This document shows positions 1 through 64,000 of a DNA stretch of 64,000 nt, piece by piece. Each line of letters begins with the position of its first letter. The first letter of the stretch is position 1. Origin of the DNA: a virus; IMG/VR virus record IMGVR_UViG_3300028025_003977, positions 28,956 through 92,955 of that record; one strand, 5' to 3'. The notes beneath the pieces were generated by a model. That model saw only the letters and a list, made by a program, of their open reading frames with translations, was not told the DNA's origin and did not search any database. The translations under genes and the position numbers were made by a program.

Positions 1-1
1 A

Positions 2-2809
2 ATTCTAAATGTTATTACTTCTGGTCAAATTCAAAAGTTTGTTCCAGTAAAAGTTTTATATGCAGAAAGCTGGGATGAAGAATCTAACTGGAAAGTCTCC
101 GTATCCTTAGAAGACTCCATGCGTTTCTTAAAAGATAAACCAGCACCTGACATGCTACTTGCTGCAAGAAATGGAATTAAAGTATCTGCAATTATTAAAA
201 TTCTTTTAGACAATGCTGGATATAATAGATTTAGCTTTGTTAAAAGTAAAGAAGAGCTGGCTTATGAATATGAAGATATTCCTTTGGACTTCTTTAGATG
301 TAGAAAAGAAGAGTCTGTTGCAGAAGTTTTAAACGAAATAGCAAAGTCTGCCCAGCTATCCATATTCTTTGATAGTTTTAATAATCTTGTTGCAATGACT
401 AAAGAGGCGGTTGCAAACAAGACAGACCTATATGACTACTGGCTTGTAGGAGATATTGGCGAATTAGATTCAGGAGATAGCGAGTACCTTTTCTTAAATG
501 ATAAATATACAAGCAATATCGAAAGCTTTGAGGATACAATTGTTCCTCCAATTACTGCAGGAGAAGTTGCGTATGATCATTTGGGTATGGAAAAAAAACC
601 TATAAATCTTGTCAAAGAGTCCCTTAAGAAAGATGGAAATATAGACATTCTTAATACTGTAAAAGAAAATGGATATAGTGAGGTTAACTTAAATAGAAAC
701 CTTTCATATGTGCCTCATATCGTCTGGCAGCCGTCTAACACGGACTTAGATGCTTGGCTTGCTGTTGGAGCACTACAGAAAAATTTAAATGCCTCAGATG
801 GATTAAGTTATTTTAACACAAGTGGATATGACGCACAAACAGAGCAGGATGCCATCAGAGAGGCTTATGATAGCCTAACTGATACTCAAAAAAATGATTT
901 AACAATTTTTATTCAAGAAGATCACCTGACCTCATCCTTCCAAAGAAAATATAACGGATATGTATCTATTGATGATGAATTAGTTAAATATAACGGTGTG
1001 CTGTATAAGGTTTCAAGAAGAGGGTTTTCTACTGACCTAGTTATTTACTTTTCCGAAGAAGAAAAATTAACAGCAATTTTAAAGGCTCCATCTGGAGCAA
1101 GCTTTATCCCAGTGGGTCTAATTGTTGATATTCAAATGTCAGTAATTTCTAGCCCAGATTTATCTAATAATTCTTATAAATATGTTGTTACTAAAACTGG
1201 CAGAGGCTTTGATGGAACAGTAATAGCAAGCCATATAACATCAAATAGCCCAGAAGCAATTACTTGGTCTTCATTTTCTACAAAGCTATATTCTTCAACT
1301 CAACCAGGGGCAAATGTAAAAGCTACAATAAACTTATTAACACAAACCAAGGTTTCAACTGGAGATGCTGCTGTCAATGAATATCTTTATGCAAATGCTG
1401 GATATGCAAAAATAATTGGACCACCTTCATATACAACTTCAGACTCTACTGCAAATTTGCCACCTAGTGACCAACTTATTATTAGAGATCAAGGTCAACA
1501 ATTTTTATCTGGATTTAAAAAAGCTATAGGATTTAATCCAATAAGAATTGGAGCAAAATTAAGAATTTTAGAATCGGGATCAAATTCAACATTTGCTGGA
1601 ATTGGAATGTACAATTCTTCAACAACCACAGGAACTAATGGATACTTCCTTGAAGTTTCTACTTCTGGAGATGCGTTTGAAGCAGATAAGCCAGATAGTA
1701 ACAACATTAGATTTTATAAAGTTACAGGAACAGATAGAACTCCGCAACTTCTTGGTGTTGGCTTTGCAAGAGTTAATGCTGCTAAGTTTGGAAATGAATC
1801 TGCACAGCCAGCCTACGCAGCACTAGGAAATCCTGATGGGTGGAGAACTACTTTTAGTTTAGACATTGTTACATATGACTCAGCTTCCTACAGAGCATTT
1901 GATATTTACTTTGAAGACGTTTTAGTATTTACAGCAATTGATGATGCAAAAGTTGGAGAGTCTGGATATATTCCTCCAAGACAAGATGTGTCAATGTTTG
2001 TAAGAGATGATTCTGCTGCAATTTTTGAGTATTTTTATGCAACAGCAATTCCAAATGGAATAAATGTTTCTGTAACAGACCCAATTCTTTCTGCACCAGA
2101 ACCGTATGGTTTTGATCAAGCAATTGACCGTGGAATCTTTAGCTCCTCAGCTAGACAAATTTTAGGAACCAACTATCAAATTTTTTACGAAGACTTTGGA
2201 TGCCTTGTAAGAGAAGTTAGAAAAATTGAAGCTAGATTCCCATTCCCAACTTTTTCTGCTTCTTTGATTGAGCTAGGAAGAGTAGTGCCAGACTACATTG
2301 TTAAAAACTTTAAATATACTTCATTTGGAGGAGAATTTTGGATTTATTGCACAGCAGGTGCAACCGTAAGAATCGATTCTGAAAGTTCTATCCCTGTATA
2401 CATTTCTGGAATTTTGTTGGATAAACTTGGTGGTGGAACCGTAGCCATTGACGATTATATTAATTCTTTAGATATAGAAGAAAGAAAGAATCAGGAGCTT
2501 GAAATTAATAAGCGTTTATACGGCGAGCAGTCTTATAATATTTCTGGAAGCTATATTTCAGGAGTAGAAATGGCAAGAAAACTAGCAAACTGGGTTGCTA
2601 AAAAAGCATCTAAAGAAAAAACTATTATTTCTGCAGAAATTTTTCCAAACCCACTTCTTCAACTTGGAGATAAGATAAAGGTATTTTACAAGGCTAGGGG
2701 ATATTGTGTTGATGAAGATGGAGATAAGACATATGTTCTATCTCGAATTTCTTATTCCGCCACACCAGATGATATTTCTATGAACGTTGAGTTAAGGGAG
2801 ATGTTGTAA
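2..2809 (+). CDS. Minor tail protein / tail-tip hub protein, 5' end outside the window
   Basis: The reading frame is open to the left edge (codons from position 2), so the start lies upstream; the first internal Met is at 119. About 935 residues are visible. The N-terminal part has the pattern seen in actinophage minor tail proteins: a stretch beginning SAIIKILLDNAGY, then an AEVLNEIAK segment, then SIFFDSFNNLVAMTKE. The middle is rich in beta-strand, Gly, Ser and Thr residues, with a concanavalin-like stretch around 1500-2000. The family is known to sit at the tail tip and link it to receptor-binding proteins; that role here is inferred. The next tail gene starts 1 nt after the stop. Exact subfamily not recognised. 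Confidence 0.7.
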   Translation: MLNVITSGQIQKFVPVKVLYAESWDEESNWKVSVSLEDSMRFLKDKPAPDMLLAARNGIKVSAIIKILLDNAGYNRFSFVKSKEELAYEYEDIPLDFFRCRKEESVAEVLNEIAKSAQLSIFFDSFNNLVAMTKEAVANKTDLYDYWLVGDIGELDSGDSEYLFLNDKYTSNIESFEDTIVPPITAGEVAYDHLGMEKKPINLVKESLKKDGNIDILNTVKENGYSEVNLNRNLSYVPHIVWQPSNTDLDAWLAVGALQKNLNASDGLSYFNTSGYDAQTEQDAIREAYDSLTDTQKNDLTIFIQEDHLTSSFQRKYNGYVSIDDELVKYNGVLYKVSRRGFSTDLVIYFSEEEKLTAILKAPSGASFIPVGLIVDIQMSVISSPDLSNNSYKYVVTKTGRGFDGTVIASHITSNSPEAITWSSFSTKLYSSTQPGANVKATINLLTQTKVSTGDAAVNEYLYANAGYAKIIGPPSYTTSDSTANLPPSDQLIIRDQGQQFLSGFKKAIGFNPIRIGAKLRILESGSNSTFAGIGMYNSSTTTGTNGYFLEVSTSGDAFEADKPDSNNIRFYKVTGTDRTPQLLGVGFARVNAAKFGNESAQPAYAALGNPDGWRTTFSLDIVTYDSASYRAFDIYFEDVLVFTAIDDAKVGESGYIPPRQDVSMFVRDDSAAIFEYFYATAIPNGINVSVTDPILSAPEPYGFDQAIDRGIFSSSARQILGTNYQIFYEDFGCLVREVRKIEARFPFPTFSASLIELGRVVPDYIVKNFKYTSFGGEFWIYCTAGATVRIDSESSIPVYISGILLDKLGGGTVAIDDYINSLDIEERKNQELEINKRLYGEQSYNISGSYISGVEMARKLANWVAKKASKEKTIISAEIFPNPLLQLGDKIKVFYKARGYCVDEDGDKTYVLSRISYSATPDDISMNVELREML

Positions 2810-2810
2810 T

Positions 2811-3554
2811 ATGCCAGCACAAAAGCAGGGTGGAGCAAGCAAAAAAGTTAAAGACCCCGAAACAGCAAGAGAAAATAAAAGACTTGGTAAAAGACCTGAT
2901 CCAAATAGAGCAAATGCAAGAGAAGATAGAAAGCCAGTATACGTCTACCCTGGATTTGATACAAGTTCTACTTTAAAAGTTAAGCCTGGCAAAGGTGGAA
3001 CTGGCAATGGTGGAAATAAAGATAAAAAAGACAAGCCAGATCCAAGAGAAATTTATCCAGTATCTCAGGTTCAGATACCATTGGGTTCTGGTCAGGTAAT
3101 AACTCCAAACCTTCAAGAAGCATATATTAGAGAAGTTACAAGGCTTACTTTAAACCTCATTTCTAGTGCAGAAAACTTATTGTTTGCTTACAATTTTACT
3201 GGAATTAATAAAATTGCATCATACATGCTTGAATCAGATGATGCCAGCCAAAGATCAACTGCGGTAGTTTCTAATATTATTAGACCTAGATCAGGAGTTG
3301 AGTTATCAGAATTAGAGGTTAGAGATAAGCTTAACAATGTAATTAATCTTATTGCAAACACAATTGGAGACCTAGTTCCATCTTCTACTAAATTAAATAG
3401 TTTTGGGCAAAAAAAGGATAACTTAGATTTTATAGGAGGTACGCCAAGAATAGATAATAGAACATCATTTTATGATTTAAAGCTAGAACTTCCAGACATA
3501 CAAGGGTTTGGATATGACGTTGCTTATACAATAAAATGCTATGATATTAGTTAA
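2811..3554 (+). CDS. Tail-associated structural protein of unknown function
   Basis: 247 residues. The first 80 residues are strongly basic and rich in Lys, Gly, Pro and Asp, probably disordered. The rest looks folded and alpha/beta. No enzymatic motif is visible. It follows the tail-tip gene by 1 nt and precedes the fibre genes, so a tail connector or small baseplate role is likely from context only. Confidence 0.55.
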   Translation: MPAQKQGGASKKVKDPETARENKRLGKRPDPNRANAREDRKPVYVYPGFDTSSTLKVKPGKGGTGNGGNKDKKDKPDPREIYPVSQVQIPLGSGQVITPNLQEAYIREVTRLTLNLISSAENLLFAYNFTGINKIASYMLESDDASQRSTAVVSNIIRPRSGVELSELEVRDKLNNVINLIANTIGDLVPSSTKLNSFGQKKDNLDFIGGTPRIDNRTSFYDLKLELPDIQGFGYDVAYTIKCYDIS

Positions 3555-3556
3555 AA

Positions 3557-3565
3557 TGGTATAAT
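3557..3565 (+). promoter_or_regulatory. Extended -10 promoter, leaderless start of the gene at 3572
   Basis: TGGTATAAT is an extended -10 element with TATAAT at 3560-3565, ending 6 nt before ATG 3572. No good TTGACA lies upstream. The spacing predicts transcription starting at or next to the start codon. Confidence 0.5.
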
Positions 3566-3571
3566 TTGTTT

Positions 3572-4576
3572 ATGATGCAGGGAATTTACAGAATTTATAA
3601 AGATGGAAAATTAGTAGCAGAAAAAGAAAATCAAATGACAGTTGCAGGACGTGCAATTGTTTTAAAGGCTTTGATGGGCTTGATTCCAAGTATTGGTGGT
3701 AATATTCAAGTTGGAATTTCTAGCGTTGCAAATGGAACATCTCCTAATAGCACTAATTCAGATGGACTAATTACAGACACTAGACTTGGATTTTCTGTAA
3801 GTAGCATTCCAGTTCGTCTAGCATTTTTAGATAATAGTGGAAACTATGATGCAATGGTTTTTAGAGGAACTATCCCATCCACGGCTGACGCATTTACAAT
3901 ACATGAACTTGGAATTTTTCCCTCAAGCTTAGAAGAAGACAAAGCTTTATCTGAGCTACTTTTAGTTTCTGGAGAATCTGCAGATGGATGGCTAAGATCT
4001 GGAACAGGAATTGGTTCTGTTTCTGGAAATCCTCCATCAACATCTGGATATGTATCCGCAGCACCCACTGACTTTTCTGGAGGGTTTAGGGTTGGATCAA
4101 CAGCTTTATTCTTAAAGCAAAATGAAGTTTTAAGAATTAACAAAACTTTTAGTCAGTTTTCATCTTCAGGTCAAAACGCATTTAATATTGAAGATAACAT
4201 TTCAATAGCATATTCTAAAAAAACTGGAGATACTCCAAAAATTATTCTTAAGTTTTTAACCAATGATGCTAATTATTTTACTACAAACTTTACAGCAACT
4301 ACTGGAACAACTTATGTTATTAAAGATATTTTAAGAAGTTCTTTTACAAATGTTTTAACTCCAAGTTGGGGAAACATAAATGCCATAGAAATAACAGTAG
4401 AAAACTCAGATGTAATTATTGATGCAATTAGAATTAATGACAATAACAATCTAGATACAACTTATGGAATGGTTTCAAGAACTGTGCTTGGTTCTGGAAA
4501 TTTAATTACTAAAGGTGCCTCAGAAGCAGTAGATATTGAATATTATTTAAGCTTTGGCTTTAATAAGGCGGTTTAA
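3572..4576 (+). CDS. Tail/fibre structural protein
   Basis: About 334 residues, Gly/Ser/Thr/Asn-rich. The N-terminus reads MMQGIYRIYKDGKLVAEKEN, and the next segment has the beta-rich look of phage tail proteins. The C-terminal third (IILKFLTND onwards) resembles a jelly-roll carbohydrate-binding fold, judged by eye. I chose ATG 3572 (ATG 3575 is an alternative) over a TTG at 3566, because TATAAT ends at 3565 and puts the ATG where a transcript would start. No Shine-Dalgarno sequence is visible. Exact function unknown. Confidence 0.55.
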   Translation: MMQGIYRIYKDGKLVAEKENQMTVAGRAIVLKALMGLIPSIGGNIQVGISSVANGTSPNSTNSDGLITDTRLGFSVSSIPVRLAFLDNSGNYDAMVFRGTIPSTADAFTIHELGIFPSSLEEDKALSELLLVSGESADGWLRSGTGIGSVSGNPPSTSGYVSAAPTDFSGGFRVGSTALFLKQNEVLRINKTFSQFSSSGQNAFNIEDNISIAYSKKTGDTPKIILKFLTNDANYFTTNFTATTGTTYVIKDILRSSFTNVLTPSWGNINAIEITVENSDVIIDAIRINDNNNLDTTYGMVSRTVLGSGNLITKGASEAVDIEYYLSFGFNKAV

Positions 4577-4578
4577 CC

Positions 4579-5778
4579 ATGCCTGTAACTGGATATGTAA
4601 AAGGTTTAGTTCCTGGAAAAAGATACAGAATGGTTGTTAGTGCTCAGGCTGGAGCACAGCAAAACATTGTTCTTCCTTCGATTGAGTTTGTAGTCCCCTC
4701 TGCACCAGATTTAATATCTTCTTATACACCAGTTGGAACACTAACTTTTGAAGACAAAACTTATGTAGATAATAGAGTAACTCCTGGAACTGGAGCTACA
4801 ACAGCAACATTTAATGTTACGCACTGGTCAGCAGCTAACAACTCTAGAACCTATACTTTTTGGGTAAATGGTAGTGGGTACAGCAAAGTAAGAGTTGGTA
4901 GCATTATTAGATTTGGTGCAAATGGAAATACATCAACTGGTCTTTCAAACTATGAAGACTCTGACTCTTACTATGATACATATGACTACCAAGTTGTTGA
5001 TAAACAGTCAACTTATATGGTTTGCAATGTTAGACAATCAATCACGAGCATTGTTGGCTCTGGATCATCTGCAGAAGTTCAAACCACTAACATGTCAGAT
5101 GGTGCAATTGCTGCTGCTTGGTGTAAAGGTCAAGCTGGTCACTATAGGCACCAATATACAAAAACTGGAAATGCTTCAAACAGAAGACCTTCCAGCTGGA
5201 CTAAGTTTGAATTTGATGGAAGAGCATTGGGTGCTAAAAACAAAAATCCAAATACAGCAGTTGGAACAGTATATATTCCAAGGGTTCCATCAACATCTAG
5301 TAACCTAAGCATTACAAAAACTCATCACAACGTTAATATTAAAATTCCAGATAATTTTCCATTATTTAGAGATCAAAACGTTATAGATATTCCAATCTTT
5401 GCATATAAAAATAGAACTTTGGGAACATGGCATAATATGGACCACACAGCTTTTATAGCAATTGATGAGCCAAAACAATACTCTAATAGTGCTATGAATA
5501 ACTTATTAAGAGGAACCTTAAATGACTCAAATACAAGAGATGGAATTCCAATAAATATAGATTCATTAAATGTAAATAATGTGGCATTTCAAGATGATGC
5601 AGGAAACCCTGGAATATTTACTGAAACAAACTACAACAAAGAGTATTACTTTACTATTGCAAGATACAAAAAGGTTGGATCAGTTTGGCAAGGAGCATGG
5701 CTTCAGAGTGAAGACTCAGAACCAAGAGTATCAGATCCTGAAGCAATTATTTGGTCACAAAAGGCAAGTGGTGTTTAA
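4579..5778 (+). CDS. Tail fibre-region protein with FN3-like N-terminus
   Basis: 399 residues. The N-terminus (VKGLVPGKRYRMVVSAQA) looks like the end of a fibronectin type III domain. The rest is beta-rich with many Asn, Tyr and Ser residues. Arg is encoded almost only by AGA/AGG and Gly mostly by GGA, unlike the replication genes. The stop overlaps the next start as TAATG at 5776-5780, so the two are translationally coupled. A fibre or baseplate component by context; receptor not predictable. Confidence 0.55.
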   Translation: MPVTGYVKGLVPGKRYRMVVSAQAGAQQNIVLPSIEFVVPSAPDLISSYTPVGTLTFEDKTYVDNRVTPGTGATTATFNVTHWSAANNSRTYTFWVNGSGYSKVRVGSIIRFGANGNTSTGLSNYEDSDSYYDTYDYQVVDKQSTYMVCNVRQSITSIVGSGSSAEVQTTNMSDGAIAAAWCKGQAGHYRHQYTKTGNASNRRPSSWTKFEFDGRALGAKNKNPNTAVGTVYIPRVPSTSSNLSITKTHHNVNIKIPDNFPLFRDQNVIDIPIFAYKNRTLGTWHNMDHTAFIAIDEPKQYSNSAMNNLLRGTLNDSNTRDGIPINIDSLNVNNVAFQDDAGNPGIFTETNYNKEYYFTIARYKKVGSVWQGAWLQSEDSEPRVSDPEAIIWSQKASGV

Positions 5779-8700
5779 TGACTAGAAATTCTACAGGAAA
5801 CAGGTCTACAAATACTGGACCAACAACTACATTGTTTGGTTTTTATGACGTAGACTCTGACACCACCAAGATGATGACAGAAAGCCTAGCTTCAAAAAAC
5901 TTTGATGGATTTATTCCAAAAGTAGCACTTGAAATTGACCTTTATGATTCTCAAAATGGATATTTTAATTTAGAAGTTGGTCAATACTTACAAGTTACAG
6001 ATGAATATGGTCAAAATTATTTAAGAGAAGTAGTATCTATTAATTCAGATCCTGAAGGATCTTACTATGGAGCAAAGCTAGGAACTCCAGATGCAGAAAG
6101 AAGAAACAACGTTCTTGACATGTCTTATTCTTTTGTGTATCCAACTGGACATTCTTTGGCTGGAGAACCAACAAAAGTTTTTATCAACTACCGCCTTGAA
6201 ACTGGAGAAACAAGAACTTTAACTATACAAACAACATTAGGTGGAGATGGCTTCCCAACAAATAAAGTTTTTGCTTCTAGAGAAATTTGGTCTCAAAGAG
6301 TAGCAGGTTCAAAAGGCTGGCTATTAAGCTCTCAAGGAAATGCAATACTTAACAACCTCCAAGTAAGAGGAGAAATTGAAGCAACATCTGGAAACTTTGA
6401 AGGATACCTAACTGTTAACGGCGGAGCAATGAGGCTTGGAGCTAACGTATCTGTTGATGGCGATGACGGAATTAGAATTGACACAAATAACTATTGGTAT
6501 TCAGATGGTACTTTTAGAGCTGGTGGAGTATTAGAAGGAACTACTACATTTAGAGGTATATCTTGGGATGGAGATGAATTTTCTGTAACTGGAGATATAA
6601 GAGCAGAAACTGGATACCTTGGAGGAATTGATGGCTGGATCATTGCTGAAGGTGTTATTAAAGCTGGAGGAACTGACAGCAGTAGCAATCCCTGGGGAGA
6701 TAAATACTTCTTAAAAAACCCAGACTATGTTGTAAATCCAGAAGATGCTGTTGTTCAATTTGGAGACGTATTCAAAGTATTTAAAAACGGAGACGTAAGC
6801 ATTAGTGGATCGTTACAAGCAGAGTCTATTATTGTTGACGAATACCAATACTGGAACAAAAATGATGATGGTAAATTTAGAGTTGGGTCTGCAGACAAAT
6901 ACATTTATTGGGATGGAACTAATTTAAATGTAAATGCAATCATTAATGCTACTGGTGGAACATTTACAAATACAGTAAACATTGGTACTGGAACAAATAA
7001 GATTAAGCTAACTGGTGGAACTACAGATGCACTAACAAACATTCAAATTGGAACTGGTGGGTTTGAGTCTGCTCCATTCTATGCAGAAGGAACTGGAAAG
7101 TTTTCTCTTGGTTCTGGTCTTAGCTGGAACCCTACAGGTTCAGTTCTTAAAATTAATGGTATCCTAAGAGGCTACATTGAGTCTAGTGCACTTACTCCAG
7201 TTCCTTTGGTTACAAATGCAATGGGTGTTGGATATCACGACCCGTTATCTTCCCCTAGCACAGCAAACGGATATGGTCTTGGTGGTGTTGGTATAAGACT
7301 AGATGCAAATAATTATTGGTACTCCACAGCAAATGGATTTAAAATTGGAGACGCAACACACTATCTAAGATGGTATGACAATAAGCTAACTCTTACAGCA
7401 CCTTTAATGTCTAATGCAACAATATCTTCTACAGAAATTATCGGATCTAGAATCCGTGGTTCTGATGTATTTGCAAACTCTGCACAAATTGGTGGAAATG
7501 ATTTTGGTTGGGTTGCTGGCTCTGGAGGTCTTTTTTCTGGAACATCAAATGCTACGGCTTATCTGCAATCTGGATTTCATTCAAACCCAATTGAAAATAT
7601 TACTCAAAGTGCACCAATTAGAGTTGGAAAACTAGTAAGTAGTCTTCCAACAGTAACTGGTAAAATTACAGCAAATCAAAGAACCAAGATTGTAACTGGA
7701 AATGGAACAAAGTTTACCCAAGAACTTAGACGAGGATATTCAATATATGTTATTGAAGGCACAAGAAGATATTTTGTTGGAAACGTTGATAGCGTTATAA
7801 GTGATACAGAATTAGCCTTATACGAAAATCCAAATATTACTATTTTTATTAAAGACCAAAACTTTTATGCTTATAAGTTTGAAACAATAATTAGAACTCA
7901 GTTCTATACAGATATTGAAAATCCAGAAAAAATTAGTTTGGCTGGAACAAATCTTACAGCAATTCCAATAGATTCGGCAAATACAAAATATCAAGTTGGA
8001 GACGAGATCAGATTTGACGAAATATTCCTTGCAAACTCTGGATCCTTTTTGACTGGAATATTGTCAAACACAACCTATTATGTTAAAACAGTAACAACTA
8101 CAAGCGTAACTATTACTGCACAAAAACAAAATGTGCTATCAGATTATTCAAATAACACTTTTGCTCCAGCAGTTACATACTCTGCTTCAGGTGCCTCCCT
8201 TGTATTAAGCCTACCAATATTTTCTATTGAGGATTCAGAAACTTCTGGCTTTGCTACATTTGGAGCTAGAGTTTTACCAAGAGCAACAGAAAACACTTAT
8301 GAGCTACTCACAGATTCTGTTCCAGGTCCGATACTTGGAGAAAACTCAGACTCTAATGGTGACGGAACCGTTGATGAAATTGGTGGATTTATTAATGGTG
8401 GGTCTGTTACATATGTTACTCCAACTTATTTACCAAAAACATATGTTAAAAATTCTTCATACCTTACAACTTTTGTTGGAGAAGAAAATAGTACGGCTAT
8501 TGAAATATCTAAAATTGAAACAACTTATTCTGAAGATACAGCAAATCCTGGAGAATATTTTTACAACGTTTATATTTACCCTACAAACTCAACCAAACTT
8601 TCTTTGCTAAACATGGTAACTGGAGAAAACCTCTACCTATCAAATATTCCAGTAGATTCAACAAGCACAGAATATAACAAACTTTTTGAACCATTAAACG

Positions 8701-9608
8701 ATGGGTACTTTCCAATTATTGGATTTGTTGATAATGATAGAAATATTGTAGAAAATAAAGAAGATGCAACAGGAATTGTATTATATGGAGATGGATATTT
8801 AAACTATGCTCCTAAGACTCCAGAACCAAGTCCAACAGCAGCAGCTTTTTCTAGAACCTATACCTCTTACGTTGTATCAAGTTTGTCTGCAACAGACAAT
8901 AAAGTAACAATTACTACCAGTACAAATCATAACTTTGTTGTTGGAAAAACAGTAACTGTTACAGGGTTCAGAGAAACCTCCTACCTATCAGACGATTTTG
9001 TTGGAGAGTTTGAAATTATAGATGTTCCAGCATCTAATCAATTTACTTATCAAGCAGTGTTCCCAGACAAGCTACCAACATCTATAGATCCTGGAGTAGT
9101 TGCATATTCTTTCCCTAGTGGAAAAATTATAAGCTTTGACAAAAACTATTCCCTTTGGATTGGAGCCTCAAAGCCAGACGTAGCTCCAATTACTATTGAT
9201 CCATACGGAAATAAGCTAAAAGTTAAAGATTTAGAAGTTACAGGAGAGGTAATTGGATTTTATTCTGATATAATTGAGCTAGATGATTTTTCTAGTTCTT
9301 TTAATGGTAGAAGAAACACATTTACGCCCAAGTATAACTACAAAGACGTAACTGTTAAAAACCCATTAAACCTAGTAGTTTCATTAAATGGAGTAATTCA
9401 GTCAGGATTTATTCAAAACAAAGAATATGTCTGGCAGTCTGGTCTTTTATCCTACAGAGGATTTACACTGGACACAGAAGGAAGAATAAAGTTTTCTGAA
9501 TCCCCTCCACTTGGATCAACTATTAATGTAAGAGTTTTTCCAGGACCAGTAAAAAATAAAACAGCAAGGATATATCCGTTCAAAGCAGCGGATGTAGCAT
9601 TAGGATAA
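5778..9608 (+). CDS. Large tail fibre protein, cassette 1
   Basis: About 1276 residues. ATG 5778, overlapping the previous stop, is preferred to a start at 5751. The first 200 residues look like a baseplate attachment region. The middle has repeats built around NNYWYS followed by Gly-rich strands (near 6480 and 7310), typical of beta-helical or trimeric fibres. The last 110 residues form a domain with VVSLNGVIQS, EYVWQS and YPFKAADVALG that recurs at the C-terminus of the fibre at 37101-41096. An N-terminal attachment part and C-terminal distal or joining domain are inferred. Confidence 0.7.
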   Translation: MTRNSTGNRSTNTGPTTTLFGFYDVDSDTTKMMTESLASKNFDGFIPKVALEIDLYDSQNGYFNLEVGQYLQVTDEYGQNYLREVVSINSDPEGSYYGAKLGTPDAERRNNVLDMSYSFVYPTGHSLAGEPTKVFINYRLETGETRTLTIQTTLGGDGFPTNKVFASREIWSQRVAGSKGWLLSSQGNAILNNLQVRGEIEATSGNFEGYLTVNGGAMRLGANVSVDGDDGIRIDTNNYWYSDGTFRAGGVLEGTTTFRGISWDGDEFSVTGDIRAETGYLGGIDGWIIAEGVIKAGGTDSSSNPWGDKYFLKNPDYVVNPEDAVVQFGDVFKVFKNGDVSISGSLQAESIIVDEYQYWNKNDDGKFRVGSADKYIYWDGTNLNVNAIINATGGTFTNTVNIGTGTNKIKLTGGTTDALTNIQIGTGGFESAPFYAEGTGKFSLGSGLSWNPTGSVLKINGILRGYIESSALTPVPLVTNAMGVGYHDPLSSPSTANGYGLGGVGIRLDANNYWYSTANGFKIGDATHYLRWYDNKLTLTAPLMSNATISSTEIIGSRIRGSDVFANSAQIGGNDFGWVAGSGGLFSGTSNATAYLQSGFHSNPIENITQSAPIRVGKLVSSLPTVTGKITANQRTKIVTGNGTKFTQELRRGYSIYVIEGTRRYFVGNVDSVISDTELALYENPNITIFIKDQNFYAYKFETIIRTQFYTDIENPEKISLAGTNLTAIPIDSANTKYQVGDEIRFDEIFLANSGSFLTGILSNTTYYVKTVTTTSVTITAQKQNVLSDYSNNTFAPAVTYSASGASLVLSLPIFSIEDSETSGFATFGARVLPRATENTYELLTDSVPGPILGENSDSNGDGTVDEIGGFINGGSVTYVTPTYLPKTYVKNSSYLTTFVGEENSTAIEISKIETTYSEDTANPGEYFYNVYIYPTNSTKLSLLNMVTGENLYLSNIPVDSTSTEYNKLFEPLNDGYFPIIGFVDNDRNIVENKEDATGIVLYGDGYLNYAPKTPEPSPTAAAFSRTYTSYVVSSLSATDNKVTITTSTNHNFVVGKTVTVTGFRETSYLSDDFVGEFEIIDVPASNQFTYQAVFPDKLPTSIDPGVVAYSFPSGKIISFDKNYSLWIGASKPDVAPITIDPYGNKLKVKDLEVTGEVIGFYSDIIELDDFSSSFNGRRNTFTPKYNYKDVTVKNPLNLVVSLNGVIQSGFIQNKEYVWQSGLLSYRGFTLDTEGRIKFSESPPLGSTINVRVFPGPVKNKTARIYPFKAADVALG

Positions 9609-9619
9609 GGTGGAAATAA

Positions 9620-12600
9620 ATGGCTAAAAAGGTAATGCAGGAAACGTATTATACTTTCATACCTTCTGAGGATAAAATTATTCTCCCAAGAGTAATTCAG
9701 AGAGAAAGCCTAATGTTGATTACAAACGTAACAACAAATCAGGTAATTTATAATTTTTCAGACCCAGACTTAAATGCCACATCTTACACCGTTGCTGGAT
9801 CAGCATCTTCCTCAACAACAACAATTGTATTAAATTACAACTGTAATGAAATGGACTCTAAAGACAAGCTTCAAATTGTTTATGAAGAGTACGATGAAAA
9901 AATTACACCGTCAGACCTTCTAGTTGATGCTGTTGGTAAAATGCGTGTTGCAAACCCACAGTCCTTAATTGACACAGATTTTGAATACGGAACACAACCT
10001 TCTAAATGGGAAACTGTTTCGTTGGTAGCCAACTACCCATCTTTCTTTTCAAAAGGCACTGGCGGAAACTCTTTAGCTGTAGCAGATATTGTTGGAGACG
10101 GAACCACAACTGCAAGAAAATCAAGAGTATATGTATTGACCGAATCAGATCATGGTCTTGTTTCAAATAGTGTTGTTAGTATTCAAGAAACAACAAATGA
10201 TGCAGCCGAAGGAACGTTTATTGTAACAAAGCCAGCTGCACCGTCAATTACAGGTGTATCTTCTGGTGTGTTTACCGCAAATGCTCATGGACTTTCAGCA
10301 AACCAACCAATTAGATTTAGTGCTGCAAGTACTTCTGGCGTATCAACAACTACCGTTTACTATGTTAAGACAGTTTTAGCTAATTCATTTATGGTAGCAA
10401 CTTCAATTGCAGGATCTGCAATTACAACGTTTACTAATGGAACCCCAACAGTTGATGTAAACAAAATGTTTACATATCTTGCAAATGGTCGTGTTGGAAA
10501 TGATTCAATTAAAGACAGCAACCTTACTAGCATTTATGGTGGAGACTTATTTGATGGAGCAAATGTTCCAGGATCTTCTTCCTTTACGGTTGAAGTTGCA
10601 GGATCCGTTGCAACCGTAACAACTCCAAATCCCCATGGATTAATTCCTGGAACTCCATTCCTTATTAATGGTGCAACTACTAACACATTTTTAAACGGAT
10701 CTTGGGTAGTATCTGCTACACCAACTCCAAAAATCTTTAACTTTACTGTAACTGGAGACAATGTAGTAAACATTTCTCCAGCAGCAACAGTTTCTGGATC
10801 AAAACTTTATTGTAAGCCAGATGCTTATGTTCAACACACGGCATATAATGGTGGCGTACTTTTAGCAACTGGAAACAACGTTGTAAATGTTCAACAGGTA
10901 AGACAGTCTAGAAGAACATTTAGGTATCAATCAGGAAAAGCAATTCAGTTTTCTACAGGAACCAAACTGACCCCAAGCTACGATATTACTGAAATTTATT
11001 CAAATACAACTGTTGGAGATGCTACAATTGTTGTTAAAACTGTACAAGACCATGGTCTTCAAGAAAATGCTAGAGTAACCATTAGTGGTGTGCAAGTTGT
11101 TGGAACTGATGCAAACCCATACAATGGAAGCTTTTTAGTAACTGGCATTGTTGATGAAAATACTTTTAGCTTTGAAACTACAATTCCAACAGCAATTAGC
11201 ACTACAAACAGAAATCCAAGTGGAGACAACGCTCTTGTTACTGTAACAAATTGGGCAGGATCTTCAACAAGACTTGGTTTATTCAATGATCAAAACGGAA
11301 TGTACTTTGAATATGATGGTCAAAAGCTGTTTGCTTGTAGAAGATTTTCTAATAAACCAATTTTTGGAACAGTATCTGTAACTAAAGACAGCTCTATTGT
11401 GACTGGAACTTCAACGCTATTTCTAAAGCAAATAGAGAAAAACCAAAACATTGTAATTAAAGGCATGACCTATAGAGTTGTAAATATTGATAGCGACACA
11501 ACCATGCATATTTCTCCAGCCTATAGAGGACAAACTGTTGGAGGGAATGTAAAGGTATACAAGGTCCAAGAAGTTAGAATTCCACAAAATGAATTTAACA
11601 TTGACAGACTAGATGGAACAGGACCTTCTGGATATATTATTGACCCAACAAAAATGCAGATGCTTTATATTGATTATTCTTGGTATGGTTCTGGATTTAT
11701 TCGCTATGGATTAAGAGCAACAAATGGAGATATTGTTTATTGTCATAGAATTCCAAATAACAATTTAAATAGTCAATCTTATATGCGTTCTGGAAACCTT
11801 CCTGCTAGATACGAAGTTTCTAACTTTGGTCCAACAACTGTTTTAGTCTCTTCTCCAGGAACTCCATTGGCACAAACAAGTAACCCAACAGCAGCAGATG
11901 TTCCTGGAACACCTTTAAATTCTAGTCAGACTGTAATGTATGTAAAAGATATTGAAGGCTGGAGAACTACTGCACCATCTGGAAACTCAACAGATATTAT
12001 TGGCTATCTTTTGATTAGTGATAAGACAAATACTGAAATTGTTTCTTACACAGCAGTTGGATCGTATAATGCTAAGGTTGGCGGATATCCAATTACAATT
12101 CAAAGAAGAGTAACTCAGTTTATTACTAGCCAAGGAAGTGTTGGGGTAGGATCGTTTAGAAACGGAACATATAGTTCTGGAGCCTATACAGATAGGATGA
12201 AGCTGTTTGCAGGAGCAAGTACAAACTTTAATACTGCTGGTATTCAGCAAGGAAATGTTATCTTTGCTGCAGATGGAACAAAACTTGGAAGAGTTGCAAC
12301 ATCTCTAGAGCTTGGTGGTGCTGCAAATCCTGCTGCAGATGGACAAAGCTTAACAATTTCAAGTGTGTTTAATGGAAAGACATGGGAAGTTCCAGACTCT
12401 CCAAATAAAGATTCAAACGGAACAAATGTTCCTTACGGATATACCTCTACGAATACAATTGCAACTGTTGGATACAGCATATCTTCAACAATTGCTTTGC
12501 AGGGAACTGCCAACACAGTATCGTTTAGCCCAGACTCATCTATTCAAAATGGAACTGGAACAGATGGTCAGGTTTCAGTTCAAGTAATTACACAAACCTG

Positions 12601-13258
12601 TGCTCCTTCTCTAAGCCACTGGGGATCTTCCGTAATCATGGACGGAACATTTGACGAAGATAAAGCTTTCCAGCTTAATGCTAGAATGAGAGGTGCAGGA
12701 CTTTCAGTTGCTGCAGGTGCATCAAATGCCTTACTAAGTATTAGAATAGCACCATCTGTTGATAATGGAATTGCTAGAAACTTTGGCAAGAGAGACGTTA
12801 TTAATACAATGCAATTAATTTTAAGAGAAATTCAAACATCTGCAAATGGTAGATTCCTTATAGAAGGGTTTTTAAATCCATCTACAATTAGTGATTCTGG
12901 ATGGAGTTCAGCAAATGGATCATCAACACTAACATATCCAGATAGCTGGGAATATACTTCTGTAGGCTCTGGATCTTTAGCTCAAGTTTTGTATCATGGA
13001 ACAGCAGCAACTATTACTGGAGGAGACAACATATTCTCTTTCTACACAGAAAATTCAGGAAGTGGATATGGAATTTCTACATATAACCTTGGTTCAACAC
13101 GAGAGCTTGGAACATCTATTCTTAGTGGAAATGGAAGTATTTCAACTCCAGGATTCCCTAATGGTCCAGATGTTTTAACAATTGTTGCAACAAACCTAGA
13201 AACATCTGGTTCCAAGTTTATTAATGCAAAGATTACATGGACTGAATCCCAGGCATAA
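9620..13258 (+). CDS. Large fibre-associated structural protein, cassette 1 paralogue
   Basis: 1212 residues. It is clearly homologous to the 978-residue protein at 41100-44036: both start MA-K/R-KV and share LITNVTTNQVIYNFSDP near residue 35, a DTDFEYGTQP-K-W-E block, RRYFRYQSGKGIQFSTG-like and SHWGSSVIMDG blocks, and APSVDNG near the end. This copy is longer, with extra Ig-like beta segments containing HGL motifs. It has an AGGTGGA ribosome site and lies 11 nt after the fibre gene. Probably a virion fibre or fibre-tip component; no enzyme motif seen. Confidence 0.65.
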   Translation: MAKKVMQETYYTFIPSEDKIILPRVIQRESLMLITNVTTNQVIYNFSDPDLNATSYTVAGSASSSTTTIVLNYNCNEMDSKDKLQIVYEEYDEKITPSDLLVDAVGKMRVANPQSLIDTDFEYGTQPSKWETVSLVANYPSFFSKGTGGNSLAVADIVGDGTTTARKSRVYVLTESDHGLVSNSVVSIQETTNDAAEGTFIVTKPAAPSITGVSSGVFTANAHGLSANQPIRFSAASTSGVSTTTVYYVKTVLANSFMVATSIAGSAITTFTNGTPTVDVNKMFTYLANGRVGNDSIKDSNLTSIYGGDLFDGANVPGSSSFTVEVAGSVATVTTPNPHGLIPGTPFLINGATTNTFLNGSWVVSATPTPKIFNFTVTGDNVVNISPAATVSGSKLYCKPDAYVQHTAYNGGVLLATGNNVVNVQQVRQSRRTFRYQSGKAIQFSTGTKLTPSYDITEIYSNTTVGDATIVVKTVQDHGLQENARVTISGVQVVGTDANPYNGSFLVTGIVDENTFSFETTIPTAISTTNRNPSGDNALVTVTNWAGSSTRLGLFNDQNGMYFEYDGQKLFACRRFSNKPIFGTVSVTKDSSIVTGTSTLFLKQIEKNQNIVIKGMTYRVVNIDSDTTMHISPAYRGQTVGGNVKVYKVQEVRIPQNEFNIDRLDGTGPSGYIIDPTKMQMLYIDYSWYGSGFIRYGLRATNGDIVYCHRIPNNNLNSQSYMRSGNLPARYEVSNFGPTTVLVSSPGTPLAQTSNPTAADVPGTPLNSSQTVMYVKDIEGWRTTAPSGNSTDIIGYLLISDKTNTEIVSYTAVGSYNAKVGGYPITIQRRVTQFITSQGSVGVGSFRNGTYSSGAYTDRMKLFAGASTNFNTAGIQQGNVIFAADGTKLGRVATSLELGGAANPAADGQSLTISSVFNGKTWEVPDSPNKDSNGTNVPYGYTSTNTIATVGYSISSTIALQGTANTVSFSPDSSIQNGTGTDGQVSVQVITQTCAPSLSHWGSSVIMDGTFDEDKAFQLNARMRGAGLSVAAGASNALLSIRIAPSVDNGIARNFGKRDVINTMQLILREIQTSANGRFLIEGFLNPSTISDSGWSSANGSSTLTYPDSWEYTSVGSGSLAQVLYHGTAATITGGDNIFSFYTENSGSGYGISTYNLGSTRELGTSILSGNGSISTPGFPNGPDVLTIVATNLETSGSKFINAKITWTESQA

Positions 13259-13267
13259 GGAGTAGAA

Positions 13268-13642
13268 ATGTCTGCAGACAAAATTATTCATTCATTTAAA
13301 ACTCCTCTTAGAACTTCAAGTATTACAAGCCAAGAGCCTTTTAAAATTCTAAGCTTTGAAAGTCCTGGCGTTGTTATAAATGATGCATCAGGTCTTACAA
13401 ATAGTTTATCTATTAGTTCAAATAATTCAGGATACTATCTAACAAATAACGGACTTACTGTTGAATGGAAACAGCCTACATGGTTAGATATATCCTCAGC
13501 CAGCTCAACTATAGTTAGTGCTGTTGATAAAGCTAATTCAATAAATACTCTTGTTTCTGCATTTAGAAGAACAACAATTTCTCAGAGAGCACCACTTAGT
13601 ACAGATGGACTAGATGGTGATATTTGGTTCGTGTATCAATAA
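13268..13642 (+). CDS. Small fibre-associated protein, cassette 1
   Basis: 124 residues. The block NSGYYLTNNGLTVEW resembles NAGKYLTTNGTTASW in the 225-residue protein at 44049, which holds the same place in the second cassette. A GGAGTAGAAATG ribosome site precedes it, and it ends in a TAATG overlap with the next gene. Likely a minor fibre subunit; function inferred from position and this resemblance. Confidence 0.5.
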   Translation: MSADKIIHSFKTPLRTSSITSQEPFKILSFESPGVVINDASGLTNSLSISSNNSGYYLTNNGLTVEWKQPTWLDISSASSTIVSAVDKANSINTLVSAFRRTTISQRAPLSTDGLDGDIWFVYQ

Positions 13643-15696
13643 TGGCTGGATACATTGGAGTAAAAGATAAATGGACTCCCATTTCAACAGGATACACAAA
13701 AATAAATGGTGAGTGGAAGCAAGTAAAGTCTGCCTATGCAAAAGTAAATGGACAATGGAAAGAAGTATTTTCTCCAGCATTAAATACAATTCAAAACTTT
13801 AAAATTAAAAGCAAAACTGCAGATGAGGTAGTACTTGAATGGGATCCAAATGCTACAGCAGAAACATATTCAGTATTTGTATCTGAAACCCCGCAAGGAA
13901 CATATTTAGATCCAGTAGTAACTCAACAAACAAATGATTTTCAGTTCTTATCGTCTCAAAACAAAGTTACTTTAACTGGAACTGGAACAATAGCACTAAA
14001 CATCTTGTCTCCAATTGTAACAGGAACAGGAACAAGTTTTACTTCACAGATAGTTGTAGATGAAATATTGTTTGCAACTATTGGCGGAACTTCCACATAT
14101 ATTGGAAAAGTAAAATCTATTGAAAGTAATACAAAACTTACACTATATACGGACTGGAGTTTTGCAAACGCATCTGGACTATCTTTTATTATTTATAAAA
14201 AGAATACAAAAACTATATCAACTAACAGAGAAGCAAACTATAAGTTTTTTGTAAACTCTCTTGATGCATCAAATAATCCAGGAATATCATCTTCTCAATT
14301 AACAAGATCAACTCCAATTAGAGTTCCAGATCCACCAGCATTAACTGTTAAGTTTAAAAATGAAACAGCAGGAACAATAACAATTGCATGGACAAAAGAT
14401 AGAAGAGCAACCTCATATGATATTTATAGAAATAGAACAGGGTCTTTTGTTTTACATGCCAATGTTACTCCAAGCGGAGGAATGGAAGAAACCTACACAC
14501 CATTGCCTGACTCATCAGGATTAGATTATGCCTACTATGTTGTAGCAAAAAATAATATTTTAACTGTAGCACCAGATAACGATCCAGCAACGGAACAACA
14601 ATCTGAACCATCAAATTCTATAAATTTCGTATCTACTCCGCCAACCCTTGGAAACATATCTTTAAAGGGTGTATCTGTAGACCATAACAGCGTTAAGTTG
14701 CAGTGGACAGACGTTGCAAATGCAGATAGATACTTTATTCAAATTTCTGGAGGAACATACGGAACTTTTAGTGATGATATATCAATAGCAACAACAACTA
14801 TAGCGGATGCAAATAGAATTGAGTATACTGTAAATCTTGCAGATCAAACTGATTATAATATTAGAATTAGAGCAAGAGGTGCTGCTGGAACAATTTATGA
14901 AGCATCAAGTGCCTACTCAAATGAAATTTCAGTTTCAACAGGAAGGGCAGCAGAAACTGGAAAAAGATGGGTGGCACAAACAGATAAAAATTATACTTCT
15001 ACTGAATCCACAAGACTTAGAACTACTGTATCATATTACGATCCGTATGATAGAAGAACATTTGCAACTGAAAGTTATAGCACATATTCAACTACTAAAG
15101 CTGGTGTAGGAATAGTTGTTACAACTGCAAACGTAACTAAAAGTAGAATTATTCAGGTATGGCAACCAGGAAGACCAGGGTATTGGATAACAGTTCCTGG
15201 ATACTGGACCAACACAAGACCTAGAAGATGGGTTCCTCCAAGAAGAGAATGGATTCCTGGAACGCCTGGAAGGTATGTAGCAGAAAGAGTAGACTACAGT
15301 GTAGTAGAAACAACTACTAAACAATATTTTGGTATATTCTATACTCCAATTACAAGCTCAACAGATCTTCCAGCAGCTGCAAGACTTGATGCTGCAACTT
15401 TTAGGTTTTATAAAGATACTTCTACTTCAAAAGGTATAACTATCCACATTGGAACTACAGACCCAAGTTTAACTTATTTCTTTAATACTACAACAGTTGC
15501 TGGGGCTGGAACAAAAAGCTTTGTTTCTACAGCCTATTATAATTACTTAAAACTATCAAATGTAAACTCTGTAATTTTTACTGGAACAGGAGCGGTTGCA
15601 AACTTTGATGATGGAAGATTGATTGTTGAATGGTCTCTTGAGGAAGCGTATACAATAACAAGTGCCATAGCAATGAGTATAACTGGAAATAAATAG
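13642..15696 (+). CDS. FN3-repeat tail protein with aromatic/Pro-rich insertion
   Basis: 684 residues from ATG 13642 (TAATG overlap), preferred to an upstream start at 13624. The N-terminus has two short repeats of the type NG-W-K-V. Fibronectin III-like domains follow, with motifs such as VVLEWDPNATAETYSVF and KLQWTDVANADRYFIQI. Near residues 505-545 is a run rich in Trp, Tyr, Pro and Arg with repeated PGYW/PGRY units, then a final beta domain. FN3 domains are common in phage tail proteins and are thought to bind surface glycans; that is the likely role. Confidence 0.65.
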   Translation: MAGYIGVKDKWTPISTGYTKINGEWKQVKSAYAKVNGQWKEVFSPALNTIQNFKIKSKTADEVVLEWDPNATAETYSVFVSETPQGTYLDPVVTQQTNDFQFLSSQNKVTLTGTGTIALNILSPIVTGTGTSFTSQIVVDEILFATIGGTSTYIGKVKSIESNTKLTLYTDWSFANASGLSFIIYKKNTKTISTNREANYKFFVNSLDASNNPGISSSQLTRSTPIRVPDPPALTVKFKNETAGTITIAWTKDRRATSYDIYRNRTGSFVLHANVTPSGGMEETYTPLPDSSGLDYAYYVVAKNNILTVAPDNDPATEQQSEPSNSINFVSTPPTLGNISLKGVSVDHNSVKLQWTDVANADRYFIQISGGTYGTFSDDISIATTTIADANRIEYTVNLADQTDYNIRIRARGAAGTIYEASSAYSNEISVSTGRAAETGKRWVAQTDKNYTSTESTRLRTTVSYYDPYDRRTFATESYSTYSTTKAGVGIVVTTANVTKSRIIQVWQPGRPGYWITVPGYWTNTRPRRWVPPRREWIPGTPGRYVAERVDYSVVETTTKQYFGIFYTPITSSTDLPAAARLDAATFRFYKDTSTSKGITIHIGTTDPSLTYFFNTTTVAGAGTKSFVSTAYYNYLKLSNVNSVIFTGTGAVANFDDGRLIVEWSLEEAYTITSAIAMSITGNK

Positions 15697-15712
15697 CACT
15701 TAGTGCTATAAT
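15694..15712 (+). promoter_or_regulatory. Promoter with overlapping palindrome
   Basis: The stop codon of the upstream gene is part of TAGCACTTAGTGCTA (15694-15708), a perfect inverted repeat with 6-nt arms. It runs into TGCTATAAT, an extended -10 (TATAAT 15707-15712). It could be an operator or a short hairpin at the gene end. An AAGGAG ribosome site at 15726 and ATG 15737 follow. Confidence 0.5.
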
Positions 15713-15736
15713 AGAAGTCAAACATAAGGAGACATA

Positions 15737-15904
15737 ATGTCAACAACTTTGGAACTAGTAGTTCAAGAACTACAAAATCGTATTGGTCAGATTACAAGTC
15801 AATATGAAACACAGATGGCTGTGCTTAAGGCACAGGCAACAGAAGCACTTGCTGCAAAAGATGCAGAGATCGCTTCTCTAAAGGGTGAAAGCAATGGCAA
15901 CTAG
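15737..15904 (+). CDS. 55-residue coiled-coil protein
   Basis: Begins MSTTLELVVQELQNRIGQIT. It is nearly all helix with heptad-like spacing of Leu, Ile and Ala, predicting a coiled coil. AAGGAG lies 6 nt before the ATG, and an extended -10 promoter is just upstream. It overlaps the next gene by 11 nt in another frame. Small coiled-coil proteins among fibre genes can be assembly chaperones, but nothing here proves that. Confidence 0.6.
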   Translation: MSTTLELVVQELQNRIGQITSQYETQMAVLKAQATEALAAKDAEIASLKGESNGN

Positions 15905-16349
15905 ACTTAGCGATGGAATGCCCATTACAACAGAATGGTTAAACCAGCTAGTAACAGAAATTAATGAACTAAGAAATACCTCTTCTGGTTCTTCTTCAGC
16001 AACTGGAGCAGCACAAAGAGTTGTTGAGTTCTATGGTCCAGGTCTTTTAGGTAACACAGCGGTTCAGGTTCAAACGGGAGTTTTTTCAACAACTGCTCCT
16101 GCAGCACAAAAAACAATAGAAGCAAATGTTAATTTTCCAATTCCATTTGCAGACAATAATGTTTTTATTGTTGTCACACCAACATTCCCTGACTCAAGTG
16201 GTAGAGCATACAAAGCTACCGCATCAGTGGCTGGAGTAAATGCTAGCTCATTTAAAATGACGGTAATGTTAGTAACGGACACAGACACATTTGGTGCAGA
16301 TAAAGCCGTTAGCGTAAACTATATTGCAATTGGAAAAAAGAAGTCCTAG
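15894..16349 (+). CDS. Small fibre/decoration protein of unknown function
   Basis: 151 residues from ATG 15894; a GTG at 15885 is an alternative. A short helical N-terminus (TTEWLNQLVTEINELRN) leads into a Ser/Gly linker and a compact beta domain ending YIAIGKKKS. This helix-linker-beta layout fits a small trimeric virion protein. It closes the first structural block and is followed by a new promoter. Confidence 0.5.
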   Translation: MATRLSDGMPITTEWLNQLVTEINELRNTSSGSSSATGAAQRVVEFYGPGLLGNTAVQVQTGVFSTTAPAAQKTIEANVNFPIPFADNNVFIVVTPTFPDSSGRAYKATASVAGVNASSFKMTVMLVTDTDTFGADKAVSVNYIAIGKKKS

Positions 16350-16356
16350 CAAATAG

Positions 16357-16385
16357 TTGACATTGCCATGTCAACATGATATACT
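16357..16385 (+). promoter_or_regulatory. Sigma-70-type promoter with palindromic -35 region
   Basis: TTGACA at 16357-16362, a 17-nt spacer and TATACT at 16380-16385. The -35 lies inside TTGACATTGCCATGTCAA (16357-16374), an inverted repeat with 7-nt arms and a 4-nt centre. Drives the phosphoesterase and probably the replication block. Confidence 0.7.
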
Positions 16386-16436
16386 TTTTTATTAATACAA
16401 GCATAGCCATATCTATGCCCAAACAGAAAGTTTTTA

Positions 16437-17246
16437 ATGACAAACGATTTGAAGTGGATGCTGTCATCAGACCAGCAATTCCCATATCAAGATGATAAGA
16501 TGATTGAGCTATGGTTTAAGGTAATGAGATGGTTTAAGCCAGACGTAGTTGATTATCTAGGTGATACAGACGATCAAGCTTGCTATAGCAAGTACACAGA
16601 AGGTCGCTCAGCAGAGTTTTTAAAGATGCACAAGGATGATAACGGAAATGCAATTATGCCCCTTATGCAACATGAAGCAAAACTAGCAAGAGACTTTTAT
16701 ACTAAGACACGAAAAGTAGCAAAAAATGCACAGTTGTTTTCAGCACTTGGAAACCACGACATTCGTGTATTTGAATACATTGATAAAAAGCTTCCAGAAT
16801 ATGTAGAGGCAACAACTCCAGAGGCACTATGGAATTTAGACAGCCTTGGTTACGATTATATTTATTATAATCAGCCACCTGCTCATCGCTTTGGAGATAT
16901 CCATGTTCATCATGGAAATGCCATTTCGCAAAATGCAGGAGAGTCTGTTCGTAAAGATGTAGATAACTTTGGGGTATCTCTTATTCGTGGTCACTCTCAT
17001 CGTGCAGGTGTTTACTTTAACACCTATGAGTTAAGAAACGGTGGACTAGGAGAAACTTTGCGTGGATACGAAATTGGTCATATGTGTGATGAAAAGTCTA
17101 CAGGAATGATGTATACAAATAATCATAACTGGCAAAAGGCTTTTGCAATTGCACATATTGAAAATGGAAATTATCCCCATATTCAGCTAGTACACGTCTC
17201 CCCTGACTACTCTTGTGTAGTAGATGGTAAGTTCTTTAAGGTATAA
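16437..17246 (+). CDS. Calcineurin-like metallophosphoesterase
   Basis: 269 residues. Metal-binding motifs of the family are visible in order: an early Asp (SSDQQFP), GD-D (YLGDTDDQ), GNHD (ALGNHDIR), then HHGNA and GHSHRAG near the C-terminus. Members cleave phosphomonoesters or phosphodiesters with two metal ions; the substrate here is unknown. The 5' leader of about 45 nt comes from the promoter at 16357. In phages such enzymes occur near replication genes and may act on nucleic-acid ends or nucleotides. Confidence 0.85.
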   Translation: MTNDLKWMLSSDQQFPYQDDKMIELWFKVMRWFKPDVVDYLGDTDDQACYSKYTEGRSAEFLKMHKDDNGNAIMPLMQHEAKLARDFYTKTRKVAKNAQLFSALGNHDIRVFEYIDKKLPEYVEATTPEALWNLDSLGYDYIYYNQPPAHRFGDIHVHHGNAISQNAGESVRKDVDNFGVSLIRGHSHRAGVYFNTYELRNGGLGETLRGYEIGHMCDEKSTGMMYTNNHNWQKAFAIAHIENGNYPHIQLVHVSPDYSCVVDGKFFKV

Positions 17247-17260
17247 CCTTAGGCTATAAT
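17238..17260 (+). promoter_or_regulatory. Hairpin plus -10 box, leaderless start of the gene at 17267
   Basis: AAGGTATAACCTT (17238-17250) is an inverted repeat around the end of the phosphoesterase gene. TATAAT at 17255-17260 ends exactly 6 nt before ATG 17267. No clear -35. Confidence 0.45.
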
Positions 17261-17266
17261 TTAATA

Positions 17267-17458
17267 ATGTGGTGTAAGGTATGCAGTGGCAGAGTCCTAG
17301 TAGATAGAGTATTTACTACGGACTCTCACATTGAGATGTTCTGTTTTTCCTGTGGAAAAAGATGGATATTTAACAACCCTGCAAATTATGGCACATTTCC
17401 TTTATGGCTTTTAGAAAAGGAAAAGAAATTTAAATGGTACTCGTCAATGGGACAATAA
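17267..17458 (+). CDS. 63-residue zinc-ribbon protein
   Basis: Two Cys pairs, CKVC at residues 3-6 and CFSC near 26-29, predict a zinc ribbon; the rest is aromatic-rich. There is no ribosome site, but a -10 box 6 nt upstream suggests a leaderless mRNA. It overlaps the next gene by 25 nt. Could bind nucleic acid or a host protein; function unknown. Confidence 0.6.
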   Translation: MWCKVCSGRVLVDRVFTTDSHIEMFCFSCGKRWIFNNPANYGTFPLWLLEKEKKFKWYSSMGQ

Positions 17459-17934
17459 AGCCTGTTAAGAAAAAGTGCTTTATAAATGGTGACGTGCACC
17501 ATGTTGTTAGAATAGATAGACCAAAAGGTATTGTTTATTTGTTTAATATGGAAACAAAAACTCAAGCAACATTCTCCTACCATGACTATAAAGAATTTAA
17601 AAAACCCTGTTACAGAATAGGTGAAGCTTCAAGATCTTTAAATAGGCATCCAGATAGACTTAGGTTTGCCATGAAGAACGGTCTTGTTTCAAAACCAAAA
17701 TTAATATGGTCAAATAACAAGTCTACATATTATTTTTCTACAGAAAATATATTTGAACTTAGAGAATATTTTGCTGGAGTTCACATAGGCAGACCCAGAA
17801 AAGACGGTATGATAATATCTTCAAGGGTTCCAAGTCGTGAAGAACTAGAAGCAAAATTAAATCTTAGGCAAATGCTATATGTAAGAAAAGAAGATGGAAC
17901 CTATGTTCCTATTTGGAAAGCAGAGGAGTTCTAG
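17434..17934 (+). CDS. MerR/excisionase-like helix-turn-helix protein
   Basis: 166 residues. The middle (YRIGEASRSLNRHPDRLRFA) reads like the helix-turn-helix of MerR or excisionase proteins. A region ending IGRPRKDG may be an AT-hook-like arm. It starts inside the previous gene and ends in a TAGTG overlap with the next, so it is coupled on both sides. Probably a transcription or replication regulator; target unknown. Confidence 0.5.
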   Translation: MVLVNGTIKPVKKKCFINGDVHHVVRIDRPKGIVYLFNMETKTQATFSYHDYKEFKKPCYRIGEASRSLNRHPDRLRFAMKNGLVSKPKLIWSNNKSTYYFSTENIFELREYFAGVHIGRPRKDGMIISSRVPSREELEAKLNLRQMLYVRKEDGTYVPIWKAEEF

Positions 17935-18224
17935 TGGCTAGACATAAAAAAATAAAAATGACAGAACTAGAAAAGTTTATTGGTTCTGAGCTTTCAGAAG
18001 ATACTGCATTGATTGGTGCAGCAGAAACATTAGCACAGGCATCAAAAATTGCAACAAAAAAGAAAGATGTAGACTCTTTAATTAATGCAGTTGAAGGTTG
18101 GCTAACACTTTCTAGATTTCTTTCGGAAGAAAAGGATTTTGACAAATCGTCAAGATATGGTATGATTGGTTTTACAAGTAGCCAGGGAGACAGTAATGAG
18201 TCAAAAGGAAACAACAACGGTTAG
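17934..18224 (+). CDS. Small helical protein of unknown function
   Basis: About 96 residues from GTG 17934, preferred because GAGGAG sits 6 nt upstream; ATG 17913 would lengthen it by 7 residues. Mostly helical and charged, with a hydrophilic Ser/Asn-rich tail. Overlaps both neighbours. No recognisable family. Confidence 0.5.
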   Translation: MARHKKIKMTELEKFIGSELSEDTALIGAAETLAQASKIATKKKDVDSLINAVEGWLTLSRFLSEEKDFDKSSRYGMIGFTSSQGDSNESKGNNNG

Positions 18225-18408
18225 AGTTAACCTAAAGTTTGTTAGAAACTTAGGAAACTACGAAAGCGTACATGTTGAATTGGGTGTAGAAGACTTTGTA
18301 AGAGATACAGACGGCAACGTTGATTCAGCCATGAACAGAGTATACTCTTTTGTAGAAAATAAATTAATGGAAAAGGTTCAAGAGATAGAGCAGGACCTTA
18401 AGAAGTGA
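18196..18408 (+). CDS. 70-residue conserved phage protein of unknown function
   Basis: Starts MSQKETTTVRVNLKFVRNLG at ATG 18196; an in-frame start at 18166 would overlap more of the previous gene. A beta-strand half (VRVNLKF, SVHVELGVEDFV) is followed by a helix. Similar short proteins with YESV-V-LG patterns occur beside phage replication genes, but I know no function for them. Confidence 0.5.
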   Translation: MSQKETTTVRVNLKFVRNLGNYESVHVELGVEDFVRDTDGNVDSAMNRVYSFVENKLMEKVQEIEQDLKK

Positions 18409-18740
18409 CAGCGGATAAAGCAAAGCTAGCATATATTTTCTTAAACAACTATGCAAAGTTGTATGAAAAGAAATATAACATAAAGCCAAACATAAACAAG
18501 TACAAAGAAAAATGGGCAGCGGTTTCAATTATTGAAGATTACCAGTTGGACCAAATAGACAAGGCTTTAGAATACTACTTTACTTTACAGAAAGAGGGTC
18601 ATCCTCTTGCTTGGTTCTATAACAATGTAGACACCATTATTTCAACTTTAAAAGAAAAAGAACGTGACGAACGCCTAAGACTAGAGCGTAGAAAAGAAAC
18701 AGCAAAATTGCGTGAGGAGTATCTAAATGGGAATGCGTGA
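18405..18740 (+). CDS. Possible helicase loader/replication accessory protein
   Basis: 111 residues from a GTG that overlaps the previous stop. It is helical and highly charged, with a Lys/Glu/Arg-rich C-terminal helix. It lies directly before the DnaB-type helicase and overlaps it by 14 nt. Helicase loaders often sit there and are small and helical, so this is a candidate. No sequence signature confirms it. Confidence 0.4.
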   Translation: MTADKAKLAYIFLNNYAKLYEKKYNIKPNINKYKEKWAAVSIIEDYQLDQIDKALEYYFTLQKEGHPLAWFYNNVDTIISTLKEKERDERLRLERRKETAKLREEYLNGNA

Positions 18741-19962
18741 GGAAGTAGATGTTATTACAGCTGCTTGCAAGAATAAAGATATTCATGTGCTATTTGAAAA
18801 CAACATTGACTCAATGCTTAAAAGCACGTCAGATGTTTGGGACTTTATAAAAGAATACTATAACGAGACTCGTCAAATTCCAGACAAGAATCTTATTGCA
18901 ACTAGGTTTAGAGACTTTGAACCGTCTAATGATTCTGGACCAACGATTTATCACGTTAATAGATTGAAGGAAACCTTTCTTGACGAATCTCTTAGATCAA
19001 CCGTAAAGAAGGCTGCACAACTTTTACAAGACAATGAGTCTAATAAGGCACTGTCTTCTCTTAACTCAGATATTTCTTCTCTATCAAGAATTACTGCAAA
19101 AGTAAGAGACATTGATGTAACAGATGTTGATGATGCTATTGCGTACTTCGATAAACAAAGAGAAGCAGCAATGAATGGTGACGTAGGCATTCGTTCTAAC
19201 ATTGCATCATTTGATGTTTGTCTTCCAATGGGAATTTCCAAGGGACAACTTGGAGTTCTTCTTGCGTATCCTGCAATTGGTAAGTCTTGGTTGGCACTTT
19301 ATTTTGCTGTCCAGGCTTGGAAGAATGGTCGCACCCCAATGATCCTTTCTCTAGAAATGACAGAGCAGGAAGTTCGTAATAGAATTTTTGCAATTATTGG
19401 AGATGGTAGATGGTCACATCGTGCATTAAGTTCTGGTCGTGTAAACCAAGATGAGTTTAAGGCTTGGGCAAAAGAAAACTTAGAGGGCAAACCACCATTT
19501 AAGATTATCTCTAATGACGGTGGAAGCGAAGTAAATCCAAATGTTGTAAGAGCAAAGATTGACCAGTATAAGCCAGACATTGTATTTATTGACTACCTAC
19601 AACTTATGACAGACAATTCTGGATCCTCTCAAAATGAGACTGTTAAAATAAAGAATCTATCTAGAGAGCTTAAATTGTTGGCTATCTCAGAACAGATACC
19701 AGTTGTTGCAATCGCCTCTGCTACGCCCGATGATGCCTCAGATTTGGAGTCTGTACCACAGCTTGGTCAGGTAGCTTGGTCACGACAGATTGCTTATGAT
19801 GCTGACTGGGTTCTTGCAATGGGTCGTAAAGCAAATAGCGATGCTCTTGAAGTGGCGTTTAGAAAAAATCGTCATGGATTTTTGGGAGACTTTGTAATGC
19901 TAGCAGACTTTGATAAAGGAAAGTTTTCAGAAGTATATGACCCAAGTGATGACTCAACCTAA
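18727..19962 (+). CDS. Replicative DNA helicase, DnaB family
   Basis: 411 residues. The N-terminal 130 residues are helical. The RecA-like motor has a Walker A of the A-x4-GKS type (YPAIGKSW, about residues 180-188), an LSLEM segment (H1a-like), Walker B in IVFIDYLQLM, and a C-terminal RKNRHG arginine-finger region. Unwinds DNA ahead of the polymerase as a hexamer. GAGGAG lies 8 nt before ATG 18727; ATG 18733 is an alternative. Followed by a leaderless-type start. Confidence 0.9.
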   Translation: MGMREEVDVITAACKNKDIHVLFENNIDSMLKSTSDVWDFIKEYYNETRQIPDKNLIATRFRDFEPSNDSGPTIYHVNRLKETFLDESLRSTVKKAAQLLQDNESNKALSSLNSDISSLSRITAKVRDIDVTDVDDAIAYFDKQREAAMNGDVGIRSNIASFDVCLPMGISKGQLGVLLAYPAIGKSWLALYFAVQAWKNGRTPMILSLEMTEQEVRNRIFAIIGDGRWSHRALSSGRVNQDEFKAWAKENLEGKPPFKIISNDGGSEVNPNVVRAKIDQYKPDIVFIDYLQLMTDNSGSSQNETVKIKNLSRELKLLAISEQIPVVAIASATPDDASDLESVPQLGQVAWSRQIAYDADWVLAMGRKANSDALEVAFRKNRHGFLGDFVMLADFDKGKFSEVYDPSDDST

Positions 19963-19964
19963 TC

Positions 19965-19970
19965 TATAAT
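19965..19970 (+). promoter_or_regulatory. -10 box, leaderless start of the gene at 19977
   Basis: TATAAT overlaps the end of the helicase gene and ends exactly 6 nt before ATG 19977. No good -35. Confidence 0.45.
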
Positions 19971-19976
19971 TGAGGT

Positions 19977-20312
19977 ATGGATTTCGTTGGACACAAGAAA
20001 ATTAAAGACTTTTCTCTAGATGGTAACATCGCAGATGAGTCAGATACTATGCGTCTAAGAAAAGAATATGACATACTATTAGACCATTATATGAAGGAAA
20101 GAGGATATGTTCCACACCTGGAACTTGAAAGTGTCTTCTCTTTGTCGTATAATGGAACATCGTTTGATTTTAAAATAACTCGTTACGGAATTTATGTAGG
20201 AAAGGCTAAGGCAAAGTGTTACAAGGGAGTTTTAGGAAACAGGCTTATACCAGCGATTCATACCAGCAAGACCAGATTAGAGAAATTATCAAAGTCTGCG
20301 GAATCTCAATAG
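19977..20312 (+). CDS. Hypothetical protein overlapping the primase gene
   Basis: 111 residues, alpha/beta, with a basic C-terminus. Its last 97 nt overlap the start of the primase gene in a different frame. No family recognised. The start is supported by a -10 box 6 nt upstream and the lack of another start nearby. A role in replication is suggested only by position. Confidence 0.5.
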   Translation: MDFVGHKKIKDFSLDGNIADESDTMRLRKEYDILLDHYMKERGYVPHLELESVFSLSYNGTSFDFKITRYGIYVGKAKAKCYKGVLGNRLIPAIHTSKTRLEKLSKSAESQ

Positions 20313-21166
20313 GAACTGAGTTAGATACTCACTTTCTTGTATACTGCCCTTTTCATTACAACGTACACACTCCAGCATGTGAAGTAGACAAGGAAAAAGG
20401 ATTGTTTATTTGTTTTTCTTGTGGGGAAAACGGAACGCTATTAGATTTAATTATGCGTACAACATCAAGAAATTATTTTGAAGCAATGCGTGTGATCTCT
20501 GCAGCAGAAAAATCTATAGACTTTGTAGATGTAATTGACAAGGCAGTAGAAGAAAAGCCAGAGTTTGTTGAGTTTGATTTAAATACAATTGAAAGACTTC
20601 ACTCTACACTTTTAGAAAATACTCGTGCAGTAGAATACTTTAATTCAAGAAAAATTAATCTAGATTCAATTAAGCATTTTAAGCTAGGTTATTCTGAAAA
20701 GCAGGACATGGTTACTGTTCCAGTTTATTCTAACACTGGAATCTGTGTAGGATTTGTTGGCAGATCAATTGAGGGAAAAACCTTTAAAAATTCTACAGGA
20801 ACACCAAGAAATAAAATCTTGTTTAATTTAAATAATGTAATGTATAAAGAGGTTGTAATTGTAGAGTCCTCTTTTGATGCAATTAGGTTATGGCAATTAG
20901 GAATTCCAGCAATTGCAACATTGGGTGCAAATCTTGGTAAGATGCAAATTCAATTAATAAATAAATATGTTTCTAGACTAATTCTTGCAATGGACCAAGA
21001 CGATGCAGGAAACACACTAAGAAAAAATATTTCAAGCAACGTATCTATTCCAACATCAACTATGGAATTTCCAGATGGCGTAAAAGATATTGGAGATATG
21101 ACAGACGAACAAATATTAAGTTCGTATAAAACGCTCTCAGAGTTTGACATTGCTTTACAACTCTGA
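20216..21166 (+). CDS. DNA primase, DnaG type (zinc finger plus TOPRIM)
   Basis: 316 residues from GTG 20216; no later in-frame start precedes the conserved region. The CHC2-type zinc finger is visible as CPFH then CFSCG (residues 43-70). The TOPRIM domain has VVIVESSFDAI with the catalytic Glu and LAMDQDDAG with the DxD metal motif. Makes RNA primers for the lagging strand. Short for the family, lacking a long C-terminal helicase-binding domain. The consensus promoter for the next gene lies in its last codons. Confidence 0.9.
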   Translation: MLQGSFRKQAYTSDSYQQDQIREIIKVCGISIGTELDTHFLVYCPFHYNVHTPACEVDKEKGLFICFSCGENGTLLDLIMRTTSRNYFEAMRVISAAEKSIDFVDVIDKAVEEKPEFVEFDLNTIERLHSTLLENTRAVEYFNSRKINLDSIKHFKLGYSEKQDMVTVPVYSNTGICVGFVGRSIEGKTFKNSTGTPRNKILFNLNNVMYKEVVIVESSFDAIRLWQLGIPAIATLGANLGKMQIQLINKYVSRLILAMDQDDAGNTLRKNISSNVSIPTSTMEFPDGVKDIGDMTDEQILSSYKTLSEFDIALQL

Positions 21167-21172
21167 TATAAT
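21144..21172 (+). promoter_or_regulatory. Consensus sigma-70-type promoter for the SSB gene
   Basis: TTGACA 21144-21149, 17-nt spacer, TATAAT 21167-21172, with TG at the extended -10 position. Matches the bacterial consensus fully. It overlaps the primase stop and is followed by a leader of about 40 nt and an AGGAGA ribosome site. Confidence 0.85.
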
Positions 21173-21216
21173 AAAACAATAGATTCACTTATCGAATCAA
21201 ATATTAGGAGAAATAT

Positions 21217-21873
21217 ATGGGTATCATTCAGGGTCTTGATGCAATCAAGAGTCACATTGACAAGCCAAAGGGATCTGACGGTCCAAAAGCCCGATGGCTA
21301 AAGCTAGAAGATGGACAATCAATCAAGCTTCGTTTTGTTAACGAAGTTGATCCAGACTCAAAGAACTATGACACATCTCGTGGATTAGCAATTGTAGTCG
21401 CAGAACACACAAATCCAAAAGACTATCGCCGTAAGGCTGTATGTAGCATGGAAGAGGAAGGTCGCTGTCATGGTTGCGAAATGCACCGCAGAGATCCAAA
21501 GGCTGGCTGGAAAGCTCGTCTAAGACTTTATGCAAACGTACTAGTTGATGATGGTACTGGAGAACAGTACACCGCAATTTGGTCACAGGGCGTTGGTCCT
21601 AAGTCAGTAACAACACAAACACTAATTGAATATGCAAGTGATACAGGTGCTATCAGTAACCTTACATGGCGTTTAAAGCGTTCAGGTACAGGTACGCAGA
21701 CAAGCTATGCCTTGTTCCCACTAGTAGTAGATGAAACAGCATTTGACTGGTCATCCGTTGAGCAATATGAATTAGAAAAAACTGCAATTCGTTCGGTTAA
21801 GTATGCAGACCAAGAGTCATTCTACTCTGGTCTAGATGCAGACGATTCAGTATCTACCTCCTCTGAGTGGTAA
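21217..21873 (+). CDS. Single-stranded DNA-binding protein
   Basis: 218 residues. A basic N-terminal arm, an OB-like core with a Cys/His cluster (C76, C84, C87, H90) like the zinc site of T4 gp32-type SSBs, and an acidic C-terminus ending DADDSVSTSSEW. It coats single-stranded DNA and recruits replisome partners through its acidic tail. It has the best promoter and ribosome site in the region, fitting the high expression expected. Arg is mostly CGN here, unlike in the fibre genes. Confidence 0.8.
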   Translation: MGIIQGLDAIKSHIDKPKGSDGPKARWLKLEDGQSIKLRFVNEVDPDSKNYDTSRGLAIVVAEHTNPKDYRRKAVCSMEEEGRCHGCEMHRRDPKAGWKARLRLYANVLVDDGTGEQYTAIWSQGVGPKSVTTQTLIEYASDTGAISNLTWRLKRSGTGTQTSYALFPLVVDETAFDWSSVEQYELEKTAIRSVKYADQESFYSGLDADDSVSTSSEW

Positions 21874-21874
21874 T

Positions 21875-21918
21875 TTGACAGACTTGGGGGCAGTGGGATA
21901 TACTCTTACTGCCCCCAA
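21875..21918 (+). promoter_or_regulatory. Promoter inside a terminator-like hairpin, before dnaE
   Basis: TTGACA 21875-21880, 18-nt spacer, TATACT 21899-21904. The spacer and -10 are wrapped by a perfect 11-bp inverted repeat, 21884-21894 with 21908-21918, whose 13-nt loop holds the -10. There is no strong T-tract after it. Either a weak terminator for SSB combined with a promoter for dnaE, or an operator. Confidence 0.65.
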
Positions 21919-21934
21919 CTATTATTGGAGATAA

Positions 21935-24900
21935 ATGTTTCACAATCATCATTCACACTCTTACTACAGCCTATTAGACGGCTTCTCTTCTCCAGAAGAA
22001 CTGCTTAAAAGAGCAGAGGAGATTGGTATGGGTGCTATATCTATTACAGATCACGGAACTTTAAGTGGTCACAGAGATTTATTAGTGGCTGCCAAGAGCA
22101 GTTCAGTTAAGCCCATCTTGGGCTTAGAGGCATACTTTACAACAGATCGTTTAGACAAAAGAGCCAGAAAAGATCGTGCAGACGAAGAACAGATTTACAA
22201 CCACTTGATTGTTTTAGCACAAAACGAAAACGGATTACAGAACCTATCAAAACTTTCAGAGATTGGTTGGAATGACGGATTCTTTAGTAAGCCCCGTATT
22301 GACTTTGAAGTACTGCAAGAAAACTCAAAAGATTTAATTGTTTTGTCTGGATGCATGAATAGTATTATTGCTAAGGCAATTCAAAATGGAAACATGGATG
22401 CAGCAAAAAGACATACAGATTGGTTTAAGCAAGTATTTAAAGATAACTTTTACATGGAGCTTCAGCCACACAATCCTGCAGAACTTAATTTGCAAATGTT
22501 AAAGCTGGCAGATGATATGGGAGTTAAAAGTACTGTAACTTTAGATTGCCATTATGCTTCTCCAGAAGATAAGATTGCAGAAGAAATTATGCTTATTCTT
22601 GGAACGCATCCAAAGGTTTTAAGAGAAGCGACATTTGATGATAGCAGAAAGATTAAAGACCTAATTGAAAGACTGGACTACCTATATGGTGATCGCTTTA
22701 TGTCGTTTAAGGACCTAGACATATTCTTAATGGATCATAAAACTGTTCGTGACAAGATGATTGACCAAGGAATTGATAGAGATGATCTTTATGAAAACTC
22801 TATGGAGATTAGTTCTAAGGTTGGCTCTTACGACTTAAAAGAAAACCTAGACCTCCTACCAGTTGACCACAAAGACCCTAACTCCGAGCTTGAAAGATTA
22901 GCCATGGAAGGTTTGATAAAGCGTGGGTTTGGAGAAGACAAAGTTTATTTGGATAGGCTTAAAGAAGAACTTGAAATTATTAAGTCTAAAAACTTTTCTT
23001 CTTACTTCCTTGTTGTATCAGATATGATTGGCTGGTCAAAGAACAACAATATCTTTGTTGGTCCTGGTCGTGGCTCTGCAGCAGGTTCTTTGGTTTGTTA
23101 TGCCCTAGAAATTACCGAGGTTGATCCAATTAAGTTTGGACTCTTGTTCTTCCGATTTATTAATCCAGAGCGTAACGACTTCCCAGACATTGACACTGAC
23201 TATGAAGATCGTAAGCGTGGTCAAGTAAAGGACTACCTTGCTGAGCAGTATAAGCACGTTGCATCTATTGCCACATTCCTAACATTCAAAGATAAAGGTG
23301 TTGTAAGAGACGTTGCTCGTGTTTTTCATATTCCTTTGCCAGAAGTTAATAAGGCACTCAAGGGCGTTGAAACATGGGATGATTTTATTAGCGATAAGTC
23401 CACTGCTGAATTTAGACAGAAGTATCCAGAAGTAGTTAAGTATGCAGAAAGACTTCGTGGGCGTATTCGTGGAACAGGAATGCATGCTGCTGGTATTGTG
23501 GCTGCTAAAGATAATATTTCAAAGTACGCTCCAATGGAAACTCGTAAGGACACGCAATCAGATGACCGTGTTCAAGTAGTAGCAGTAGACATGGAACAGG
23601 CTGCAGACATTGGTCTAATTAAGATTGATGCACTAGGTCTGAAGACACTGACTGTAATCCATGATGCTATGGATATGATTGAAGAGCGACAGGGCGTTAA
23701 ATTGGATCTAAGAAAGATTGATTTAACAGACAGAGAAGTATATGCAGACTTAACTGCAGGATTTACCAAAGGTGTATTCCAAGCAGAAACAACTCCTTAT
23801 ACAAACCTGCTTGTAAAAATGGGCGTGTACAACTTTGATGAACTTGCTGCTTCAAATGCTTTAGTTCGTCCAGGTGCCATGAATACCATTGGTGCAGAAT
23901 ATATTGCTCGCAAAAAGGGCAAAAAGCCAGTGAAATACCTTCATGACATTGTAAAAGAGTTTACTAAAGATACCTATGGATGTATTTTGTATCAGGAACA
24001 GGTAATGCTTGCTTGTGTGCATTTGGGCGGAATGTCTATGGCAGAAGCAGACAAGGTTCGTAAAATTATTGGTAAGAAAAAAGATGCTAAAGAATTTGAT
24101 AAGTTTAGGGATCAGTTTGTTAAGGGGGCTTCTAAGCATATTACAGAAAAGCAAGCAGAGTCCTTGTGGCATGACTTTGAAGCACACGCTGGATATTCCT
24201 TTAACAAGTCTCACGCTGTAGCATACTCAATGCTTTCTTATTGGTCAGCCTGGATTAAGCGTTACTATCCACACGAGTTTATGTATTCTTTATTAAAGAA
24301 TGAAAAAGATAAAGATACTCGCACAGACTACTTAATTGAAGCTAAGCGTATGGGAATTAAAATTAGGTTGCCACATATTAATGAATCTGACCTTGACTTT
24401 ACTCTTGAGGAAAAATCAATTAGGTTTGGTCTTGGCAATATAAAATACATCTCTGAAAATATTAGCAAGAAAATTATTGATCAAAGACCATTTTATTCAT
24501 ATGCAGAGTTTATGGAACACGCAACAAAAAAGGGATCTGGTATTAATAGTCGTGCTGTTGATGCGTTAAATAGAGTTGGTGCAGCAGCATTTAATGATAA
24601 CCAACGTACTGGAGAAGAGAATAAAAACTTTTATGAGTACCTTAACATTCCAGAATTCCATACTGACATTCCTAGATGGATTGAAGCATATACAAGACCA
24701 ATTGAAGAATATGAAGAAGAAGGCTGCTTCCTTGTAATTGGAATGGTAAAGGCTATTAAGCGTGGTGATGGCTGGAGTCGTATTGAAGTTGTAGATAAGA
24801 CAGGCAGCGTTGGAGTTTTTGATAGATCAGAAACTACTATTGAAGCTGGAAAGATGTACATCTTTTTAATTGCAGACAATAGAATTGGTGCCTTTGCTAC

Positions 24901-25198
24901 ACCAGAAGATTTAAAGGACACATCAAATCCTTTTATTAAATATCTAATGTCAAGAACATTGAGTCTTGGAGATAAAGAATACATGGTTATTAGTTTTACT
25001 CCAAGAAAAACAAAAAAGGGAGATAAGATGGCAAACGTAGTACTTGCTGATGAAGATAAAGAACTATACAGTGTCGTAGTATTTCCAACTGCATATGCAG
25101 AATCGCTAGTTAGGATGAAGCCTGGTGGCGTTTGTAAGCCAGTATTAAACACAACATCAAGTGGCTCAGTCACTGTGAAAGGATTTGAAAGAGTATGA
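21935..25198 (+). CDS. dnaE: DNA polymerase III alpha subunit
   Basis: 1087 residues, close to bacterial DnaE length. The N-terminal PHP domain starts HNHHSHSYYSLLDG, with SITDHGTLSG following. The palm has GPGRGSAAGS and the catalytic PDIDTDYEDRKR (about residues 417-428). The thumb/finger parts include GIVAAKDN, KIDALGLKTL, LVRPGAMN, YQEQVM and FNKSHAVAYS. C-terminal helix-hairpin-helix and OB domains follow. It copies the phage genome. GGAG lies upstream, and it ends with an ATGA overlap with the next gene. No clamp gene is visible nearby. Confidence 0.97.
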   Translation: MFHNHHSHSYYSLLDGFSSPEELLKRAEEIGMGAISITDHGTLSGHRDLLVAAKSSSVKPILGLEAYFTTDRLDKRARKDRADEEQIYNHLIVLAQNENGLQNLSKLSEIGWNDGFFSKPRIDFEVLQENSKDLIVLSGCMNSIIAKAIQNGNMDAAKRHTDWFKQVFKDNFYMELQPHNPAELNLQMLKLADDMGVKSTVTLDCHYASPEDKIAEEIMLILGTHPKVLREATFDDSRKIKDLIERLDYLYGDRFMSFKDLDIFLMDHKTVRDKMIDQGIDRDDLYENSMEISSKVGSYDLKENLDLLPVDHKDPNSELERLAMEGLIKRGFGEDKVYLDRLKEELEIIKSKNFSSYFLVVSDMIGWSKNNNIFVGPGRGSAAGSLVCYALEITEVDPIKFGLLFFRFINPERNDFPDIDTDYEDRKRGQVKDYLAEQYKHVASIATFLTFKDKGVVRDVARVFHIPLPEVNKALKGVETWDDFISDKSTAEFRQKYPEVVKYAERLRGRIRGTGMHAAGIVAAKDNISKYAPMETRKDTQSDDRVQVVAVDMEQAADIGLIKIDALGLKTLTVIHDAMDMIEERQGVKLDLRKIDLTDREVYADLTAGFTKGVFQAETTPYTNLLVKMGVYNFDELAASNALVRPGAMNTIGAEYIARKKGKKPVKYLHDIVKEFTKDTYGCILYQEQVMLACVHLGGMSMAEADKVRKIIGKKKDAKEFDKFRDQFVKGASKHITEKQAESLWHDFEAHAGYSFNKSHAVAYSMLSYWSAWIKRYYPHEFMYSLLKNEKDKDTRTDYLIEAKRMGIKIRLPHINESDLDFTLEEKSIRFGLGNIKYISENISKKIIDQRPFYSYAEFMEHATKKGSGINSRAVDALNRVGAAAFNDNQRTGEENKNFYEYLNIPEFHTDIPRWIEAYTRPIEEYEEEGCFLVIGMVKAIKRGDGWSRIEVVDKTGSVGVFDRSETTIEAGKMYIFLIADNRIGAFATPEDLKDTSNPFIKYLMSRTLSLGDKEYMVISFTPRKTKKGDKMANVVLADEDKELYSVVVFPTAYAESLVRMKPGGVCKPVLNTTSSGSVTVKGFERV

Positions 25199-25539
25199 AC
25201 TTAGATAATTTAGCAAGAAGCGTACATCACAATGCAACAGAAAAAGGATTTTGGGACTACATGTATGAAAATGTAGAGCCAAAGGCAGACCCATTTATTT
25301 TCTTTGCAAAACAAATTGCAATGATTCACTCAGAAGCAACAGAAGTCTTGGAAGCACTTAGAAAGCAAAAGGGACAACAAGAGGTTGTAGAAGAGCTAGC
25401 GGATATTATTATTCGTGTAGTTGACTTGTACCAGGGTCTTGTAATGGCTGGAGAAGCCAAAGACTCTCTTGAGGATGTAGTTACAAAGAAGACAATTATT
25501 AATAGCCAACGTCCAAAAATGCATGGCGTATTGGGATGA
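25195..25539 (+). CDS. MazG-like nucleotide pyrophosphohydrolase
   Basis: 114 residues, all helical. The MazG-type metal motif is visible as SEATEVLEAL and then EELADIIIRVVDL (E-x3-E ... E-x2-D). The family hydrolyses NTPs or dNTPs to monophosphates, and phage members are thought to adjust nucleotide pools or alarmone levels. Start overlaps the polymerase stop (ATGA). Confidence 0.8.
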   Translation: MNLDNLARSVHHNATEKGFWDYMYENVEPKADPFIFFAKQIAMIHSEATEVLEALRKQKGQQEVVEELADIIIRVVDLYQGLVMAGEAKDSLEDVVTKKTIINSQRPKMHGVLG

Positions 25540-25545
25540 TATAAT
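25537..25545 (+). promoter_or_regulatory. Extended -10 promoter for recA
   Basis: TGATATAAT overlaps the stop of the MazG-like gene (TATAAT 25540-25545). ATG 25574 follows with GGAGAT as ribosome site. A -35 is not convincing. Confidence 0.5.
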
Positions 25546-25573
25546 AGATGCTTATACAAGATGGAGATATAAA

Positions 25574-26575
25574 ATGACAACAATGGAAGATATTTTATCA
25601 AGGCTAGATCCAAAGACAAGAAAGCGTGTGCAGCAAGCAACAGAAGTAGAAACTGAAAAACAGCCTACTCCAAGTTTAAGCTTGAATGTTGGGCTTAAGG
25701 GTGGACTGGGTTATGGTCGTCAAGTTTTAGTTTGGGGGAATAAGTCTGCAGGTAAATCTTCTTTCTGTTTGCAGATGATTGGTGAGGCACAAAAAGAAGG
25801 AAAGACCTGTGCCTGGATTGATTCTGAAGCATCGTACTCACCTGAGTGGGCAGAAAAGCTTGGAGTAGATTCAAGTAAATTAATTTATTCTGCAGCAAAG
25901 TCTGTAAACGATATGGTAGACGTAGTTGTTGACTTGATGAATGCAGGAGTTGATCTTGTTGTTGTAGACTCTATCTCAGCACTGCTTCCTGCAATCTATT
26001 TTGAAAAAGATGGCGAAGAGTTAAAGTCTCTTGAAAATACCAAACAAATTGGTGCAGAGGCAAAAGACATGACTCATGCAGTAAAGATGATGAATTATGC
26101 GAATAAAAATACATTGCTTGTTTTAATTTCACAGCAACGTAATAGTTTTGGAGGAATGCATGCAACCCATATTCCAACTGGTGGAATGGCTGTTAAGTTT
26201 TTCTCAAGCACAATTATTAAACTATGGTCATCTGAGTCAGAAGCATCTTCTATTAAAGACAAGATTGCCATTGGGGATAAGCTAATTGAACAACGTGTTG
26301 GTCGTCCAGTAAACTGGACAATTGACTATAATAAAACAGGACCACAATTCATTAGTGGGTCCTATGACTTTTATTTCCAAGGAGATGTTGTAGGGGTAGA
26401 CAAGGTAGCTGACCTTGTTGACATTGCAGAAATGATGGGCATTATCGAACGTGGTGGAGCCTGGTATACTATTATGGATCAAAGATTGCAGGGTCGTGCA
26501 AAAGTTATTGACTATGTAAAAGAAAATCCAGCAGTATTTGATACTCTAGAAAGCATGGTATACAGTAAGTTATGA
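25574..26575 (+). CDS. RecA/UvsX-type recombinase
   Basis: About 333 residues from ATG 25574 with GGAGAT upstream; a start at 25523 would overlap the previous gene and the promoter. Walker A is GNKSAGKS (about residues 54-61), Walker B is VDLVVVDSISAL, and a loop with ISQQRNSFGGM resembles the DNA-binding L1/L2 region. It forms filaments on single-stranded DNA for strand exchange and repair-linked replication. The short C-terminus resembles phage recombinases more than host RecA. Four nuclease-like genes follow. Confidence 0.9.
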   Translation: MTTMEDILSRLDPKTRKRVQQATEVETEKQPTPSLSLNVGLKGGLGYGRQVLVWGNKSAGKSSFCLQMIGEAQKEGKTCAWIDSEASYSPEWAEKLGVDSSKLIYSAAKSVNDMVDVVVDLMNAGVDLVVVDSISALLPAIYFEKDGEELKSLENTKQIGAEAKDMTHAVKMMNYANKNTLLVLISQQRNSFGGMHATHIPTGGMAVKFFSSTIIKLWSSESEASSIKDKIAIGDKLIEQRVGRPVNWTIDYNKTGPQFISGSYDFYFQGDVVGVDKVADLVDIAEMMGIIERGGAWYTIMDQRLQGRAKVIDYVKENPAVFDTLESMVYSKL

Positions 26576-26760
26576 GCATTAACCCAGAAGATTTTATAAA
26601 GTCTTCAGAAAGACAAGCAGACATTGGTGTAGACACAATTTTTGGAACATTTATGTGTCAGGATTGTGATGAGCATTTAAGACAGGCAAAGCTTAACGAA
26701 GATGAATTAGTAATAGTTTATGTTTGTTCTAGCAATCATAGAAATGAAATTAAACTGTGA
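26572..26760 (+). CDS. 62-residue zinc-ribbon-like protein
   Basis: Contains CQDC near residues 29-32 and a later VYVCSSNH, so a Cys/His zinc site is likely. ATGA overlap with recA and GTGA overlap with the next gene. Unknown function. Confidence 0.5.
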   Translation: MSINPEDFIKSSERQADIGVDTIFGTFMCQDCDEHLRQAKLNEDELVIVYVCSSNHRNEIKL

Positions 26761-27062
26761 GCGAACGTGGTGAACTAAAAAGAATTGGTGCTAAGGCACA
26801 TAAAAATTCTGGTCGTGGTCAATATCAAAAAGGTGACGGATCACTTGACGAGTTCATTGTTGACGTAAAAGAAGCAGGAAAAAGTTTTACTCTAAGCCAA
26901 GATGTTTGGGCAAAGATTGTAACTGACACACTAAGAACTGACAATACTAAATCTCCAGCACTGCTGTTGGCAATTGGAGAAACACAAAAGATAAGACTAG
27001 CAGTCATTGAATGGGCAATGCTAGAAGATTTAATGGAGAGAGCAAATGGAATCAACCCTTGA
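26757..27062 (+). CDS. Possible PD-(D/E)XK endonuclease/resolvase
   Basis: 101 residues from GTG 26757. The N-terminal part has HKNSGRGQYQKGDGSLDEF followed by VDVKEAGKSF, which matches the GD...(D/E)xK order of PD-(D/E)XK nucleases. Short phage proteins with this SGRG-KGD-DxKE layout sit among recombination genes and are suspected junction or DNA-end nucleases. The catalytic reading is inferred from the motif. Confidence 0.5.
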   Translation: MSERGELKRIGAKAHKNSGRGQYQKGDGSLDEFIVDVKEAGKSFTLSQDVWAKIVTDTLRTDNTKSPALLLAIGETQKIRLAVIEWAMLEDLMERANGINP

Positions 27063-27375
27063 TTATATTAGTCAGGTAACTGAGTTTAATGATATTCACG
27101 AGTTTATGAAAGACAAAGACCTTGATGAGGCAATGGCTATTGTTGTTAAGATTATGATGAAGCCAGACATTCCATCTGTTCAGGCAGTTGTTTTAATTAG
27201 CAAACTACAGGCTATGAGTGCAAAGTTTGGAATGCTTGCAACATGGTATACAACTGTAGAAAAGGGACCATCTGGAAGCATCAACAATACTAAAAAGCAT
27301 GTGTACTATTCTATGCGTGATTCATTAGATAAGCTTGTAGATTCTCTAAAATATATTGCAAGGCTTGGTGCTTAA
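27046..27375 (+). CDS. Small helical protein of unknown function
   Basis: 109 residues, almost entirely helical, with two repeated Lys/Asp-rich segments. It starts 17 nt inside the previous gene and ends in a TAATG overlap with the nuclease gene. Its place between two nuclease candidates suggests an accessory role in recombination; no family recognised. Confidence 0.5.
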   Translation: MESTLDYISQVTEFNDIHEFMKDKDLDEAMAIVVKIMMKPDIPSVQAVVLISKLQAMSAKFGMLATWYTTVEKGPSGSINNTKKHVYYSMRDSLDKLVDSLKYIARLGA

Positions 27376-28151
27376 TGGCTAGAAATTTAATTGGAACATT
27401 GACTAAGAAGCCAAGAAATACAAAACTAGATGCAAAAAAATTTAGACTTGCAATTGGAAAAGCTTACTTAGAAGGAAAGACTGGGTATATTCATAGAAAA
27501 AAAACTACCTTTTCTCCCTCCACAGTTGGATATGGTCACGGCAAGTGTCCCAGATATTGGTCAATTGCTTTTGATGGTGCAGACTTTAAAGAAACATTTA
27601 ATGCTCAGGGCGTTGCTGCAATGGACAACGGTACAGATGCACATGCAAGGCTTGAAAAGGTTATTGCAAAGACTGGATACTTAAAAGAGTCAGAGCGTGA
27701 AATTAAATTGGACAGCCCACCAATTCGTGGCTTTATAGATTTAATCTTAGATGTTGAGGGTGAGGAAATTGTTGGAGAAATCAAAACAATTAAGGATGAC
27801 CAATACACCCTAAGAAAAGATACCTCAACTGGTGCAGATAGCCATGTTGTTCAGTTGCTTATTTACATGAAAGTCACTGGTGCTGAAGAAGGATTCTTTT
27901 TGTATGAGAACAAGAACACTCACGAGATTACCGTAATTCCAATGGTAATGTCACCAGAAAACTTAGATTATGTAGACTACATTTTTGATTGGATGAAAGA
28001 AGTTCGTGCAGCTTGGGAAGAAAAGAAAAATATCAAGCGTCCATTTAAGGGAGACAAAGCTCCATGTACCTATTGTCCAGTTAAAGAAGTGTGCTTTGAA
28101 AAGTCTGACGGAAGACATAAGATTGTTCCATTAGAAATTAGACAAGCATGA
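27375..28151 (+). CDS. Cas4/RecB-type nuclease with iron-sulfur cysteines
   Basis: 258 residues. The PD-(D/E)XK core is GFIDLIL (D122), VGEIKTI (E135, K137) and QLLIYM (Q160). Four cysteines frame it, C58 before the core and C231, C234, C240 after, the arrangement of the Fe-S cluster in Cas4 and AddB. The family cuts single-stranded ends as an exonuclease. In phages it is linked to recombination, as suggested by RecA and RuvC-like neighbours. No CRISPR array or cas1/cas2 is visible. Confidence 0.8.
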   Translation: MARNLIGTLTKKPRNTKLDAKKFRLAIGKAYLEGKTGYIHRKKTTFSPSTVGYGHGKCPRYWSIAFDGADFKETFNAQGVAAMDNGTDAHARLEKVIAKTGYLKESEREIKLDSPPIRGFIDLILDVEGEEIVGEIKTIKDDQYTLRKDTSTGADSHVVQLLIYMKVTGAEEGFFLYENKNTHEITVIPMVMSPENLDYVDYIFDWMKEVRAAWEEKKNIKRPFKGDKAPCTYCPVKEVCFEKSDGRHKIVPLEIRQA

Positions 28152-28438
28152 AAGTATGTAAAGAGTGCAACTTAAAGTTTGATGCAAAAACTCACAATCA
28201 AAAATATTGTTCTGGAGAATGCTGTCGCATTGCAACAAACAAAAGAATTATGGAAAAGTACTACCAGAAAAAAGCAAGGCTAAGCGGTCTTGAAAGACTT
28301 TGTAGTTGCGGATCAACTTTGAGCAGATACAACTCTGATGACACTTGCTCAGTATGTGATTCTAAAAACAAAAAAAATAAAAGATACTTGGCGATGGAGG
28401 CAATGTCAAATGTCATTAGCAGTACTAAAAAAGTCTAG
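28148..28438 (+). CDS. Double zinc-finger small protein
   Basis: 96 residues. The N-terminal CKECNLKF and CSGECC form one Cys cluster, and CSCG then CSVC form a second; a basic helix lies between. The first half resembles HNH-associated zinc fingers, but no HNH catalytic motif is seen. ATGA overlap upstream; the next gene begins within its last codons. Probably binds DNA or RNA. Confidence 0.5.
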   Translation: MKVCKECNLKFDAKTHNQKYCSGECCRIATNKRIMEKYYQKKARLSGLERLCSCGSTLSRYNSDDTCSVCDSKNKKNKRYLAMEAMSNVISSTKKV

Positions 28439-28979
28439 TGCTCATAAAGTTTTAGGAATTGATGCTTCAACTGCCTCACTAGCATTTTGTTTGTTTGAAA
28501 ACGATAAGCCAGTAAAATTTGGCAAGATGCCAATTGTAGGTGCTGACATTTATGATAAGGTTAAAGATGCTCATAGAAAGTCGGAAGCTATTGCGTCACT
28601 GGTAGATCCAGATTACGTTGCAGTTGAATCTGCAATCATGGTTAGGTCAGCAGATGCAGGACTAAAGATTGCTATGATCGTTGGTGCTTCATTAGCAGCA
28701 CTACTAAAACCTGAAACAAAGGTAATTACTGTTGCTCCAATTCAATGGCAGTCATTTATTGGAAATAATAATCCAACTAAAGCAGATAAGGCTAATATTA
28801 GACTACAGTTCCCAGACAAGACTGATAGCTGGTATAAGGGTAAAATAAGAGAGAATAGAAAGCAAAAAACGATGGACTACTTTAATAATAAGTTTGACAT
28901 AAGTGTTACAGATAATGACACTGGTGATGCTATTGGAATTGCCTACTATGCATATAATAAACTTACGGAGAGATCATGA
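28410..28979 (+). CDS. RuvC-like Holliday junction resolvase
   Basis: About 189 residues from ATG 28410; longer starts would overlap most of the previous gene. RNase H-fold acidic motifs are in order: LGIDASTAS (Asp18), VAVESAIM (Glu), and a C-terminal NDTGDAIGIAYY with the last Asp pair. RuvC-type enzymes cut four-way junctions, clearing branches before packaging. The position after recombinase and nucleases fits. Confidence 0.75.
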   Translation: MSLAVLKKSSAHKVLGIDASTASLAFCLFENDKPVKFGKMPIVGADIYDKVKDAHRKSEAIASLVDPDYVAVESAIMVRSADAGLKIAMIVGASLAALLKPETKVITVAPIQWQSFIGNNNPTKADKANIRLQFPDKTDSWYKGKIRENRKQKTMDYFNNKFDISVTDNDTGDAIGIAYYAYNKLTERS

Positions 28980-29140
28980 AAAAACTTTATCAGTCAAAAA
29001 CCTGGCTTACAAAAAGATACATTATTGATAGAAAAACTATTGAAGAAATTGCCAAAGAATGTGAAACTAGCCATCAAACAGTATATAGATATTTGGTAGA
29101 GTTTGATTTAATTAGAAATCAAAGAAAGTGGTCACGATGA
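28976..29140 (+). CDS. 54-residue helix-turn-helix protein
   Basis: Starts MKKLYQSKTWLTKRY. IEEIAKECETSHQTVYRYL is a typical helix-turn-helix, as in resolvase C-terminal domains or sigma region 4. ATGA overlap at both ends. Very short for a regulator, so perhaps a repressor or DNA-binding accessory. Confidence 0.6.
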   Translation: MKKLYQSKTWLTKRYIIDRKTIEEIAKECETSHQTVYRYLVEFDLIRNQRKWSR

Positions 29141-29895
29141 TTGAAAAAAATATTTGGCAAACATATGAATGTAAAAAAGAAGATTTACCAGCATATGCAC
29201 AAGAAGGAATAAACTCTTGGGTGACTCAAAATCCTTCTTGGGAACACAACTATATGAGTGCAGAAGATAGAGAACATTTCTTTAAATATGAATACAGTAC
29301 AGAGGTTTATGATACTTACATGAAAATGCCAATGGGTGTTATGAAGGCTGGACTTTGGAGATTTGCAATTTTACATGCTTATGGTGGAGTGTATGCAGAC
29401 CTAGATACAAACTGTATTAGTAAAATTTCTAGATGGTTCCCACAAGGATATGAAATGGTAGTTGATATTGAAGGAGACACACCTTGGTATGCAACACAAG
29501 TTATTGCAGCAAGATCAGGTCATCCATTCTTAAAAGATGCAATGGATTTATGTGTTGAAAGAGTAAAGCTGGGGGACTGGAGCATTCCTAATATGGTTCA
29601 TTACTATACAGATGTTGCAATGTTTACAGACAGCTTAATGAACTCAATGGGTCTTCCACCACACGAAGGTGACTTGAGATTAAAAGCAGCAGAGTATAAT
29701 GAGTCTAAGCTAGCACAAGAAAATAGGTTCTTTGCTTTTTCTGGAGACAAGGCAAGGTGCTTGCTTGATAGATACGTTCAGCATTTATACTGGGGAGATA
29801 CTGGTCGCAAAGAAGGATACATTGCCTGGAAAGCAGACCCACTAGTAAACCAATCCTATAAAGATGGGTTTGATCCAAAAGACTGGAAAGAGTAA
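29137..29895 (+). CDS. Glycosyltransferase, GT32-like (DXD sugar-binding motif)
   Basis: About 252 residues from ATG 29137, overlapping the previous stop. KAGLWRFAILHAYGGVYADLD has the LARY-like segment and the DXD motif (ADLD) of Gly_transf_sug/GT32 enzymes, which move a sugar from a nucleotide donor. The catalytic reading is strong, donor and acceptor unknown. It pairs with the nucleotidyltransferase that follows by 1-nt overlap, in the middle of replication genes. Confidence 0.8.
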   Translation: MIEKNIWQTYECKKEDLPAYAQEGINSWVTQNPSWEHNYMSAEDREHFFKYEYSTEVYDTYMKMPMGVMKAGLWRFAILHAYGGVYADLDTNCISKISRWFPQGYEMVVDIEGDTPWYATQVIAARSGHPFLKDAMDLCVERVKLGDWSIPNMVHYYTDVAMFTDSLMNSMGLPPHEGDLRLKAAEYNESKLAQENRFFAFSGDKARCLLDRYVQHLYWGDTGRKEGYIAWKADPLVNQSYKDGFDPKDWKE

Positions 29896-30563
29896 TGCCT
29901 ACAGTTGGAGTTCTTCCTGCATCAGGAAAGGCATCTAGGATTGGTGGAATACCAAAATTTTGTTTGCCTATTAGCGATGATAGATGTTTGTTGCAGTGGC
30001 ATGTAAATCAAATGCTTGAGGTATGTGATGAGGTTCGTGTATCAACAAGACCTGAGTGGGTTCCAATTATTCAAAACATGGACATGAACATAAAACTTAT
30101 CGTTAGAGAGCCTTCAACCATGTCTGACGCAATTGATTTTATGATAGGCGACTATAATGACACTGTGCTTATTGGAATGCCTGATACTTATATCTTAAAT
30201 TCAACAAAGAACATTTACTCAGAGCTTATGAAAAATCAAGACAACGCAGACTTAGTTTTAGGAGTTTGGAATTGTCCAGAAGAACTTAGAGGAAGAGTTG
30301 GTCAGGTATCTTTACGAGACAATAAAGTAGTAGCTTCAAAAGATAAAACAAATGATTGTGACTATGAATATTTGTGGGGTACTTTACTTTTCCGAAAAAA
30401 TATGATAAGATATGTAGACCCAAGTAGAAACCATCCAGGAGAACAAATTCAGGAGTGGATAACATCAAGGTTTAATATTCAAGCAGTTAGAAATGACGGA
30501 GAGTACATGGATATTGGTACACTAAAAGGTTTAAAAGATCTTTACAGAAGAATGGAAAATTAG
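29895..30563 (+). CDS. Sugar nucleotidyltransferase
   Basis: 222 residues. PASGKASRIGGIPKFCLPI matches the nucleotide-binding GxG-x2-R...PK signature of NTP-transferases. GMPDTYI carries a metal-binding Asp, and YLWGTLLF and YMDIGTL lie where sugar-binding segments usually are. It joins a sugar phosphate to an NTP, giving NDP-sugar and pyrophosphate. Overlap with the GT32-like gene suggests it feeds that enzyme, but the sugar is not known. Confidence 0.8.
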   Translation: MPTVGVLPASGKASRIGGIPKFCLPISDDRCLLQWHVNQMLEVCDEVRVSTRPEWVPIIQNMDMNIKLIVREPSTMSDAIDFMIGDYNDTVLIGMPDTYILNSTKNIYSELMKNQDNADLVLGVWNCPEELRGRVGQVSLRDNKVVASKDKTNDCDYEYLWGTLLFRKNMIRYVDPSRNHPGEQIQEWITSRFNIQAVRNDGEYMDIGTLKGLKDLYRRMEN

Positions 30564-30806
30564 ATGCACGAGTATGAAGATAAGTTTCATATTGAGGTAG
30601 ATCAAGTAAATCATCCTGCACACTACACAACTGACCCATCTGGAGTTGAGTGCATTCAAATTACACGTCATAGAAACTTTAACATTGGTAATGCTTTTAA
30701 GTATCTTTGGAGAGCTGGAATTAAGGATGACAAAAAACAAATAGAAGATTTGCAAAAGGCAATCTTTTATATTAATGATGAAATTAATAGGCTGGAAGGA
30801 AGATAA
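30564..30806 (+). CDS. DUF3310 family protein
   Basis: 80 residues. Matches the DUF3310 pattern closely: VNHPAHYT, GVECIQITRH, GNAFKYLWRAG, then a helical DLQKAIFYI. The family is widespread in phages and sometimes labelled a nucleotide kinase, without a proven activity that I know of. Begins directly after the previous stop and overlaps the next start (TAATG). Confidence 0.85.
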   Translation: MHEYEDKFHIEVDQVNHPAHYTTDPSGVECIQITRHRNFNIGNAFKYLWRAGIKDDKKQIEDLQKAIFYINDEINRLEGR

Positions 30807-30979
30807 TGCCCACTTATGAATACACTTGTGTAACCTGTGACAGCTCTATTGAAAAACCAAATATTAAGGTTGACGACAGAGATCATCAACAATGTGAAAA
30901 GTGTGGTAATGTTCTTACTAGGAGTTGGACTCTTGGAAATGTTTCTGTATGGGCTCCAACTGCTGGCGGATATAGGTAA
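30806..30979 (+). CDS. 57-residue FmdB-like zinc ribbon protein
   Basis: Begins MPTYEYTCVTC, the hallmark of FmdB-type zinc ribbons; the second pair is CEKC near residues 30-33. TAATG overlaps on both sides. Function of the family is uncertain; regulatory roles have been suggested. Confidence 0.7.
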   Translation: MPTYEYTCVTCDSSIEKPNIKVDDRDHQQCEKCGNVLTRSWTLGNVSVWAPTAGGYR

Positions 30980-31257
30980 TGGCTAAAACAAAAACTGTAA
31001 TTAAGTATAATCCAAACTGGGATGTAAAGTTTGAACACCAGCATGGCAAAGACCTAATTGTTCCAGGAACACCTCTTAAAATAAAGAATGTTCGTGGAGA
31101 CTTTAAGTTTGAAAAGTATGTAAAGAACACCGATTCTGGTATGGAATGGATTGATGTTATTGGTCCCACTGGATATAGGTCCTTTTATTTGTGGGATTTA
31201 AAGGGTATAATTAAACCTAAGAAGAAAAGGATTAAGAAGAATGGCAGCGGAAATTGA
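30979..31257 (+). CDS. Small basic protein of unknown function
   Basis: 92 residues, with beta-rich body (FEHQHGKDLIVPGTPLKI, WIDVIGPTGYRSFYLWD) and a strongly basic C-terminal tail of Lys and Arg. Lies right before the terminase and overlaps it by 17 nt. Similar proteins are common in actinophages; function unknown. Confidence 0.5.
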   Translation: MAKTKTVIKYNPNWDVKFEHQHGKDLIVPGTPLKIKNVRGDFKFEKYVKNTDSGMEWIDVIGPTGYRSFYLWDLKGIIKPKKKRIKKNGSGN

Positions 31258-31759
31258 GCTAGCAGAGCGTTGGGAAAGAATCAACAAGGTTGTTGAGGAG
31301 TTCCTTCGTGGAAACACAAACCCTAACGATATTGCTACAATCACTGGATTTAAAAGATCCCAAGTAACTGAGTACCTAAATGAGTGGCGTACAGTTATTC
31401 AAAGTGATAGACAGATTCAAATGCGAGCCAGAGAAGCTCTTGCAGGTGCAGATCAGCACTACTCAATGCTTATTAAAGAAGCCTGGGATGTAGTAGAGCA
31501 AGCAGACCTTACTGCACAGTTACCACAAAAAACATCAGCCTTAAAACTAATTGCTGATATTCAACAAAAACAAATGGACATGCTACAAAAAGCAGGTGTG
31601 CTAGACAACAACGAACTAGCAGAACAAATTATTGAAACAGAAGAAAAGCAACAGATGCTTGTTGAGATTATTAGAGATGTTGTTTCGTCTTGCGAAAAAT
31701 GTAAGCCTCAAGTTTCTTCAAGGTTAAGTAAGATAACAGGACAAGCAGAGGCACTCTAG
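31241..31759 (+). CDS. Terminase small subunit
   Basis: 172 residues, helical. An N-terminal helix-turn-helix (NPNDIATITGFKRSQVTEYL) suits recognition of the packaging site; a long coiled-coil segment follows, as needed for ring assembly. It overlaps the large subunit gene by 1 nt. Identified mainly by position and fold. Confidence 0.65.
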   Translation: MAAEIELAERWERINKVVEEFLRGNTNPNDIATITGFKRSQVTEYLNEWRTVIQSDRQIQMRAREALAGADQHYSMLIKEAWDVVEQADLTAQLPQKTSALKLIADIQQKQMDMLQKAGVLDNNELAEQIIETEEKQQMLVEIIRDVVSSCEKCKPQVSSRLSKITGQAEAL

Positions 31760-33549
31760 TGTTTGAAGATATGATTGATCTTCTTGGCGGAGATGAATTT
31801 GACGAAAAGCCAGTAAATTTAGAAGAGTTTGTAACCTCTAGAGATTACCTTGGTCTACCACCCCTTTCTGATTATCAGTACACTGCAATTAAAGCAATGA
31901 GTCAAATTTATAAAAAAGAAACTTTGATTAATGTTTTTGGTCAAGAAGAGGGAACCAAGATATCAAAACAAACTTGCAATGAGGTAGTATTGCAACTTGG
32001 TAAGGGTTCTGGTAAGGACTACATGTCAACCATTTCCGTTTCTTATATGGTATATCTTCTTTTATGTTTAAAAGATCCTGCAAAGTATTATGGTAAACCC
32101 CCAGGTGATTCTATTGATATTCTTAATATTGCTATTAACGCTGAGCAAGCAAAGAATGTTTTCTTTAAGGGTTTAAAAAATAGAATTGATAAGTCTCCTT
32201 GGTTTCAAGGAAAGTATTCCTACACTGCAGGTTCTGTAAGTTTTGATAAAGGAGTTACTTGCCACTCAGGACACTCTGAAAGAGAATCTTGGGAAGGGTA
32301 CAACGTTCTCTGTGTAATCCTTGATGAGATCTCTGGCTTTGCTATTGATAATACAACGGGTCACGATCAAGCAAAAACTGGTCAGGCAATTTATGATATG
32401 TATCGTGCCTCTGTAGATTCTCGTTTCCCAGATTTTGGTAAAGTAGTTTTGCTATCATTCCCAAGATATAGAAATGACTACATTCAGCAAAGGTATGATG
32501 CAGTGATTGCAGCCAAAGAAACAACTATTCGTGAACATACCTTTAAACTAGATGAAACACTAGAGGTTGAAGATTCAAATAACGAGTTTACTATTCAGTG
32601 GGAAGAAGATCACATTAGTGCCTACAAGTTTCCTAAAGTGTTTGCCCTACGCAGACCAACATGGGAAATAAATCCAACAAGAAAAATAGAAGATTTTAAG
32701 ATTCAGTTTTACACAAACCCTACAGATGCTTTGTCAAGATTTGCCTGTATGCCTCCAGATGCAGTGGATGCATTCTTTAGATCAAAGGAAAAAATTGAAG
32801 CATGTTTTAATCAGCCATCACTTGCAATAGATGAGAGCGGAAGATTTGCAGAGTGGTTTGTTCCAGATGATGACAAAGAATATTTTATTCACGTTGACCT
32901 TGCACAAAAGCATGACCACTGTGCAGTTGCTTTGGCTCACGTTGAAAAGTTTGTAAAGATTACAACCTTTAATGACTATGATGTAATTAATCCATTAGTT
33001 GTTGTTGATGCTGTTAGATGGTGGACTCCAACTGCAGATAAAACTGTAGACTTTAAAGATGTAAAAAATTATATTTTAGATCTTAGAAATCGTGGGTTTA
33101 AGATTAAGCTTGTAACATTTGATAGATGGAACTCACTTGATATTATGAATGAGTTAAAAGCAAGTGGAATGAATTCGGAAACTTTATCTGTTGCAAAAAA
33201 GCATTACGAAGATATGCAAATGCTTGTGGCAGAAGAAAGACTGGTTGGTCCAGCAATTAGATTGCTAATAGAAGAGCTTTTGCAATTAAGAATTATTCGT
33301 GACAAGGTAGATCACCCAAGAAAGGGATCTAAGGATCTTGCAGATGCTGTCTGTGGTGCAATATATAATGCTATTGCTTTAACCCCAAGAAGGCAAGGTG
33401 GAAGAGAAATAGAAGTTCATACATACAAACAACAAGCACTTGACAACAAGCAAAAAGAATGGGATAATATTCTACAGAGAGACCTTGAAAAAAATAGACA
33501 AGCCCCAGATGATATTCTTAGGTATTTAAATGGAATAGGAATGGTTTAA
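31759..33549 (+). CDS. Terminase large subunit
   Basis: 596 residues from GTG 31759. ATPase: Walker A QLGKGSGKD (about residues 79-87), Walker B VLCVILDEIS (about 184-193). The nuclease domain has HVDLAQKHDH (about 377-386) and DLADAVCGAI near 530, giving the acidic triad of RNase H-fold terminase nucleases. It cuts concatemers and pumps DNA into proheads. The next gene starts at the TAATG overlap. No portal or capsid gene follows, which is unusual. Confidence 0.92.
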   Translation: MFEDMIDLLGGDEFDEKPVNLEEFVTSRDYLGLPPLSDYQYTAIKAMSQIYKKETLINVFGQEEGTKISKQTCNEVVLQLGKGSGKDYMSTISVSYMVYLLLCLKDPAKYYGKPPGDSIDILNIAINAEQAKNVFFKGLKNRIDKSPWFQGKYSYTAGSVSFDKGVTCHSGHSERESWEGYNVLCVILDEISGFAIDNTTGHDQAKTGQAIYDMYRASVDSRFPDFGKVVLLSFPRYRNDYIQQRYDAVIAAKETTIREHTFKLDETLEVEDSNNEFTIQWEEDHISAYKFPKVFALRRPTWEINPTRKIEDFKIQFYTNPTDALSRFACMPPDAVDAFFRSKEKIEACFNQPSLAIDESGRFAEWFVPDDDKEYFIHVDLAQKHDHCAVALAHVEKFVKITTFNDYDVINPLVVVDAVRWWTPTADKTVDFKDVKNYILDLRNRGFKIKLVTFDRWNSLDIMNELKASGMNSETLSVAKKHYEDMQMLVAEERLVGPAIRLLIEELLQLRIIRDKVDHPRKGSKDLADAVCGAIYNAIALTPRRQGGREIEVHTYKQQALDNKQKEWDNILQRDLEKNRQAPDDILRYLNGIGMV

Positions 33550-33908
33550 TGGAAATTCCAGACGACTTCTCAGAAGAAGAGTATGATGAAATGATGGACT
33601 ACATGCTTAGGAATAACTACATACAAAGCGTTGGAATTGATGAAGATGGTGAGCCCATCTATAAGATGACACAAGATTTAATTGAAGACTATCCAGATAT
33701 TTTTGAAGCTCATATGGAATTTACAAATGATCTTTTATTTTCTGTTTGGCAAAAAGGATACGTTGAAATGACAATGACAGAAGATGGAGAATGGCTAATT
33801 ATCCCAACTGATGTTACATTAAACTATGAAGAAATTCCTAACCTTACAAAAGAAGAAAGGCTTCTTTTGTGGGAGCTTAGTGAAATGAAAAAAAGAGACG
33901 ATCAATAG
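33549..33908 (+). CDS. Acidic protein of unknown function
   Basis: 119 residues, very acidic with Asp/Glu runs and Met-rich N-terminus (EEEYDEMMDYMLRNNY). Might be a DNA mimic or a short-lived regulator, but this rests on charge alone. Coupled to terminase by TAATG; a promoter for the next gene follows its stop. Confidence 0.5.
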   Translation: MEIPDDFSEEEYDEMMDYMLRNNYIQSVGIDEDGEPIYKMTQDLIEDYPDIFEAHMEFTNDLLFSVWQKGYVEMTMTEDGEWLIIPTDVTLNYEEIPNLTKEERLLLWELSEMKKRDDQ

Positions 33909-33910
33909 AC

Positions 33911-33940
33911 TTGACAAACGTCATGCCAATAGTGTAAGAT
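33911..33940 (+). promoter_or_regulatory. Promoter, leaderless start of the gene at 33948
   Basis: TTGACA 33911-33916, 18-nt spacer, TAAGAT 33935-33940; ATG 33948 follows 7 nt later. TGACAAACGTCA around the -35 is a short inverted repeat. Confidence 0.7.
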
Positions 33941-33947
33941 AGAGGCT

Positions 33948-34682
33948 ATGGATTTAGAAAAAACAATTGAGCTAAGATACTTTGATAAAGAAAACAAACT
34001 TTTCAAAGTAGTAAATCCAAAAGTAAAAAGAACCTGGATGGACGATACACAAAATAATGCTTACCGATGTACTCCATTAAATGTTGCAAACACTTATGGA
34101 TGGTATGTCTTATGCCCAATGGACTTTACAGCAGAATGGAATGGTGGACCGCTAGAGTCAGATCTTGTTGTAACAATTATTAACCCTCCAGAAAGTGACA
34201 AAGAAGATTCACATAGAATCACTGCTACTAATTTTGGTCATGGAATACTAAGTCTAGTTCCAGATTTTATTATTAAAACAAGCCCAGGAGTTTCAACATA
34301 TGTTCGTGGGATTCCAAATTTAGTTGCAAATGGCATACAGCCACTTGATGGTGTTGTTGAAACAGATTGGCTGCCATTTACTTTCACTTATAACTTTAAG
34401 TTTATTAAACCAGGAAAAATTAAATTTGAAAAAGGTCAAGCACTTTTTAGTTTTTTTCCAGTAGAAAGAGGATATGTAGAACAATTTGATCCTTTAATTT
34501 CAAGTATTGAAGATTATCCAGAATTTAAAAAAGAATATGAAATGTATAGTAGCCATAGATCCATGCAACAAATGGGAGTTACTGAAATAGATGGTCACTA
34601 TGGAAGAGGAGAAACTCCCGCAAAAAAACATGAGGTCGATAATCATTTAAAAACAAGTAGGATAAAAGAATTTAAATATTAA
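33948..34682 (+). CDS. DUF6065-like protein
   Basis: 244 residues. Resembles DUF6065: WMDDTQNNAYRCTPLNVAN, then GWYVLCPMDFTAEWNGG and a Gly/Pro-rich later half with PGVSTYVRGIPN. Two proteins at 46319 and 47498 share the layout 'Pro-rich start, W, one Cys-Pro, an LTAGY/NTYGW turn, P-D/F', so they may be distant relatives. Family function unknown. Expressed from its own leaderless promoter, just before the tRNA genes. Confidence 0.65.
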   Translation: MDLEKTIELRYFDKENKLFKVVNPKVKRTWMDDTQNNAYRCTPLNVANTYGWYVLCPMDFTAEWNGGPLESDLVVTIINPPESDKEDSHRITATNFGHGILSLVPDFIIKTSPGVSTYVRGIPNLVANGIQPLDGVVETDWLPFTFTYNFKFIKPGKIKFEKGQALFSFFPVERGYVEQFDPLISSIEDYPEFKKEYEMYSSHRSMQQMGVTEIDGHYGRGETPAKKHEVDNHLKTSRIKEFKY

Positions 34683-34692
34683 AATTAAATAA

Positions 34693-34772
34693 CGTAGAGT
34701 TGGGCAGGTGGTGAGCCCCTTTGACTGTAAATCAAACGCTTTGCTGTGTAGGTTCGATTCCTATCTCTACGA
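34693..34772 (+). tRNA. tRNA-Tyr (anticodon GTA)
   Basis: Acceptor CGTAGAG pairs with CTCTACG, D arm with GGGC/GCCC, anticodon arm TTTGA-CTGTAAA-TCAAA (GTA), an 11-nt variable region, and T arm GTAGG-TTCGATT-CCTAT. The discriminator is A at 34772. Confidence 0.9.
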
Positions 34773-34776
34773 CTAA

Positions 34777-34849
34777 TCCCCAATAGCTCAATTGGCAGAG
34801 CGTTAAACTGTTAATTTAAATGTTCCTGGTTCGAGTCCAGGTTGGGGAG
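34777..34849 (+). tRNA. tRNA-Asn (anticodon GTT)
   Basis: Acceptor TCCCCAA/TTGGGGA, anticodon arm TTAAA-CTGTTAA-TTTAA (GTT), T arm with TTCGAGT. Only 4 nt separate it from tRNA-Tyr. Discriminator G. Confidence 0.92.
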
Positions 34850-34863
34850 CAGCAGTATATGTT

Positions 34864-34911
34864 TGTCAGTTGCATATACTCCCACATGTTAAGTGGCATG
34901 GCAAACTGACA
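34864..34911 (+). ncRNA. Structured tRNA-like spacer element (uncertain)
   Basis: TGTCAGTT (34864-34871) pairs perfectly with AACTGACA (34904-34911). Inside is CCAC-ATGTTAA-GTGG, a short arm with a 7-nt loop like an anticodon loop. A competing pairing is GTATATG (34855-34861) with CATATAC (34873-34879). May be a processing signal, a decayed tRNA, or chance. Confidence 0.25.
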
Positions 34912-34912
34912 G

Positions 34913-34983
34913 GCGAATGTTGCATAATGGTAGTGCCTCAGTTTTCCAAACTGACGGTGAGAGTTCGATTCTCTCCATTCGCT
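34913..34983 (+). tRNA. tRNA-Gly (anticodon TCC)
   Basis: Acceptor GCGAATG/CATTCGC, anticodon arm TCAGT-TTTCCAA-ACTGA (TCC, reads GGA), T arm with TTCGATT. GGA is the main Gly codon of the fibre genes. Discriminator T. Confidence 0.92.
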
Positions 34984-34984
34984 C

Positions 34985-35057
34985 CCCTAATTAGCTCAGT
35001 GGATAGAGCAAACGGTTTCTACCCGTTAGGTCAGGAGTTCGAATCTCTTATTGGGGG
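34985..35057 (+). tRNA. tRNA-Arg (anticodon TCT)
   Basis: Acceptor CCCTAAT pairs with ATTGGGG with one G-T wobble; D arm GCTC/GAGC; anticodon arm AACGG-TTTCTAC-CCGTT (TCT, reads AGA); T arm AGGAG-TTCGAAT-CTCTT. AGA is the main Arg codon of fibre and sugar genes. Confidence 0.9.
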
Positions 35058-35065
35058 CTTTAGAG

Positions 35066-35098
35066 TATAATTAAACTAAGAAACATCTAAGGAGATGT
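35066..35098 (+). promoter_or_regulatory. -10 box and hairpin hiding the ribosome site of the gene at 35100
   Basis: TATAAT at 35066-35071 follows tRNA-Arg. ACATCT (35083-35088) pairs with AGATGT (35093-35098) around AAGG, so the AAGGAG ribosome site lies in the loop and 3' arm, just before ATG 35100. Confidence 0.5.
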
Positions 35099-35099
35099 A

Positions 35100-35324
35100 A
35101 TGGAAACAACTGTAGAAGAAAAACAGGAACGAAAGTTACTAATAGCAGATAGATGTGACAGGTGTGGTGCTCAAGCATTTGTCCTTGTAAAAGGCGTAGC
35201 AGGAGAGCTATATTTCTGCGGGCATCACTATACAAAAAATGAAGATGCTCTTATTAAATTTTCCTATGAAATCATAGACGAAAGAGACTTTATTAACGAA
35301 AGATCGTCTTCAAGTCCTATCTAG
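35100..35324 (+). CDS. DUF7455-like zinc protein
   Basis: 74 residues. ADRCDRCGAQAFVLV then GELYFCGHHY matches a small zinc-binding protein family common in actinobacteria and their phages. C-x2-C and C-x2-H ligands are visible. Function unknown; RNA polymerase or ribosome association is possible but not shown. It adds to the case for an actinobacterial host. Confidence 0.7.
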   Translation: METTVEEKQERKLLIADRCDRCGAQAFVLVKGVAGELYFCGHHYTKNEDALIKFSYEIIDERDFINERSSSSPI

Positions 35325-35326
35325 GA

Positions 35327-35332
35327 TATAAT
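35327..35332 (+). promoter_or_regulatory. -10 box for the M23 peptidase gene
   Basis: TATAAT after the stop of the zinc protein, followed by a 45-nt leader; GGAAAAGAG before ATG 35378 may be the ribosome site. No clear -35. Confidence 0.4.
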
Positions 35333-35377
35333 AGATTTGGGTTTAATCCCTAATTTATAGGAAAAGAGTGATTCTAA

Positions 35378-35767
35378 ATGGGTTCACCAATCGTGGGAGG
35401 TAAGGTTACAACACCTTACAAGAAGCTTGGAAAGATGTGGAGCAAGGGCTATCACACAGGAGTAGACTACGCTTGCAAAGAAGGAACAGACATTGTTGCT
35501 GTTGCTGACGGTAAGATTGAAAATGCATCTTGGGGTGCCAGCTATGGCACACAGTTAGTTCAAAAAGTTGAGGGTGGATGGGTAATCTATGCACACCTTT
35601 CAAAGGCTCTAGTAAAGCCAGGAGACAAAGTAAAGAAGGGTCAGCATATTGGAGAGTCTGGTAATACAGGCAACTCTTCAGGTCCCCACCTTCACTTTGA
35701 AATGAGAGACAACATTAGATGGAGTGCAGGTAAGGACATTGATCCTGCTGCAATTCTTGCATCTTAA
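35378..35767 (+). CDS. M23 family metallopeptidase (peptidoglycan endopeptidase)
   Basis: 129 residues, just the catalytic domain. Zinc ligands H26 and D30 (HTGVD) and H106 in HLHFE, with catalytic H73 (YAHLS) and H104, all in place. M23 enzymes cut peptide cross-links of the cell wall. No signal peptide and no wall-binding domain, so it would stay in the cytoplasm until lysis, or be a virion enzyme. It is far from the holin region at 58.5 kb. Confidence 0.88.
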   Translation: MGSPIVGGKVTTPYKKLGKMWSKGYHTGVDYACKEGTDIVAVADGKIENASWGASYGTQLVQKVEGGWVIYAHLSKALVKPGDKVKKGQHIGESGNTGNSSGPHLHFEMRDNIRWSAGKDIDPAAILAS

Positions 35768-35783
35768 TATAACTAAATAGTAG

Positions 35784-35818
35784 AGCCCTTGACAATTGTC
35801 AGGGGCTTCTGCTATAAT
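35784..35818 (+). promoter_or_regulatory. Promoter in a palindrome, leaderless start of the gene at 35826
   Basis: TTGACA 35789-35794, 18-nt spacer, TGCTATAAT with TATAAT at 35813-35818; ATG 35826 is 7 nt downstream. The -35 lies in a palindrome of about 24 nt (35784-35807) with the perfect core TGACAATTGTCA. Confidence 0.75.
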
Positions 35819-35825
35819 ATTCCTT

Positions 35826-35993
35826 ATGTCAGAAATTAATATAGAAAGTTTAATTGAAGAAATTATTTCTCAAAAACATGAAGAAATTCCAGAAATTGAA
35901 TCCGAACATTTTCAAGCTTTTGTTAATGGGTGGAACAACTCATTAGAAGAAATAATTAAATACCTAAAACAAAAAAACGGAGAAAACATTTAA
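35826..35993 (+). CDS. 55-residue acidic helical protein
   Basis: Begins MSEINIESLIEEIISQKHEE; all helix, acidic with a basic C-terminus. ATG 35826 is chosen because the -10 box ends 7 nt before it; a start at 35796 would lie upstream of the -10 box. Strongly transcribed, to judge from the promoter. Function unknown. Confidence 0.55.
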   Translation: MSEINIESLIEEIISQKHEEIPEIESEHFQAFVNGWNNSLEEIIKYLKQKNGENI

Positions 35994-36131
35994 ATGGGAA
36001 AACACCATGATAAAATTCTTGCAGCCTTAGAGGTTCGTAAAAACAATGTGCCACAAAGAGGTGGATACAATATGCCAGGTTCAATGAACAAAAAGAAAAC
36101 AGGATATGTAAAGCGAGGAATTAAGCGATAG
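35994..36131 (+). CDS. 45-residue basic protein
   Basis: Begins MGKHHDKILAALEVRKNNVP. Rich in Lys, Arg and Gly, with no start of its own apart from the ATG directly after the previous stop. Could bind nucleic acid. Unrecognised; ends 12 nt before tRNA-Thr. Confidence 0.5.
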   Translation: MGKHHDKILAALEVRKNNVPQRGGYNMPGSMNKKKTGYVKRGIKR

Positions 36132-36142
36132 CTTTTTCCCAA

Positions 36143-36214
36143 GCCTCTTTAGCTCAGTGGTAGAGCAACGCTCTTGTAAAGCGTAGGTCATCCGTTCAAA
36201 TCGGATAAGGGGCT
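36143..36214 (+). tRNA. tRNA-Thr (anticodon TGT)
   Basis: Acceptor GCCTCTT/AAGGGGC with one G-T wobble, D arm GCTC/GAGC, anticodon arm ACGCT-CTTGTAA-AGCGT (TGT, reads ACA), T arm ATCCG-TTCAAAT-CGGAT. ACA is a favoured Thr codon in the fibre genes. Confidence 0.92.
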
Positions 36215-36238
36215 CTCAAGAAAACAATTAGGAGAAAA

Positions 36239-36532
36239 ATGAATCTAGTAGAATTTATTGAAGAAGTTAAGTCAGGTCAGACCCTTGTGGATTTCTGGGC
36301 TGAATGGTGTGGACCATGCAAGATGCTAACACCTGTAATTGAAGAACTATCTAAAGAGCAGGATGTTCGTTTGCTAAAGATTAATGTTGATGAAAGTCCA
36401 GAGCTTGCACAAGCACTTGGCATCAATAGCATTCCAGTTATTATGCTATACAATAGTGGAGAAAAACTAAAGCATATTGTTGGTGCTAAGCCAAAGCCAG
36501 CACTAAAGAAAGCGTTGTTTGATAATGTTTAA
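36239..36532 (+). CDS. Thioredoxin
   Basis: 97 residues. Active site WCGPC (C24, C27), the VDFWAEWCGPC block and the cis-proline in NSIPVIML (P66). Reduces disulfides, possibly supporting nucleotide reduction or folding of Cys-rich virion proteins such as that at 44730. AGGAG precedes the ATG. Overlaps the next gene by 8 nt. Confidence 0.95.
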   Translation: MNLVEFIEEVKSGQTLVDFWAEWCGPCKMLTPVIEELSKEQDVRLLKINVDESPELAQALGINSIPVIMLYNSGEKLKHIVGAKPKPALKKALFDNV

Positions 36533-36797
36533 TCGTAAATTAAAAGATGAGATGCTTGTAGAAGAACACCAGTATCGTGCTGTTATTACATATCTTCCTG
36601 AAAAGGGAACCTATAAGGCATCAGTTCAAAGAAGAACTGGGATTAACGAATGGGTTAAAGTACGTTGTGGGTTAAAGGGTATTAGCTTTGCATCTAAAAA
36701 ACATGCGGAAGAAGTAGCAAGACACCACATTAGAGTACAAAAGAGCCTTGACGATAAGATTAATAGTCCTGTATCATATATCATATATGACGATTAG
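36525..36797 (+). CDS. Small protein of unknown function
   Basis: About 90 residues from ATG 36525; a TTG at 36519 is possible. Beta-strand pattern (YRAVITYLPEKGTYKASVQ) then helix with HAEEVARHH. Resembles small AP2-like or phage DNA-binding folds only in outline. Unknown. Confidence 0.5.
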   Translation: MFNRKLKDEMLVEEHQYRAVITYLPEKGTYKASVQRRTGINEWVKVRCGLKGISFASKKHAEEVARHHIRVQKSLDDKINSPVSYIIYDD

Positions 36798-36808
36798 GAG
36801 GATGTTTT

Positions 36809-37063
36809 ATGCCAGCCCCATATAAAGTTCGTAGAAACTATCGTGGATGTAACGGATACTCTGTTGTAAGTGCAGATGGCAAAAGCCATGGATGCATGAA
36901 GACTCGCCGTATGGCTATTCGCCAACAAAGAGCATTGTATGCAGCAACAGCAGATAAAAAGTCTAACGAAATTTCTGCTATTGAAGATCAAATTATTAAG
37001 CAATATGTAGAGGAAATTAAAAAAGAATCTGAAATTTGGAACGGATCAGTACTAAAAAAGTAA
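36809..37063 (+). CDS. Small basic protein of unknown function
   Basis: 84 residues. A well-placed AGGAGG ribosome site. N-terminus APYKVRRNYRGCNGYSVV, then a CMKTRRMAIRQQRALY helix with many Arg. The common phage pattern of 'VR..GC.G..V....G...GC' is visible; function unknown. Confidence 0.55.
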   Translation: MPAPYKVRRNYRGCNGYSVVSADGKSHGCMKTRRMAIRQQRALYAATADKKSNEISAIEDQIIKQYVEEIKKESEIWNGSVLKK

Positions 37064-37088
37064 CTGTGCCATACGCATAAATAGATGA

Positions 37089-37094
37089 TAAAAT
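37089..37094 (+). promoter_or_regulatory. -10 box, leaderless start of the fibre gene at 37101
   Basis: TAAAAT ends exactly 6 nt before ATG 37101; no ribosome site is seen. No good -35. Confidence 0.45.
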
Positions 37095-37100
37095 AGACTT

Positions 37101-40100
37101 ATGGCATCCAAGAAATTTTTAAACCCTATAAACCTGCTAAATTTAGCATCTGACCCTGCCAGTGCCACCGAAGGTGATATTTATTTTAACACCACCGATG
37201 ATGTTGTAAAGGTATATGCCAATGGTGCTTGGGTAGCAGTTGGTGCCAATCCTACACAAGAAGATATTCAAGACCTTGTTGCCCCATTATTTACACACTC
37301 TAATCACATCAATGCTTCTGTAACTTATGAAGACGCATCTAATGAACTACATATCGATGTAATTAGTGCTCCATCTGCTGGATATACTGGCACAGTAAAA
37401 CATGATGTTAGATTAAACGGAAGCATTGCAACGGGTCAAGCAGTTTATGTAAGTTCTTCAAATGGAACAAATATGATTGTTTCAAAAGCCTCAAACGCAT
37501 CTGAAGCAACATCTAGCAAAACTCTTGGTCTTTTAGAGTCTGGTGGAACAAACAATGCATTAGTTAAAGTTGTAACAGAAGGTCTCTTGGCAGGTCTTAA
37601 TACATCCACCGCAGGTACAGAGGGTGATCCAGTATGGCTTGGCACCGATGGAAATTTAATTTATGGTCTTGCAAACAAACCTGTTCCTCCTGCACACTTA
37701 GTTTTTATTGGTATTGTTACCAGAAAAAATGAAAACAATGGTGAGATCTTTGTTAAAGTACAGAACGGCTTTGAGCTAAAAGAAATTCATGATGTACTTC
37801 TTGAAGCTAATGAGTCAATAGCAGATAATGAAATCCTCTCTTATGATAGTGCAAGTGGTCTTTGGAAAAATCAAACTCCAGCAGAAGCAGGGCTTCAAGT
37901 AATTGTTTCTGGCGTATCAGATACTGAAATCGGATATCTTGACGGAGTTACAAGTGCTATTCAAACACAGATAAACAATAAAGCATCTTTATCTGGTGCT
38001 ACATTTACTGGAGAAATTGAAGCCACTAAACTTAAGGCTACTGCAGCTGGTGGAGACGAGGGTGGAGAAATACTTCTTGGAAAACCATCCACAAATACAA
38101 CCCTTGCTGGCATAGGCGTTACTGTAGATGTTTACCAAAATAGACTTAGATTTTTTGAACAAGGTGGAGATGCTCGTGGATACTACATTGACATTACTAA
38201 TGGTGGATCAGCTGCGTCAACAAACCTAGTTAGTGCTGGTGGATCAAGCAATCTTGACGGTCTTACAGACGTAACAATTAGCGGAACCATAGCAGACAAT
38301 GAAGTTCTTGCATATGACACTGCAACTTCTCAGTGGATTAATCAAACTACAACAGAAGCAGGGCTTGCTAAAACCACAGACCTTGATTCATACCAGCCAC
38401 TAGATGCAGATTTATCAGCAATTGGTGCACTTACTGGAACTTCTGGACTTTTAAAAAAGGAATCAGCTAACAACTGGTCACTTGACACAAATACTTATAT
38501 TACATCATCTGCACTTAATGGTTATGCGTTACTAACTGATCCAGAGTTTCTTGGAACACCTCTTGCTCCAACCGTTACTGCTGGAGATAATAGTACAAAA
38601 ATTGCTACAACAGCGTTTGTTGCTACAAGTTTTGCTCCGATTAATGCACCAACATTTACTGGCACAGTAGTTCTTCCATCTACAACTTCCATAGGAGATG
38701 CATCCTCTACTGAAATTAGCTACTTGAATGGCGTGACTTCTTCAATCCAAACACAATTAAATAGCAAGCCTGACCTTACTTCTGGCGTTCTTAGCGAATC
38801 TGTAATCCCGATAGAAATTGCAAGAGTTAGCGATATGTCAAACTCTACAACTGGCTATGTTCCTATAAATACAAAAGGACAGCCTGACGGTGTAGCAACA
38901 CTTGATGGAAGTGGAAAAGTTCCAAGTACACAATTAGATCAATTCGTTGTTGCCTTTTTAGCAGGACCAACATTTACTGGTACAGTAATTCTTCCGTCAA
39001 CAACAAGTATTGGAACAGTTACTTCAACAGAAATTGGATACTTAGACGGAGTAACATCTGCACTTCAGACACAGATTGACAACAAGCTTTCAACATCATT
39101 AGCTGTATCAAACTACTTAAGTAAGGCAGATGCAATATCAGACTATCAGCCAAAAGATTTAGATCTTACAAATATTTCTGCATTGTCAACAACTGGAATT
39201 GTTGTTCGTGGAGTAGACTCAACATACACTACAGTAACTAATAATTCTTCTAATTGGGATACTGCATACACTGATAGAAATAAATGGGATGGTGGATCAA
39301 CAGGTCTCAATGCATCATCTGGAAGAACATCTTTAGGTCTTGTAATTGGAACAGATGTTCAAGCTTACAGTTCACATCTTGCAGGAATTAATACTCTTGG
39401 TTCTGGTACTGGTCTTTTAAAAAATACAGCAGGAACATGGTCTTACGACACAAGTACATATGCATTAGCATCTTCTTTGTCTGGCTACCAGCCACTTGAC
39501 GGAGACCTTACAGCAATCTCTGCAATTACTTCAGGTGTTGGATTATTAAAAAGACTTGGACCAGATACATGGTCTATTGATACAAGTTCTTATATAACTG
39601 GCTCTTCTCCAACAATTAGTACCTCTTTAATATCTGGAACAAGTACCTTTAATTTAATAAATGCTACTGCAACAACAGTAAATTTTGCAGGTGCTGCGAC
39701 AACATTAATAATTGGAGCAACAGATGCAGGGGCAACAACAACTATTAGAACCCCAACAATACTTACAACAAGCTCAAACCTAGATTTATTTAATACAACC
39801 GCAACCACTGTTAACTTTGCAGGTGCAGCAACAACATTTACAATTGGAGGAACTCCAACAGGATCTGTTACTGCAACTTTATTTGGAAATGCTACCACAA
39901 CAACAAAAACAATTAATATCGGAACTGGTGGAGCATCAGGTTCAGAAACAAATATTAATATTGGTTCTTCAACAAGTGGGGCAACTGGAACAGTTTCTGT
40001 TTACCCTTCTACAAATTTTGTTGGTTCAGTTTCTGTTCCGACACCAACATCCTCTAATCATGCAGCACCGAAAAGCTATGTTGATGCACTAGCAGCTGGT

Positions 40101-41096
40101 GTAGTAGTAAAAGCTCAAGTAGTCTATACTTCTTCTACTAATTTAAATGCAACCTATGCAAATGGAACTAGTGATTCTTCTGGTGGTCTTGGTGTTGGAG
40201 CAACCCTTACTGGAAACGTAGACGGAGCACTAATCCTTGATGGACCAGAAGTAGAAGCTGGTCAAAGAGTTCTTATTAAAAATCAAACCGATGCAAAGCA
40301 TAACGGTATATATGTTGTAACTTTTGCTGGAGATGGTGACGATCCATTTATTTTGACAAGAGCAACCGACTTTAATGGTAACTCTTCAACTAACGGTATA
40401 GTTAAAAACGCAAACTATGTTTTTGTTACCTCTGGAACCAACTCTGCAAATGACTCTTATGTAGTTTCTCTTGCAGGAACATCAACATCCCCAAGCGGTG
40501 CAATTAAATTTGGAACAGACAATGTTTCTTTTGCACAGTACTCTGGTGTACCAAATAACATCAGCACACTTGGATATGTTACAACAGGAACTTGGGCAGC
40601 AACCCCAATTGATAAAGACTTTATTGATGTTGAAATAGCCAGAACAAACGATCCAGTATTTACTGGTCATGTTACAGTTCCGTCCCCTACAGATGATACT
40701 GATGCAGCAAACAAAGAATATGTAGATGATTTAATTTTTGCCAGTTTGCCATACCTTCCAGACATTATTCCACTGGATGACTTGAGGTATGAGTTTAACG
40801 ACATAGATTCTAGATTTGTTCCAAAATTCCAAGGAGAACAGGTAGCAATTAATAACCCACTTAGACTTTTGTTAACAATAAATGGTATAATTCAAACAGT
40901 GGACTTTCCAGAATATGTCTGGCAATCTATGCTACCAAGAGAAGGCTTTATGGTAGACTCAGATGGCTACATTGCATTTTCTGAAGTACCACCAGCAGGA
41001 TCAACATTTGATGCCAGGTTAATGCTTGGACCAAACGTAAATTCAATAAAGAAAGGGTATCCATTCAAAGCGGTGGATATATTATTAGGAGCATAA
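37101..41096 (+). CDS. Large tail fibre protein, cassette 2
   Basis: 1331 residues. Three copies of a TEI-YL-GVTS-QTQ unit (near 37920, 38708 and 39026), each followed by a TFTG- segment, typical of phage fibre shafts. Three copies of a QPLD-DL-AI unit then 'GLLK...W--DT' follow. Near 39650-39930 are repeats of TATTVNFAGAATT. The last 110 residues match the C-terminal domain of the fibre at 5778-9608 (EYVWQS, YPFKAVDILLGA). Binds host receptors by inference. Next gene starts 3 nt later. Confidence 0.8.
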   Translation: MASKKFLNPINLLNLASDPASATEGDIYFNTTDDVVKVYANGAWVAVGANPTQEDIQDLVAPLFTHSNHINASVTYEDASNELHIDVISAPSAGYTGTVKHDVRLNGSIATGQAVYVSSSNGTNMIVSKASNASEATSSKTLGLLESGGTNNALVKVVTEGLLAGLNTSTAGTEGDPVWLGTDGNLIYGLANKPVPPAHLVFIGIVTRKNENNGEIFVKVQNGFELKEIHDVLLEANESIADNEILSYDSASGLWKNQTPAEAGLQVIVSGVSDTEIGYLDGVTSAIQTQINNKASLSGATFTGEIEATKLKATAAGGDEGGEILLGKPSTNTTLAGIGVTVDVYQNRLRFFEQGGDARGYYIDITNGGSAASTNLVSAGGSSNLDGLTDVTISGTIADNEVLAYDTATSQWINQTTTEAGLAKTTDLDSYQPLDADLSAIGALTGTSGLLKKESANNWSLDTNTYITSSALNGYALLTDPEFLGTPLAPTVTAGDNSTKIATTAFVATSFAPINAPTFTGTVVLPSTTSIGDASSTEISYLNGVTSSIQTQLNSKPDLTSGVLSESVIPIEIARVSDMSNSTTGYVPINTKGQPDGVATLDGSGKVPSTQLDQFVVAFLAGPTFTGTVILPSTTSIGTVTSTEIGYLDGVTSALQTQIDNKLSTSLAVSNYLSKADAISDYQPKDLDLTNISALSTTGIVVRGVDSTYTTVTNNSSNWDTAYTDRNKWDGGSTGLNASSGRTSLGLVIGTDVQAYSSHLAGINTLGSGTGLLKNTAGTWSYDTSTYALASSLSGYQPLDGDLTAISAITSGVGLLKRLGPDTWSIDTSSYITGSSPTISTSLISGTSTFNLINATATTVNFAGAATTLIIGATDAGATTTIRTPTILTTSSNLDLFNTTATTVNFAGAATTFTIGGTPTGSVTATLFGNATTTTKTINIGTGGASGSETNINIGSSTSGATGTVSVYPSTNFVGSVSVPTPTSSNHAAPKSYVDALAAGVVVKAQVVYTSSTNLNATYANGTSDSSGGLGVGATLTGNVDGALILDGPEVEAGQRVLIKNQTDAKHNGIYVVTFAGDGDDPFILTRATDFNGNSSTNGIVKNANYVFVTSGTNSANDSYVVSLAGTSTSPSGAIKFGTDNVSFAQYSGVPNNISTLGYVTTGTWAATPIDKDFIDVEIARTNDPVFTGHVTVPSPTDDTDAANKEYVDDLIFASLPYLPDIIPLDDLRYEFNDIDSRFVPKFQGEQVAINNPLRLLLTINGIIQTVDFPEYVWQSMLPREGFMVDSDGYIAFSEVPPAGSTFDARLMLGPNVNSIKKGYPFKAVDILLGA

Positions 41097-41099
41097 ACA

Positions 41100-44036
41100 A
41101 TGGCTAGAAAAGTACTTCACGAGACGAATTATACATTCACTCCGTCAACAAGAACGATTGTAATCCCAGATCACATTCCAAGGGAGAGACTGGTATTAAT
41201 TACAAACGTAACTACTAACCAGGTTATCTACAACTTCTCTGACCCTAGTCTTAAAGCAACAAGCTACACACCAGCCATTGATTCAAACAACGTAGCCACA
41301 ACTACTATTGTATTAAACTACAATACTGCAGCAATGTCTGCTACAGATAAACTTCAAATCACAGTTGATGAATATGCTGAAAGCTTCCAGCCAGATGAAG
41401 CCTATATGGATCCAGTTGGAAAATTTAGAGTTTCCAACCCTACCTCTTTGATTGATACCGATTTTGAATACGGAACTCAGCCTACTAAATGGGAAGTATT
41501 AAGTCTTACAAATAATAAGCCATCTTGTTTTTATGATATTCAAACTCCAATTGCTCAGCCTTCTGGAGGAACAAATACATTTGTTTCAATTACAGGAACT
41601 GGATCATCTAGACTGGTAACTGTAGTAACTACGGCAGCCCACGGTCTTTCTGTTGGGGATAAGTTCTTTATTCAAGATACACTAGACGTTAATGCAGATG
41701 GATGGTATTTAGTCAGAAGCGTTTCAACAACAACAGTTTCTAATGACACCTTTACATATTATGCAAGAGCAAATGTTGCTAACGGATCAGTTCGTGATGC
41801 AACAAAAACTTTTGCCTACAAAGCTTTTAACTACACAGGATCTGAAATTCCTATTTCAGTTAGCTCTGGTGCTGCATTTACGGCATCTAGCACCACAGTA
41901 ACAGCAACAACAACACATGCTCATGGTCTTAGTGTTGGAGATTTAATTTATGTTAATGGCACAACAGCTGCCTCTTCTAATCCACCAAATGGTGCATGGG
42001 AAGTAAAGACAACTCCAACAACAAACACATTCACTTTTGATGTTATTGATGCTCCATCTGGTGCAATTACAGCAACTGCAAAATCTTTAACTGGAAGACC
42101 AGGATCCCTTTCTGTTCACAGACCTTTTGACGGTGGAGTTAAGTTTACAACTGGATCTTCTGCCCCTGGTTCAAAGATCGTAAGACAGACAAGAAGATAC
42201 TTTAGATACCAGTCAGGTAAAGGCATTCAGTTCTCTACTGGATCTATGCTAAAGCCAGTATTTTCAGTTGATCTTATCACAAGTTCCAGTACAACAGTTA
42301 CCGTTAAAACTAGATACGAACATTTCCTTGGAATTGGTGCACAGGTTACAGTAACTGGTGCAGATCAAACAGCATACAATGGAACTTTTGTGGTTACGGC
42401 AATTACTGGACCTAAAGAATTCCAATACACCGCATCTTCAGTTCCTTCAGCAACTCCAGCAACTGGGTTCCCTATCACGGTAGCACCAGTCGCTTGGTTT
42501 GGTGGTCAGACAAGAGTAGGAATGTTTGATGAACAAAACGGATTCTTCTTTGAGTTTGATGGACAAACACTATGGGCAGTAAGACGCTCTAGTACAGATC
42601 AAATTTCTGGAATTGTTGCAACAACTCAAGGTTCTCCAACAATCACTGGTACAGATACTAGATTCTCAGAACAACTAAATCCAGGAGACAAGATTGCTAT
42701 TAGAGGTTTAACCTATACTGTTCAATCAATCACAAGTAATACAGAATTGTATGTGTTCCCAGAATATCGTGGTCAGTCAATTGCTTCTGGTGGAATTGTA
42801 AGCAAGGTGGTTGACTTTAAGGTTCCACAGTCCTCTTGGAATATTGATAAGTTAGATGGCACAGGACCTTCAGGAGTAAATGTAGATCTATCTAAAATGC
42901 AAATGTTCTATCTTGACTATGCATGGTATGGTGCAGGTGCAATTAGGTTTGGATTTAAAGACGAGCGTGGAGAAGTTGTATACTGTCACAGAATGACACA
43001 TGCAAATGTTAAGTCAGAGGCATACATGCGTTCTGGAAACCTTCCTGCCCGATACGAAGCAGCAGCAGATGCACCAGTTACAAAGCTTTCAGCATCACTT
43101 TCTGACTCTGCTACCAGTATGTCGGTTGCTAGTACTGTAGGATTTCCTTCAACTGGAACTCTGTCTATTACAAAGGCTGGAAATACTGCACAAGAAATTG
43201 AATATGTTTCTTACACAGGAAAAACAGCAACAACTTTTACTGGTTTGACCAGAGCTCTTACAAATGTAATTGTTAATCCAGTTACTGGTGCTACTGGTGG
43301 AGGTAATGCAACTGCTCAATCATTTACTTATTCAGCAACTGCTCCAGTAAGAGTTGACCTGTACTCTAGACAGTATGCAACTGGAACAAGTCACTGGGGA
43401 TCATCTGTAATTATGGATGGTGGATACGATGATGACAAGTCTTTCGTATTCCAAGCAGGTATGAAAACTGGTGTAGTTGTTCCAAGAAGCACAACATCAA
43501 GATCTGCTCTAATTAGTCTAAGACTTGCTCCATCGGTAGACAATGGAGTAGTTGGAGTCCTTGGAGAAAGAGAACTTGTTAATAGAATGCAGTTAAGACT
43601 AAGACAAATGGATGTTTTAACCTTAGTTGCAGGTTCTCTTGGAAACCCAGGAGCATTCCTTGTAGAACTTATATTAAATCCAAGATTTAATACTGCAACT
43701 GGAAATACTTGGGAAAATGTTGGTGGATCAAGCTTGTCTCAAGTTTGCTATCACGCAACAAATACAACCCTAATTGGTGGAGAGCCAATCTTCTCCTTCT
43801 TTGTATCTACTCAGTCTGGTGAAGCAAACGTTGTGCAACAAGATCTTGGTTTGGTTAGAGATTTAGGAAACTCAATTCTTGGTGGAGGAACAACAAATAC
43901 TGGTCAAACAACTGAGTTGAATATCTTCCCAGATGGACCAGACATTGTAACAATAGCAATCAGAAACCTTTCTGGTTCTGGTGTAACGAGTGCTACAGTT
44001 AACGGAAGGCTTTCTTGGACTGAAGCCCAAGCATAG
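41100..44036 (+). CDS. Large fibre-associated structural protein, cassette 2 paralogue
   Basis: 978 residues. Homologous throughout to the protein at 9620-13258: shared LITNVTTNQVIYNFSDP, DTDFEYGTQPTKWE, YFRYQSGKGIQFSTG, SGNLPARYE, SHWGSSVIMDG and APSVDNG blocks. The 9620 protein has extra beta domains. The DNA is well diverged, so the duplication is not recent. Likely a virion fibre component working with the neighbouring fibre. Confidence 0.7.
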   Translation: MARKVLHETNYTFTPSTRTIVIPDHIPRERLVLITNVTTNQVIYNFSDPSLKATSYTPAIDSNNVATTTIVLNYNTAAMSATDKLQITVDEYAESFQPDEAYMDPVGKFRVSNPTSLIDTDFEYGTQPTKWEVLSLTNNKPSCFYDIQTPIAQPSGGTNTFVSITGTGSSRLVTVVTTAAHGLSVGDKFFIQDTLDVNADGWYLVRSVSTTTVSNDTFTYYARANVANGSVRDATKTFAYKAFNYTGSEIPISVSSGAAFTASSTTVTATTTHAHGLSVGDLIYVNGTTAASSNPPNGAWEVKTTPTTNTFTFDVIDAPSGAITATAKSLTGRPGSLSVHRPFDGGVKFTTGSSAPGSKIVRQTRRYFRYQSGKGIQFSTGSMLKPVFSVDLITSSSTTVTVKTRYEHFLGIGAQVTVTGADQTAYNGTFVVTAITGPKEFQYTASSVPSATPATGFPITVAPVAWFGGQTRVGMFDEQNGFFFEFDGQTLWAVRRSSTDQISGIVATTQGSPTITGTDTRFSEQLNPGDKIAIRGLTYTVQSITSNTELYVFPEYRGQSIASGGIVSKVVDFKVPQSSWNIDKLDGTGPSGVNVDLSKMQMFYLDYAWYGAGAIRFGFKDERGEVVYCHRMTHANVKSEAYMRSGNLPARYEAAADAPVTKLSASLSDSATSMSVASTVGFPSTGTLSITKAGNTAQEIEYVSYTGKTATTFTGLTRALTNVIVNPVTGATGGGNATAQSFTYSATAPVRVDLYSRQYATGTSHWGSSVIMDGGYDDDKSFVFQAGMKTGVVVPRSTTSRSALISLRLAPSVDNGVVGVLGERELVNRMQLRLRQMDVLTLVAGSLGNPGAFLVELILNPRFNTATGNTWENVGGSSLSQVCYHATNTTLIGGEPIFSFFVSTQSGEANVVQQDLGLVRDLGNSILGGGTTNTGQTTELNIFPDGPDIVTIAIRNLSGSGVTSATVNGRLSWTEAQA

Positions 44037-44048
44037 TGGGAGGAAAAC

Positions 44049-44726
44049 GTGGGACTTAACAAACTAAACCACCTTTACTCTACTGAGCCATTGACAGTAG
44101 ATTCTTTACTAGCTAACAATGACGTAACCGTATTAGATGACGTTAATGTATTTGGAGAAACCCTTGTTGATGGATTGCTTGGGCAGCCAAACCAAGTACT
44201 TAAAGTCAATTCTGCTGGAACTACAATTGAATGGGCTACCCTAGATGCTCTTCCATCACAGTCTTCAAATGCAGGAAAATACCTAACAACTAATGGAACT
44301 ACTGCTTCATGGGCAACAATTACACTAAGTAACTATGCACTTTTAAATGCCCCATCTTTTACTGGAACAGTATATTCTGCTGGAAATGTTGTCTCACATA
44401 TTGATACAAATGCTCCAACTTTAAATTCTGGCAATTCCTATAAATATACGTTAGTTTTGGCAGATGACGGTAAGATGATTGAAATGAATACCTCTACTGG
44501 AGTAGGAAACACTCTTGAAATCCCCTTAAATTCATCCCACGCCTTTCCAATCGGTACTCAGATATCAGTACTTCAAACTGGTGCTGGACAAACAACTATC
44601 TCTGGAGCAGTTGGTGTGACCGTAAACGCTACTCCTGGAGCTAAACTAAGAGCACAATGGTCTGCTGCAAGCTTAGTAAAAAGAGCCACCAATACTTGGG
44701 CTTTAATTGGAGATTTGACGGCATAA
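44049..44726 (+). CDS. Fibre-associated protein, cassette 2
   Basis: 225 residues from GTG 44049, preceded by GGGAGGA. Contains NQVLKVNSAGTTIEWATL and NAGKYLTTNGTTASW, which resemble part of the 124-residue protein at 13268 in the other cassette. A C-terminal beta domain ends TWALIGDLTA. Probably a trimeric virion protein. Confidence 0.6.
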   Translation: MGLNKLNHLYSTEPLTVDSLLANNDVTVLDDVNVFGETLVDGLLGQPNQVLKVNSAGTTIEWATLDALPSQSSNAGKYLTTNGTTASWATITLSNYALLNAPSFTGTVYSAGNVVSHIDTNAPTLNSGNSYKYTLVLADDGKMIEMNTSTGVGNTLEIPLNSSHAFPIGTQISVLQTGAGQTTISGAVGVTVNATPGAKLRAQWSAASLVKRATNTWALIGDLTA

Positions 44727-44729
44727 ATT

Positions 44730-46016
44730 ATGTTTTTATTTAAAAATCTCTCAACAATTGCATCTTCTGTTCGTAATATGTTTACTGATAATTTTAACAG
44801 ACCTGATTCAGGAGAATTAGGAGATGCAACAGATCAGAGTAGATGGACAGCCCTTCGTGGAGTATTTACTATTTTTGAAAATAAAGCCAGAACAACTTCT
44901 GCAGCCAGTACATACCCAATTGCCTCTATTACAATGCCAGATTCTCCTCTTGATCAAGATGTAGTTATTTCATTAAAGGGAACAACTCCTGGAACTGGTG
45001 CAGCCCTTTGGATTACAGATAACAATAACTGGTGGGCTGTAACAACTGGTAAAGAAGTGGGAGAAAATTGTAACTGTGATACATGTTCTACATGTAATGC
45101 TGGAAATTGTAATGCTGGACCATGTACAACAAATGGAAACTGTATTGCTGGACCATGTAATGCTCAAGGAAATGCTTTTGGAAACTTTACTGCTGGAAAC
45201 GTAAACGCATTTACTGGAAACAATCAAAACGCAGCAAGTGGAGGAAACGTAAACGCATTTACTGGAAACAATGCTAGATATTTTTGTAATGCTTGGAACT
45301 TTGGAAACTGCAATACTACTAACTCAGCATGTTCACAGCTAGGTGAACCAGTTCAAACTGGTGGAGGAAACTGTAGAGTTTGGAGAAGCCCCATTCCAAG
45401 ATACTGTATTGGCTGGAACACTAGAAACTTTTCTCGTCCTTGTGTTGCATACAGTTGCGACACAGTAGGAAATAGATTTTGTAGGGCATCAAGCATTACA
45501 AGCTACAACGCAGCAACTGGTGGAGGAAATACAAATACATTTTTCCCTGCAACTTGGAATGCAGCAACTGGTGGAGGAAACTTTAATGGAAACACCTTTA
45601 CCGTAACTGGATGGAACTGTGCTGGAACTTTTTGCTCTGGAACCTATAACTGTGCAGCATATACATGTACTGCTTGGACATGCACAAATACTACATTTTC
45701 TAGTTGTAATTGTCAAACCTGCTTTCCAACATATGTTAGGGTTATAAAGTCTGTTGCAGGAACTGTTTCAGAATTAACTAGGTGGGTGGTTTCTACCCTT
45801 GGAACACAATTAGTTAACTCTATGAGAATTACTACTAGTGGATCTCAAATAACAATTGAGCCATATGCAAATGCGGATCTTACATCAAAAATTGGAAGTG
45901 ACCTAGTTTACACACCAACTGGTGTTGCACTTTCATCCAGCTATGGTATAATTGTAGAACCATCTCCTACAAGCCAAGGATTTGAAATTGATGAAATTAC
46001 AATTGAAAAAATTTAA
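44730..46016 (+). CDS. Structural protein with a cysteine/asparagine/glycine-rich insertion
   Basis: 428 residues. Residues 18-105 and about 332-428 look like two halves of one jelly-roll (concanavalin/LamG-like) domain: NFNRPDSGELG and LWITDNNNWW on one side, EPYANADLTSKIG and FEIDEITIEKI on the other. Between them, residues 114-331 hold 24 cysteines spaced in motifs such as CNCDTC and CNAGNC, with much Asn, Gly, Thr and Ala. Contains a 30-nt direct repeat. It closes the second fibre cassette and probably lies at a fibre tip. No related family recognised. Confidence 0.6.
   Translation: MFLFKNLSTIASSVRNMFTDNFNRPDSGELGDATDQSRWTALRGVFTIFENKARTTSAASTYPIASITMPDSPLDQDVVISLKGTTPGTGAALWITDNNNWWAVTTGKEVGENCNCDTCSTCNAGNCNAGPCTTNGNCIAGPCNAQGNAFGNFTAGNVNAFTGNNQNAASGGNVNAFTGNNARYFCNAWNFGNCNTTNSACSQLGEPVQTGGGNCRVWRSPIPRYCIGWNTRNFSRPCVAYSCDTVGNRFCRASSITSYNAATGGGNTNTFFPATWNAATGGGNFNGNTFTVTGWNCAGTFCSGTYNCAAYTCTAWTCTNTTFSSCNCQTCFPTYVRVIKSVAGTVSELTRWVVSTLGTQLVNSMRITTSGSQITIEPYANADLTSKIGSDLVYTPTGVALSSSYGIIVEPSPTSQGFEIDEITIEKI
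45195..45272 (+). repeat. Direct repeat, 30 nt, period 48
   Basis: A 30-nt stretch at 45195-45224 recurs identically at 45243-45272. It codes GNVNAFTGNN twice, inside the Cys-rich insertion. Likely an internal duplication in a repetitive protein region, not a mobile or CRISPR repeat. Confidence 0.85.
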
Positions 46017-46026
46017 AGGATAAAAT

Positions 46027-46305
46027 ATGAGTGACAAAAAAGAAAATACAGAAGACGTTCCTGAGCTTAGAGTTCCACCTAATCCAGGACCAGAAAGATT
46101 GCCATTTGATATAGCCATGGTAATTAACAATTGTGTTTATCAGGTTTTAAATGTTGATGGCGACCATGCAGCACAGCTTTTGTCTCAACCAACTTATATT
46201 AGGTTTAAAAACGAAGAAGCTAAGCTTGGATGGAAGTACGATCCAGAAACAAAAACATTTTCAAGACCGATTTACGATTCAGAAACTGATACGTTTCACT
46301 ACTAG
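46027..46305 (+). CDS. Small fibre-linked protein, module copy 1 (type A)
   Basis: 92 residues. IAMVINNCVYQVLNVDGDHAAQLLSQ and LGWKYDPETKTF correspond to the type A protein at 47008 (IAIVLDEEVQ, LFLSNPSF, VGWKYIDGRFF). Proteins of this outline lie among fibre genes in other phages; a fibre-assembly or virion role is likely. AAAGGA ribosome site before the ATG. Confidence 0.55.
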   Translation: MSDKKENTEDVPELRVPPNPGPERLPFDIAMVINNCVYQVLNVDGDHAAQLLSQPTYIRFKNEEAKLGWKYDPETKTFSRPIYDSETDTFHY

Positions 46306-46318
46306 AAAGCATTAAAAA

Positions 46319-47008
46319 ATGAAGCTTATACAATTTACATGTGAGGATAAAACATATCCATTAAACGTTCCTATTCCTGCAAAAAAAATGATCCCACAGT
46401 GGTATAAGGATGGAGAAACATACTACATTGACAAGCACAGTAATGATAGTGGTGCTGGGCTAAAAACATGCATACCATTTTTAGATGTTTTAACTGCTGG
46501 ATATCTTTTAGTTACCCCCTTTGACATATTTGTTGGTAAAAAAGAAGACGGTTCCTTGAGTATTGAATGGAACTCTCCAGATCCTTGGCAAAATTTTGTA
46601 AACCAAAGACCTTATGAGTCTGGAGCAACTATTCCAAGACCTTCAGGTCATCTAGATGCTCATTTTGTTTGGTCAAATAAATGGGGATGGAAAACTCCTA
46701 GAGGATATAGTACAATTGTTACACACCCATTCAACAGGTTTGATCTTCCCTTTACTACAATGTCTGGATTTATGGACACTGATAAGATTTCAGTAAATGG
46801 AAACGTTCCTTTCTTTTTAAAAGAAGGATTTTATGGAGTTATTCCAGAAGGAACTCCATATGCACAAATTATTCCAGTAAAAAGAAAGTTTTGGAAAATG
46901 ATTAATAACCCTGCAAACATTGATTTGGTATCAATGCAAAGTGTTAAGATACACTCAGAAAAAGCTTATTATAAGAAAAAAGCTTGGATAAGAAAAGAGT
47001 ATAACTAA
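46319..47008 (+). CDS. Conserved phage protein, module copy 1 (type B)
   Basis: 229 residues. NVPIPAKKMIPQWYKDG, KTCIPFLDVLTAGYLLVTPFD, then PYESGATIP, FVWSNKWGWKTPRGYS and TMSGFMDTDKISVNGNVPFF. Closely resembles the protein at 47498 and, more distantly, the DUF6065-like protein at 33948. Function unknown. A 1-nt overlap couples it to the second module copy. Confidence 0.6.
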   Translation: MKLIQFTCEDKTYPLNVPIPAKKMIPQWYKDGETYYIDKHSNDSGAGLKTCIPFLDVLTAGYLLVTPFDIFVGKKEDGSLSIEWNSPDPWQNFVNQRPYESGATIPRPSGHLDAHFVWSNKWGWKTPRGYSTIVTHPFNRFDLPFTTMSGFMDTDKISVNGNVPFFLKEGFYGVIPEGTPYAQIIPVKRKFWKMINNPANIDLVSMQSVKIHSEKAYYKKKAWIRKEYN

Positions 47009-47508
47009 TGTCTAAACATAAAAATGGAGTAATTGTCTTAAGCACATTGGACATTATTAAGGGTTGGTTTTCAAAAAGAAAAAGATTTGAAAACAAGCAA
47101 TCTCTTTTTTATAACATGATGCCTCCCGAGCCACTTGGAGAAAAAATAATTAGTATTGCTATTGTTTTGGATGAAGAGGTTCAAGAAATTATTAGAGCAC
47201 AGTCTGGGCTAGCCTCATTGTTTTTATCCAATCCTTCTTTTGTAGAAATTAGTAAAGAGTTAGATCCAGAAAGTAAGCCACAAGTTGGCTGGAAATATAT
47301 TGATGGAAGATTTTTTAAGAAGCATGTTCTTGTCAGGGAAAACGATGTTCTTTGGAGCGTTGATGGTGATCCTTGCGATGATCCAAACTGCGATCTTTGC
47401 CTTGGCGGTGGCAAATTAACAGCAACAATAAATGGAGAAAACACTCCAAGGCTTCCTGTTGTAAATAGAATAGAACCTAGTGAGGAAAAAGAAAAAAATG
47501 ACGAATAA
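47008..47508 (+). CDS. Small fibre-linked protein, module copy 2 (type A)
   Basis: 166 residues. Core related to the protein at 46027, with an added N-terminal basic segment and a C-terminal CDDPNCDLCLGGG Cys cluster that could bind zinc. It overlaps the type B gene that follows by 11 nt. Confidence 0.55.
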   Translation: MSKHKNGVIVLSTLDIIKGWFSKRKRFENKQSLFYNMMPPEPLGEKIISIAIVLDEEVQEIIRAQSGLASLFLSNPSFVEISKELDPESKPQVGWKYIDGRFFKKHVLVRENDVLWSVDGDPCDDPNCDLCLGGGKLTATINGENTPRLPVVNRIEPSEEKEKNDE

Positions 47509-48157
47509 TATTGTTTTTACCAGCACGTTTCCACAATATGATATCCCACATCCAATTCCAGCAAGTAGGGCTGTTCCAGAATGGTGGAGAAAAGAATCCA
47601 CCGTAGCTGATCAGATTCATACAATGAAAAAATGTGTTCCAATTTTAGATTCTCTTACAGCAGGTTATGTCATAACACTTCCTTCTGATGTACATAGAGC
47701 AAAGGGTATGGATAACTTTGGACAACGTTCAGATATATCTTTTGTTTCTCAGCATTATAAATTGCAAACTAAAGCCTATCCACTTTCAGAAGAATTTGAA
47801 GATCAACCATACAAGTGGATAAATCCTTGGAAAATTACAACTCCAAAAGGATATAGTTGCTTATTTATTCACCCATTGAATTCAGGGGATATGCCGTTTC
47901 ATTCTTTTTCTGGGGTAGTTGACACTGACAAGCATCCAGTTCCTGTAAACTTTCCATTTGTAGTTAAAAAAGATTTTGAAGGGGTTATCCTAGCAGGAAC
48001 TCCAATTATTCAAGTTATACCATTTAAAAGAGAGTCCTGGAAAAGTAAAGTAATAGATGATAAAGAGTTTATTGAGGACAAATCTTTTTATAAGATATTT
48101 AATCCCCCCTATGGTCAGTATAAAAGAAACTGGTGGAGTAAAAAGGAGTTTAGATAA
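47498..48157 (+). CDS. Conserved phage protein, module copy 2 (type B)
   Basis: About 219 residues from ATG 47498; an earlier start at 47480 is possible. IPASRAVPEWWRKES, KKCVPILDSLTAGYVITLPSD, KWINPWKITTPKGYS and SFSGVVDTDKHPV match the type B protein at 46319. Many aromatic residues and no membrane segment. Unknown activity; repeated presence suggests an important role around fibres. Confidence 0.6.
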   Translation: MTNNIVFTSTFPQYDIPHPIPASRAVPEWWRKESTVADQIHTMKKCVPILDSLTAGYVITLPSDVHRAKGMDNFGQRSDISFVSQHYKLQTKAYPLSEEFEDQPYKWINPWKITTPKGYSCLFIHPLNSGDMPFHSFSGVVDTDKHPVPVNFPFVVKKDFEGVILAGTPIIQVIPFKRESWKSKVIDDKEFIEDKSFYKIFNPPYGQYKRNWWSKKEFR

Positions 48158-48894
48158 TGAGCAATTTTGTAGAATTTATTACGGAAGATGCAAAAAATCT
48201 AAGTGTTAAAAGTAATTCTGTAGATTTAATAATTACTCAAATTCCATTTTACAGGTTAGACTTTTTAAATTATGGTGGAGACCCAACAAAACAAATAGGA
48301 TCTGAAAAAAACACAAAAAAATATATTAATTCTTTATTGCAATCAATAAAAGAAATGGAAAGAGTTTTAAAGCCAACTGGATCTATTTTTATTGTTTCTC
48401 CAAGCATGGATAAAATGTACTTTGAGCTTCCTTTAAAGGTTTTAAAAAAAACAGATTTAATTTTAGCAAACTCCCCGTTGATTTGGAACTGGTCTGACCC
48501 AAAAGAGCAAGCTCAGCTTGGATCAATAAAGTTTAACTATGATCTAGTTTTTCATTTTGTTAAAAGCCCAAGCCTTTTATATAGCAATCCGTATGCAATA
48601 AGAAAACATTCTGAATCGATTTGGAATCTTCCTTGGAATAGCAGCCTCAATGATGTAATAAAAAGACTAGAAACTATTGGCTATGTAGAAAATTCTTTTA
48701 CACCAGAAATTCCTAAAAGATTAATCGAAATGTTTTCCAAGCCAAATGATATTGTTTTAGACCCATTTGGAGGAAGTGGAACAACGGTGTGTGAAGCCTA
48801 TAGTTTAAAAAGAAATGGTATAAGCATAGATGTTTCAGAACAGCAAACAGATTTAGCAAAAATTAGACTAGGCTTTATGAAAGAAAAAAAATAA
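48157..48894 (+). CDS. DNA methyltransferase-like protein (N4/N6 type), unusual motif IV
   Basis: 245 residues. The AdoMet-binding part at the C-terminus is intact: VLDPFGGSGTTVCEAYSLKR and ISIDVSEQQ. The catalytic motif near residue 28 reads IITQIPFYRL where active enzymes have SPPY or DPPY. This fits beta-type methyltransferases that act on Ade or Cyt amino groups, but activity is doubtful. No restriction partner is recognisable next to it. It lies between the module and glycosyltransferases. Confidence 0.7.
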   Translation: MSNFVEFITEDAKNLSVKSNSVDLIITQIPFYRLDFLNYGGDPTKQIGSEKNTKKYINSLLQSIKEMERVLKPTGSIFIVSPSMDKMYFELPLKVLKKTDLILANSPLIWNWSDPKEQAQLGSIKFNYDLVFHFVKSPSLLYSNPYAIRKHSESIWNLPWNSSLNDVIKRLETIGYVENSFTPEIPKRLIEMFSKPNDIVLDPFGGSGTTVCEAYSLKRNGISIDVSEQQTDLAKIRLGFMKEKK

Positions 48895-49832
48895 TGGAAA
48901 CAATATATGTATCAACAGCAACAATGGACGACAACGAAACTGAAAGATCTATCCTTGGGCTCTTTGAAAAAGCAAAGTATCCAGAAAGAATTTATGTTGG
49001 GTTGTCTTGCTCCACAAAGCATAAATCTTTTTATAAAAAATTGCTAAAGTCTTTTAAGAATAAAAATGTAAAAATTCTTTATAGCAAAATTACTCCCAAC
49101 AGCCTTGACGTTTATGGTACTGGTCAAGCTAGATTTAAAGCATTTTCCATGTACTCAGGACAGGACTATGTTCTTCAGTGTGACTCTCACACAAACTTTG
49201 AACAAGACTGGGATGAAATTTTAATTAACACATTTAAAGAAGCAAAGTCGGAACTAGGTCATGACAAAATTGTTTTAACTGCATATCTTGGACCGTATGA
49301 ACATACTTCTTCTGGAATAAAAATAATTGATCCTCGTGCAAGATATCCATTTTATGTTTCTGGATTTTTTAATAATTATTTTGCTAAATGGATAGATAAA
49401 CCATTATTAGGAGAAAAAAAATATCCTGAAAAGTTTTATCCATGTGTAAAATTTAATGGAAACTTTGCTTTTGGAGACAAAAAATTTGCAGAAAACCCTG
49501 GAACATACAAAGATGCATTTTTTTATGACGAAGAAATTATTCAAGGAGTAAATCTTATAAATAATGGATTTTATATGGTTTATCCAAACATTAACTTACC
49601 AGTTACCCACCTATATTCTGATCATATAAATGAATTTGGTGGAGAAAGAAAATATTTTATAGAATATGTTTCTGAAAAAACTAGCGAAGTCCTTCATAAC
49701 CTTGCCCATAAAAGATATTACAGTCTTATTAACAACAAGGATTATATAAAAAAATATGAAGAGTATGCTAAAATAAATTTACGTCTAGGTTTATACAAAG
49801 ACAATGATTATATACCAGAAAAATATTTTTAG
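48894..49832 (+). CDS. Glycosyltransferase, GlcNAc/GT60-like
   Basis: 312 residues. The N-terminus YVSTATMDDNETERSILGLF and the block YVLQCDSHTNFEQDWDEIL are typical of the Skp1-type GlcNAc transferase family, with DSH as the DXD-like metal motif. This family adds sugars to hydroxyproline or other protein residues in eukaryotes and is found in some phages. Target here unknown. 1-nt overlap with the methyltransferase-like gene. Confidence 0.7.
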   Translation: METIYVSTATMDDNETERSILGLFEKAKYPERIYVGLSCSTKHKSFYKKLLKSFKNKNVKILYSKITPNSLDVYGTGQARFKAFSMYSGQDYVLQCDSHTNFEQDWDEILINTFKEAKSELGHDKIVLTAYLGPYEHTSSGIKIIDPRARYPFYVSGFFNNYFAKWIDKPLLGEKKYPEKFYPCVKFNGNFAFGDKKFAENPGTYKDAFFYDEEIIQGVNLINNGFYMVYPNINLPVTHLYSDHINEFGGERKYFIEYVSEKTSEVLHNLAHKRYYSLINNKDYIKKYEEYAKINLRLGLYKDNDYIPEKYF

Positions 49833-49841
49833 GAGACAGCT

Positions 49842-50102
49842 GTGAGCGATGATGATTTTTTAGAAGTTCCACCACTAAAGCCAGTAAGACCATGGGACTT
49901 GTTAAATCCAAATAAAGAAAAGGTTTCAGACGAAGCACAAAAAAGAAGAATGGATATATGTAAATCGTGTCCATTTTTTATTAAAATAACAGGTCAATGT
50001 AGTAAGTGTGGCTGCCTTATGGCTGGCAAAACAAAGCTTGCGGATGCTTCCTGTCCTATTAATAAGTGGGGACCAAACTCAGCAACTCTAAAGGAAGACT
50101 AA
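49842..50102 (+). CDS. DUF6171-like Cys-rich protein
   Basis: 86 residues from GTG 49842. ICKSCPFFIKITGQCSKCGC with a second KLADASCP gives a Cys cluster that probably binds zinc; this outline matches DUF6171. Lies within the glycosyltransferase run. GGAGACAGC upstream. Function unknown. Confidence 0.65.
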   Translation: MSDDDFLEVPPLKPVRPWDLLNPNKEKVSDEAQKRRMDICKSCPFFIKITGQCSKCGCLMAGKTKLADASCPINKWGPNSATLKED

Positions 50103-51058
50103 TGATAGGAAAATTTTCTGTTATTCCAGGTCGTGGAACTGGTGCTATGGCAGAGTTTGTAAATGAAAATGTTTTGCCAAACAGTATAAACTTAAAAGAT
50201 TGTAACTTAATTATCTTGCCTGGAAATGAAGATCAGATAAGAAAGTATACAAAAAATATTGTTTGGTGCCATGTTCCATCTTATAAAATGCCAATAAAAG
50301 TTTCAAAGTATTTTTTTGATCCAGAAATATTACCATTTGTTGATTTGTTTTTAGTACAATCAGAGTTCCATAAAAAAGATTTGTCAGAGCACTTTGATAT
50401 AGATGAAAGCAAATTTTATATTGTAAGCAATCAATTTACTCCAATTGAATACAAAGAAAAACCAAAAAATAAAGTAAACTTCATGTATACTTCTCAAAAC
50501 TCTAGAGGCTTGGATGTTTTATTAAAAGCTTTTGATAAAATAAAAGACAAAAATGTTTCACTAACCCTTCATTGTTGTGAATGTGAAGAATGTCTTCAAC
50601 CAGAAGATATTAGCTACGAGGCAAAGTTAATTTTAGACAAACATAATAAGATAAAAAATAATCAGTATAGCTCAAAAGAAATTTATATAGAAACATTAAA
50701 TAATTCTCACGTTTATGCCTACCCATGCACGTTTGAAGAAACTGCTTGTATTGGAGTAATGGAAGCAATGAGTGCTGGTGTAAAAATAGTAACTACAGAT
50801 GCTGGAGCCTTGCCTGAAACTACTGGAGGATTTGCAAAAATTATTAATAATTATCCAGTTATGGATTTTGAAGTAGAAAGATTAGAAAAAAAGTTAATAA
50901 AAATTTTTGTTAAAGAAATGAAAAAAGCAATTAAAGAAATTAGAAAAAACAAGTTTGATCCAAAGCCTCAAATAGAATATATTAATAATAGGTTTTCAAA
51001 AGAAAATTCTATAAAGCAGTGGGCTGAGCTAGATAGAATTATTGGAGAAATGCAATGA
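50102..51058 (+). CDS. GT4-type glycosyltransferase
   Basis: About 318 residues from ATG 50102, which overlaps the previous stop. The C-terminal half has the GT4 E-x7-E motif in FEETACIGVMEAMSAG, followed by VTTDAGALPETTGG. The middle VNFMYTSQNSRGLDVLLKAF is the usual Rossmann junction. It transfers a sugar from an NDP-sugar; product unknown. Next gene overlaps by 4 nt. Confidence 0.82.
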   Translation: MIGKFSVIPGRGTGAMAEFVNENVLPNSINLKDCNLIILPGNEDQIRKYTKNIVWCHVPSYKMPIKVSKYFFDPEILPFVDLFLVQSEFHKKDLSEHFDIDESKFYIVSNQFTPIEYKEKPKNKVNFMYTSQNSRGLDVLLKAFDKIKDKNVSLTLHCCECEECLQPEDISYEAKLILDKHNKIKNNQYSSKEIYIETLNNSHVYAYPCTFEETACIGVMEAMSAGVKIVTTDAGALPETTGGFAKIINNYPVMDFEVERLEKKLIKIFVKEMKKAIKEIRKNKFDPKPQIEYINNRFSKENSIKQWAELDRIIGEMQ

Positions 51059-52065
51059 AAAGAATAATGGTAACTGGTGCAAGTGGCTTAATGGGTGTTC
51101 ACGTTGTTAGACATATATTAAAGACCACTGACTGCGATACAATTATTTTGCCAGTTAGCTATAAGCATCGTGGAATTCAAGACAGACTAAGTTACATATT
51201 TAATTCTTATACAGATGCAATGAGAAGAATTAAAATTGTTAATGTAGATTTAGCACACCCAATGTCGCCAGTAACGTATGCTCAGTTTGGTAAGGTTGAC
51301 TATGTAATTAATTGTGCAAGTGAAAGCCATGTAAATCGTAGCATTGAAAACCCTGCACCATTTATTATCAATAACGTGTCCCTTATGTGTAACATGCTTG
51401 ATTGGGCAAGACACGCAGAAGTAGAAAAGTTTTTACATATATCCACTGATGAGGTATATGGTCCAGGATCAAAGCATAGGACAAATAAAGAGTGGAAAGA
51501 TCTGCATCTTCCAAGCAATCCATATGCAGCATCTAAGGCAGCACAAGAAGACATTGCTTTGTCTTACTGGAGAACATACGGTTTACCAATTGCAATTGTA
51601 AATAGCATGAATATTATTGGCGAGACTCAAGACTCTGAAAAGTATATGGCTATGATTATGAAAAAGATTTACAAAAATGAAAAAGTAACTGTTCATTTTA
51701 ACAAGGGTGATATTGGAAGCAGATATTATTTACATGCAAGAAGCTTAGCTTCAGGGCTAATGCACATCTTAGAGCAAAATTTTCCAAAATATGGGGAAGC
51801 AGATTTACCACTAAGAATGCATATTGCTGGAGAAAAAAAGTTAGATAATCTAGAGCTTGCTCAACTTGTTGCAAATGCAGCAGGTAAAAAACTAAACTAC
51901 GACTTGGTAGATCCAAACATAGAAAGACCAGGGCATGATATGCATTACGCACTAAGCGGAGACAATCTTGCCAAGTCTGGCTGGACACACCCAATGCCAA
52001 TTGAAGAGTCAATTAGCCGAGTTGTAAAATGGACATATGATAACCCTCAATGGCTTGACATCTAA
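51055..52065 (+). CDS. NDP-sugar 4,6-dehydratase-like epimerase/dehydratase
   Basis: 336 residues. Rossmann GASGLMG (residues 8-14), STDEVYGP (T131, D132, E133) and Y157-x3-K161. The Thr-Asp-Glu of STDEVYG is the active site of dTDP-glucose or GDP-mannose 4,6-dehydratases, which make 4-keto-6-deoxy sugars. Donor not predictable. It likely supplies the neighbouring glycosyltransferases. ATGA overlap upstream. Confidence 0.85.
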   Translation: MKRIMVTGASGLMGVHVVRHILKTTDCDTIILPVSYKHRGIQDRLSYIFNSYTDAMRRIKIVNVDLAHPMSPVTYAQFGKVDYVINCASESHVNRSIENPAPFIINNVSLMCNMLDWARHAEVEKFLHISTDEVYGPGSKHRTNKEWKDLHLPSNPYAASKAAQEDIALSYWRTYGLPIAIVNSMNIIGETQDSEKYMAMIMKKIYKNEKVTVHFNKGDIGSRYYLHARSLASGLMHILEQNFPKYGEADLPLRMHIAGEKKLDNLELAQLVANAAGKKLNYDLVDPNIERPGHDMHYALSGDNLAKSGWTHPMPIEESISRVVKWTYDNPQWLDI

Positions 52066-52083
52066 CAATTAAATTGATATAAT
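52055..52083 (+). promoter_or_regulatory. Consensus promoter for the subtilase gene
   Basis: TTGACA 52055-52060, 17-nt spacer, TATAAT 52078-52083 with TG extension. It starts inside the dehydratase gene's last codons. AAAGGAAA is the ribosome site before ATG 52113. Confidence 0.85.
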
Positions 52084-52112
52084 ATAAGTCCCAACTAACA
52101 AAAGGAAATAAG

Positions 52113-53015
52113 ATGAAGAAAAGTATTATTGCTATTATTGGAATAGCATTGCTTTTGGTTATTACAGGAACCTCGGCAAAAGGAAATACCAAGCCCACCA
52201 TTGCTGTAATTGATACAGGAATTGACGCTACACATAGCTTAGTGTCTGGAAAAATTGTACATGAAGTATGCATTCTTGATTTTAAAGTGTGTCCAAATGG
52301 ACAAGACTTTATGGAAGGTGTTGGAGCAGCAACTTTAGATCCAGTTAGAGCTAGTAGAAATGGTTTTTATCACGGAACTCAAATTGCTTCCGTAATAACT
52401 AAAAATAATCCAAATGTTAATCTTGTTGTTATTAGAATTATTCCAATGACAGCAACTGGATTTAGAGCAAGTACGTCATTAAATACTGTACAAAAAGCAT
52501 TAGAATGGGTAGACAAAAACCATCAAGCATATAATATTGTTGCAGTAAATATGAGCCAGTCATATGTTTCAAGGGATGCTTGCACGAAGCATGTTCCCAT
52601 TGAAAATGCAATTAATTCTCTTGCATCAAAAAACATTCCATCATTTTTTCCAACAGGAAATGGATCTAATTATTCTAAGATAGACTTCCCTGCATGTATT
52701 GCATCATCAATTTCTGTTGGTGCTACAGACCCAGCATATGGAAAGCAAATGTCTCCAGCAATTTATAGCAACAATTCATCCGCTACAGATTTTTTTGCAC
52801 TAGGAACAATGTTTGCTGCATCTCCTAGCAACAAAACTGCCAACTCTGTTGGAACATCAAACTCCAGTGCACTTATGGCAGCAAAATGGGTAGCAGTAAA
52901 AGAACTAAATCCAAGCTTGTCAATGTCTCAAGTATATGATAGAATTAAGTCCCAATCAAGATACCTTGAACATAAGCGTTCAGGAAAAATGTTTATTGTT
53001 GATCTAGTTAATTAG
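52113..53015 (+). CDS. Secreted subtilisin-like serine protease (S8)
   Basis: 300 residues. An N-terminal signal peptide (basic MKKS, hydrophobic stretch to residue 20) precedes a compact S8 domain. The catalytic residues are all present: D34 in VIDTGID, H87 in YHGTQIAS, oxyanion N183 in FPTGNG, S249 in VGTSNSSALMAA. No clear propeptide, and the domain is on the short side for subtilases. It would act outside the membrane on host or virion proteins. Under a consensus promoter. Confidence 0.88.
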   Translation: MKKSIIAIIGIALLLVITGTSAKGNTKPTIAVIDTGIDATHSLVSGKIVHEVCILDFKVCPNGQDFMEGVGAATLDPVRASRNGFYHGTQIASVITKNNPNVNLVVIRIIPMTATGFRASTSLNTVQKALEWVDKNHQAYNIVAVNMSQSYVSRDACTKHVPIENAINSLASKNIPSFFPTGNGSNYSKIDFPACIASSISVGATDPAYGKQMSPAIYSNNSSATDFFALGTMFAASPSNKTANSVGTSNSSALMAAKWVAVKELNPSLSMSQVYDRIKSQSRYLEHKRSGKMFIVDLVN

Positions 53016-53022
53016 GAATGCT

Positions 53023-53400
53023 ATGAAAATTTTAGTATACGGTAGTAAAGATTTTGGAGATTATCCAACATTTATGCGTGGAGTTGTAGTTGCAATTGAA
53101 GAAAATCTACACAAAAACGGCTACCAAGAAAAGCATATTAAGATATTAACCGCAGGACCAAGAAGAATAAATGGTTATACGGCAGAGTTTATTAATAGGT
53201 CAGAGGATATGTTTAAGCAGAAAAAAATCTGGACCAAGTTTGCTCGTGCTAAGTACCAAGATGTTTTAGAAAATTTAGAAAGCTATAATATTGACCACAT
53301 TGTGTCATTTAATTCAAAGTCAGATCCTGACAAGAACCATGATGCACTTATCCGCAAGGCTGAACAACTAAAAATTCCAGCCTCATTCTACAGATACTAA
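53023..53400 (+). CDS. SLOG/DprA-like nucleotide-binding protein
   Basis: 125 residues. Starts MKILVYGSKDFGDYPTFM, the pattern of DUF2493/YspA-like SLOG-fold proteins with a G-S/R binding loop, and ends with IVSFNSKSDPDKNHDALI. Such proteins bind nucleotide-like ligands. Function in the phage unknown. Confidence 0.6.
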   Translation: MKILVYGSKDFGDYPTFMRGVVVAIEENLHKNGYQEKHIKILTAGPRRINGYTAEFINRSEDMFKQKKIWTKFARAKYQDVLENLESYNIDHIVSFNSKSDPDKNHDALIRKAEQLKIPASFYRY

Positions 53401-53409
53401 GGAAAATAA

Positions 53410-53619
53410 ATGCCAATAATTGGTTACGAAGAAGCACACGCTATAGTAGAAAAGAATAAAAACCTTTACTGGGATGGCTGGAACATTGTAGACTGGAAAG
53501 CAGATTCTCTTGGAGAAATGTCAAAGGGTGGAATGTTAAAAGATGGCAAGTGGGGATTTTACAAGACCTACGAACCAAACGAAAACGGTTGGGAAGTACC
53601 AGTAAAATATGTTAGATGA
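53410..53619 (+). CDS. Small conserved actinophage-type protein
   Basis: 69 residues. WDGWNIVDWKAD and ENGWEVPVKYV show a Trp-rich outline found in small proteins of other actinophages. Overlaps WhiB start by 11 nt. Function unknown. Confidence 0.5.
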   Translation: MPIIGYEEAHAIVEKNKNLYWDGWNIVDWKADSLGEMSKGGMLKDGKWGFYKTYEPNENGWEVPVKYVR

Positions 53620-53893
53620 AGAATGGATGATGAAAGCCAAGTGTCGTGCCATTGATCGTGAAATGTTTTTTGATAAGTATGAAGAAGATCCAATACTTGC
53701 AAAAACAGTTGATGAAACTATTTGTTTACAGTGTCCTGTTATAGCAGAGTGTTTTAATCACGGAACAACAAACTCAGAATGGGGAGTTTGGGGTGGTGTA
53801 TACTTAGTAGATGGAGAACCAAGCCCTTCTAAGAACATGCATAAAACAAAAGAGGTGTGGTCTATGATCCTAGATGCGGTGTCAGATGGCTAA
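53609..53893 (+). CDS. WhiB-family iron-sulfur transcription factor
   Basis: 94 residues. Four Cys ligands C12, C39, C42 and C48 (C-xn-C-x2-C-x5-C) and the GVWGG turn at about residues 59-63, both defining the family. WhiB proteins occur in actinobacteria and their phages and bind the primary sigma factor. It probably redirects host or phage transcription; the C-terminal basic stretch is short. Strong evidence for the host phylum. Confidence 0.93.
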   Translation: MLDEEWMMKAKCRAIDREMFFDKYEEDPILAKTVDETICLQCPVIAECFNHGTTNSEWGVWGGVYLVDGEPSPSKNMHKTKEVWSMILDAVSDG

Positions 53894-54143
53894 ATTTACT
53901 AAAGAAATGTCTATTGCAGTACATCAAGTAAAGCCTCCATATCCAAAACTTGTTGTAGACTTTGTAGAGTTTGATCAATACATTTCTATTCGTATTTATG
54001 AAAATCAAATTATGGAAATGAACGCTCCTCAAATGGAAACATTTATGGAGTATCTTCAAATGCTTAGAACACTTATTGAATCTTTTGGTGTCAAATGCTA
54101 TTTTGACGGAGCAAAAGGCGATCCACCGAGAGGAACAAAATGA
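53886..54143 (+). CDS. Small conserved protein of unknown function
   Basis: About 85 residues from ATG 53886, overlapping the WhiB stop. Beta strands (KLVVDFVEFDQYISIRIYE) then a helix of Met and Leu residues; ATGA overlap with the next gene. Unknown. Confidence 0.5.
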   Translation: MAKFTKEMSIAVHQVKPPYPKLVVDFVEFDQYISIRIYENQIMEMNAPQMETFMEYLQMLRTLIESFGVKCYFDGAKGDPPRGTK

Positions 54144-54304
54144 CAGCTGGTAATTTAGTTTGGATACTTGATGAACAAGTAGTTGGAGAAATTGTTTCTC
54201 ATGGTGCATATTTTTCAAAAGTAAAGTTTTTTGTAGATGGAATAGAGCATGAAGAGTTTGTAGACAATACTGACTTTGTTGCCTATGAGTTATACGAAGA
54301 ATAA
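54140..54304 (+). CDS. 54-residue beta-rich protein
   Basis: Starts MTAGNLVWILDEQVVGEIVS. Short SH3-like strand pattern, acidic. ATGA overlap with the previous gene; the stop lies 2 nt before a -35 box. Unknown. Confidence 0.5.
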   Translation: MTAGNLVWILDEQVVGEIVSHGAYFSKVKFFVDGIEHEEFVDNTDFVAYELYEE

Positions 54305-54306
54305 AC

Positions 54307-54336
54307 TTGACAAACCCAGCCTGTATAGTGTATTAT
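54307..54336 (+). promoter_or_regulatory. Promoter for the gene at 54363
   Basis: TTGACA 54307-54312, 18-nt spacer, TATTAT 54331-54336, then a 26-nt leader with AAGGA before ATG 54363. Confidence 0.7.
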
Positions 54337-54362
54337 AGATATACCAAAAACAAGGATATTAA

Positions 54363-54524
54363 ATGATTAAATACGAAAAAGGATTTCAGTACGACTTTTT
54401 TGCACAAGAATGGTCGCATGATTGTGGTGCCTGTGGCACAGAGCTTTATGCACCAACCAAAAAACATCTAGAAGGAAACTTTTGGATACACACACATTCA
54501 AATAACTGTCTTGGAGGATGGTAA
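54363..54524 (+). CDS. 53-residue Cys/His zinc protein
   Basis: Starts MIKYEKGFQYDFFAQEW. CGAC at residues 21-24, then HTHSNNC near the end: a likely zinc finger. Ends in a TAATG overlap with the next gene. Unknown role. Confidence 0.55.
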   Translation: MIKYEKGFQYDFFAQEWSHDCGACGTELYAPTKKHLEGNFWIHTHSNNCLGGW

Positions 54525-54943
54525 TGAACTATAAAGCTTTTAGTCAAGAGCTGTACGATGCTAATGATGATGCTAAAGAATTAGTAATAAAATGGCTTGG
54601 TGCAAATAACATTAAGTCATGGGTTAATCCTGATAAATATGGGATAGACCTTGTATCTGATGAAAAAAAATATGAAGTAGAAGTAAAGCATAACTGGCGT
54701 GGATCATCTTTTCCATTTAAAGATGTTCATTTTCCAATTAGAAAATTAAAGTTTGCAAATAAAGATTCGGTATTTGTTATGTTAAATCATGAACGCACAC
54801 ACGCATTGATTGTAGATGGTAAAACTTTTTTGGAAGCACCTCAAGTTTTAAAAGATACAATTTACACTAAAGATGAAAAGTTTGTAGAAATTCAAGTTGA
54901 AAATTGTACGATTGTTAAGATAATGGATAACGGCAATGAATAA
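54524..54943 (+). CDS. PD-(D/E)XK nuclease-fold protein
   Basis: About 139 residues from ATG 54524. The core KYGIDLV followed by YEVEVKHNW matches the D...ExK motif of PD-(D/E)XK nucleases; an N-terminal helix and a strand-rich tail surround it. Could be a Holliday-type or restriction-like nuclease acting on host DNA. Substrate unknown; not paired with the methyltransferase at 48157. Confidence 0.6.
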   Translation: MNYKAFSQELYDANDDAKELVIKWLGANNIKSWVNPDKYGIDLVSDEKKYEVEVKHNWRGSSFPFKDVHFPIRKLKFANKDSVFVMLNHERTHALIVDGKTFLEAPQVLKDTIYTKDEKFVEIQVENCTIVKIMDNGNE

Positions 54944-55235
54944 AACAGAGCTAGAAACTTTAATCTACTATGAAACAGATCAAGAAATGCTGTTAATGGA
55001 TGGATTTGAAAATGCTTTTATTGGTTTTTCAAGACGATGTGGTCAACCAACACTGGCAACCTATTCATTTACAAAGATGCTACAGATACTTGTTGAGCGT
55101 GATGGCATGGATGTAATGGAAGCAGAAGAATATATTTCATACAATTGTGCAGGTGCCTGGATGGGAGAACTAACTCCAGTAATTCTATATGAATATGAAG
55201 ATGTGTTTTTAAAGAATTGGAAAAGCCATGCGTAG
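54936..55235 (+). CDS. Conserved phage protein of unknown function
   Basis: 99 residues. GFENAFIGFSRRCGQPTLATYS, then a DGMDVMEAEEYISYN and GAWMGELTPVIL block. This outline is frequent in phages of many hosts; function not known to me. Overlaps both neighbours by 8 nt. Confidence 0.55.
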   Translation: MNKTELETLIYYETDQEMLLMDGFENAFIGFSRRCGQPTLATYSFTKMLQILVERDGMDVMEAEEYISYNCAGAWMGELTPVILYEYEDVFLKNWKSHA

Positions 55236-55638
55236 TGCAGTAATTGTAGATATTGATGGAACAGTATCTCACAGAAGCAATCGTGAAATATATGATTATT
55301 CAAAAGTTATTCATGACACTCCAGACAAAAATGTTATTGAGGTTGTAAACGCTTTGTGGCGAGCTGGACATAAAATTATATTTGTTTCAGGTCGTGATGA
55401 TTCATGCTTCAATGAAACATACAGATGGCTAACATTAAACTGCCCACCATTTATTAAGCTTTACATGCGTAAGTATGGAGATTTTAGAGACGACTCAGTT
55501 GTTAAACGAGAAATTTACGAACAGCTTATTGCACCTAATCATGATATTTTATGTGTGCTTGATGATCGTCAACAGGTAGTAGATATGTGGCGTGAAACTG
55601 GTCTTACTTGTCTACAAGTGGCTCCAGGAGATTTTTAA
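55228..55638 (+). CDS. HAD-family phosphatase resembling the PNK phosphatase domain
   Basis: 136 residues. DIDGTVSHR (D8, D10), VSGRDDSC, and LDDRQQVVDMW match the phosphatase half of T4 polynucleotide kinase. No kinase domain is present. It would remove 3'-phosphates from RNA or DNA ends or act on nucleotides. No ligase partner is seen in this window. Confidence 0.75.
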   Translation: MRSAVIVDIDGTVSHRSNREIYDYSKVIHDTPDKNVIEVVNALWRAGHKIIFVSGRDDSCFNETYRWLTLNCPPFIKLYMRKYGDFRDDSVVKREIYEQLIAPNHDILCVLDDRQQVVDMWRETGLTCLQVAPGDF

Positions 55639-55826
55639 TGGCTAAGAGTTATTTAATTAAATCAACAGAAGATTTAATGGACATTTATACTAATGCCTTG
55701 GGGCATTATATTGCTGGTCGTATGGGAACAAAAGAATCACACATAGAAGATTTTGCTATAGAGGCAGCTAGCTTTGCTGAAGGTTTCTATTCTATTATTC
55801 AAGCATTGCCAAAGGACAACAGATGA
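55638..55826 (+). CDS. Small helical protein of unknown function
   Basis: About 62 residues from ATG 55638 in a TAATG overlap. Helical with many Ala and Met, no Cys. Its stop overlaps the next start. Unknown. Confidence 0.5.
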   Translation: MAKSYLIKSTEDLMDIYTNALGHYIAGRMGTKESHIEDFAIEAASFAEGFYSIIQALPKDNR

Positions 55827-55936
55827 AGCTCACGCATTCAGTAGCAGAGTTGCTTATTCTTACATTTGTAGCGTTAAACTGTTATGTTAATGTAAGAAGA
55901 TATATTTGGGATAGGAGGAAACGAAATGGAATTTGA
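55823..55936 (+). CDS. 37-residue membrane protein
   Basis: Starts MKLTHSVAELLILTFVALNC: one hydrophobic helix of about 18 residues, then a basic tail (RRYIWDRRKRN). Single-pass with a positive end. ATGA overlap, and its 3' end carries the AGGAGG ribosome site of the next gene. Confidence 0.45.
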   Translation: MKLTHSVAELLILTFVALNCYVNVRRYIWDRRKRNGI

Positions 55937-56177
55937 ACTATATCATGAAAAGGATGCTGGTCCAATAGTTCGTTGGATTGCTACAAAGTTACTAAGTATT
56001 TTGCATACAATTGAAAAGCCCTTGTATGACTATGCAGATATGTATACAGCAGTATGGGACGACTATGAAGATGAAGATACTCTTGCTGTTCCACATAATC
56101 AAATGGGAATTTTTGATAACCTAGAGCCACTACCACAGTTTGAAAAATTTGAAAATCTTACGGAGGACTTAATTTAA
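55926..56177 (+). CDS. Acidic small protein of unknown function
   Basis: 83 residues with an acidic middle (VWDDYEDEDTL). AGGAGG ribosome site precedes it; TAATG overlap with the next gene. Unknown. Confidence 0.5.
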   Translation: MEFELYHEKDAGPIVRWIATKLLSILHTIEKPLYDYADMYTAVWDDYEDEDTLAVPHNQMGIFDNLEPLPQFEKFENLTEDLI

Positions 56178-56365
56178 TGTCAGACGATTACTACTACTAT
56201 AAAGATCAGGTTGCTGAACTCCAAGCCACTAATAACTTTGTCCGTTCAAATACAATTAGATCTATCTTGGCAAAAATTGAAAATGTTAAGAACGAGAGAG
56301 ACCTTAAGGGATTATCAAATGCTGGTGTTGATGAAGTAATTATTTTAATAAAGGAAATGCTATGA
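56177..56365 (+). CDS. Small helical protein of unknown function
   Basis: 62 residues; a Tyr-rich N-terminus (SDDYYYYKDQV) and a long helix. Overlaps both neighbours. Unknown. Confidence 0.5.
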   Translation: MSDDYYYYKDQVAELQATNNFVRSNTIRSILAKIENVKNERDLKGLSNAGVDEVIILIKEML

Positions 56366-56610
56366 GTTACGCTAGACTATCCTTTTCAGACCTGTATTTA
56401 TTTATGAACATGCAGGGATACTTAGAGTGTATGGGATGCATGTTAGCACCAATAACGGTAATGGCTCATTCAACTAGTGGTGTTTCTTTTCGTACAAAAA
56501 GTACACTAGTTATGATTAAGCACATACAAGAGCATAGAGATGCTGGTCATGATGTTCCAGACGGTATAGAAGAAAGACTACTAGAAGACGATAAGGATAA
56601 CTTTAAATGA
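56362..56610 (+). CDS. Conserved small phage protein with C-x2-C
   Basis: 82 residues. LSFSDLYLFMNMQGYLECMGCM gives a single Cys pair; the outline recurs in many actinophages. Function unknown. ATGA overlap at both ends. Confidence 0.5.
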   Translation: MSYARLSFSDLYLFMNMQGYLECMGCMLAPITVMAHSTSGVSFRTKSTLVMIKHIQEHRDAGHDVPDGIEERLLEDDKDNFK

Positions 56611-56738
56611 TACAAAAGATTTTACGATACGCAGAAAAAATTGGGCTGGACCAAGAAGAATTACTGCAAATGACAGTGCTTGAAGCTTTATTAAAAATTG
56701 AAGATACCCAGGCAATGTGGAAAGAACTATCTAAATAA
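56607..56738 (+). CDS. 43-residue helical protein
   Basis: Starts MIQKILRYAEKIGLDQEELL. A short helix-turn-helix-like shape with a Leu-rich second helix. Starts within the previous stop (ATGA). Unknown. Confidence 0.45.
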   Translation: MIQKILRYAEKIGLDQEELLQMTVLEALLKIEDTQAMWKELSK

Positions 56739-56746
56739 TCCCACCG

Positions 56747-56776
56747 TGATATAATAAACTTGTTAGTCTTAGACTA
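56747..56776 (+). promoter_or_regulatory. Extended -10 and 13-nt palindrome before the surface-protein gene
   Basis: TGATATAAT (TATAAT 56750-56755) and TAGTCTTAGACTA at 56764-56776, with 6-nt arms. The palindrome falls at the start of the transcript; operator or stem. Confidence 0.5.
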
Positions 56777-56786
56777 GCAGGGAGAC

Positions 56787-58460
56787 TTGGGAGAGTTGAA
56801 AAGATTAAAAAAACTTACAGCATATTTTTTGGCTAGCTCCTTACTTTTTGTAGGGAGCTCTTTCTTTATAGCAACATCTTCACACGCCACGCCATTAGTA
56901 TGTAACATGTCTACCGTTACTGGAGATGATGATGGGTCTTTCCCAATGACTCTTCCGTTTAGTCTTCAGTTAGGTAACACTAGCTACAATCAAATTTATT
57001 ACAGCACTAATGGTCTTATGTCTTTTGGACGACCAGATGGTAATTTTTGGAGCTATCCACAGACTCCATCTGTAACTCTTGCAGGTAGAGACTGGGTTTC
57101 ATTTGGTCCAGGTGCTTATACTTCATATGGATATAATCAGGACTCATTTTGTATTGAGTGGTCAGTTCGCCCATTTCCACAATCAAGCGGTCCTCTAACA
57201 CAAATTAGATTAGTTGTAAATGTATTTCCTAATGGTGGATGGCATGGTGAGATTACAACTCTTGGATGGATTCCCCCAGACATTAGGCGTGGAATTGTAT
57301 GGGAACAAAATGGTACACCACTACCTATTGGAGCAGCATTTGATGTAAATGGTGGAGTTCCAGTTGAAGTTGCACCTGCTCCAGCACCTACAAGCTTTAC
57401 AGAGCCTCCTGCAATTCCAACTCAATGTTGGGATGGCAGCACAGTTTATGCTCCTGCTACATGTCCTCCAGTTCCACCAGACATTACTTGTTGGAACGGA
57501 GAAATAGTTCCTTGGAATGGATCATGTCAGCAGGTCCCACCACCTATTGAATGCTGGAATGGAACATCTGTAAATTGGAACGAGCAATGTCCAATTCAAC
57601 CAACTCCTACGCCCAGCCCTGAGCCACAGCCGTCAGTATCACCAGAGCCAACAGTAGAACCGTCACCCCAGCCAATAGAGCCAAGCCCAATGCCGTCAGA
57701 ACCTGTTGTGCTGCCTTCAGAAACTTCTTCACCTATTCCAGTCCCTTCTTTTTCAAGTCCCTCAGAATATCCGTGGCAGCCTGAAGGACCTGTTGCAGTT
57801 CCATCCCTAGATCCTGAGCCAGAGATTTCATTTCCAGAACCATTAACTCCAGATCCAATCGAGAGCTCATTTCCTGATCTAGATCTTCCATCCACTGATC
57901 TTCCATCTGATAATAATATCACAGAAACAACTGACGAAGAAACAGCATCTTTTGTTGAGGACTTTACTCAAAGCGGTTCCATCTCAGATGCTGAGACAGA
58001 ACTATTAATTGAAAACTTTTTGGGTGATGGCTTTATATCTGAAGATGAAGTATCTGGACTCTCAGATTCTTTAACTGAAGACGGAGTTTTGACGGAAGAT
58101 GAGAAGGAACTCTTAGTTGATGTTATCTTAGAACAAGCAGATGGTAATGCAATCTCAACTGAGTTAATTGATGAACTCGGTCTTGACTATGAAGATTTGC
58201 CAGATGACCAGCCAGTTATGTTAGATAACGGTGTAGTCCTTTTTGCAGAAGTTGCAGATGCTTTGGAAATCTTTGAAAATCCATCAGAAATTTTAGCTGC
58301 AGTATTTACAGATCCTAGCAAGGCTCTTACTGCTGTAGCTAACATTGGTGCAGATATGACACCAGAACAACGTGAAGAATCACAAACAGTTGTTGTTGCG
58401 TCCATTATTGTTGGACAAGTAATAGCATCAACTAATTTAATAACAGGGAGGATAAGATAA
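56787..58460 (+). CDS. Secreted surface protein with Pro/Ser/Glu-rich stalk
   Basis: 557 residues from TTG 56787; TTG 56796 is equally plausible, with GGGAG sites before both. Signal peptide (about 1-35), a beta domain with STNGLMSFGRPDGNF, three CW(N/D)G...C repeats between residues about 212 and 272, a Pro-Ser-Glu linker, then an acidic helical region with EF-hand-like DGFISEDE and DGVLTEDE, and a hydrophobic C-terminus near VVVASIIVGQV. Looks like a host-derived cell-surface protein. Function unknown. Confidence 0.65.
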   Translation: MGELKRLKKLTAYFLASSLLFVGSSFFIATSSHATPLVCNMSTVTGDDDGSFPMTLPFSLQLGNTSYNQIYYSTNGLMSFGRPDGNFWSYPQTPSVTLAGRDWVSFGPGAYTSYGYNQDSFCIEWSVRPFPQSSGPLTQIRLVVNVFPNGGWHGEITTLGWIPPDIRRGIVWEQNGTPLPIGAAFDVNGGVPVEVAPAPAPTSFTEPPAIPTQCWDGSTVYAPATCPPVPPDITCWNGEIVPWNGSCQQVPPPIECWNGTSVNWNEQCPIQPTPTPSPEPQPSVSPEPTVEPSPQPIEPSPMPSEPVVLPSETSSPIPVPSFSSPSEYPWQPEGPVAVPSLDPEPEISFPEPLTPDPIESSFPDLDLPSTDLPSDNNITETTDEETASFVEDFTQSGSISDAETELLIENFLGDGFISEDEVSGLSDSLTEDGVLTEDEKELLVDVILEQADGNAISTELIDELGLDYEDLPDDQPVMLDNGVVLFAEVADALEIFENPSEILAAVFTDPSKALTAVANIGADMTPEQREESQTVVVASIIVGQVIASTNLITGRIR

Positions 58461-58651
58461 TGAAGAAGTGGTTAAAGGATAAATTCCGTGAAACATTAAA
58501 CCAAACATTCACCCTTCTTGGTATGTTCGTAGCATGGGCAGTCCTAGACGGGTCTGCTAAGACAGTAGTTGGGTGGGCAATTATGCTATGCGTAGTTGTG
58601 TGGTTGTTTTCAATGAAATTTAGGGAAGGAGAACAAGATGGTAAAGAATAA
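58460..58651 (+). CDS. Holin-like membrane protein
   Basis: 63 residues: a basic N-terminus, two hydrophobic helices (around 18-30 and 35-52), and a charged tail. Class II-like holin layout, beside a second membrane protein and wall hydrolases. TAATG overlap with the surface-protein gene. Confidence 0.6.
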   Translation: MKKWLKDKFRETLNQTFTLLGMFVAWAVLDGSAKTVVGWAIMLCVVVWLFSMKFREGEQDGKE

Positions 58652-58922
58652 TGTAGAAGAAGAAGTTATTGGCTCAACAGCCGTAACAAACATCTGGAAT
58701 ATCTTTTTTAGAATTGTTGCAGTATTTGCAGCATCTGGGCTTTCAATCATTGGTGCAGGTTCCTTAGTTGGAATTGACACTCTAACAGCCGTAATTATGG
58801 CTGGAACACTTGGAGTTGCAACAGTAGTAGAAAAGCTTGCTAGAGCCTTCCTAGATGACGGTAAGCTAAGTGCTAGCGAAATTAATGCAGCATTTGCTCC
58901 AGTAGATAAAAAGGCTAAATAG
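58638..58922 (+). CDS. Holin candidate with two membrane helices
   Basis: 94 residues. Hydrophobic segments about 24-43 and 47-66 with a Gly/Ala-rich turn, then a charged amphipathic C-terminus. Overlaps the previous gene by 14 nt. Two such genes in tandem suggest a holin and antiholin pair or a two-component pore; which is which cannot be said. Confidence 0.65.
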   Translation: MVKNNVEEEVIGSTAVTNIWNIFFRIVAVFAASGLSIIGAGSLVGIDTLTAVIMAGTLGVATVVEKLARAFLDDGKLSASEINAAFAPVDKKAK

Positions 58923-58924
58923 CA

Positions 58925-58930
58925 TATAAT
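58925..58930 (+). promoter_or_regulatory. -10-like box before the terminator
   Basis: TATAAT only about 12 nt upstream of the hairpin at 58942. If used, it would make a very short RNA ending at the terminator. No clear -35. Confidence 0.25.
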
Positions 58931-58941
58931 AAAACTAAGTT

Positions 58942-58982
58942 AGACCAGGGTGATTCTCACGACCACTCTGGTCTTTCTTTTT
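58942..58982 (+). terminator. Intrinsic terminator after the holins
   Basis: AGACCAGGGTG (58942-58952) pairs with CACTCTGGTCT (58964-58974) as an 11-bp stem with one wobble, followed by a T-rich run to 58982. Best terminator in the window. Confidence 0.85.
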
Positions 58983-58990
58983 GGTATAAT
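58982..58990 (+). promoter_or_regulatory. Extended -10, leaderless start of the gene at 58997
   Basis: TGGTATAAT begins within the terminator T-run (TATAAT 58985-58990) and ends 6 nt before ATG 58997. Confidence 0.55.
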
Positions 58991-58996
58991 GGTTAT

Positions 58997-59155
58997 ATGA
59001 ACAACCAAGAACTTATTGCTATTATTTATAGGGCAATTGTTACAATAACTGAGGAAAATAAAGGTGAGGATAAAGTCCCATCACATGTAGAAATGGCTGA
59101 AAAGATTGCCAGCGATGTCTTATTATACCTCGAAAATAGTTCTAATATAAGATAA
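58997..59155 (+). CDS. 52-residue helical protein
   Basis: Starts MNNQELIAIIYRAIVTITEE; helical, with no signal peptide. A terminator lies upstream and a promoter 6 nt before the ATG, so it forms its own transcript in the lysis region. Could be a lysis regulator, by position only. Confidence 0.55.
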   Translation: MNNQELIAIIYRAIVTITEENKGEDKVPSHVEMAEKIASDVLLYLENSSNIR

Positions 59156-59211
59156 AACTAACTTAAATAACTATCCCTGTTAGGCTAGATATATAACATT
59201 GGGAGGTTATA

Positions 59212-59715
59212 ATGAAGCTAAAAGCAATATTATCTATTGTTTTGTCTTTTACTTTATTATCATTTGCAATTCCTGCACAAGCAGGAGATAGCATTAGATA
59301 TAAATCAGACTCTATTCAGACAATTAAAAAGAATAAATGGACAACTCTAGACTTTAATGGAAAGAAAACTATTAAAGGTAATGGAGATAGGTCTTTGTTT
59401 TGCTATATGGCAGCAGTTAAAATGAAAGGCAAGAAGAAGCCTGACTACATTAAACTTAGATTAGTTAGAGATAAGGCTAAGGGAGCAGATTCTACAGCCA
59501 CAAATATTTATCCAGTAGAGGCAAAGCCTGGTTCAACATGGGTTGGATCTAATTGCTGGGTTATTAAAACTAATTCACCAGTAAAGGTACAAATTAGAAT
59601 TACTGGAGGAAGTAAGACTTACGAGTCAGACATGAGGCAGTTCAAGATGTGGACACCTGGTGCAGACTACCCAGCTGATTTTTCAGACTTTATACCAGAG
59701 GGGGCTATTGGTTAG
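59212..59715 (+). CDS. Secreted protein of unknown function
   Basis: 167 residues with a signal peptide (MKLKAILSIVLSFTLLSFA then AxA-type cleavage near AQAG). The mature part is basic and beta-rich with two Cys that may pair. GGGAGG ribosome site. May act on the cell wall or surface; unrecognised. Confidence 0.6.
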   Translation: MKLKAILSIVLSFTLLSFAIPAQAGDSIRYKSDSIQTIKKNKWTTLDFNGKKTIKGNGDRSLFCYMAAVKMKGKKKPDYIKLRLVRDKAKGADSTATNIYPVEAKPGSTWVGSNCWVIKTNSPVKVQIRITGGSKTYESDMRQFKMWTPGADYPADFSDFIPEGAIG

Positions 59716-59804
59716 AAGTAGGACCTGCCAAGTTTAGATCATGCCCATTGAGATGGGTATGGGAGCCGATTGGGAGAGTTGGCAAAACTTGACAAGACCT
59801 ACCT
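59716..59804 (+). ncRNA. Structured intergenic element in the lysis region
   Basis: An 8-bp hairpin ATGCCCAT-TGAG-ATGGGTAT (59741-59760, one wobble) sits inside an imperfect 20-nt inverted repeat, 59716-59735 with 59785-59804 (4 mismatches). The right arm carries the -35 box of the next promoter. Could be a 3' RNA element, terminator or operator. Confidence 0.35.
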
Positions 59805-59818
59805 GTAACTGATAGTAT
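59789..59818 (+). promoter_or_regulatory. Promoter, leaderless start of the transglycosylase-like gene
   Basis: TTGACA 59789-59794, 18-nt spacer, TAGTAT 59813-59818; ATG 59825 follows 6 nt later. Confidence 0.65.
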
Positions 59819-59824
59819 AGTGCA

Positions 59825-60295
59825 ATGCGTTTCTCAACTCTAATTATCATTCCCCTAGTAGCAATGCTCTTGGGCTCAAGCAATCAGAAAAAACCAGTAT
59901 TTATTGATGCGGTACAGATAAAACAAACAAGCATAGAAGAAGCATCAGACAGACAGGAGGCAGCCTCAAGGTCCTCTAAGAGGCTTAAATTCGCCTCTCC
60001 TGCCTATAATAAAGCTTATGCCAAGAAAACTATGGCAGAAGAATATAAATGGGGCTCTAAGCAATATGATTGTTTAGTTAGACTCTGGAATAAAGAGAGT
60101 AATTGGAAAGTCAACGCAGACAATCCAAACTCTAGTGCATATGGTATCCCCCAAGCTCTTCCTGGAAGCAAGATGGGCAAGGGTTGGAAAACTGACCCAC
60201 ATGTACAAATAAACTGGGGGCTGGAATATATTGAGAAAAGATATAAAAATCCATGTGGTGCATGGTCAGCCTTCAGGAGCAAAGGATGGTACTAA
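59825..60295 (+). CDS. Lytic transglycosylase-like wall hydrolase, exported
   Basis: 156 residues. An N-terminal hydrophobic segment (about 5-18) acts as signal or anchor. A DRQEAASRS motif at residues 42-50, then an SLT/aggregation-promoting-factor-like domain: LWNKESNW (E91 as likely catalytic Glu) and AYGIPQALPGSKMG. It would cut peptidoglycan glycan strands. Sec export means access to the wall may not need holins. One nt after its stop the next hydrolase starts. Confidence 0.75.
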   Translation: MRFSTLIIIPLVAMLLGSSNQKKPVFIDAVQIKQTSIEEASDRQEAASRSSKRLKFASPAYNKAYAKKTMAEEYKWGSKQYDCLVRLWNKESNWKVNADNPNSSAYGIPQALPGSKMGKGWKTDPHVQINWGLEYIEKRYKNPCGAWSAFRSKGWY

Positions 60296-60766
60296 ATGAA
60301 AACAATAATTATTCTAATAACCTCTATTGTGTTTTGGAATACAGGGGTTGCTCCGTCACAAGCATCAACTGATAGGGGCAATGAAGCTGCCTCAAGAAGT
60401 GGCACCAGAACAATGGTTGGTCTGAACGCTTTAACTTTGGCTAAAGATTATGTTGGAACTAGGTATTGTAAAGGTGGAGTAAGTCCTAGATGTTTTGACT
60501 GTTCAGGTTTAATTAAATATGTATATTCAAAACAAGGTGTTAAGCTTCCTGGATTTGTAAGTGGTCAAATGAAAGCAGCAACCATAATTTCAAAAAGCTC
60601 AGCCCAGCCTGGAGACCTTGTGTTTTTTGTTACCAAAAGTGGATACCCATATCATGTTGGTATTTACATTGGTAACAACCAAATACTACACTCACCTAAG
60701 CCAGGCAGAAAAGTAAGAGTAGAAAATATCTGGAGTTCTAGGGTCAAGTTTGGAACCATATCTTAA
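60296..60766 (+). CDS. NlpC/P60 cell wall endopeptidase, exported
   Basis: 156 residues. Signal peptide about 1-24, then EAASRS (30-35), then a complete NlpC/P60 catalytic set: C69 in FDCSGLI, H120 in YHVGIYI, H132 in ILHSPKPG. It cuts peptide stems of peptidoglycan. The ASRS motif shared with the preceding hydrolase suggests common processing or targeting. Ribosome site not obvious, so coupling is likely. Confidence 0.88.
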   Translation: MKTIIILITSIVFWNTGVAPSQASTDRGNEAASRSGTRTMVGLNALTLAKDYVGTRYCKGGVSPRCFDCSGLIKYVYSKQGVKLPGFVSGQMKAATIISKSSAQPGDLVFFVTKSGYPYHVGIYIGNNQILHSPKPGRKVRVENIWSSRVKFGTIS

Positions 60767-60772
60767 TATAAT
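60767..60772 (+). promoter_or_regulatory. -10 box, leaderless start of the gene at 60779
   Basis: TATAAT overlaps the NlpC/P60 stop region and ends 6 nt before ATG 60779. No convincing -35. Confidence 0.45.
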
Positions 60773-60778
60773 AGAAGT

Positions 60779-61510
60779 ATGGCTTTAGAAGACTTATTAA
60801 CACCAGACGAGAAGGCACTGCATGATGCCCTTGCTGCAATTGCAAACCAATATGGAAAATTTGATGAAGATGGTTCAGGCATCTGGGCAGGTTATGAATC
60901 TGCAGAAGAAAATGAAGAGAAAGTAATTGGAGTTAAGTGCTCTAACTGTGCCTTGTATGCAGGTGGTAATGTCTGCGAAGTAATTGCATTTGATGTAGAG
61001 CCTGACGGTAAGTGCAGGTTTGCAGTTATTCCTGATGGATATGTAGATATGTCTGGTCAGATGGACGATGAAGATAATGTCAACGATGATATGGATGACA
61101 TGATCAAAGCTGCTAACTTAGATTTAAAACCAACATCTGGAATGAAGTCTGCTGCTGCAAGAGCGTTAGCTTGGAAAAAAGAAGGCAAGCGTGGTGGCAC
61201 AAGAGTTGGTCTTGCTAGAGCAAATCAAATTGTAAACGGTACAGAGCTTTCAGAGTCTACAGTTGCTCGCATGTACTCATTCTTTTCTCGTCACGAAGTA
61301 GATAAAAAGGCTACTGGATTTAGTGCAGGTGAAGAAGGATATCCATCTCCAGGCAGAGTTGCTTGGGATCTTTGGGGTGGAGACGCAGGATACTCATGGT
61401 CTAAAGCTAAGTGGGCTAGCATACAAAGACAAAGAGAAAACAAGTCTTATGGAAAAGAAGAAGTTAAGAAAAGTTTCTGGTCAGACACACCATTTAGTGG
61501 GTTAAAGTAA
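60779..61510 (+). CDS. Conserved phage protein with Cys cluster and C-terminal GRVAWDLWGGD domain
   Basis: 243 residues. An N-terminal acidic part includes VKCSNCALYAGGNVC and KCRF, four Cys that could bind zinc or iron-sulfur. The C-terminal half has RALAWKKEGKRGGTRVGLAR and YPSPGRVAWDLWGGDAGY, a domain I have seen attached to phage head proteins and proteases. No protease motif is evident. May belong to head morphogenesis, whose other genes are missing here. Confidence 0.5.
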   Translation: MALEDLLTPDEKALHDALAAIANQYGKFDEDGSGIWAGYESAEENEEKVIGVKCSNCALYAGGNVCEVIAFDVEPDGKCRFAVIPDGYVDMSGQMDDEDNVNDDMDDMIKAANLDLKPTSGMKSAAARALAWKKEGKRGGTRVGLARANQIVNGTELSESTVARMYSFFSRHEVDKKATGFSAGEEGYPSPGRVAWDLWGGDAGYSWSKAKWASIQRQRENKSYGKEEVKKSFWSDTPFSGLK

Positions 61511-61911
61511 TGTATGAGTATCGAGTAAAGAAAGTATTGGCGGTAATTGATGGTGACACTATTGATGTTGATATTGATCTTGGCTTTAATGTTTCGTATA
61601 CACAGAGGGTAAGACTAGCGGGAATTGACACTCCTGAGTCTAGAACAAAAGATCTTAAAGAAAAAGCACTTGGCTTAGAGGTTAAGGAATATCTTAAGAA
61701 CAGATTGAAGGATGCCAAGGTAATTGTAATTAAAACAGAGCTTCCAGATAGCTCAGAAAAGTATGGTCGCATTCTTGGTTGGCTATATATAGATGGAGAA
61801 AAGTTATCCGTAAATGAAACAATGATTAAAGAAGGATACGCTTGGACCTATGATGGCGGTACAAAGAAAAAAGACTTTGATGTATTAATTGCTAAAAGAA
61901 AAGCTATTTAG
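61510..61911 (+). CDS. Staphylococcal nuclease-like (thermonuclease) protein
   Basis: 133 residues. AVIDGDTIDVDIDLG, VRLAGIDTPESR, and EKYGRILGWL cover the metal, catalytic Arg and Glu motifs of the SNase family, ending INETMIKEGYA-like VNETMIKEGYAW. It cleaves DNA or RNA with calcium. No signal peptide is seen. Its last 8 nt overlap the converging carbamoyltransferase gene. Confidence 0.88.
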   Translation: MYEYRVKKVLAVIDGDTIDVDIDLGFNVSYTQRVRLAGIDTPESRTKDLKEKALGLEVKEYLKNRLKDAKVIVIKTELPDSSEKYGRILGWLYIDGEKLSVNETMIKEGYAWTYDGGTKKKDFDVLIAKRKAI

Positions 61912-63580
61912 TAATAATTTCTCCATTAAAAACTAATATGTCTATACCTTTGTTCAAATGAAAATTATTTAGTACTTGCTGCTTTGTATGTGCTATGGGC
62001 TTTCCATTTGCATTATAGCTTGTATTGATTAATGCAGGTACTCCTGTTATCTTAAAAAACTCTTTGATTAGTTTATAGTATGGAGCATTGTCTTCTTCGT
62101 TAATTGTTTGAATTCTTGCAGTACCATCAACATGAGTGACAGCAGGAATTTTTTCTGGCTGTAAAACTTTTTGAGTAAACAACATATATTTGCTAGGATC
62201 GCTAGGCTCAAACCAATTGTGTGCTTCTTCTTCAAGAACAACTGGAGCAAATGGTCTAAACCACTCTCTACTTTTAACAACAAAATTTAAAATTTCTCTT
62301 TTATGAAAGTCTCTTGGGTCAGCAAGGATGCTTCTATGACCTAGTGCTCTTGGACCATATTCAGAATCTCCAGACACCCAAGCAACAATTTTTCCATTAG
62401 CAATTTCATTTGCTAAGTAAACATATTCTTCTTCTTTTAGCTCAACACTTTCGCTTCCCATGTATGCTAAGTCTGAGAAGCTATATGTTTGTCTTGGGTA
62501 GTCAAGAACGTGGTGGGCATAGTAAAGTGCAGAACCAACACAAATTCCATCATCACCAGCACCAGGAAATAAATGAACATTGTCAAAATATCCAGTTGCT
62601 TTTACAGCAGAATTTGCATTACAGTTTAAAAATGATCCACCAGCCATACATATATTATTAATGTCTTTTGTGTCTTCAGAAACCCTGATAGTATTTTCAA
62701 CTACATTTAGAATTTGTTTTTCAAAAAGGTACTGGATACTTGCTGCAGCATTCATTCCAGAAACTGTTTCAAACGGAAATACACCCTTTACCGTAGCGTC
62801 TTGAATATAATACATATTTGCATCAGGAGATCTCTCAACCTCAGTAAAAATTACATTGCTATCTTCTTTTTCCCACATTTCATAAAATATTTCTGGTGCA
62901 TCTTCCCAAGCCCAAACATTTCCACTTAATCTTTGCATATAGCTTTCTTCGTACTCCAAGGCATGTTTTACTGGCTTACCATATGAAGCAAGACCCATGG
63001 TACTTCCAGCTTTATATACAGATGGTCCAAGACCAAGAAGAACGGTAAAATCTCCATATAGTTCTCCAACACGCATACCTGGATAGTTTGAGTGATTTAA
63101 TTTATTTCCTTTTCCAACTGCAATCCAACTACTACTTCTTGGATCTCCACCGCATCCATCCATAGTTAAAACTACGGACTCTTCTAAGTTACTCGTATAA
63201 AAAGTAGAAGCAGCATGACAGGTATGGTGGGGTAAAACCACTACTGGTATTTTAAATCCATTTAATACTCCATCTAGTTCTAACATGTCATTTCCAAAAA
63301 CTACATGTGAACATAGATCTAATTTTTTTCCAGTCTTATCAAACAGGTCTAATGTGCCATGGCTATTTGGAGCAATAAAGTCTGACAAAGTTATCACATC
63401 AATGTCCTCATACCATATTCCAGCTTTTTTAAGAACATATTCTATTGTTGCAGGTGTTACCCCATAAAACTTTTTGATCCCATTTAGTCTTTCTGTGCTA
63501 ATCGCAGAGACTAATCTTCCATCTTTAACAATACAGGCTGAGCCATCGTGTCCAAAATGTAATCCTAATATATTAACCAT
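61904..63580 (-). CDS. Carbamoyltransferase (NodU/CmcH family)
   Basis: 558 residues, complete. LHFGHDGSACIV, HHTCHAASTFY (iron-binding His set), TMDGCGGD, and a C-terminal GDSEYGPRALGHRSILADPR domain follow the family order. Members transfer a carbamoyl group from carbamoyl phosphate to a hydroxyl on sugars or antibiotics. Substrate unknown; sugar genes at 29-30 and 48-52 kb suggest a glycan. Minus strand and converges with the nuclease gene; a -10 box lies 7 nt before the ATG. Confidence 0.92.
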   Translation of the reverse strand: MVNILGLHFGHDGSACIVKDGRLVSAISTERLNGIKKFYGVTPATIEYVLKKAGIWYEDIDVITLSDFIAPNSHGTLDLFDKTGKKLDLCSHVVFGNDMLELDGVLNGFKIPVVVLPHHTCHAASTFYTSNLEESVVLTMDGCGGDPRSSSWIAVGKGNKLNHSNYPGMRVGELYGDFTVLLGLGPSVYKAGSTMGLASYGKPVKHALEYEESYMQRLSGNVWAWEDAPEIFYEMWEKEDSNVIFTEVERSPDANMYYIQDATVKGVFPFETVSGMNAAASIQYLFEKQILNVVENTIRVSEDTKDINNICMAGGSFLNCNANSAVKATGYFDNVHLFPGAGDDGICVGSALYYAHHVLDYPRQTYSFSDLAYMGSESVELKEEEYVYLANEIANGKIVAWVSGDSEYGPRALGHRSILADPRDFHKREILNFVVKSREWFRPFAPVVLEEEAHNWFEPSDPSKYMLFTQKVLQPEKIPAVTHVDGTARIQTINEEDNAPYYKLIKEFFKITGVPALINTSYNANGKPIAHTKQQVLNNFHLNKGIDILVFNGEIITK

Positions 63581-63587
63581 GTTTAAC

Positions 63588-63593
63588 AGTATA
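63588..63593 (-). promoter_or_regulatory. -10 box, leaderless start of the carbamoyltransferase gene
   Basis: On the minus strand TATACT ends 7 nt before the start codon, the same geometry as on the plus strand. No clear -35. Confidence 0.45.
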
Positions 63594-63645
63594 CCTTTTC
63601 TTTTATAATTAACGGCGAAATTCGGCGGTGAGTAAGAACAAACCC

Positions 63646-63660
63646 AGCATGAAACATGCT
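63646..63660 (-). terminator. Small hairpin at the end of the proteasome-like gene
   Basis: AGCATG-TTT-CATGCT, read on the minus strand, overlaps the stop codon of the gene at 63659 and is followed by GGGTTTGTTCTT. The stem is short and the T-tract broken, so termination is uncertain. Confidence 0.4.
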
Positions 63661-64000
63661 AGATACTTAATGTGTCTACTGGACCCATGCAAGAAGGTGA
63701 GAGCTCGATAGCAGCAGACACTGCTGTATATGCTCTCTTTTCTGCAGACTTCCAGGTTTGGGTGGTGTAGAGGGAACCCATAGCAATTGAAGCACCTGAT
63801 CCAATAGCCATATACTCTACCTTAGTTACTTGCCAGTCTGTGGTATCCACATAAAACAACTCCCCAGATACTCCAATTAGAAAGGAAGCATGGGCATTTT
63901 CTTTTAGGTCTACACCAGAATCATTTAGTTGCTTTCGTACAGATCCTACAAAGGTAGTACGCATAAACTTTTCTAGATTAGATCGTGGTGGGGTAGGCAG
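63659..64000 (-). CDS. Proteasome beta/HslV-like Ntn-hydrolase protein, 5' end outside the window
   Basis: 113 residues are visible, and the frame stays open to the right edge, so the catalytic N-terminus is missing. YMAIGSGASIAMGSLY and a following helix AYTAVSAAIELSPSCMGPVDTLSI match the second half of proteasome or HslV subunits. Whether the N-terminal Thr nucleophile is kept cannot be seen. A proteasome-like gene is unusual in a phage genome. Confidence 0.7.
   Translation of the reverse strand: MPTPPRSNLEKFMRTTFVGSVRKQLNDSGVDLKENAHASFLIGVSGELFYVDTTDWQVTKVEYMAIGSGASIAMGSLYTTQTWKSAEKRAYTAVSAAIELSPSCMGPVDTLSI

Follow-up and report, generated by a model that had tools for sequence, protein, structure and literature searches.

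The gene described here belongs to a real protein family that has no entry in Pfam or NCBIfam and is carried by many uncultured phage contigs. Sequence statistics across this family show an even number of cysteines, one-to-one mirrored spacing of these cysteines, coupled changes in the two arms of a cysteine-rich insert, hypervariable loops that face each other, and exchange of inserts between diverged genes. The best reading of these patterns, which we consider likely, is that the insert is an antiparallel nested disulfide ladder mounted on a fiber-associated lectin domain and acts as a variable host-recognition spike. This reading is inferred from the sequence; the bonds themselves, the location in the virion, and the receptor role have not been shown.

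A cysteine-rich insert in a predicted lectin-like domain

The window (the whole stretch of DNA analyzed, 64,000 nucleotides) spans bases 28956-92955 of a 92,955-bp IMG/VR record. On its plus strand, the gene at 44730..46016 (stop codon included) encodes a 428-aa lectin-fold protein with 24 cysteines, all of which fall within residues 114-331 (positions 114, 116, 119, 122, 127, 132, 138, 143, 186, 194, 201, 215, 226, 238, 243, 251, 297, 302, 308, 313, 318, 326, 328, and 331), while the flanks, 210 residues in all, have none. Given a mean cysteine content of 0.57% in the other large open reading frames (ORFs) of the window, the probability of finding 24 or more in 428 aa is ∼2e-16. The insert is made up mainly of Asn (17%), Thr (14%), Gly (13%), Ala (11%), and Cys (11%). 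Among five relatives that are ∼70% identical, 24 of 24 cysteine columns are invariant and the intervening loops are highly variable, indicating that the reading frame is real and constrained.

When AlphaFold2 was given an alignment of 41 family members, residues 15-122 and 320-428 were modeled at a pLDDT of ∼90, with the bases of both arms of the insert predicted as strands; the insert remained below 50, and another member (L004) was modeled at a pLDDT of only 30. In Foldseek searches, the two halves matched jointly across the insert to the L-type lectin VIP36 (probability, 0.99) and to the central fiber of mycobacteriophage Douge (0.99), with many legume lectins and galectins among the further matches. 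The lectin matches are weak by E value (0.013 at best, above 0.001) and have a TM score of ∼0.45 by target because the insert, half of the query, is unmodeled. In the viral library, the best six matches were uncharacterized uncultured-phage proteins of the cysteine-ladder family (E values of 1e-38 to 4e-14); the weaker matches that came next include minor tail proteins of actinobacteriophages.

Since both halves are modeled confidently and align jointly to lectins across the insert, the cysteine-free flanks, residues 15-113 (plus strand, 44772..45068) and 332-428 (plus strand, 45723..46013), probably form one continuous L-type-lectin/concanavalin A-like jelly roll, as predicted by the model, that is split by the insert. 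The jelly roll aligns with VIP36, legume lectins, and Douge gp20 across both halves, but no such insert was seen in those proteins and the identity of the matches is only 5 to 15%. The fiber of Douge has domains with carbohydrate-binding folds, and these bind glycans of mycobacteria (PMC13033339).

A first-pass annotation, made without database searches, had placed 24 cysteines in residues 114-331 of the protein at 44730-46016 and had seen in the flanks two halves of one concanavalin-like domain. The coordinates and description of the cysteines are confirmed, and the split domain is supported by AlphaFold2 and by Foldseek, if with weak E values. A structure prediction lacking a continuous outer domain was to count as refutation; the prediction has such a domain, so this refutation did not materialize. 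The same annotation recognized no known family and proposed a search of metagenomic phage proteins for homologs. The former held for Pfam, PHROGs, NCBIfam, and PDB sequences, and the latter, described below, yielded relatives.

A family without a database entry

The query and the distant members that were tried had no relatives in Pfam, PHROGs, NCBIfam, or PDB sequences, except for weak PHROG matches for a few family members. Neither were relatives of these proteins found among isolate phages, plasmids, or GTDB genomes. The family was opened with a DNA pattern that encodes the exit motif of the insert, CNCQTC[YF]P; it matched 29 viral-contig stretches, 27 of them encoding members. Alignment-based scans then gave 74, 26, 17, and 80 (of 168) loci in overlapping sets. 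From the scanned loci, 92 distinct domains with both flanks were extracted, and these form 61 clusters at 80% identity.

Some members had already been deposited, unannotated, in UniProt as proteins of “uncultured Caudovirales phage” (A0A6J7WYT9 and five others); these are the six best viral-library matches given above, which extend over the whole protein. In the literature that we searched, no description of such a domain, or of these deposited proteins, was found.

Contig IMGVR_UViG_3300046787_000129 carries two paralogs (L149 and L155) that lie ∼5 kb apart and have near-identical rung patterns. In L160, the insert contains repeated CNC/CQTC pairs, around five per arm, as if the entry/exit motif had multiplied.

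The number of cysteines in the insert is even in every member analyzed

The insert has an even number of cysteines, ranging from 6 to 42, in all 92 distinct members; among control ORFs with six or more cysteines, 15 of 27 are even. Four domains were counted as odd at first, owing to an extra cysteine in a jelly-roll strand, outside the insert. One cluster (L221) was odd by the mechanical cut, and on inspection its extra cysteine occupies the position of Ser341, in the C-terminal half. The chance that all 61 clusters would be even is of the order of 1e-17. The flank tree requires at least 41 changes of cysteine number, and all of them lead from even to even.

The first-pass annotation had spoken of a “disulfide-laced or metal-loaded” fiber tip. 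In the metal version, the arms would be joined by Zn, Fe, or Cu ions that are coordinated either by the two cysteines of a rung or by clusters of cysteines. Metal-stabilized needles and fibers do exist in phages, and the CxCxxC pattern at both ends of the insert looks like a metal site. However, a grouping by four is not borne out, as the cysteine number is a multiple of four in only half (29) of the 58 members of an earlier set, and the gaps between cysteines hold Asn, Gly, Thr, and Tyr without conserved His or acidic partners. We do not favor metal loading and regard it as very unlikely. The disulfide-laced part of the claim is strongly supported by the even counts together with the mirrored spacing and the coupled gain and loss presented below, with the bonds themselves remaining an inference.

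Cysteine spacings in the two arms mirror each other

Each insert was cut at its cysteines, and segment i from the start was compared with segment i from the end; the null was obtained by shuffling one arm. In 55 representatives at 70% identity, the mirrored segment lengths agree with a Fisher P of 7e-31, which is indicative because the representatives are not fully independent. The mean absolute log ratio of mirrored lengths is 0.44 at register 0 versus 0.67 to 0.80 at shifts of 1 to 4, and it rises to 0.81, that is, to no agreement, when segments are paired in parallel. The mirror persists when the three conserved outer rungs are left out (P of 4e-16, again indicative given partly related representatives) and when only 12 to 32 more distant clusters are used (P of 4e-7 to 8e-11, likewise indicative).

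In the 428-aa query (P0001), the lengths between successive cysteines are 1 2 2 4 4 5 4 42 7 6 13 [10] 11 4 7 45 4 5 4 4 7 1 2, with the bracketed segment at the center of symmetry. By this analysis, arm 1 consists of residues 114-215 (plus strand, 45069..45374), begins with CNCDTC, and has 12 cysteines; arm 2 consists of residues 226-331 (plus strand, 45405..45722), ends with CNCQTC, and also has 12. Between them lies the inferred ladder tip, residues 216-225 (plus strand, 45375..45404), which corresponds to the place where the gene is split in one lineage (see below). Because the order is mirrored, we infer two antiparallel arms in contact; a direct duplication could yield a parallel order, not a mirrored one.

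The mirror is not perfect. Some members with vicinal CC pairs or few cysteines fit poorly (L088, L095, L199, L210, and L222), and strictly nested pairing is therefore not required of every cysteine. No rule for facing residues (aromatic versus non-aromatic, Trp versus Gly ends, or general complementarity across rungs) was significant family-wide. Facing GGN and NPYNP repeats were supported in L087 (P = 0.0006) and in L089 and L091 (P of ∼0.01), not in L086, L094, or L096.

Cysteines are gained and lost in pairs

Comparisons of individual members show that the two arms change together. Relative to L004, L041 has two extra cysteines, one per arm, at the same (mirrored) rung interval; relative to L090, L089 is short of a GGN unit (arm 1) and an NPYNP unit (arm 2); relative to L085, L064 has one unit fewer in each arm; and in L077 the first and last cysteines are both absent. 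As these changes involve a single cysteine in each arm, evenness is not a by-product of two-cysteine modules. A caution comes from L103: its two lost cysteines are not strictly opposite each other in the mirror.

Coupling extends to the segments between the cysteines. Long “bulge” units coincide across the arms (rungs 10 and 14 in L087, rung 6 in L089 to L092, and loops A and B in the query), and between L006 and L004 the repeat types SPSYP and YYYA are swapped between arms at facing rungs. Among close relatives, coupled length change peaks at the mirror register (0.85), with only nine pairs available.

A natural break in the insert is found in two contigs. At L049:4986-6007 and in the corresponding stretch of L050, a break at the inferred ladder tip divides the gene into two frames, each encoding a chain with 10 cysteines. 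Frame 1 ends shortly past its tenth cysteine, and frame 2, which encodes ten cysteines and the C-terminal half of the lectin domain, starts with an ATG ∼18 bases after the frame 1 stop, behind the Shine-Dalgarno-like agggaaagg. The segment lengths of the two chains (1,2,20,2,4,2,5,2,16 versus 2,1,23,1,6,1,7,1,11) keep the mirror (P = 0.002). Given their close relationship, these contigs are counted as a single split event. From sequence alone, we infer that this is a natural two-chain version of the protein.

These data bear on a rival explanation, in which the insert is a disulfide-rich knob, compact and globular, that sits on the lectin domain and has local or mixed connectivity, such as bonds inside one arm or between adjacent cysteines, with the mirrored spacing arising merely from a symmetric fold. 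Evenness by itself demands only pairing, and the poor mirror fit of CC-rich members and the loss in L103 can also be cited for a knob. However, single-cysteine units change once per arm (L041, L089/L090, and L064/L085), which under local pairing would leave an odd cysteine within an arm, and in the split member every mirrored cysteine pair lies on different chains. We thus consider the knob unlikely.

Facing loops are hypervariable and inserts are exchanged between diverged genes

Two long loops, loop A in arm 1 (residues 144-185; plus strand, 45159..45284) and loop B in arm 2 (residues 252-296; plus strand, 45483..45617), lie opposite each other in the ladder arrangement. In the five close relatives, the flanks are 86 to 89% identical versus a mean pairwise identity of 44% for loop A and 38% for loop B (over residues 256-296). 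The lengths of the two loops track each other among five relatives (A/B, 42/45, 48/51, 51/49, 51/49, and 47/47). Loop A contains two identical 30-nucleotide copies that are 48 nucleotides apart.

Divergence at synonymous sites separates the history of the insert from that of the flanks. For L010 and L039, dS is 0.41 in the flanks and 0.036 in the insert, and for L010 and L017 it is 0.115 in the flanks and 0.70 in the insert, which shows that in the L010 group inserts have been swapped independently of the flanks; that this happened by recombination between phages is our inference from the sequences. The dN/dS of the insert is ∼0.1 to 0.27, without any sign of positive selection, and exchange, not strong positive selection, is therefore the main sign.

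The low dN/dS and the lack of receptor data leave room for another interpretation, in which the ladder is armor or a length spacer that shields the fiber end or sets its position, and its variation is neutral drift of low-complexity repeats. Against this stand the contrast between conserved flanks and facing loops that are ∼40% identical and the exchange of inserts as modules between diverged genes, which together are the usual signature of host-range determinants, as well as the lectin fold at the base. Armor or a spacer thus appears improbable to us.

Diversification by a retroelement, with Asn codons marking adenine mutagenesis, can be all but ruled out as the source of the variation. In its favor, all 49 Asn codons of the protein are AAC or AAT, the insert is rich in AAY, and a Major tropism determinant N-terminal domain is encoded by genes upstream of the family gene in some relatives. 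However, no reverse transcriptase (PF00078) was found in the 92,955-bp record, which is possibly incomplete, and the variation includes whole repeat units at two places at once.

Model of the proposed disulfide ladder

In the nested ladder that we favor, the chain would leave the jelly roll at CNCDTC, extend as arm 1, turn at the tip (residues 216-225), and return as arm 2 to CNCQTC. Cysteine i would be bonded to cysteine (2n+1-i), so that every rung links the two arms; in the query, this predicts twelve bonds, from C114-C331 to C215-C226. Phage proteins are made in the reducing cytoplasm, which is a counterpoint to this reading, and we infer that the disulfides would form after release from it. 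The ladder may then be a rigid spike at the end of the fiber, with the tip and the paired loops binding the host surface, for which there are no binding data. The scaffold would be covalently locked while sequence and length vary freely.

A bolder version, toward which we lean only slightly, views the insert as a protein “stem-loop” zipped by 3 to 21 nested disulfides, in which rungs are added, lost, or swapped pairwise, like the base pairs of an RNA hairpin. It would be an evolvable recognition spike of uncultured phages (here actinobacteriophage-like) and would consist of two chains in one lineage.

Known systems resemble the putative ladder in part. The fiber-tip beta domain of Salmonella phage S16 gp38 carries loops on a fixed low-complexity scaffold, with hypervariable segments linked to host range (PMC6851490). 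The proposed working is alike, a fixed scaffold with variable segments, but the gp38 scaffold is a sandwich of hydrogen-bonded polyglycine-II helices, whereas the ladder protein has conserved cysteines in mirrored arms on a lectin-fold base. Membership of the query among S16-type gp38 adhesins was considered and rejected, since it has no Pfam, PHROG, or PDB sequence match and its longest Gly run is GGG. The bovine ultralong CDR H3 (stalk and knob) is a long, disulfide-rich, hypervariable insertion in a beta sandwich that projects to bind (PMC8602281, PMC5994613); it would work alike without homology, but it has few disulfides, located in the knob, and not a many-rung nested ladder. Nested disulfides between antiparallel arms are familiar from theta-defensins and twin-CxnC helical hairpins, which are small peptides. 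These have two or three rungs, whereas the phage family would have 3 to 21, variable in number and changing in pairs.

No description was found of such a long ladder changing in pairs, and the ladder would be the new element of this protein. A lectin-type outer domain and a part in host recognition, the latter presumed, both have precedents. Nor did we find here any family with dozens of cysteines paired in a nested and mirrored manner, with compensating changes in the arms. If the ladder reading is true, it would offer a rule for reading disulfide connectivity directly from sequence, a class of fiber-end variation that does not depend on retroelements, and a rugged scaffold on which loops can be exchanged.

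Genomic setting

The ladder gene closes a cassette of fiber and structural genes on the plus strand (37101..44726; proteins of 1331, 978, and 225 aa), among which the 978- and 225-aa proteins have PHROG tail/virion-structural matches, and this arrangement is repeated in relatives. In 83 of the 87 members with upstream DNA, the family gene is immediately preceded by a same-strand ORF of 150 aa or more. Most of the upstream ORFs examined are fiber-like (collagen repeats, an Mtd_N start, or PHROG tail-fiber matches). Thus, the earlier proposal that the gene closes a fiber cassette held, while placement at the fiber tip rests on gene position only. A thioredoxin, to which the first-pass annotation had pointed, is present at window positions ∼36248-36517, and its link to the cysteine-rich protein has no specific support. 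Thioredoxins are common in phages, and we draw nothing from this one.

The virus has a DnaE-like polymerase 56% identical to those of Streptomyces phages such as BillNye, and one of its minor tail proteins also resembles those of Streptomyces phages. Its host is therefore likely, although not shown, to be among the actinobacteria. The 978-aa virion protein, encoded two genes upstream of the ladder gene, resembles structural proteins of cyanophages.

Further proteins are encoded behind the cassette. Directly after the ladder gene, at 46027-46305, lies a gene for a 92-aa protein with weak likeness to PHROG 1604, which might conceivably be a fiber chaperone or cap; small proteins are also found behind other family members (L070 and L095). 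Proteins of ∼225 to 245 aa are encoded at 33948-34682, 46319-47008, and 47480-48157, two of them with PHROG 7084 matches. In most of the related loci examined, the family gene is followed by similar genes with the pattern MKxIxF...P.WW/Y, and this conserved place suggests a fiber-tied role, with the function not established.

The window also has two copies of a PHROG 5838 virion structural protein (9620-13258 and 41100-44036), a group that is otherwise typical of cyanophages and is found here beside an actinobacteriophage-like polymerase.
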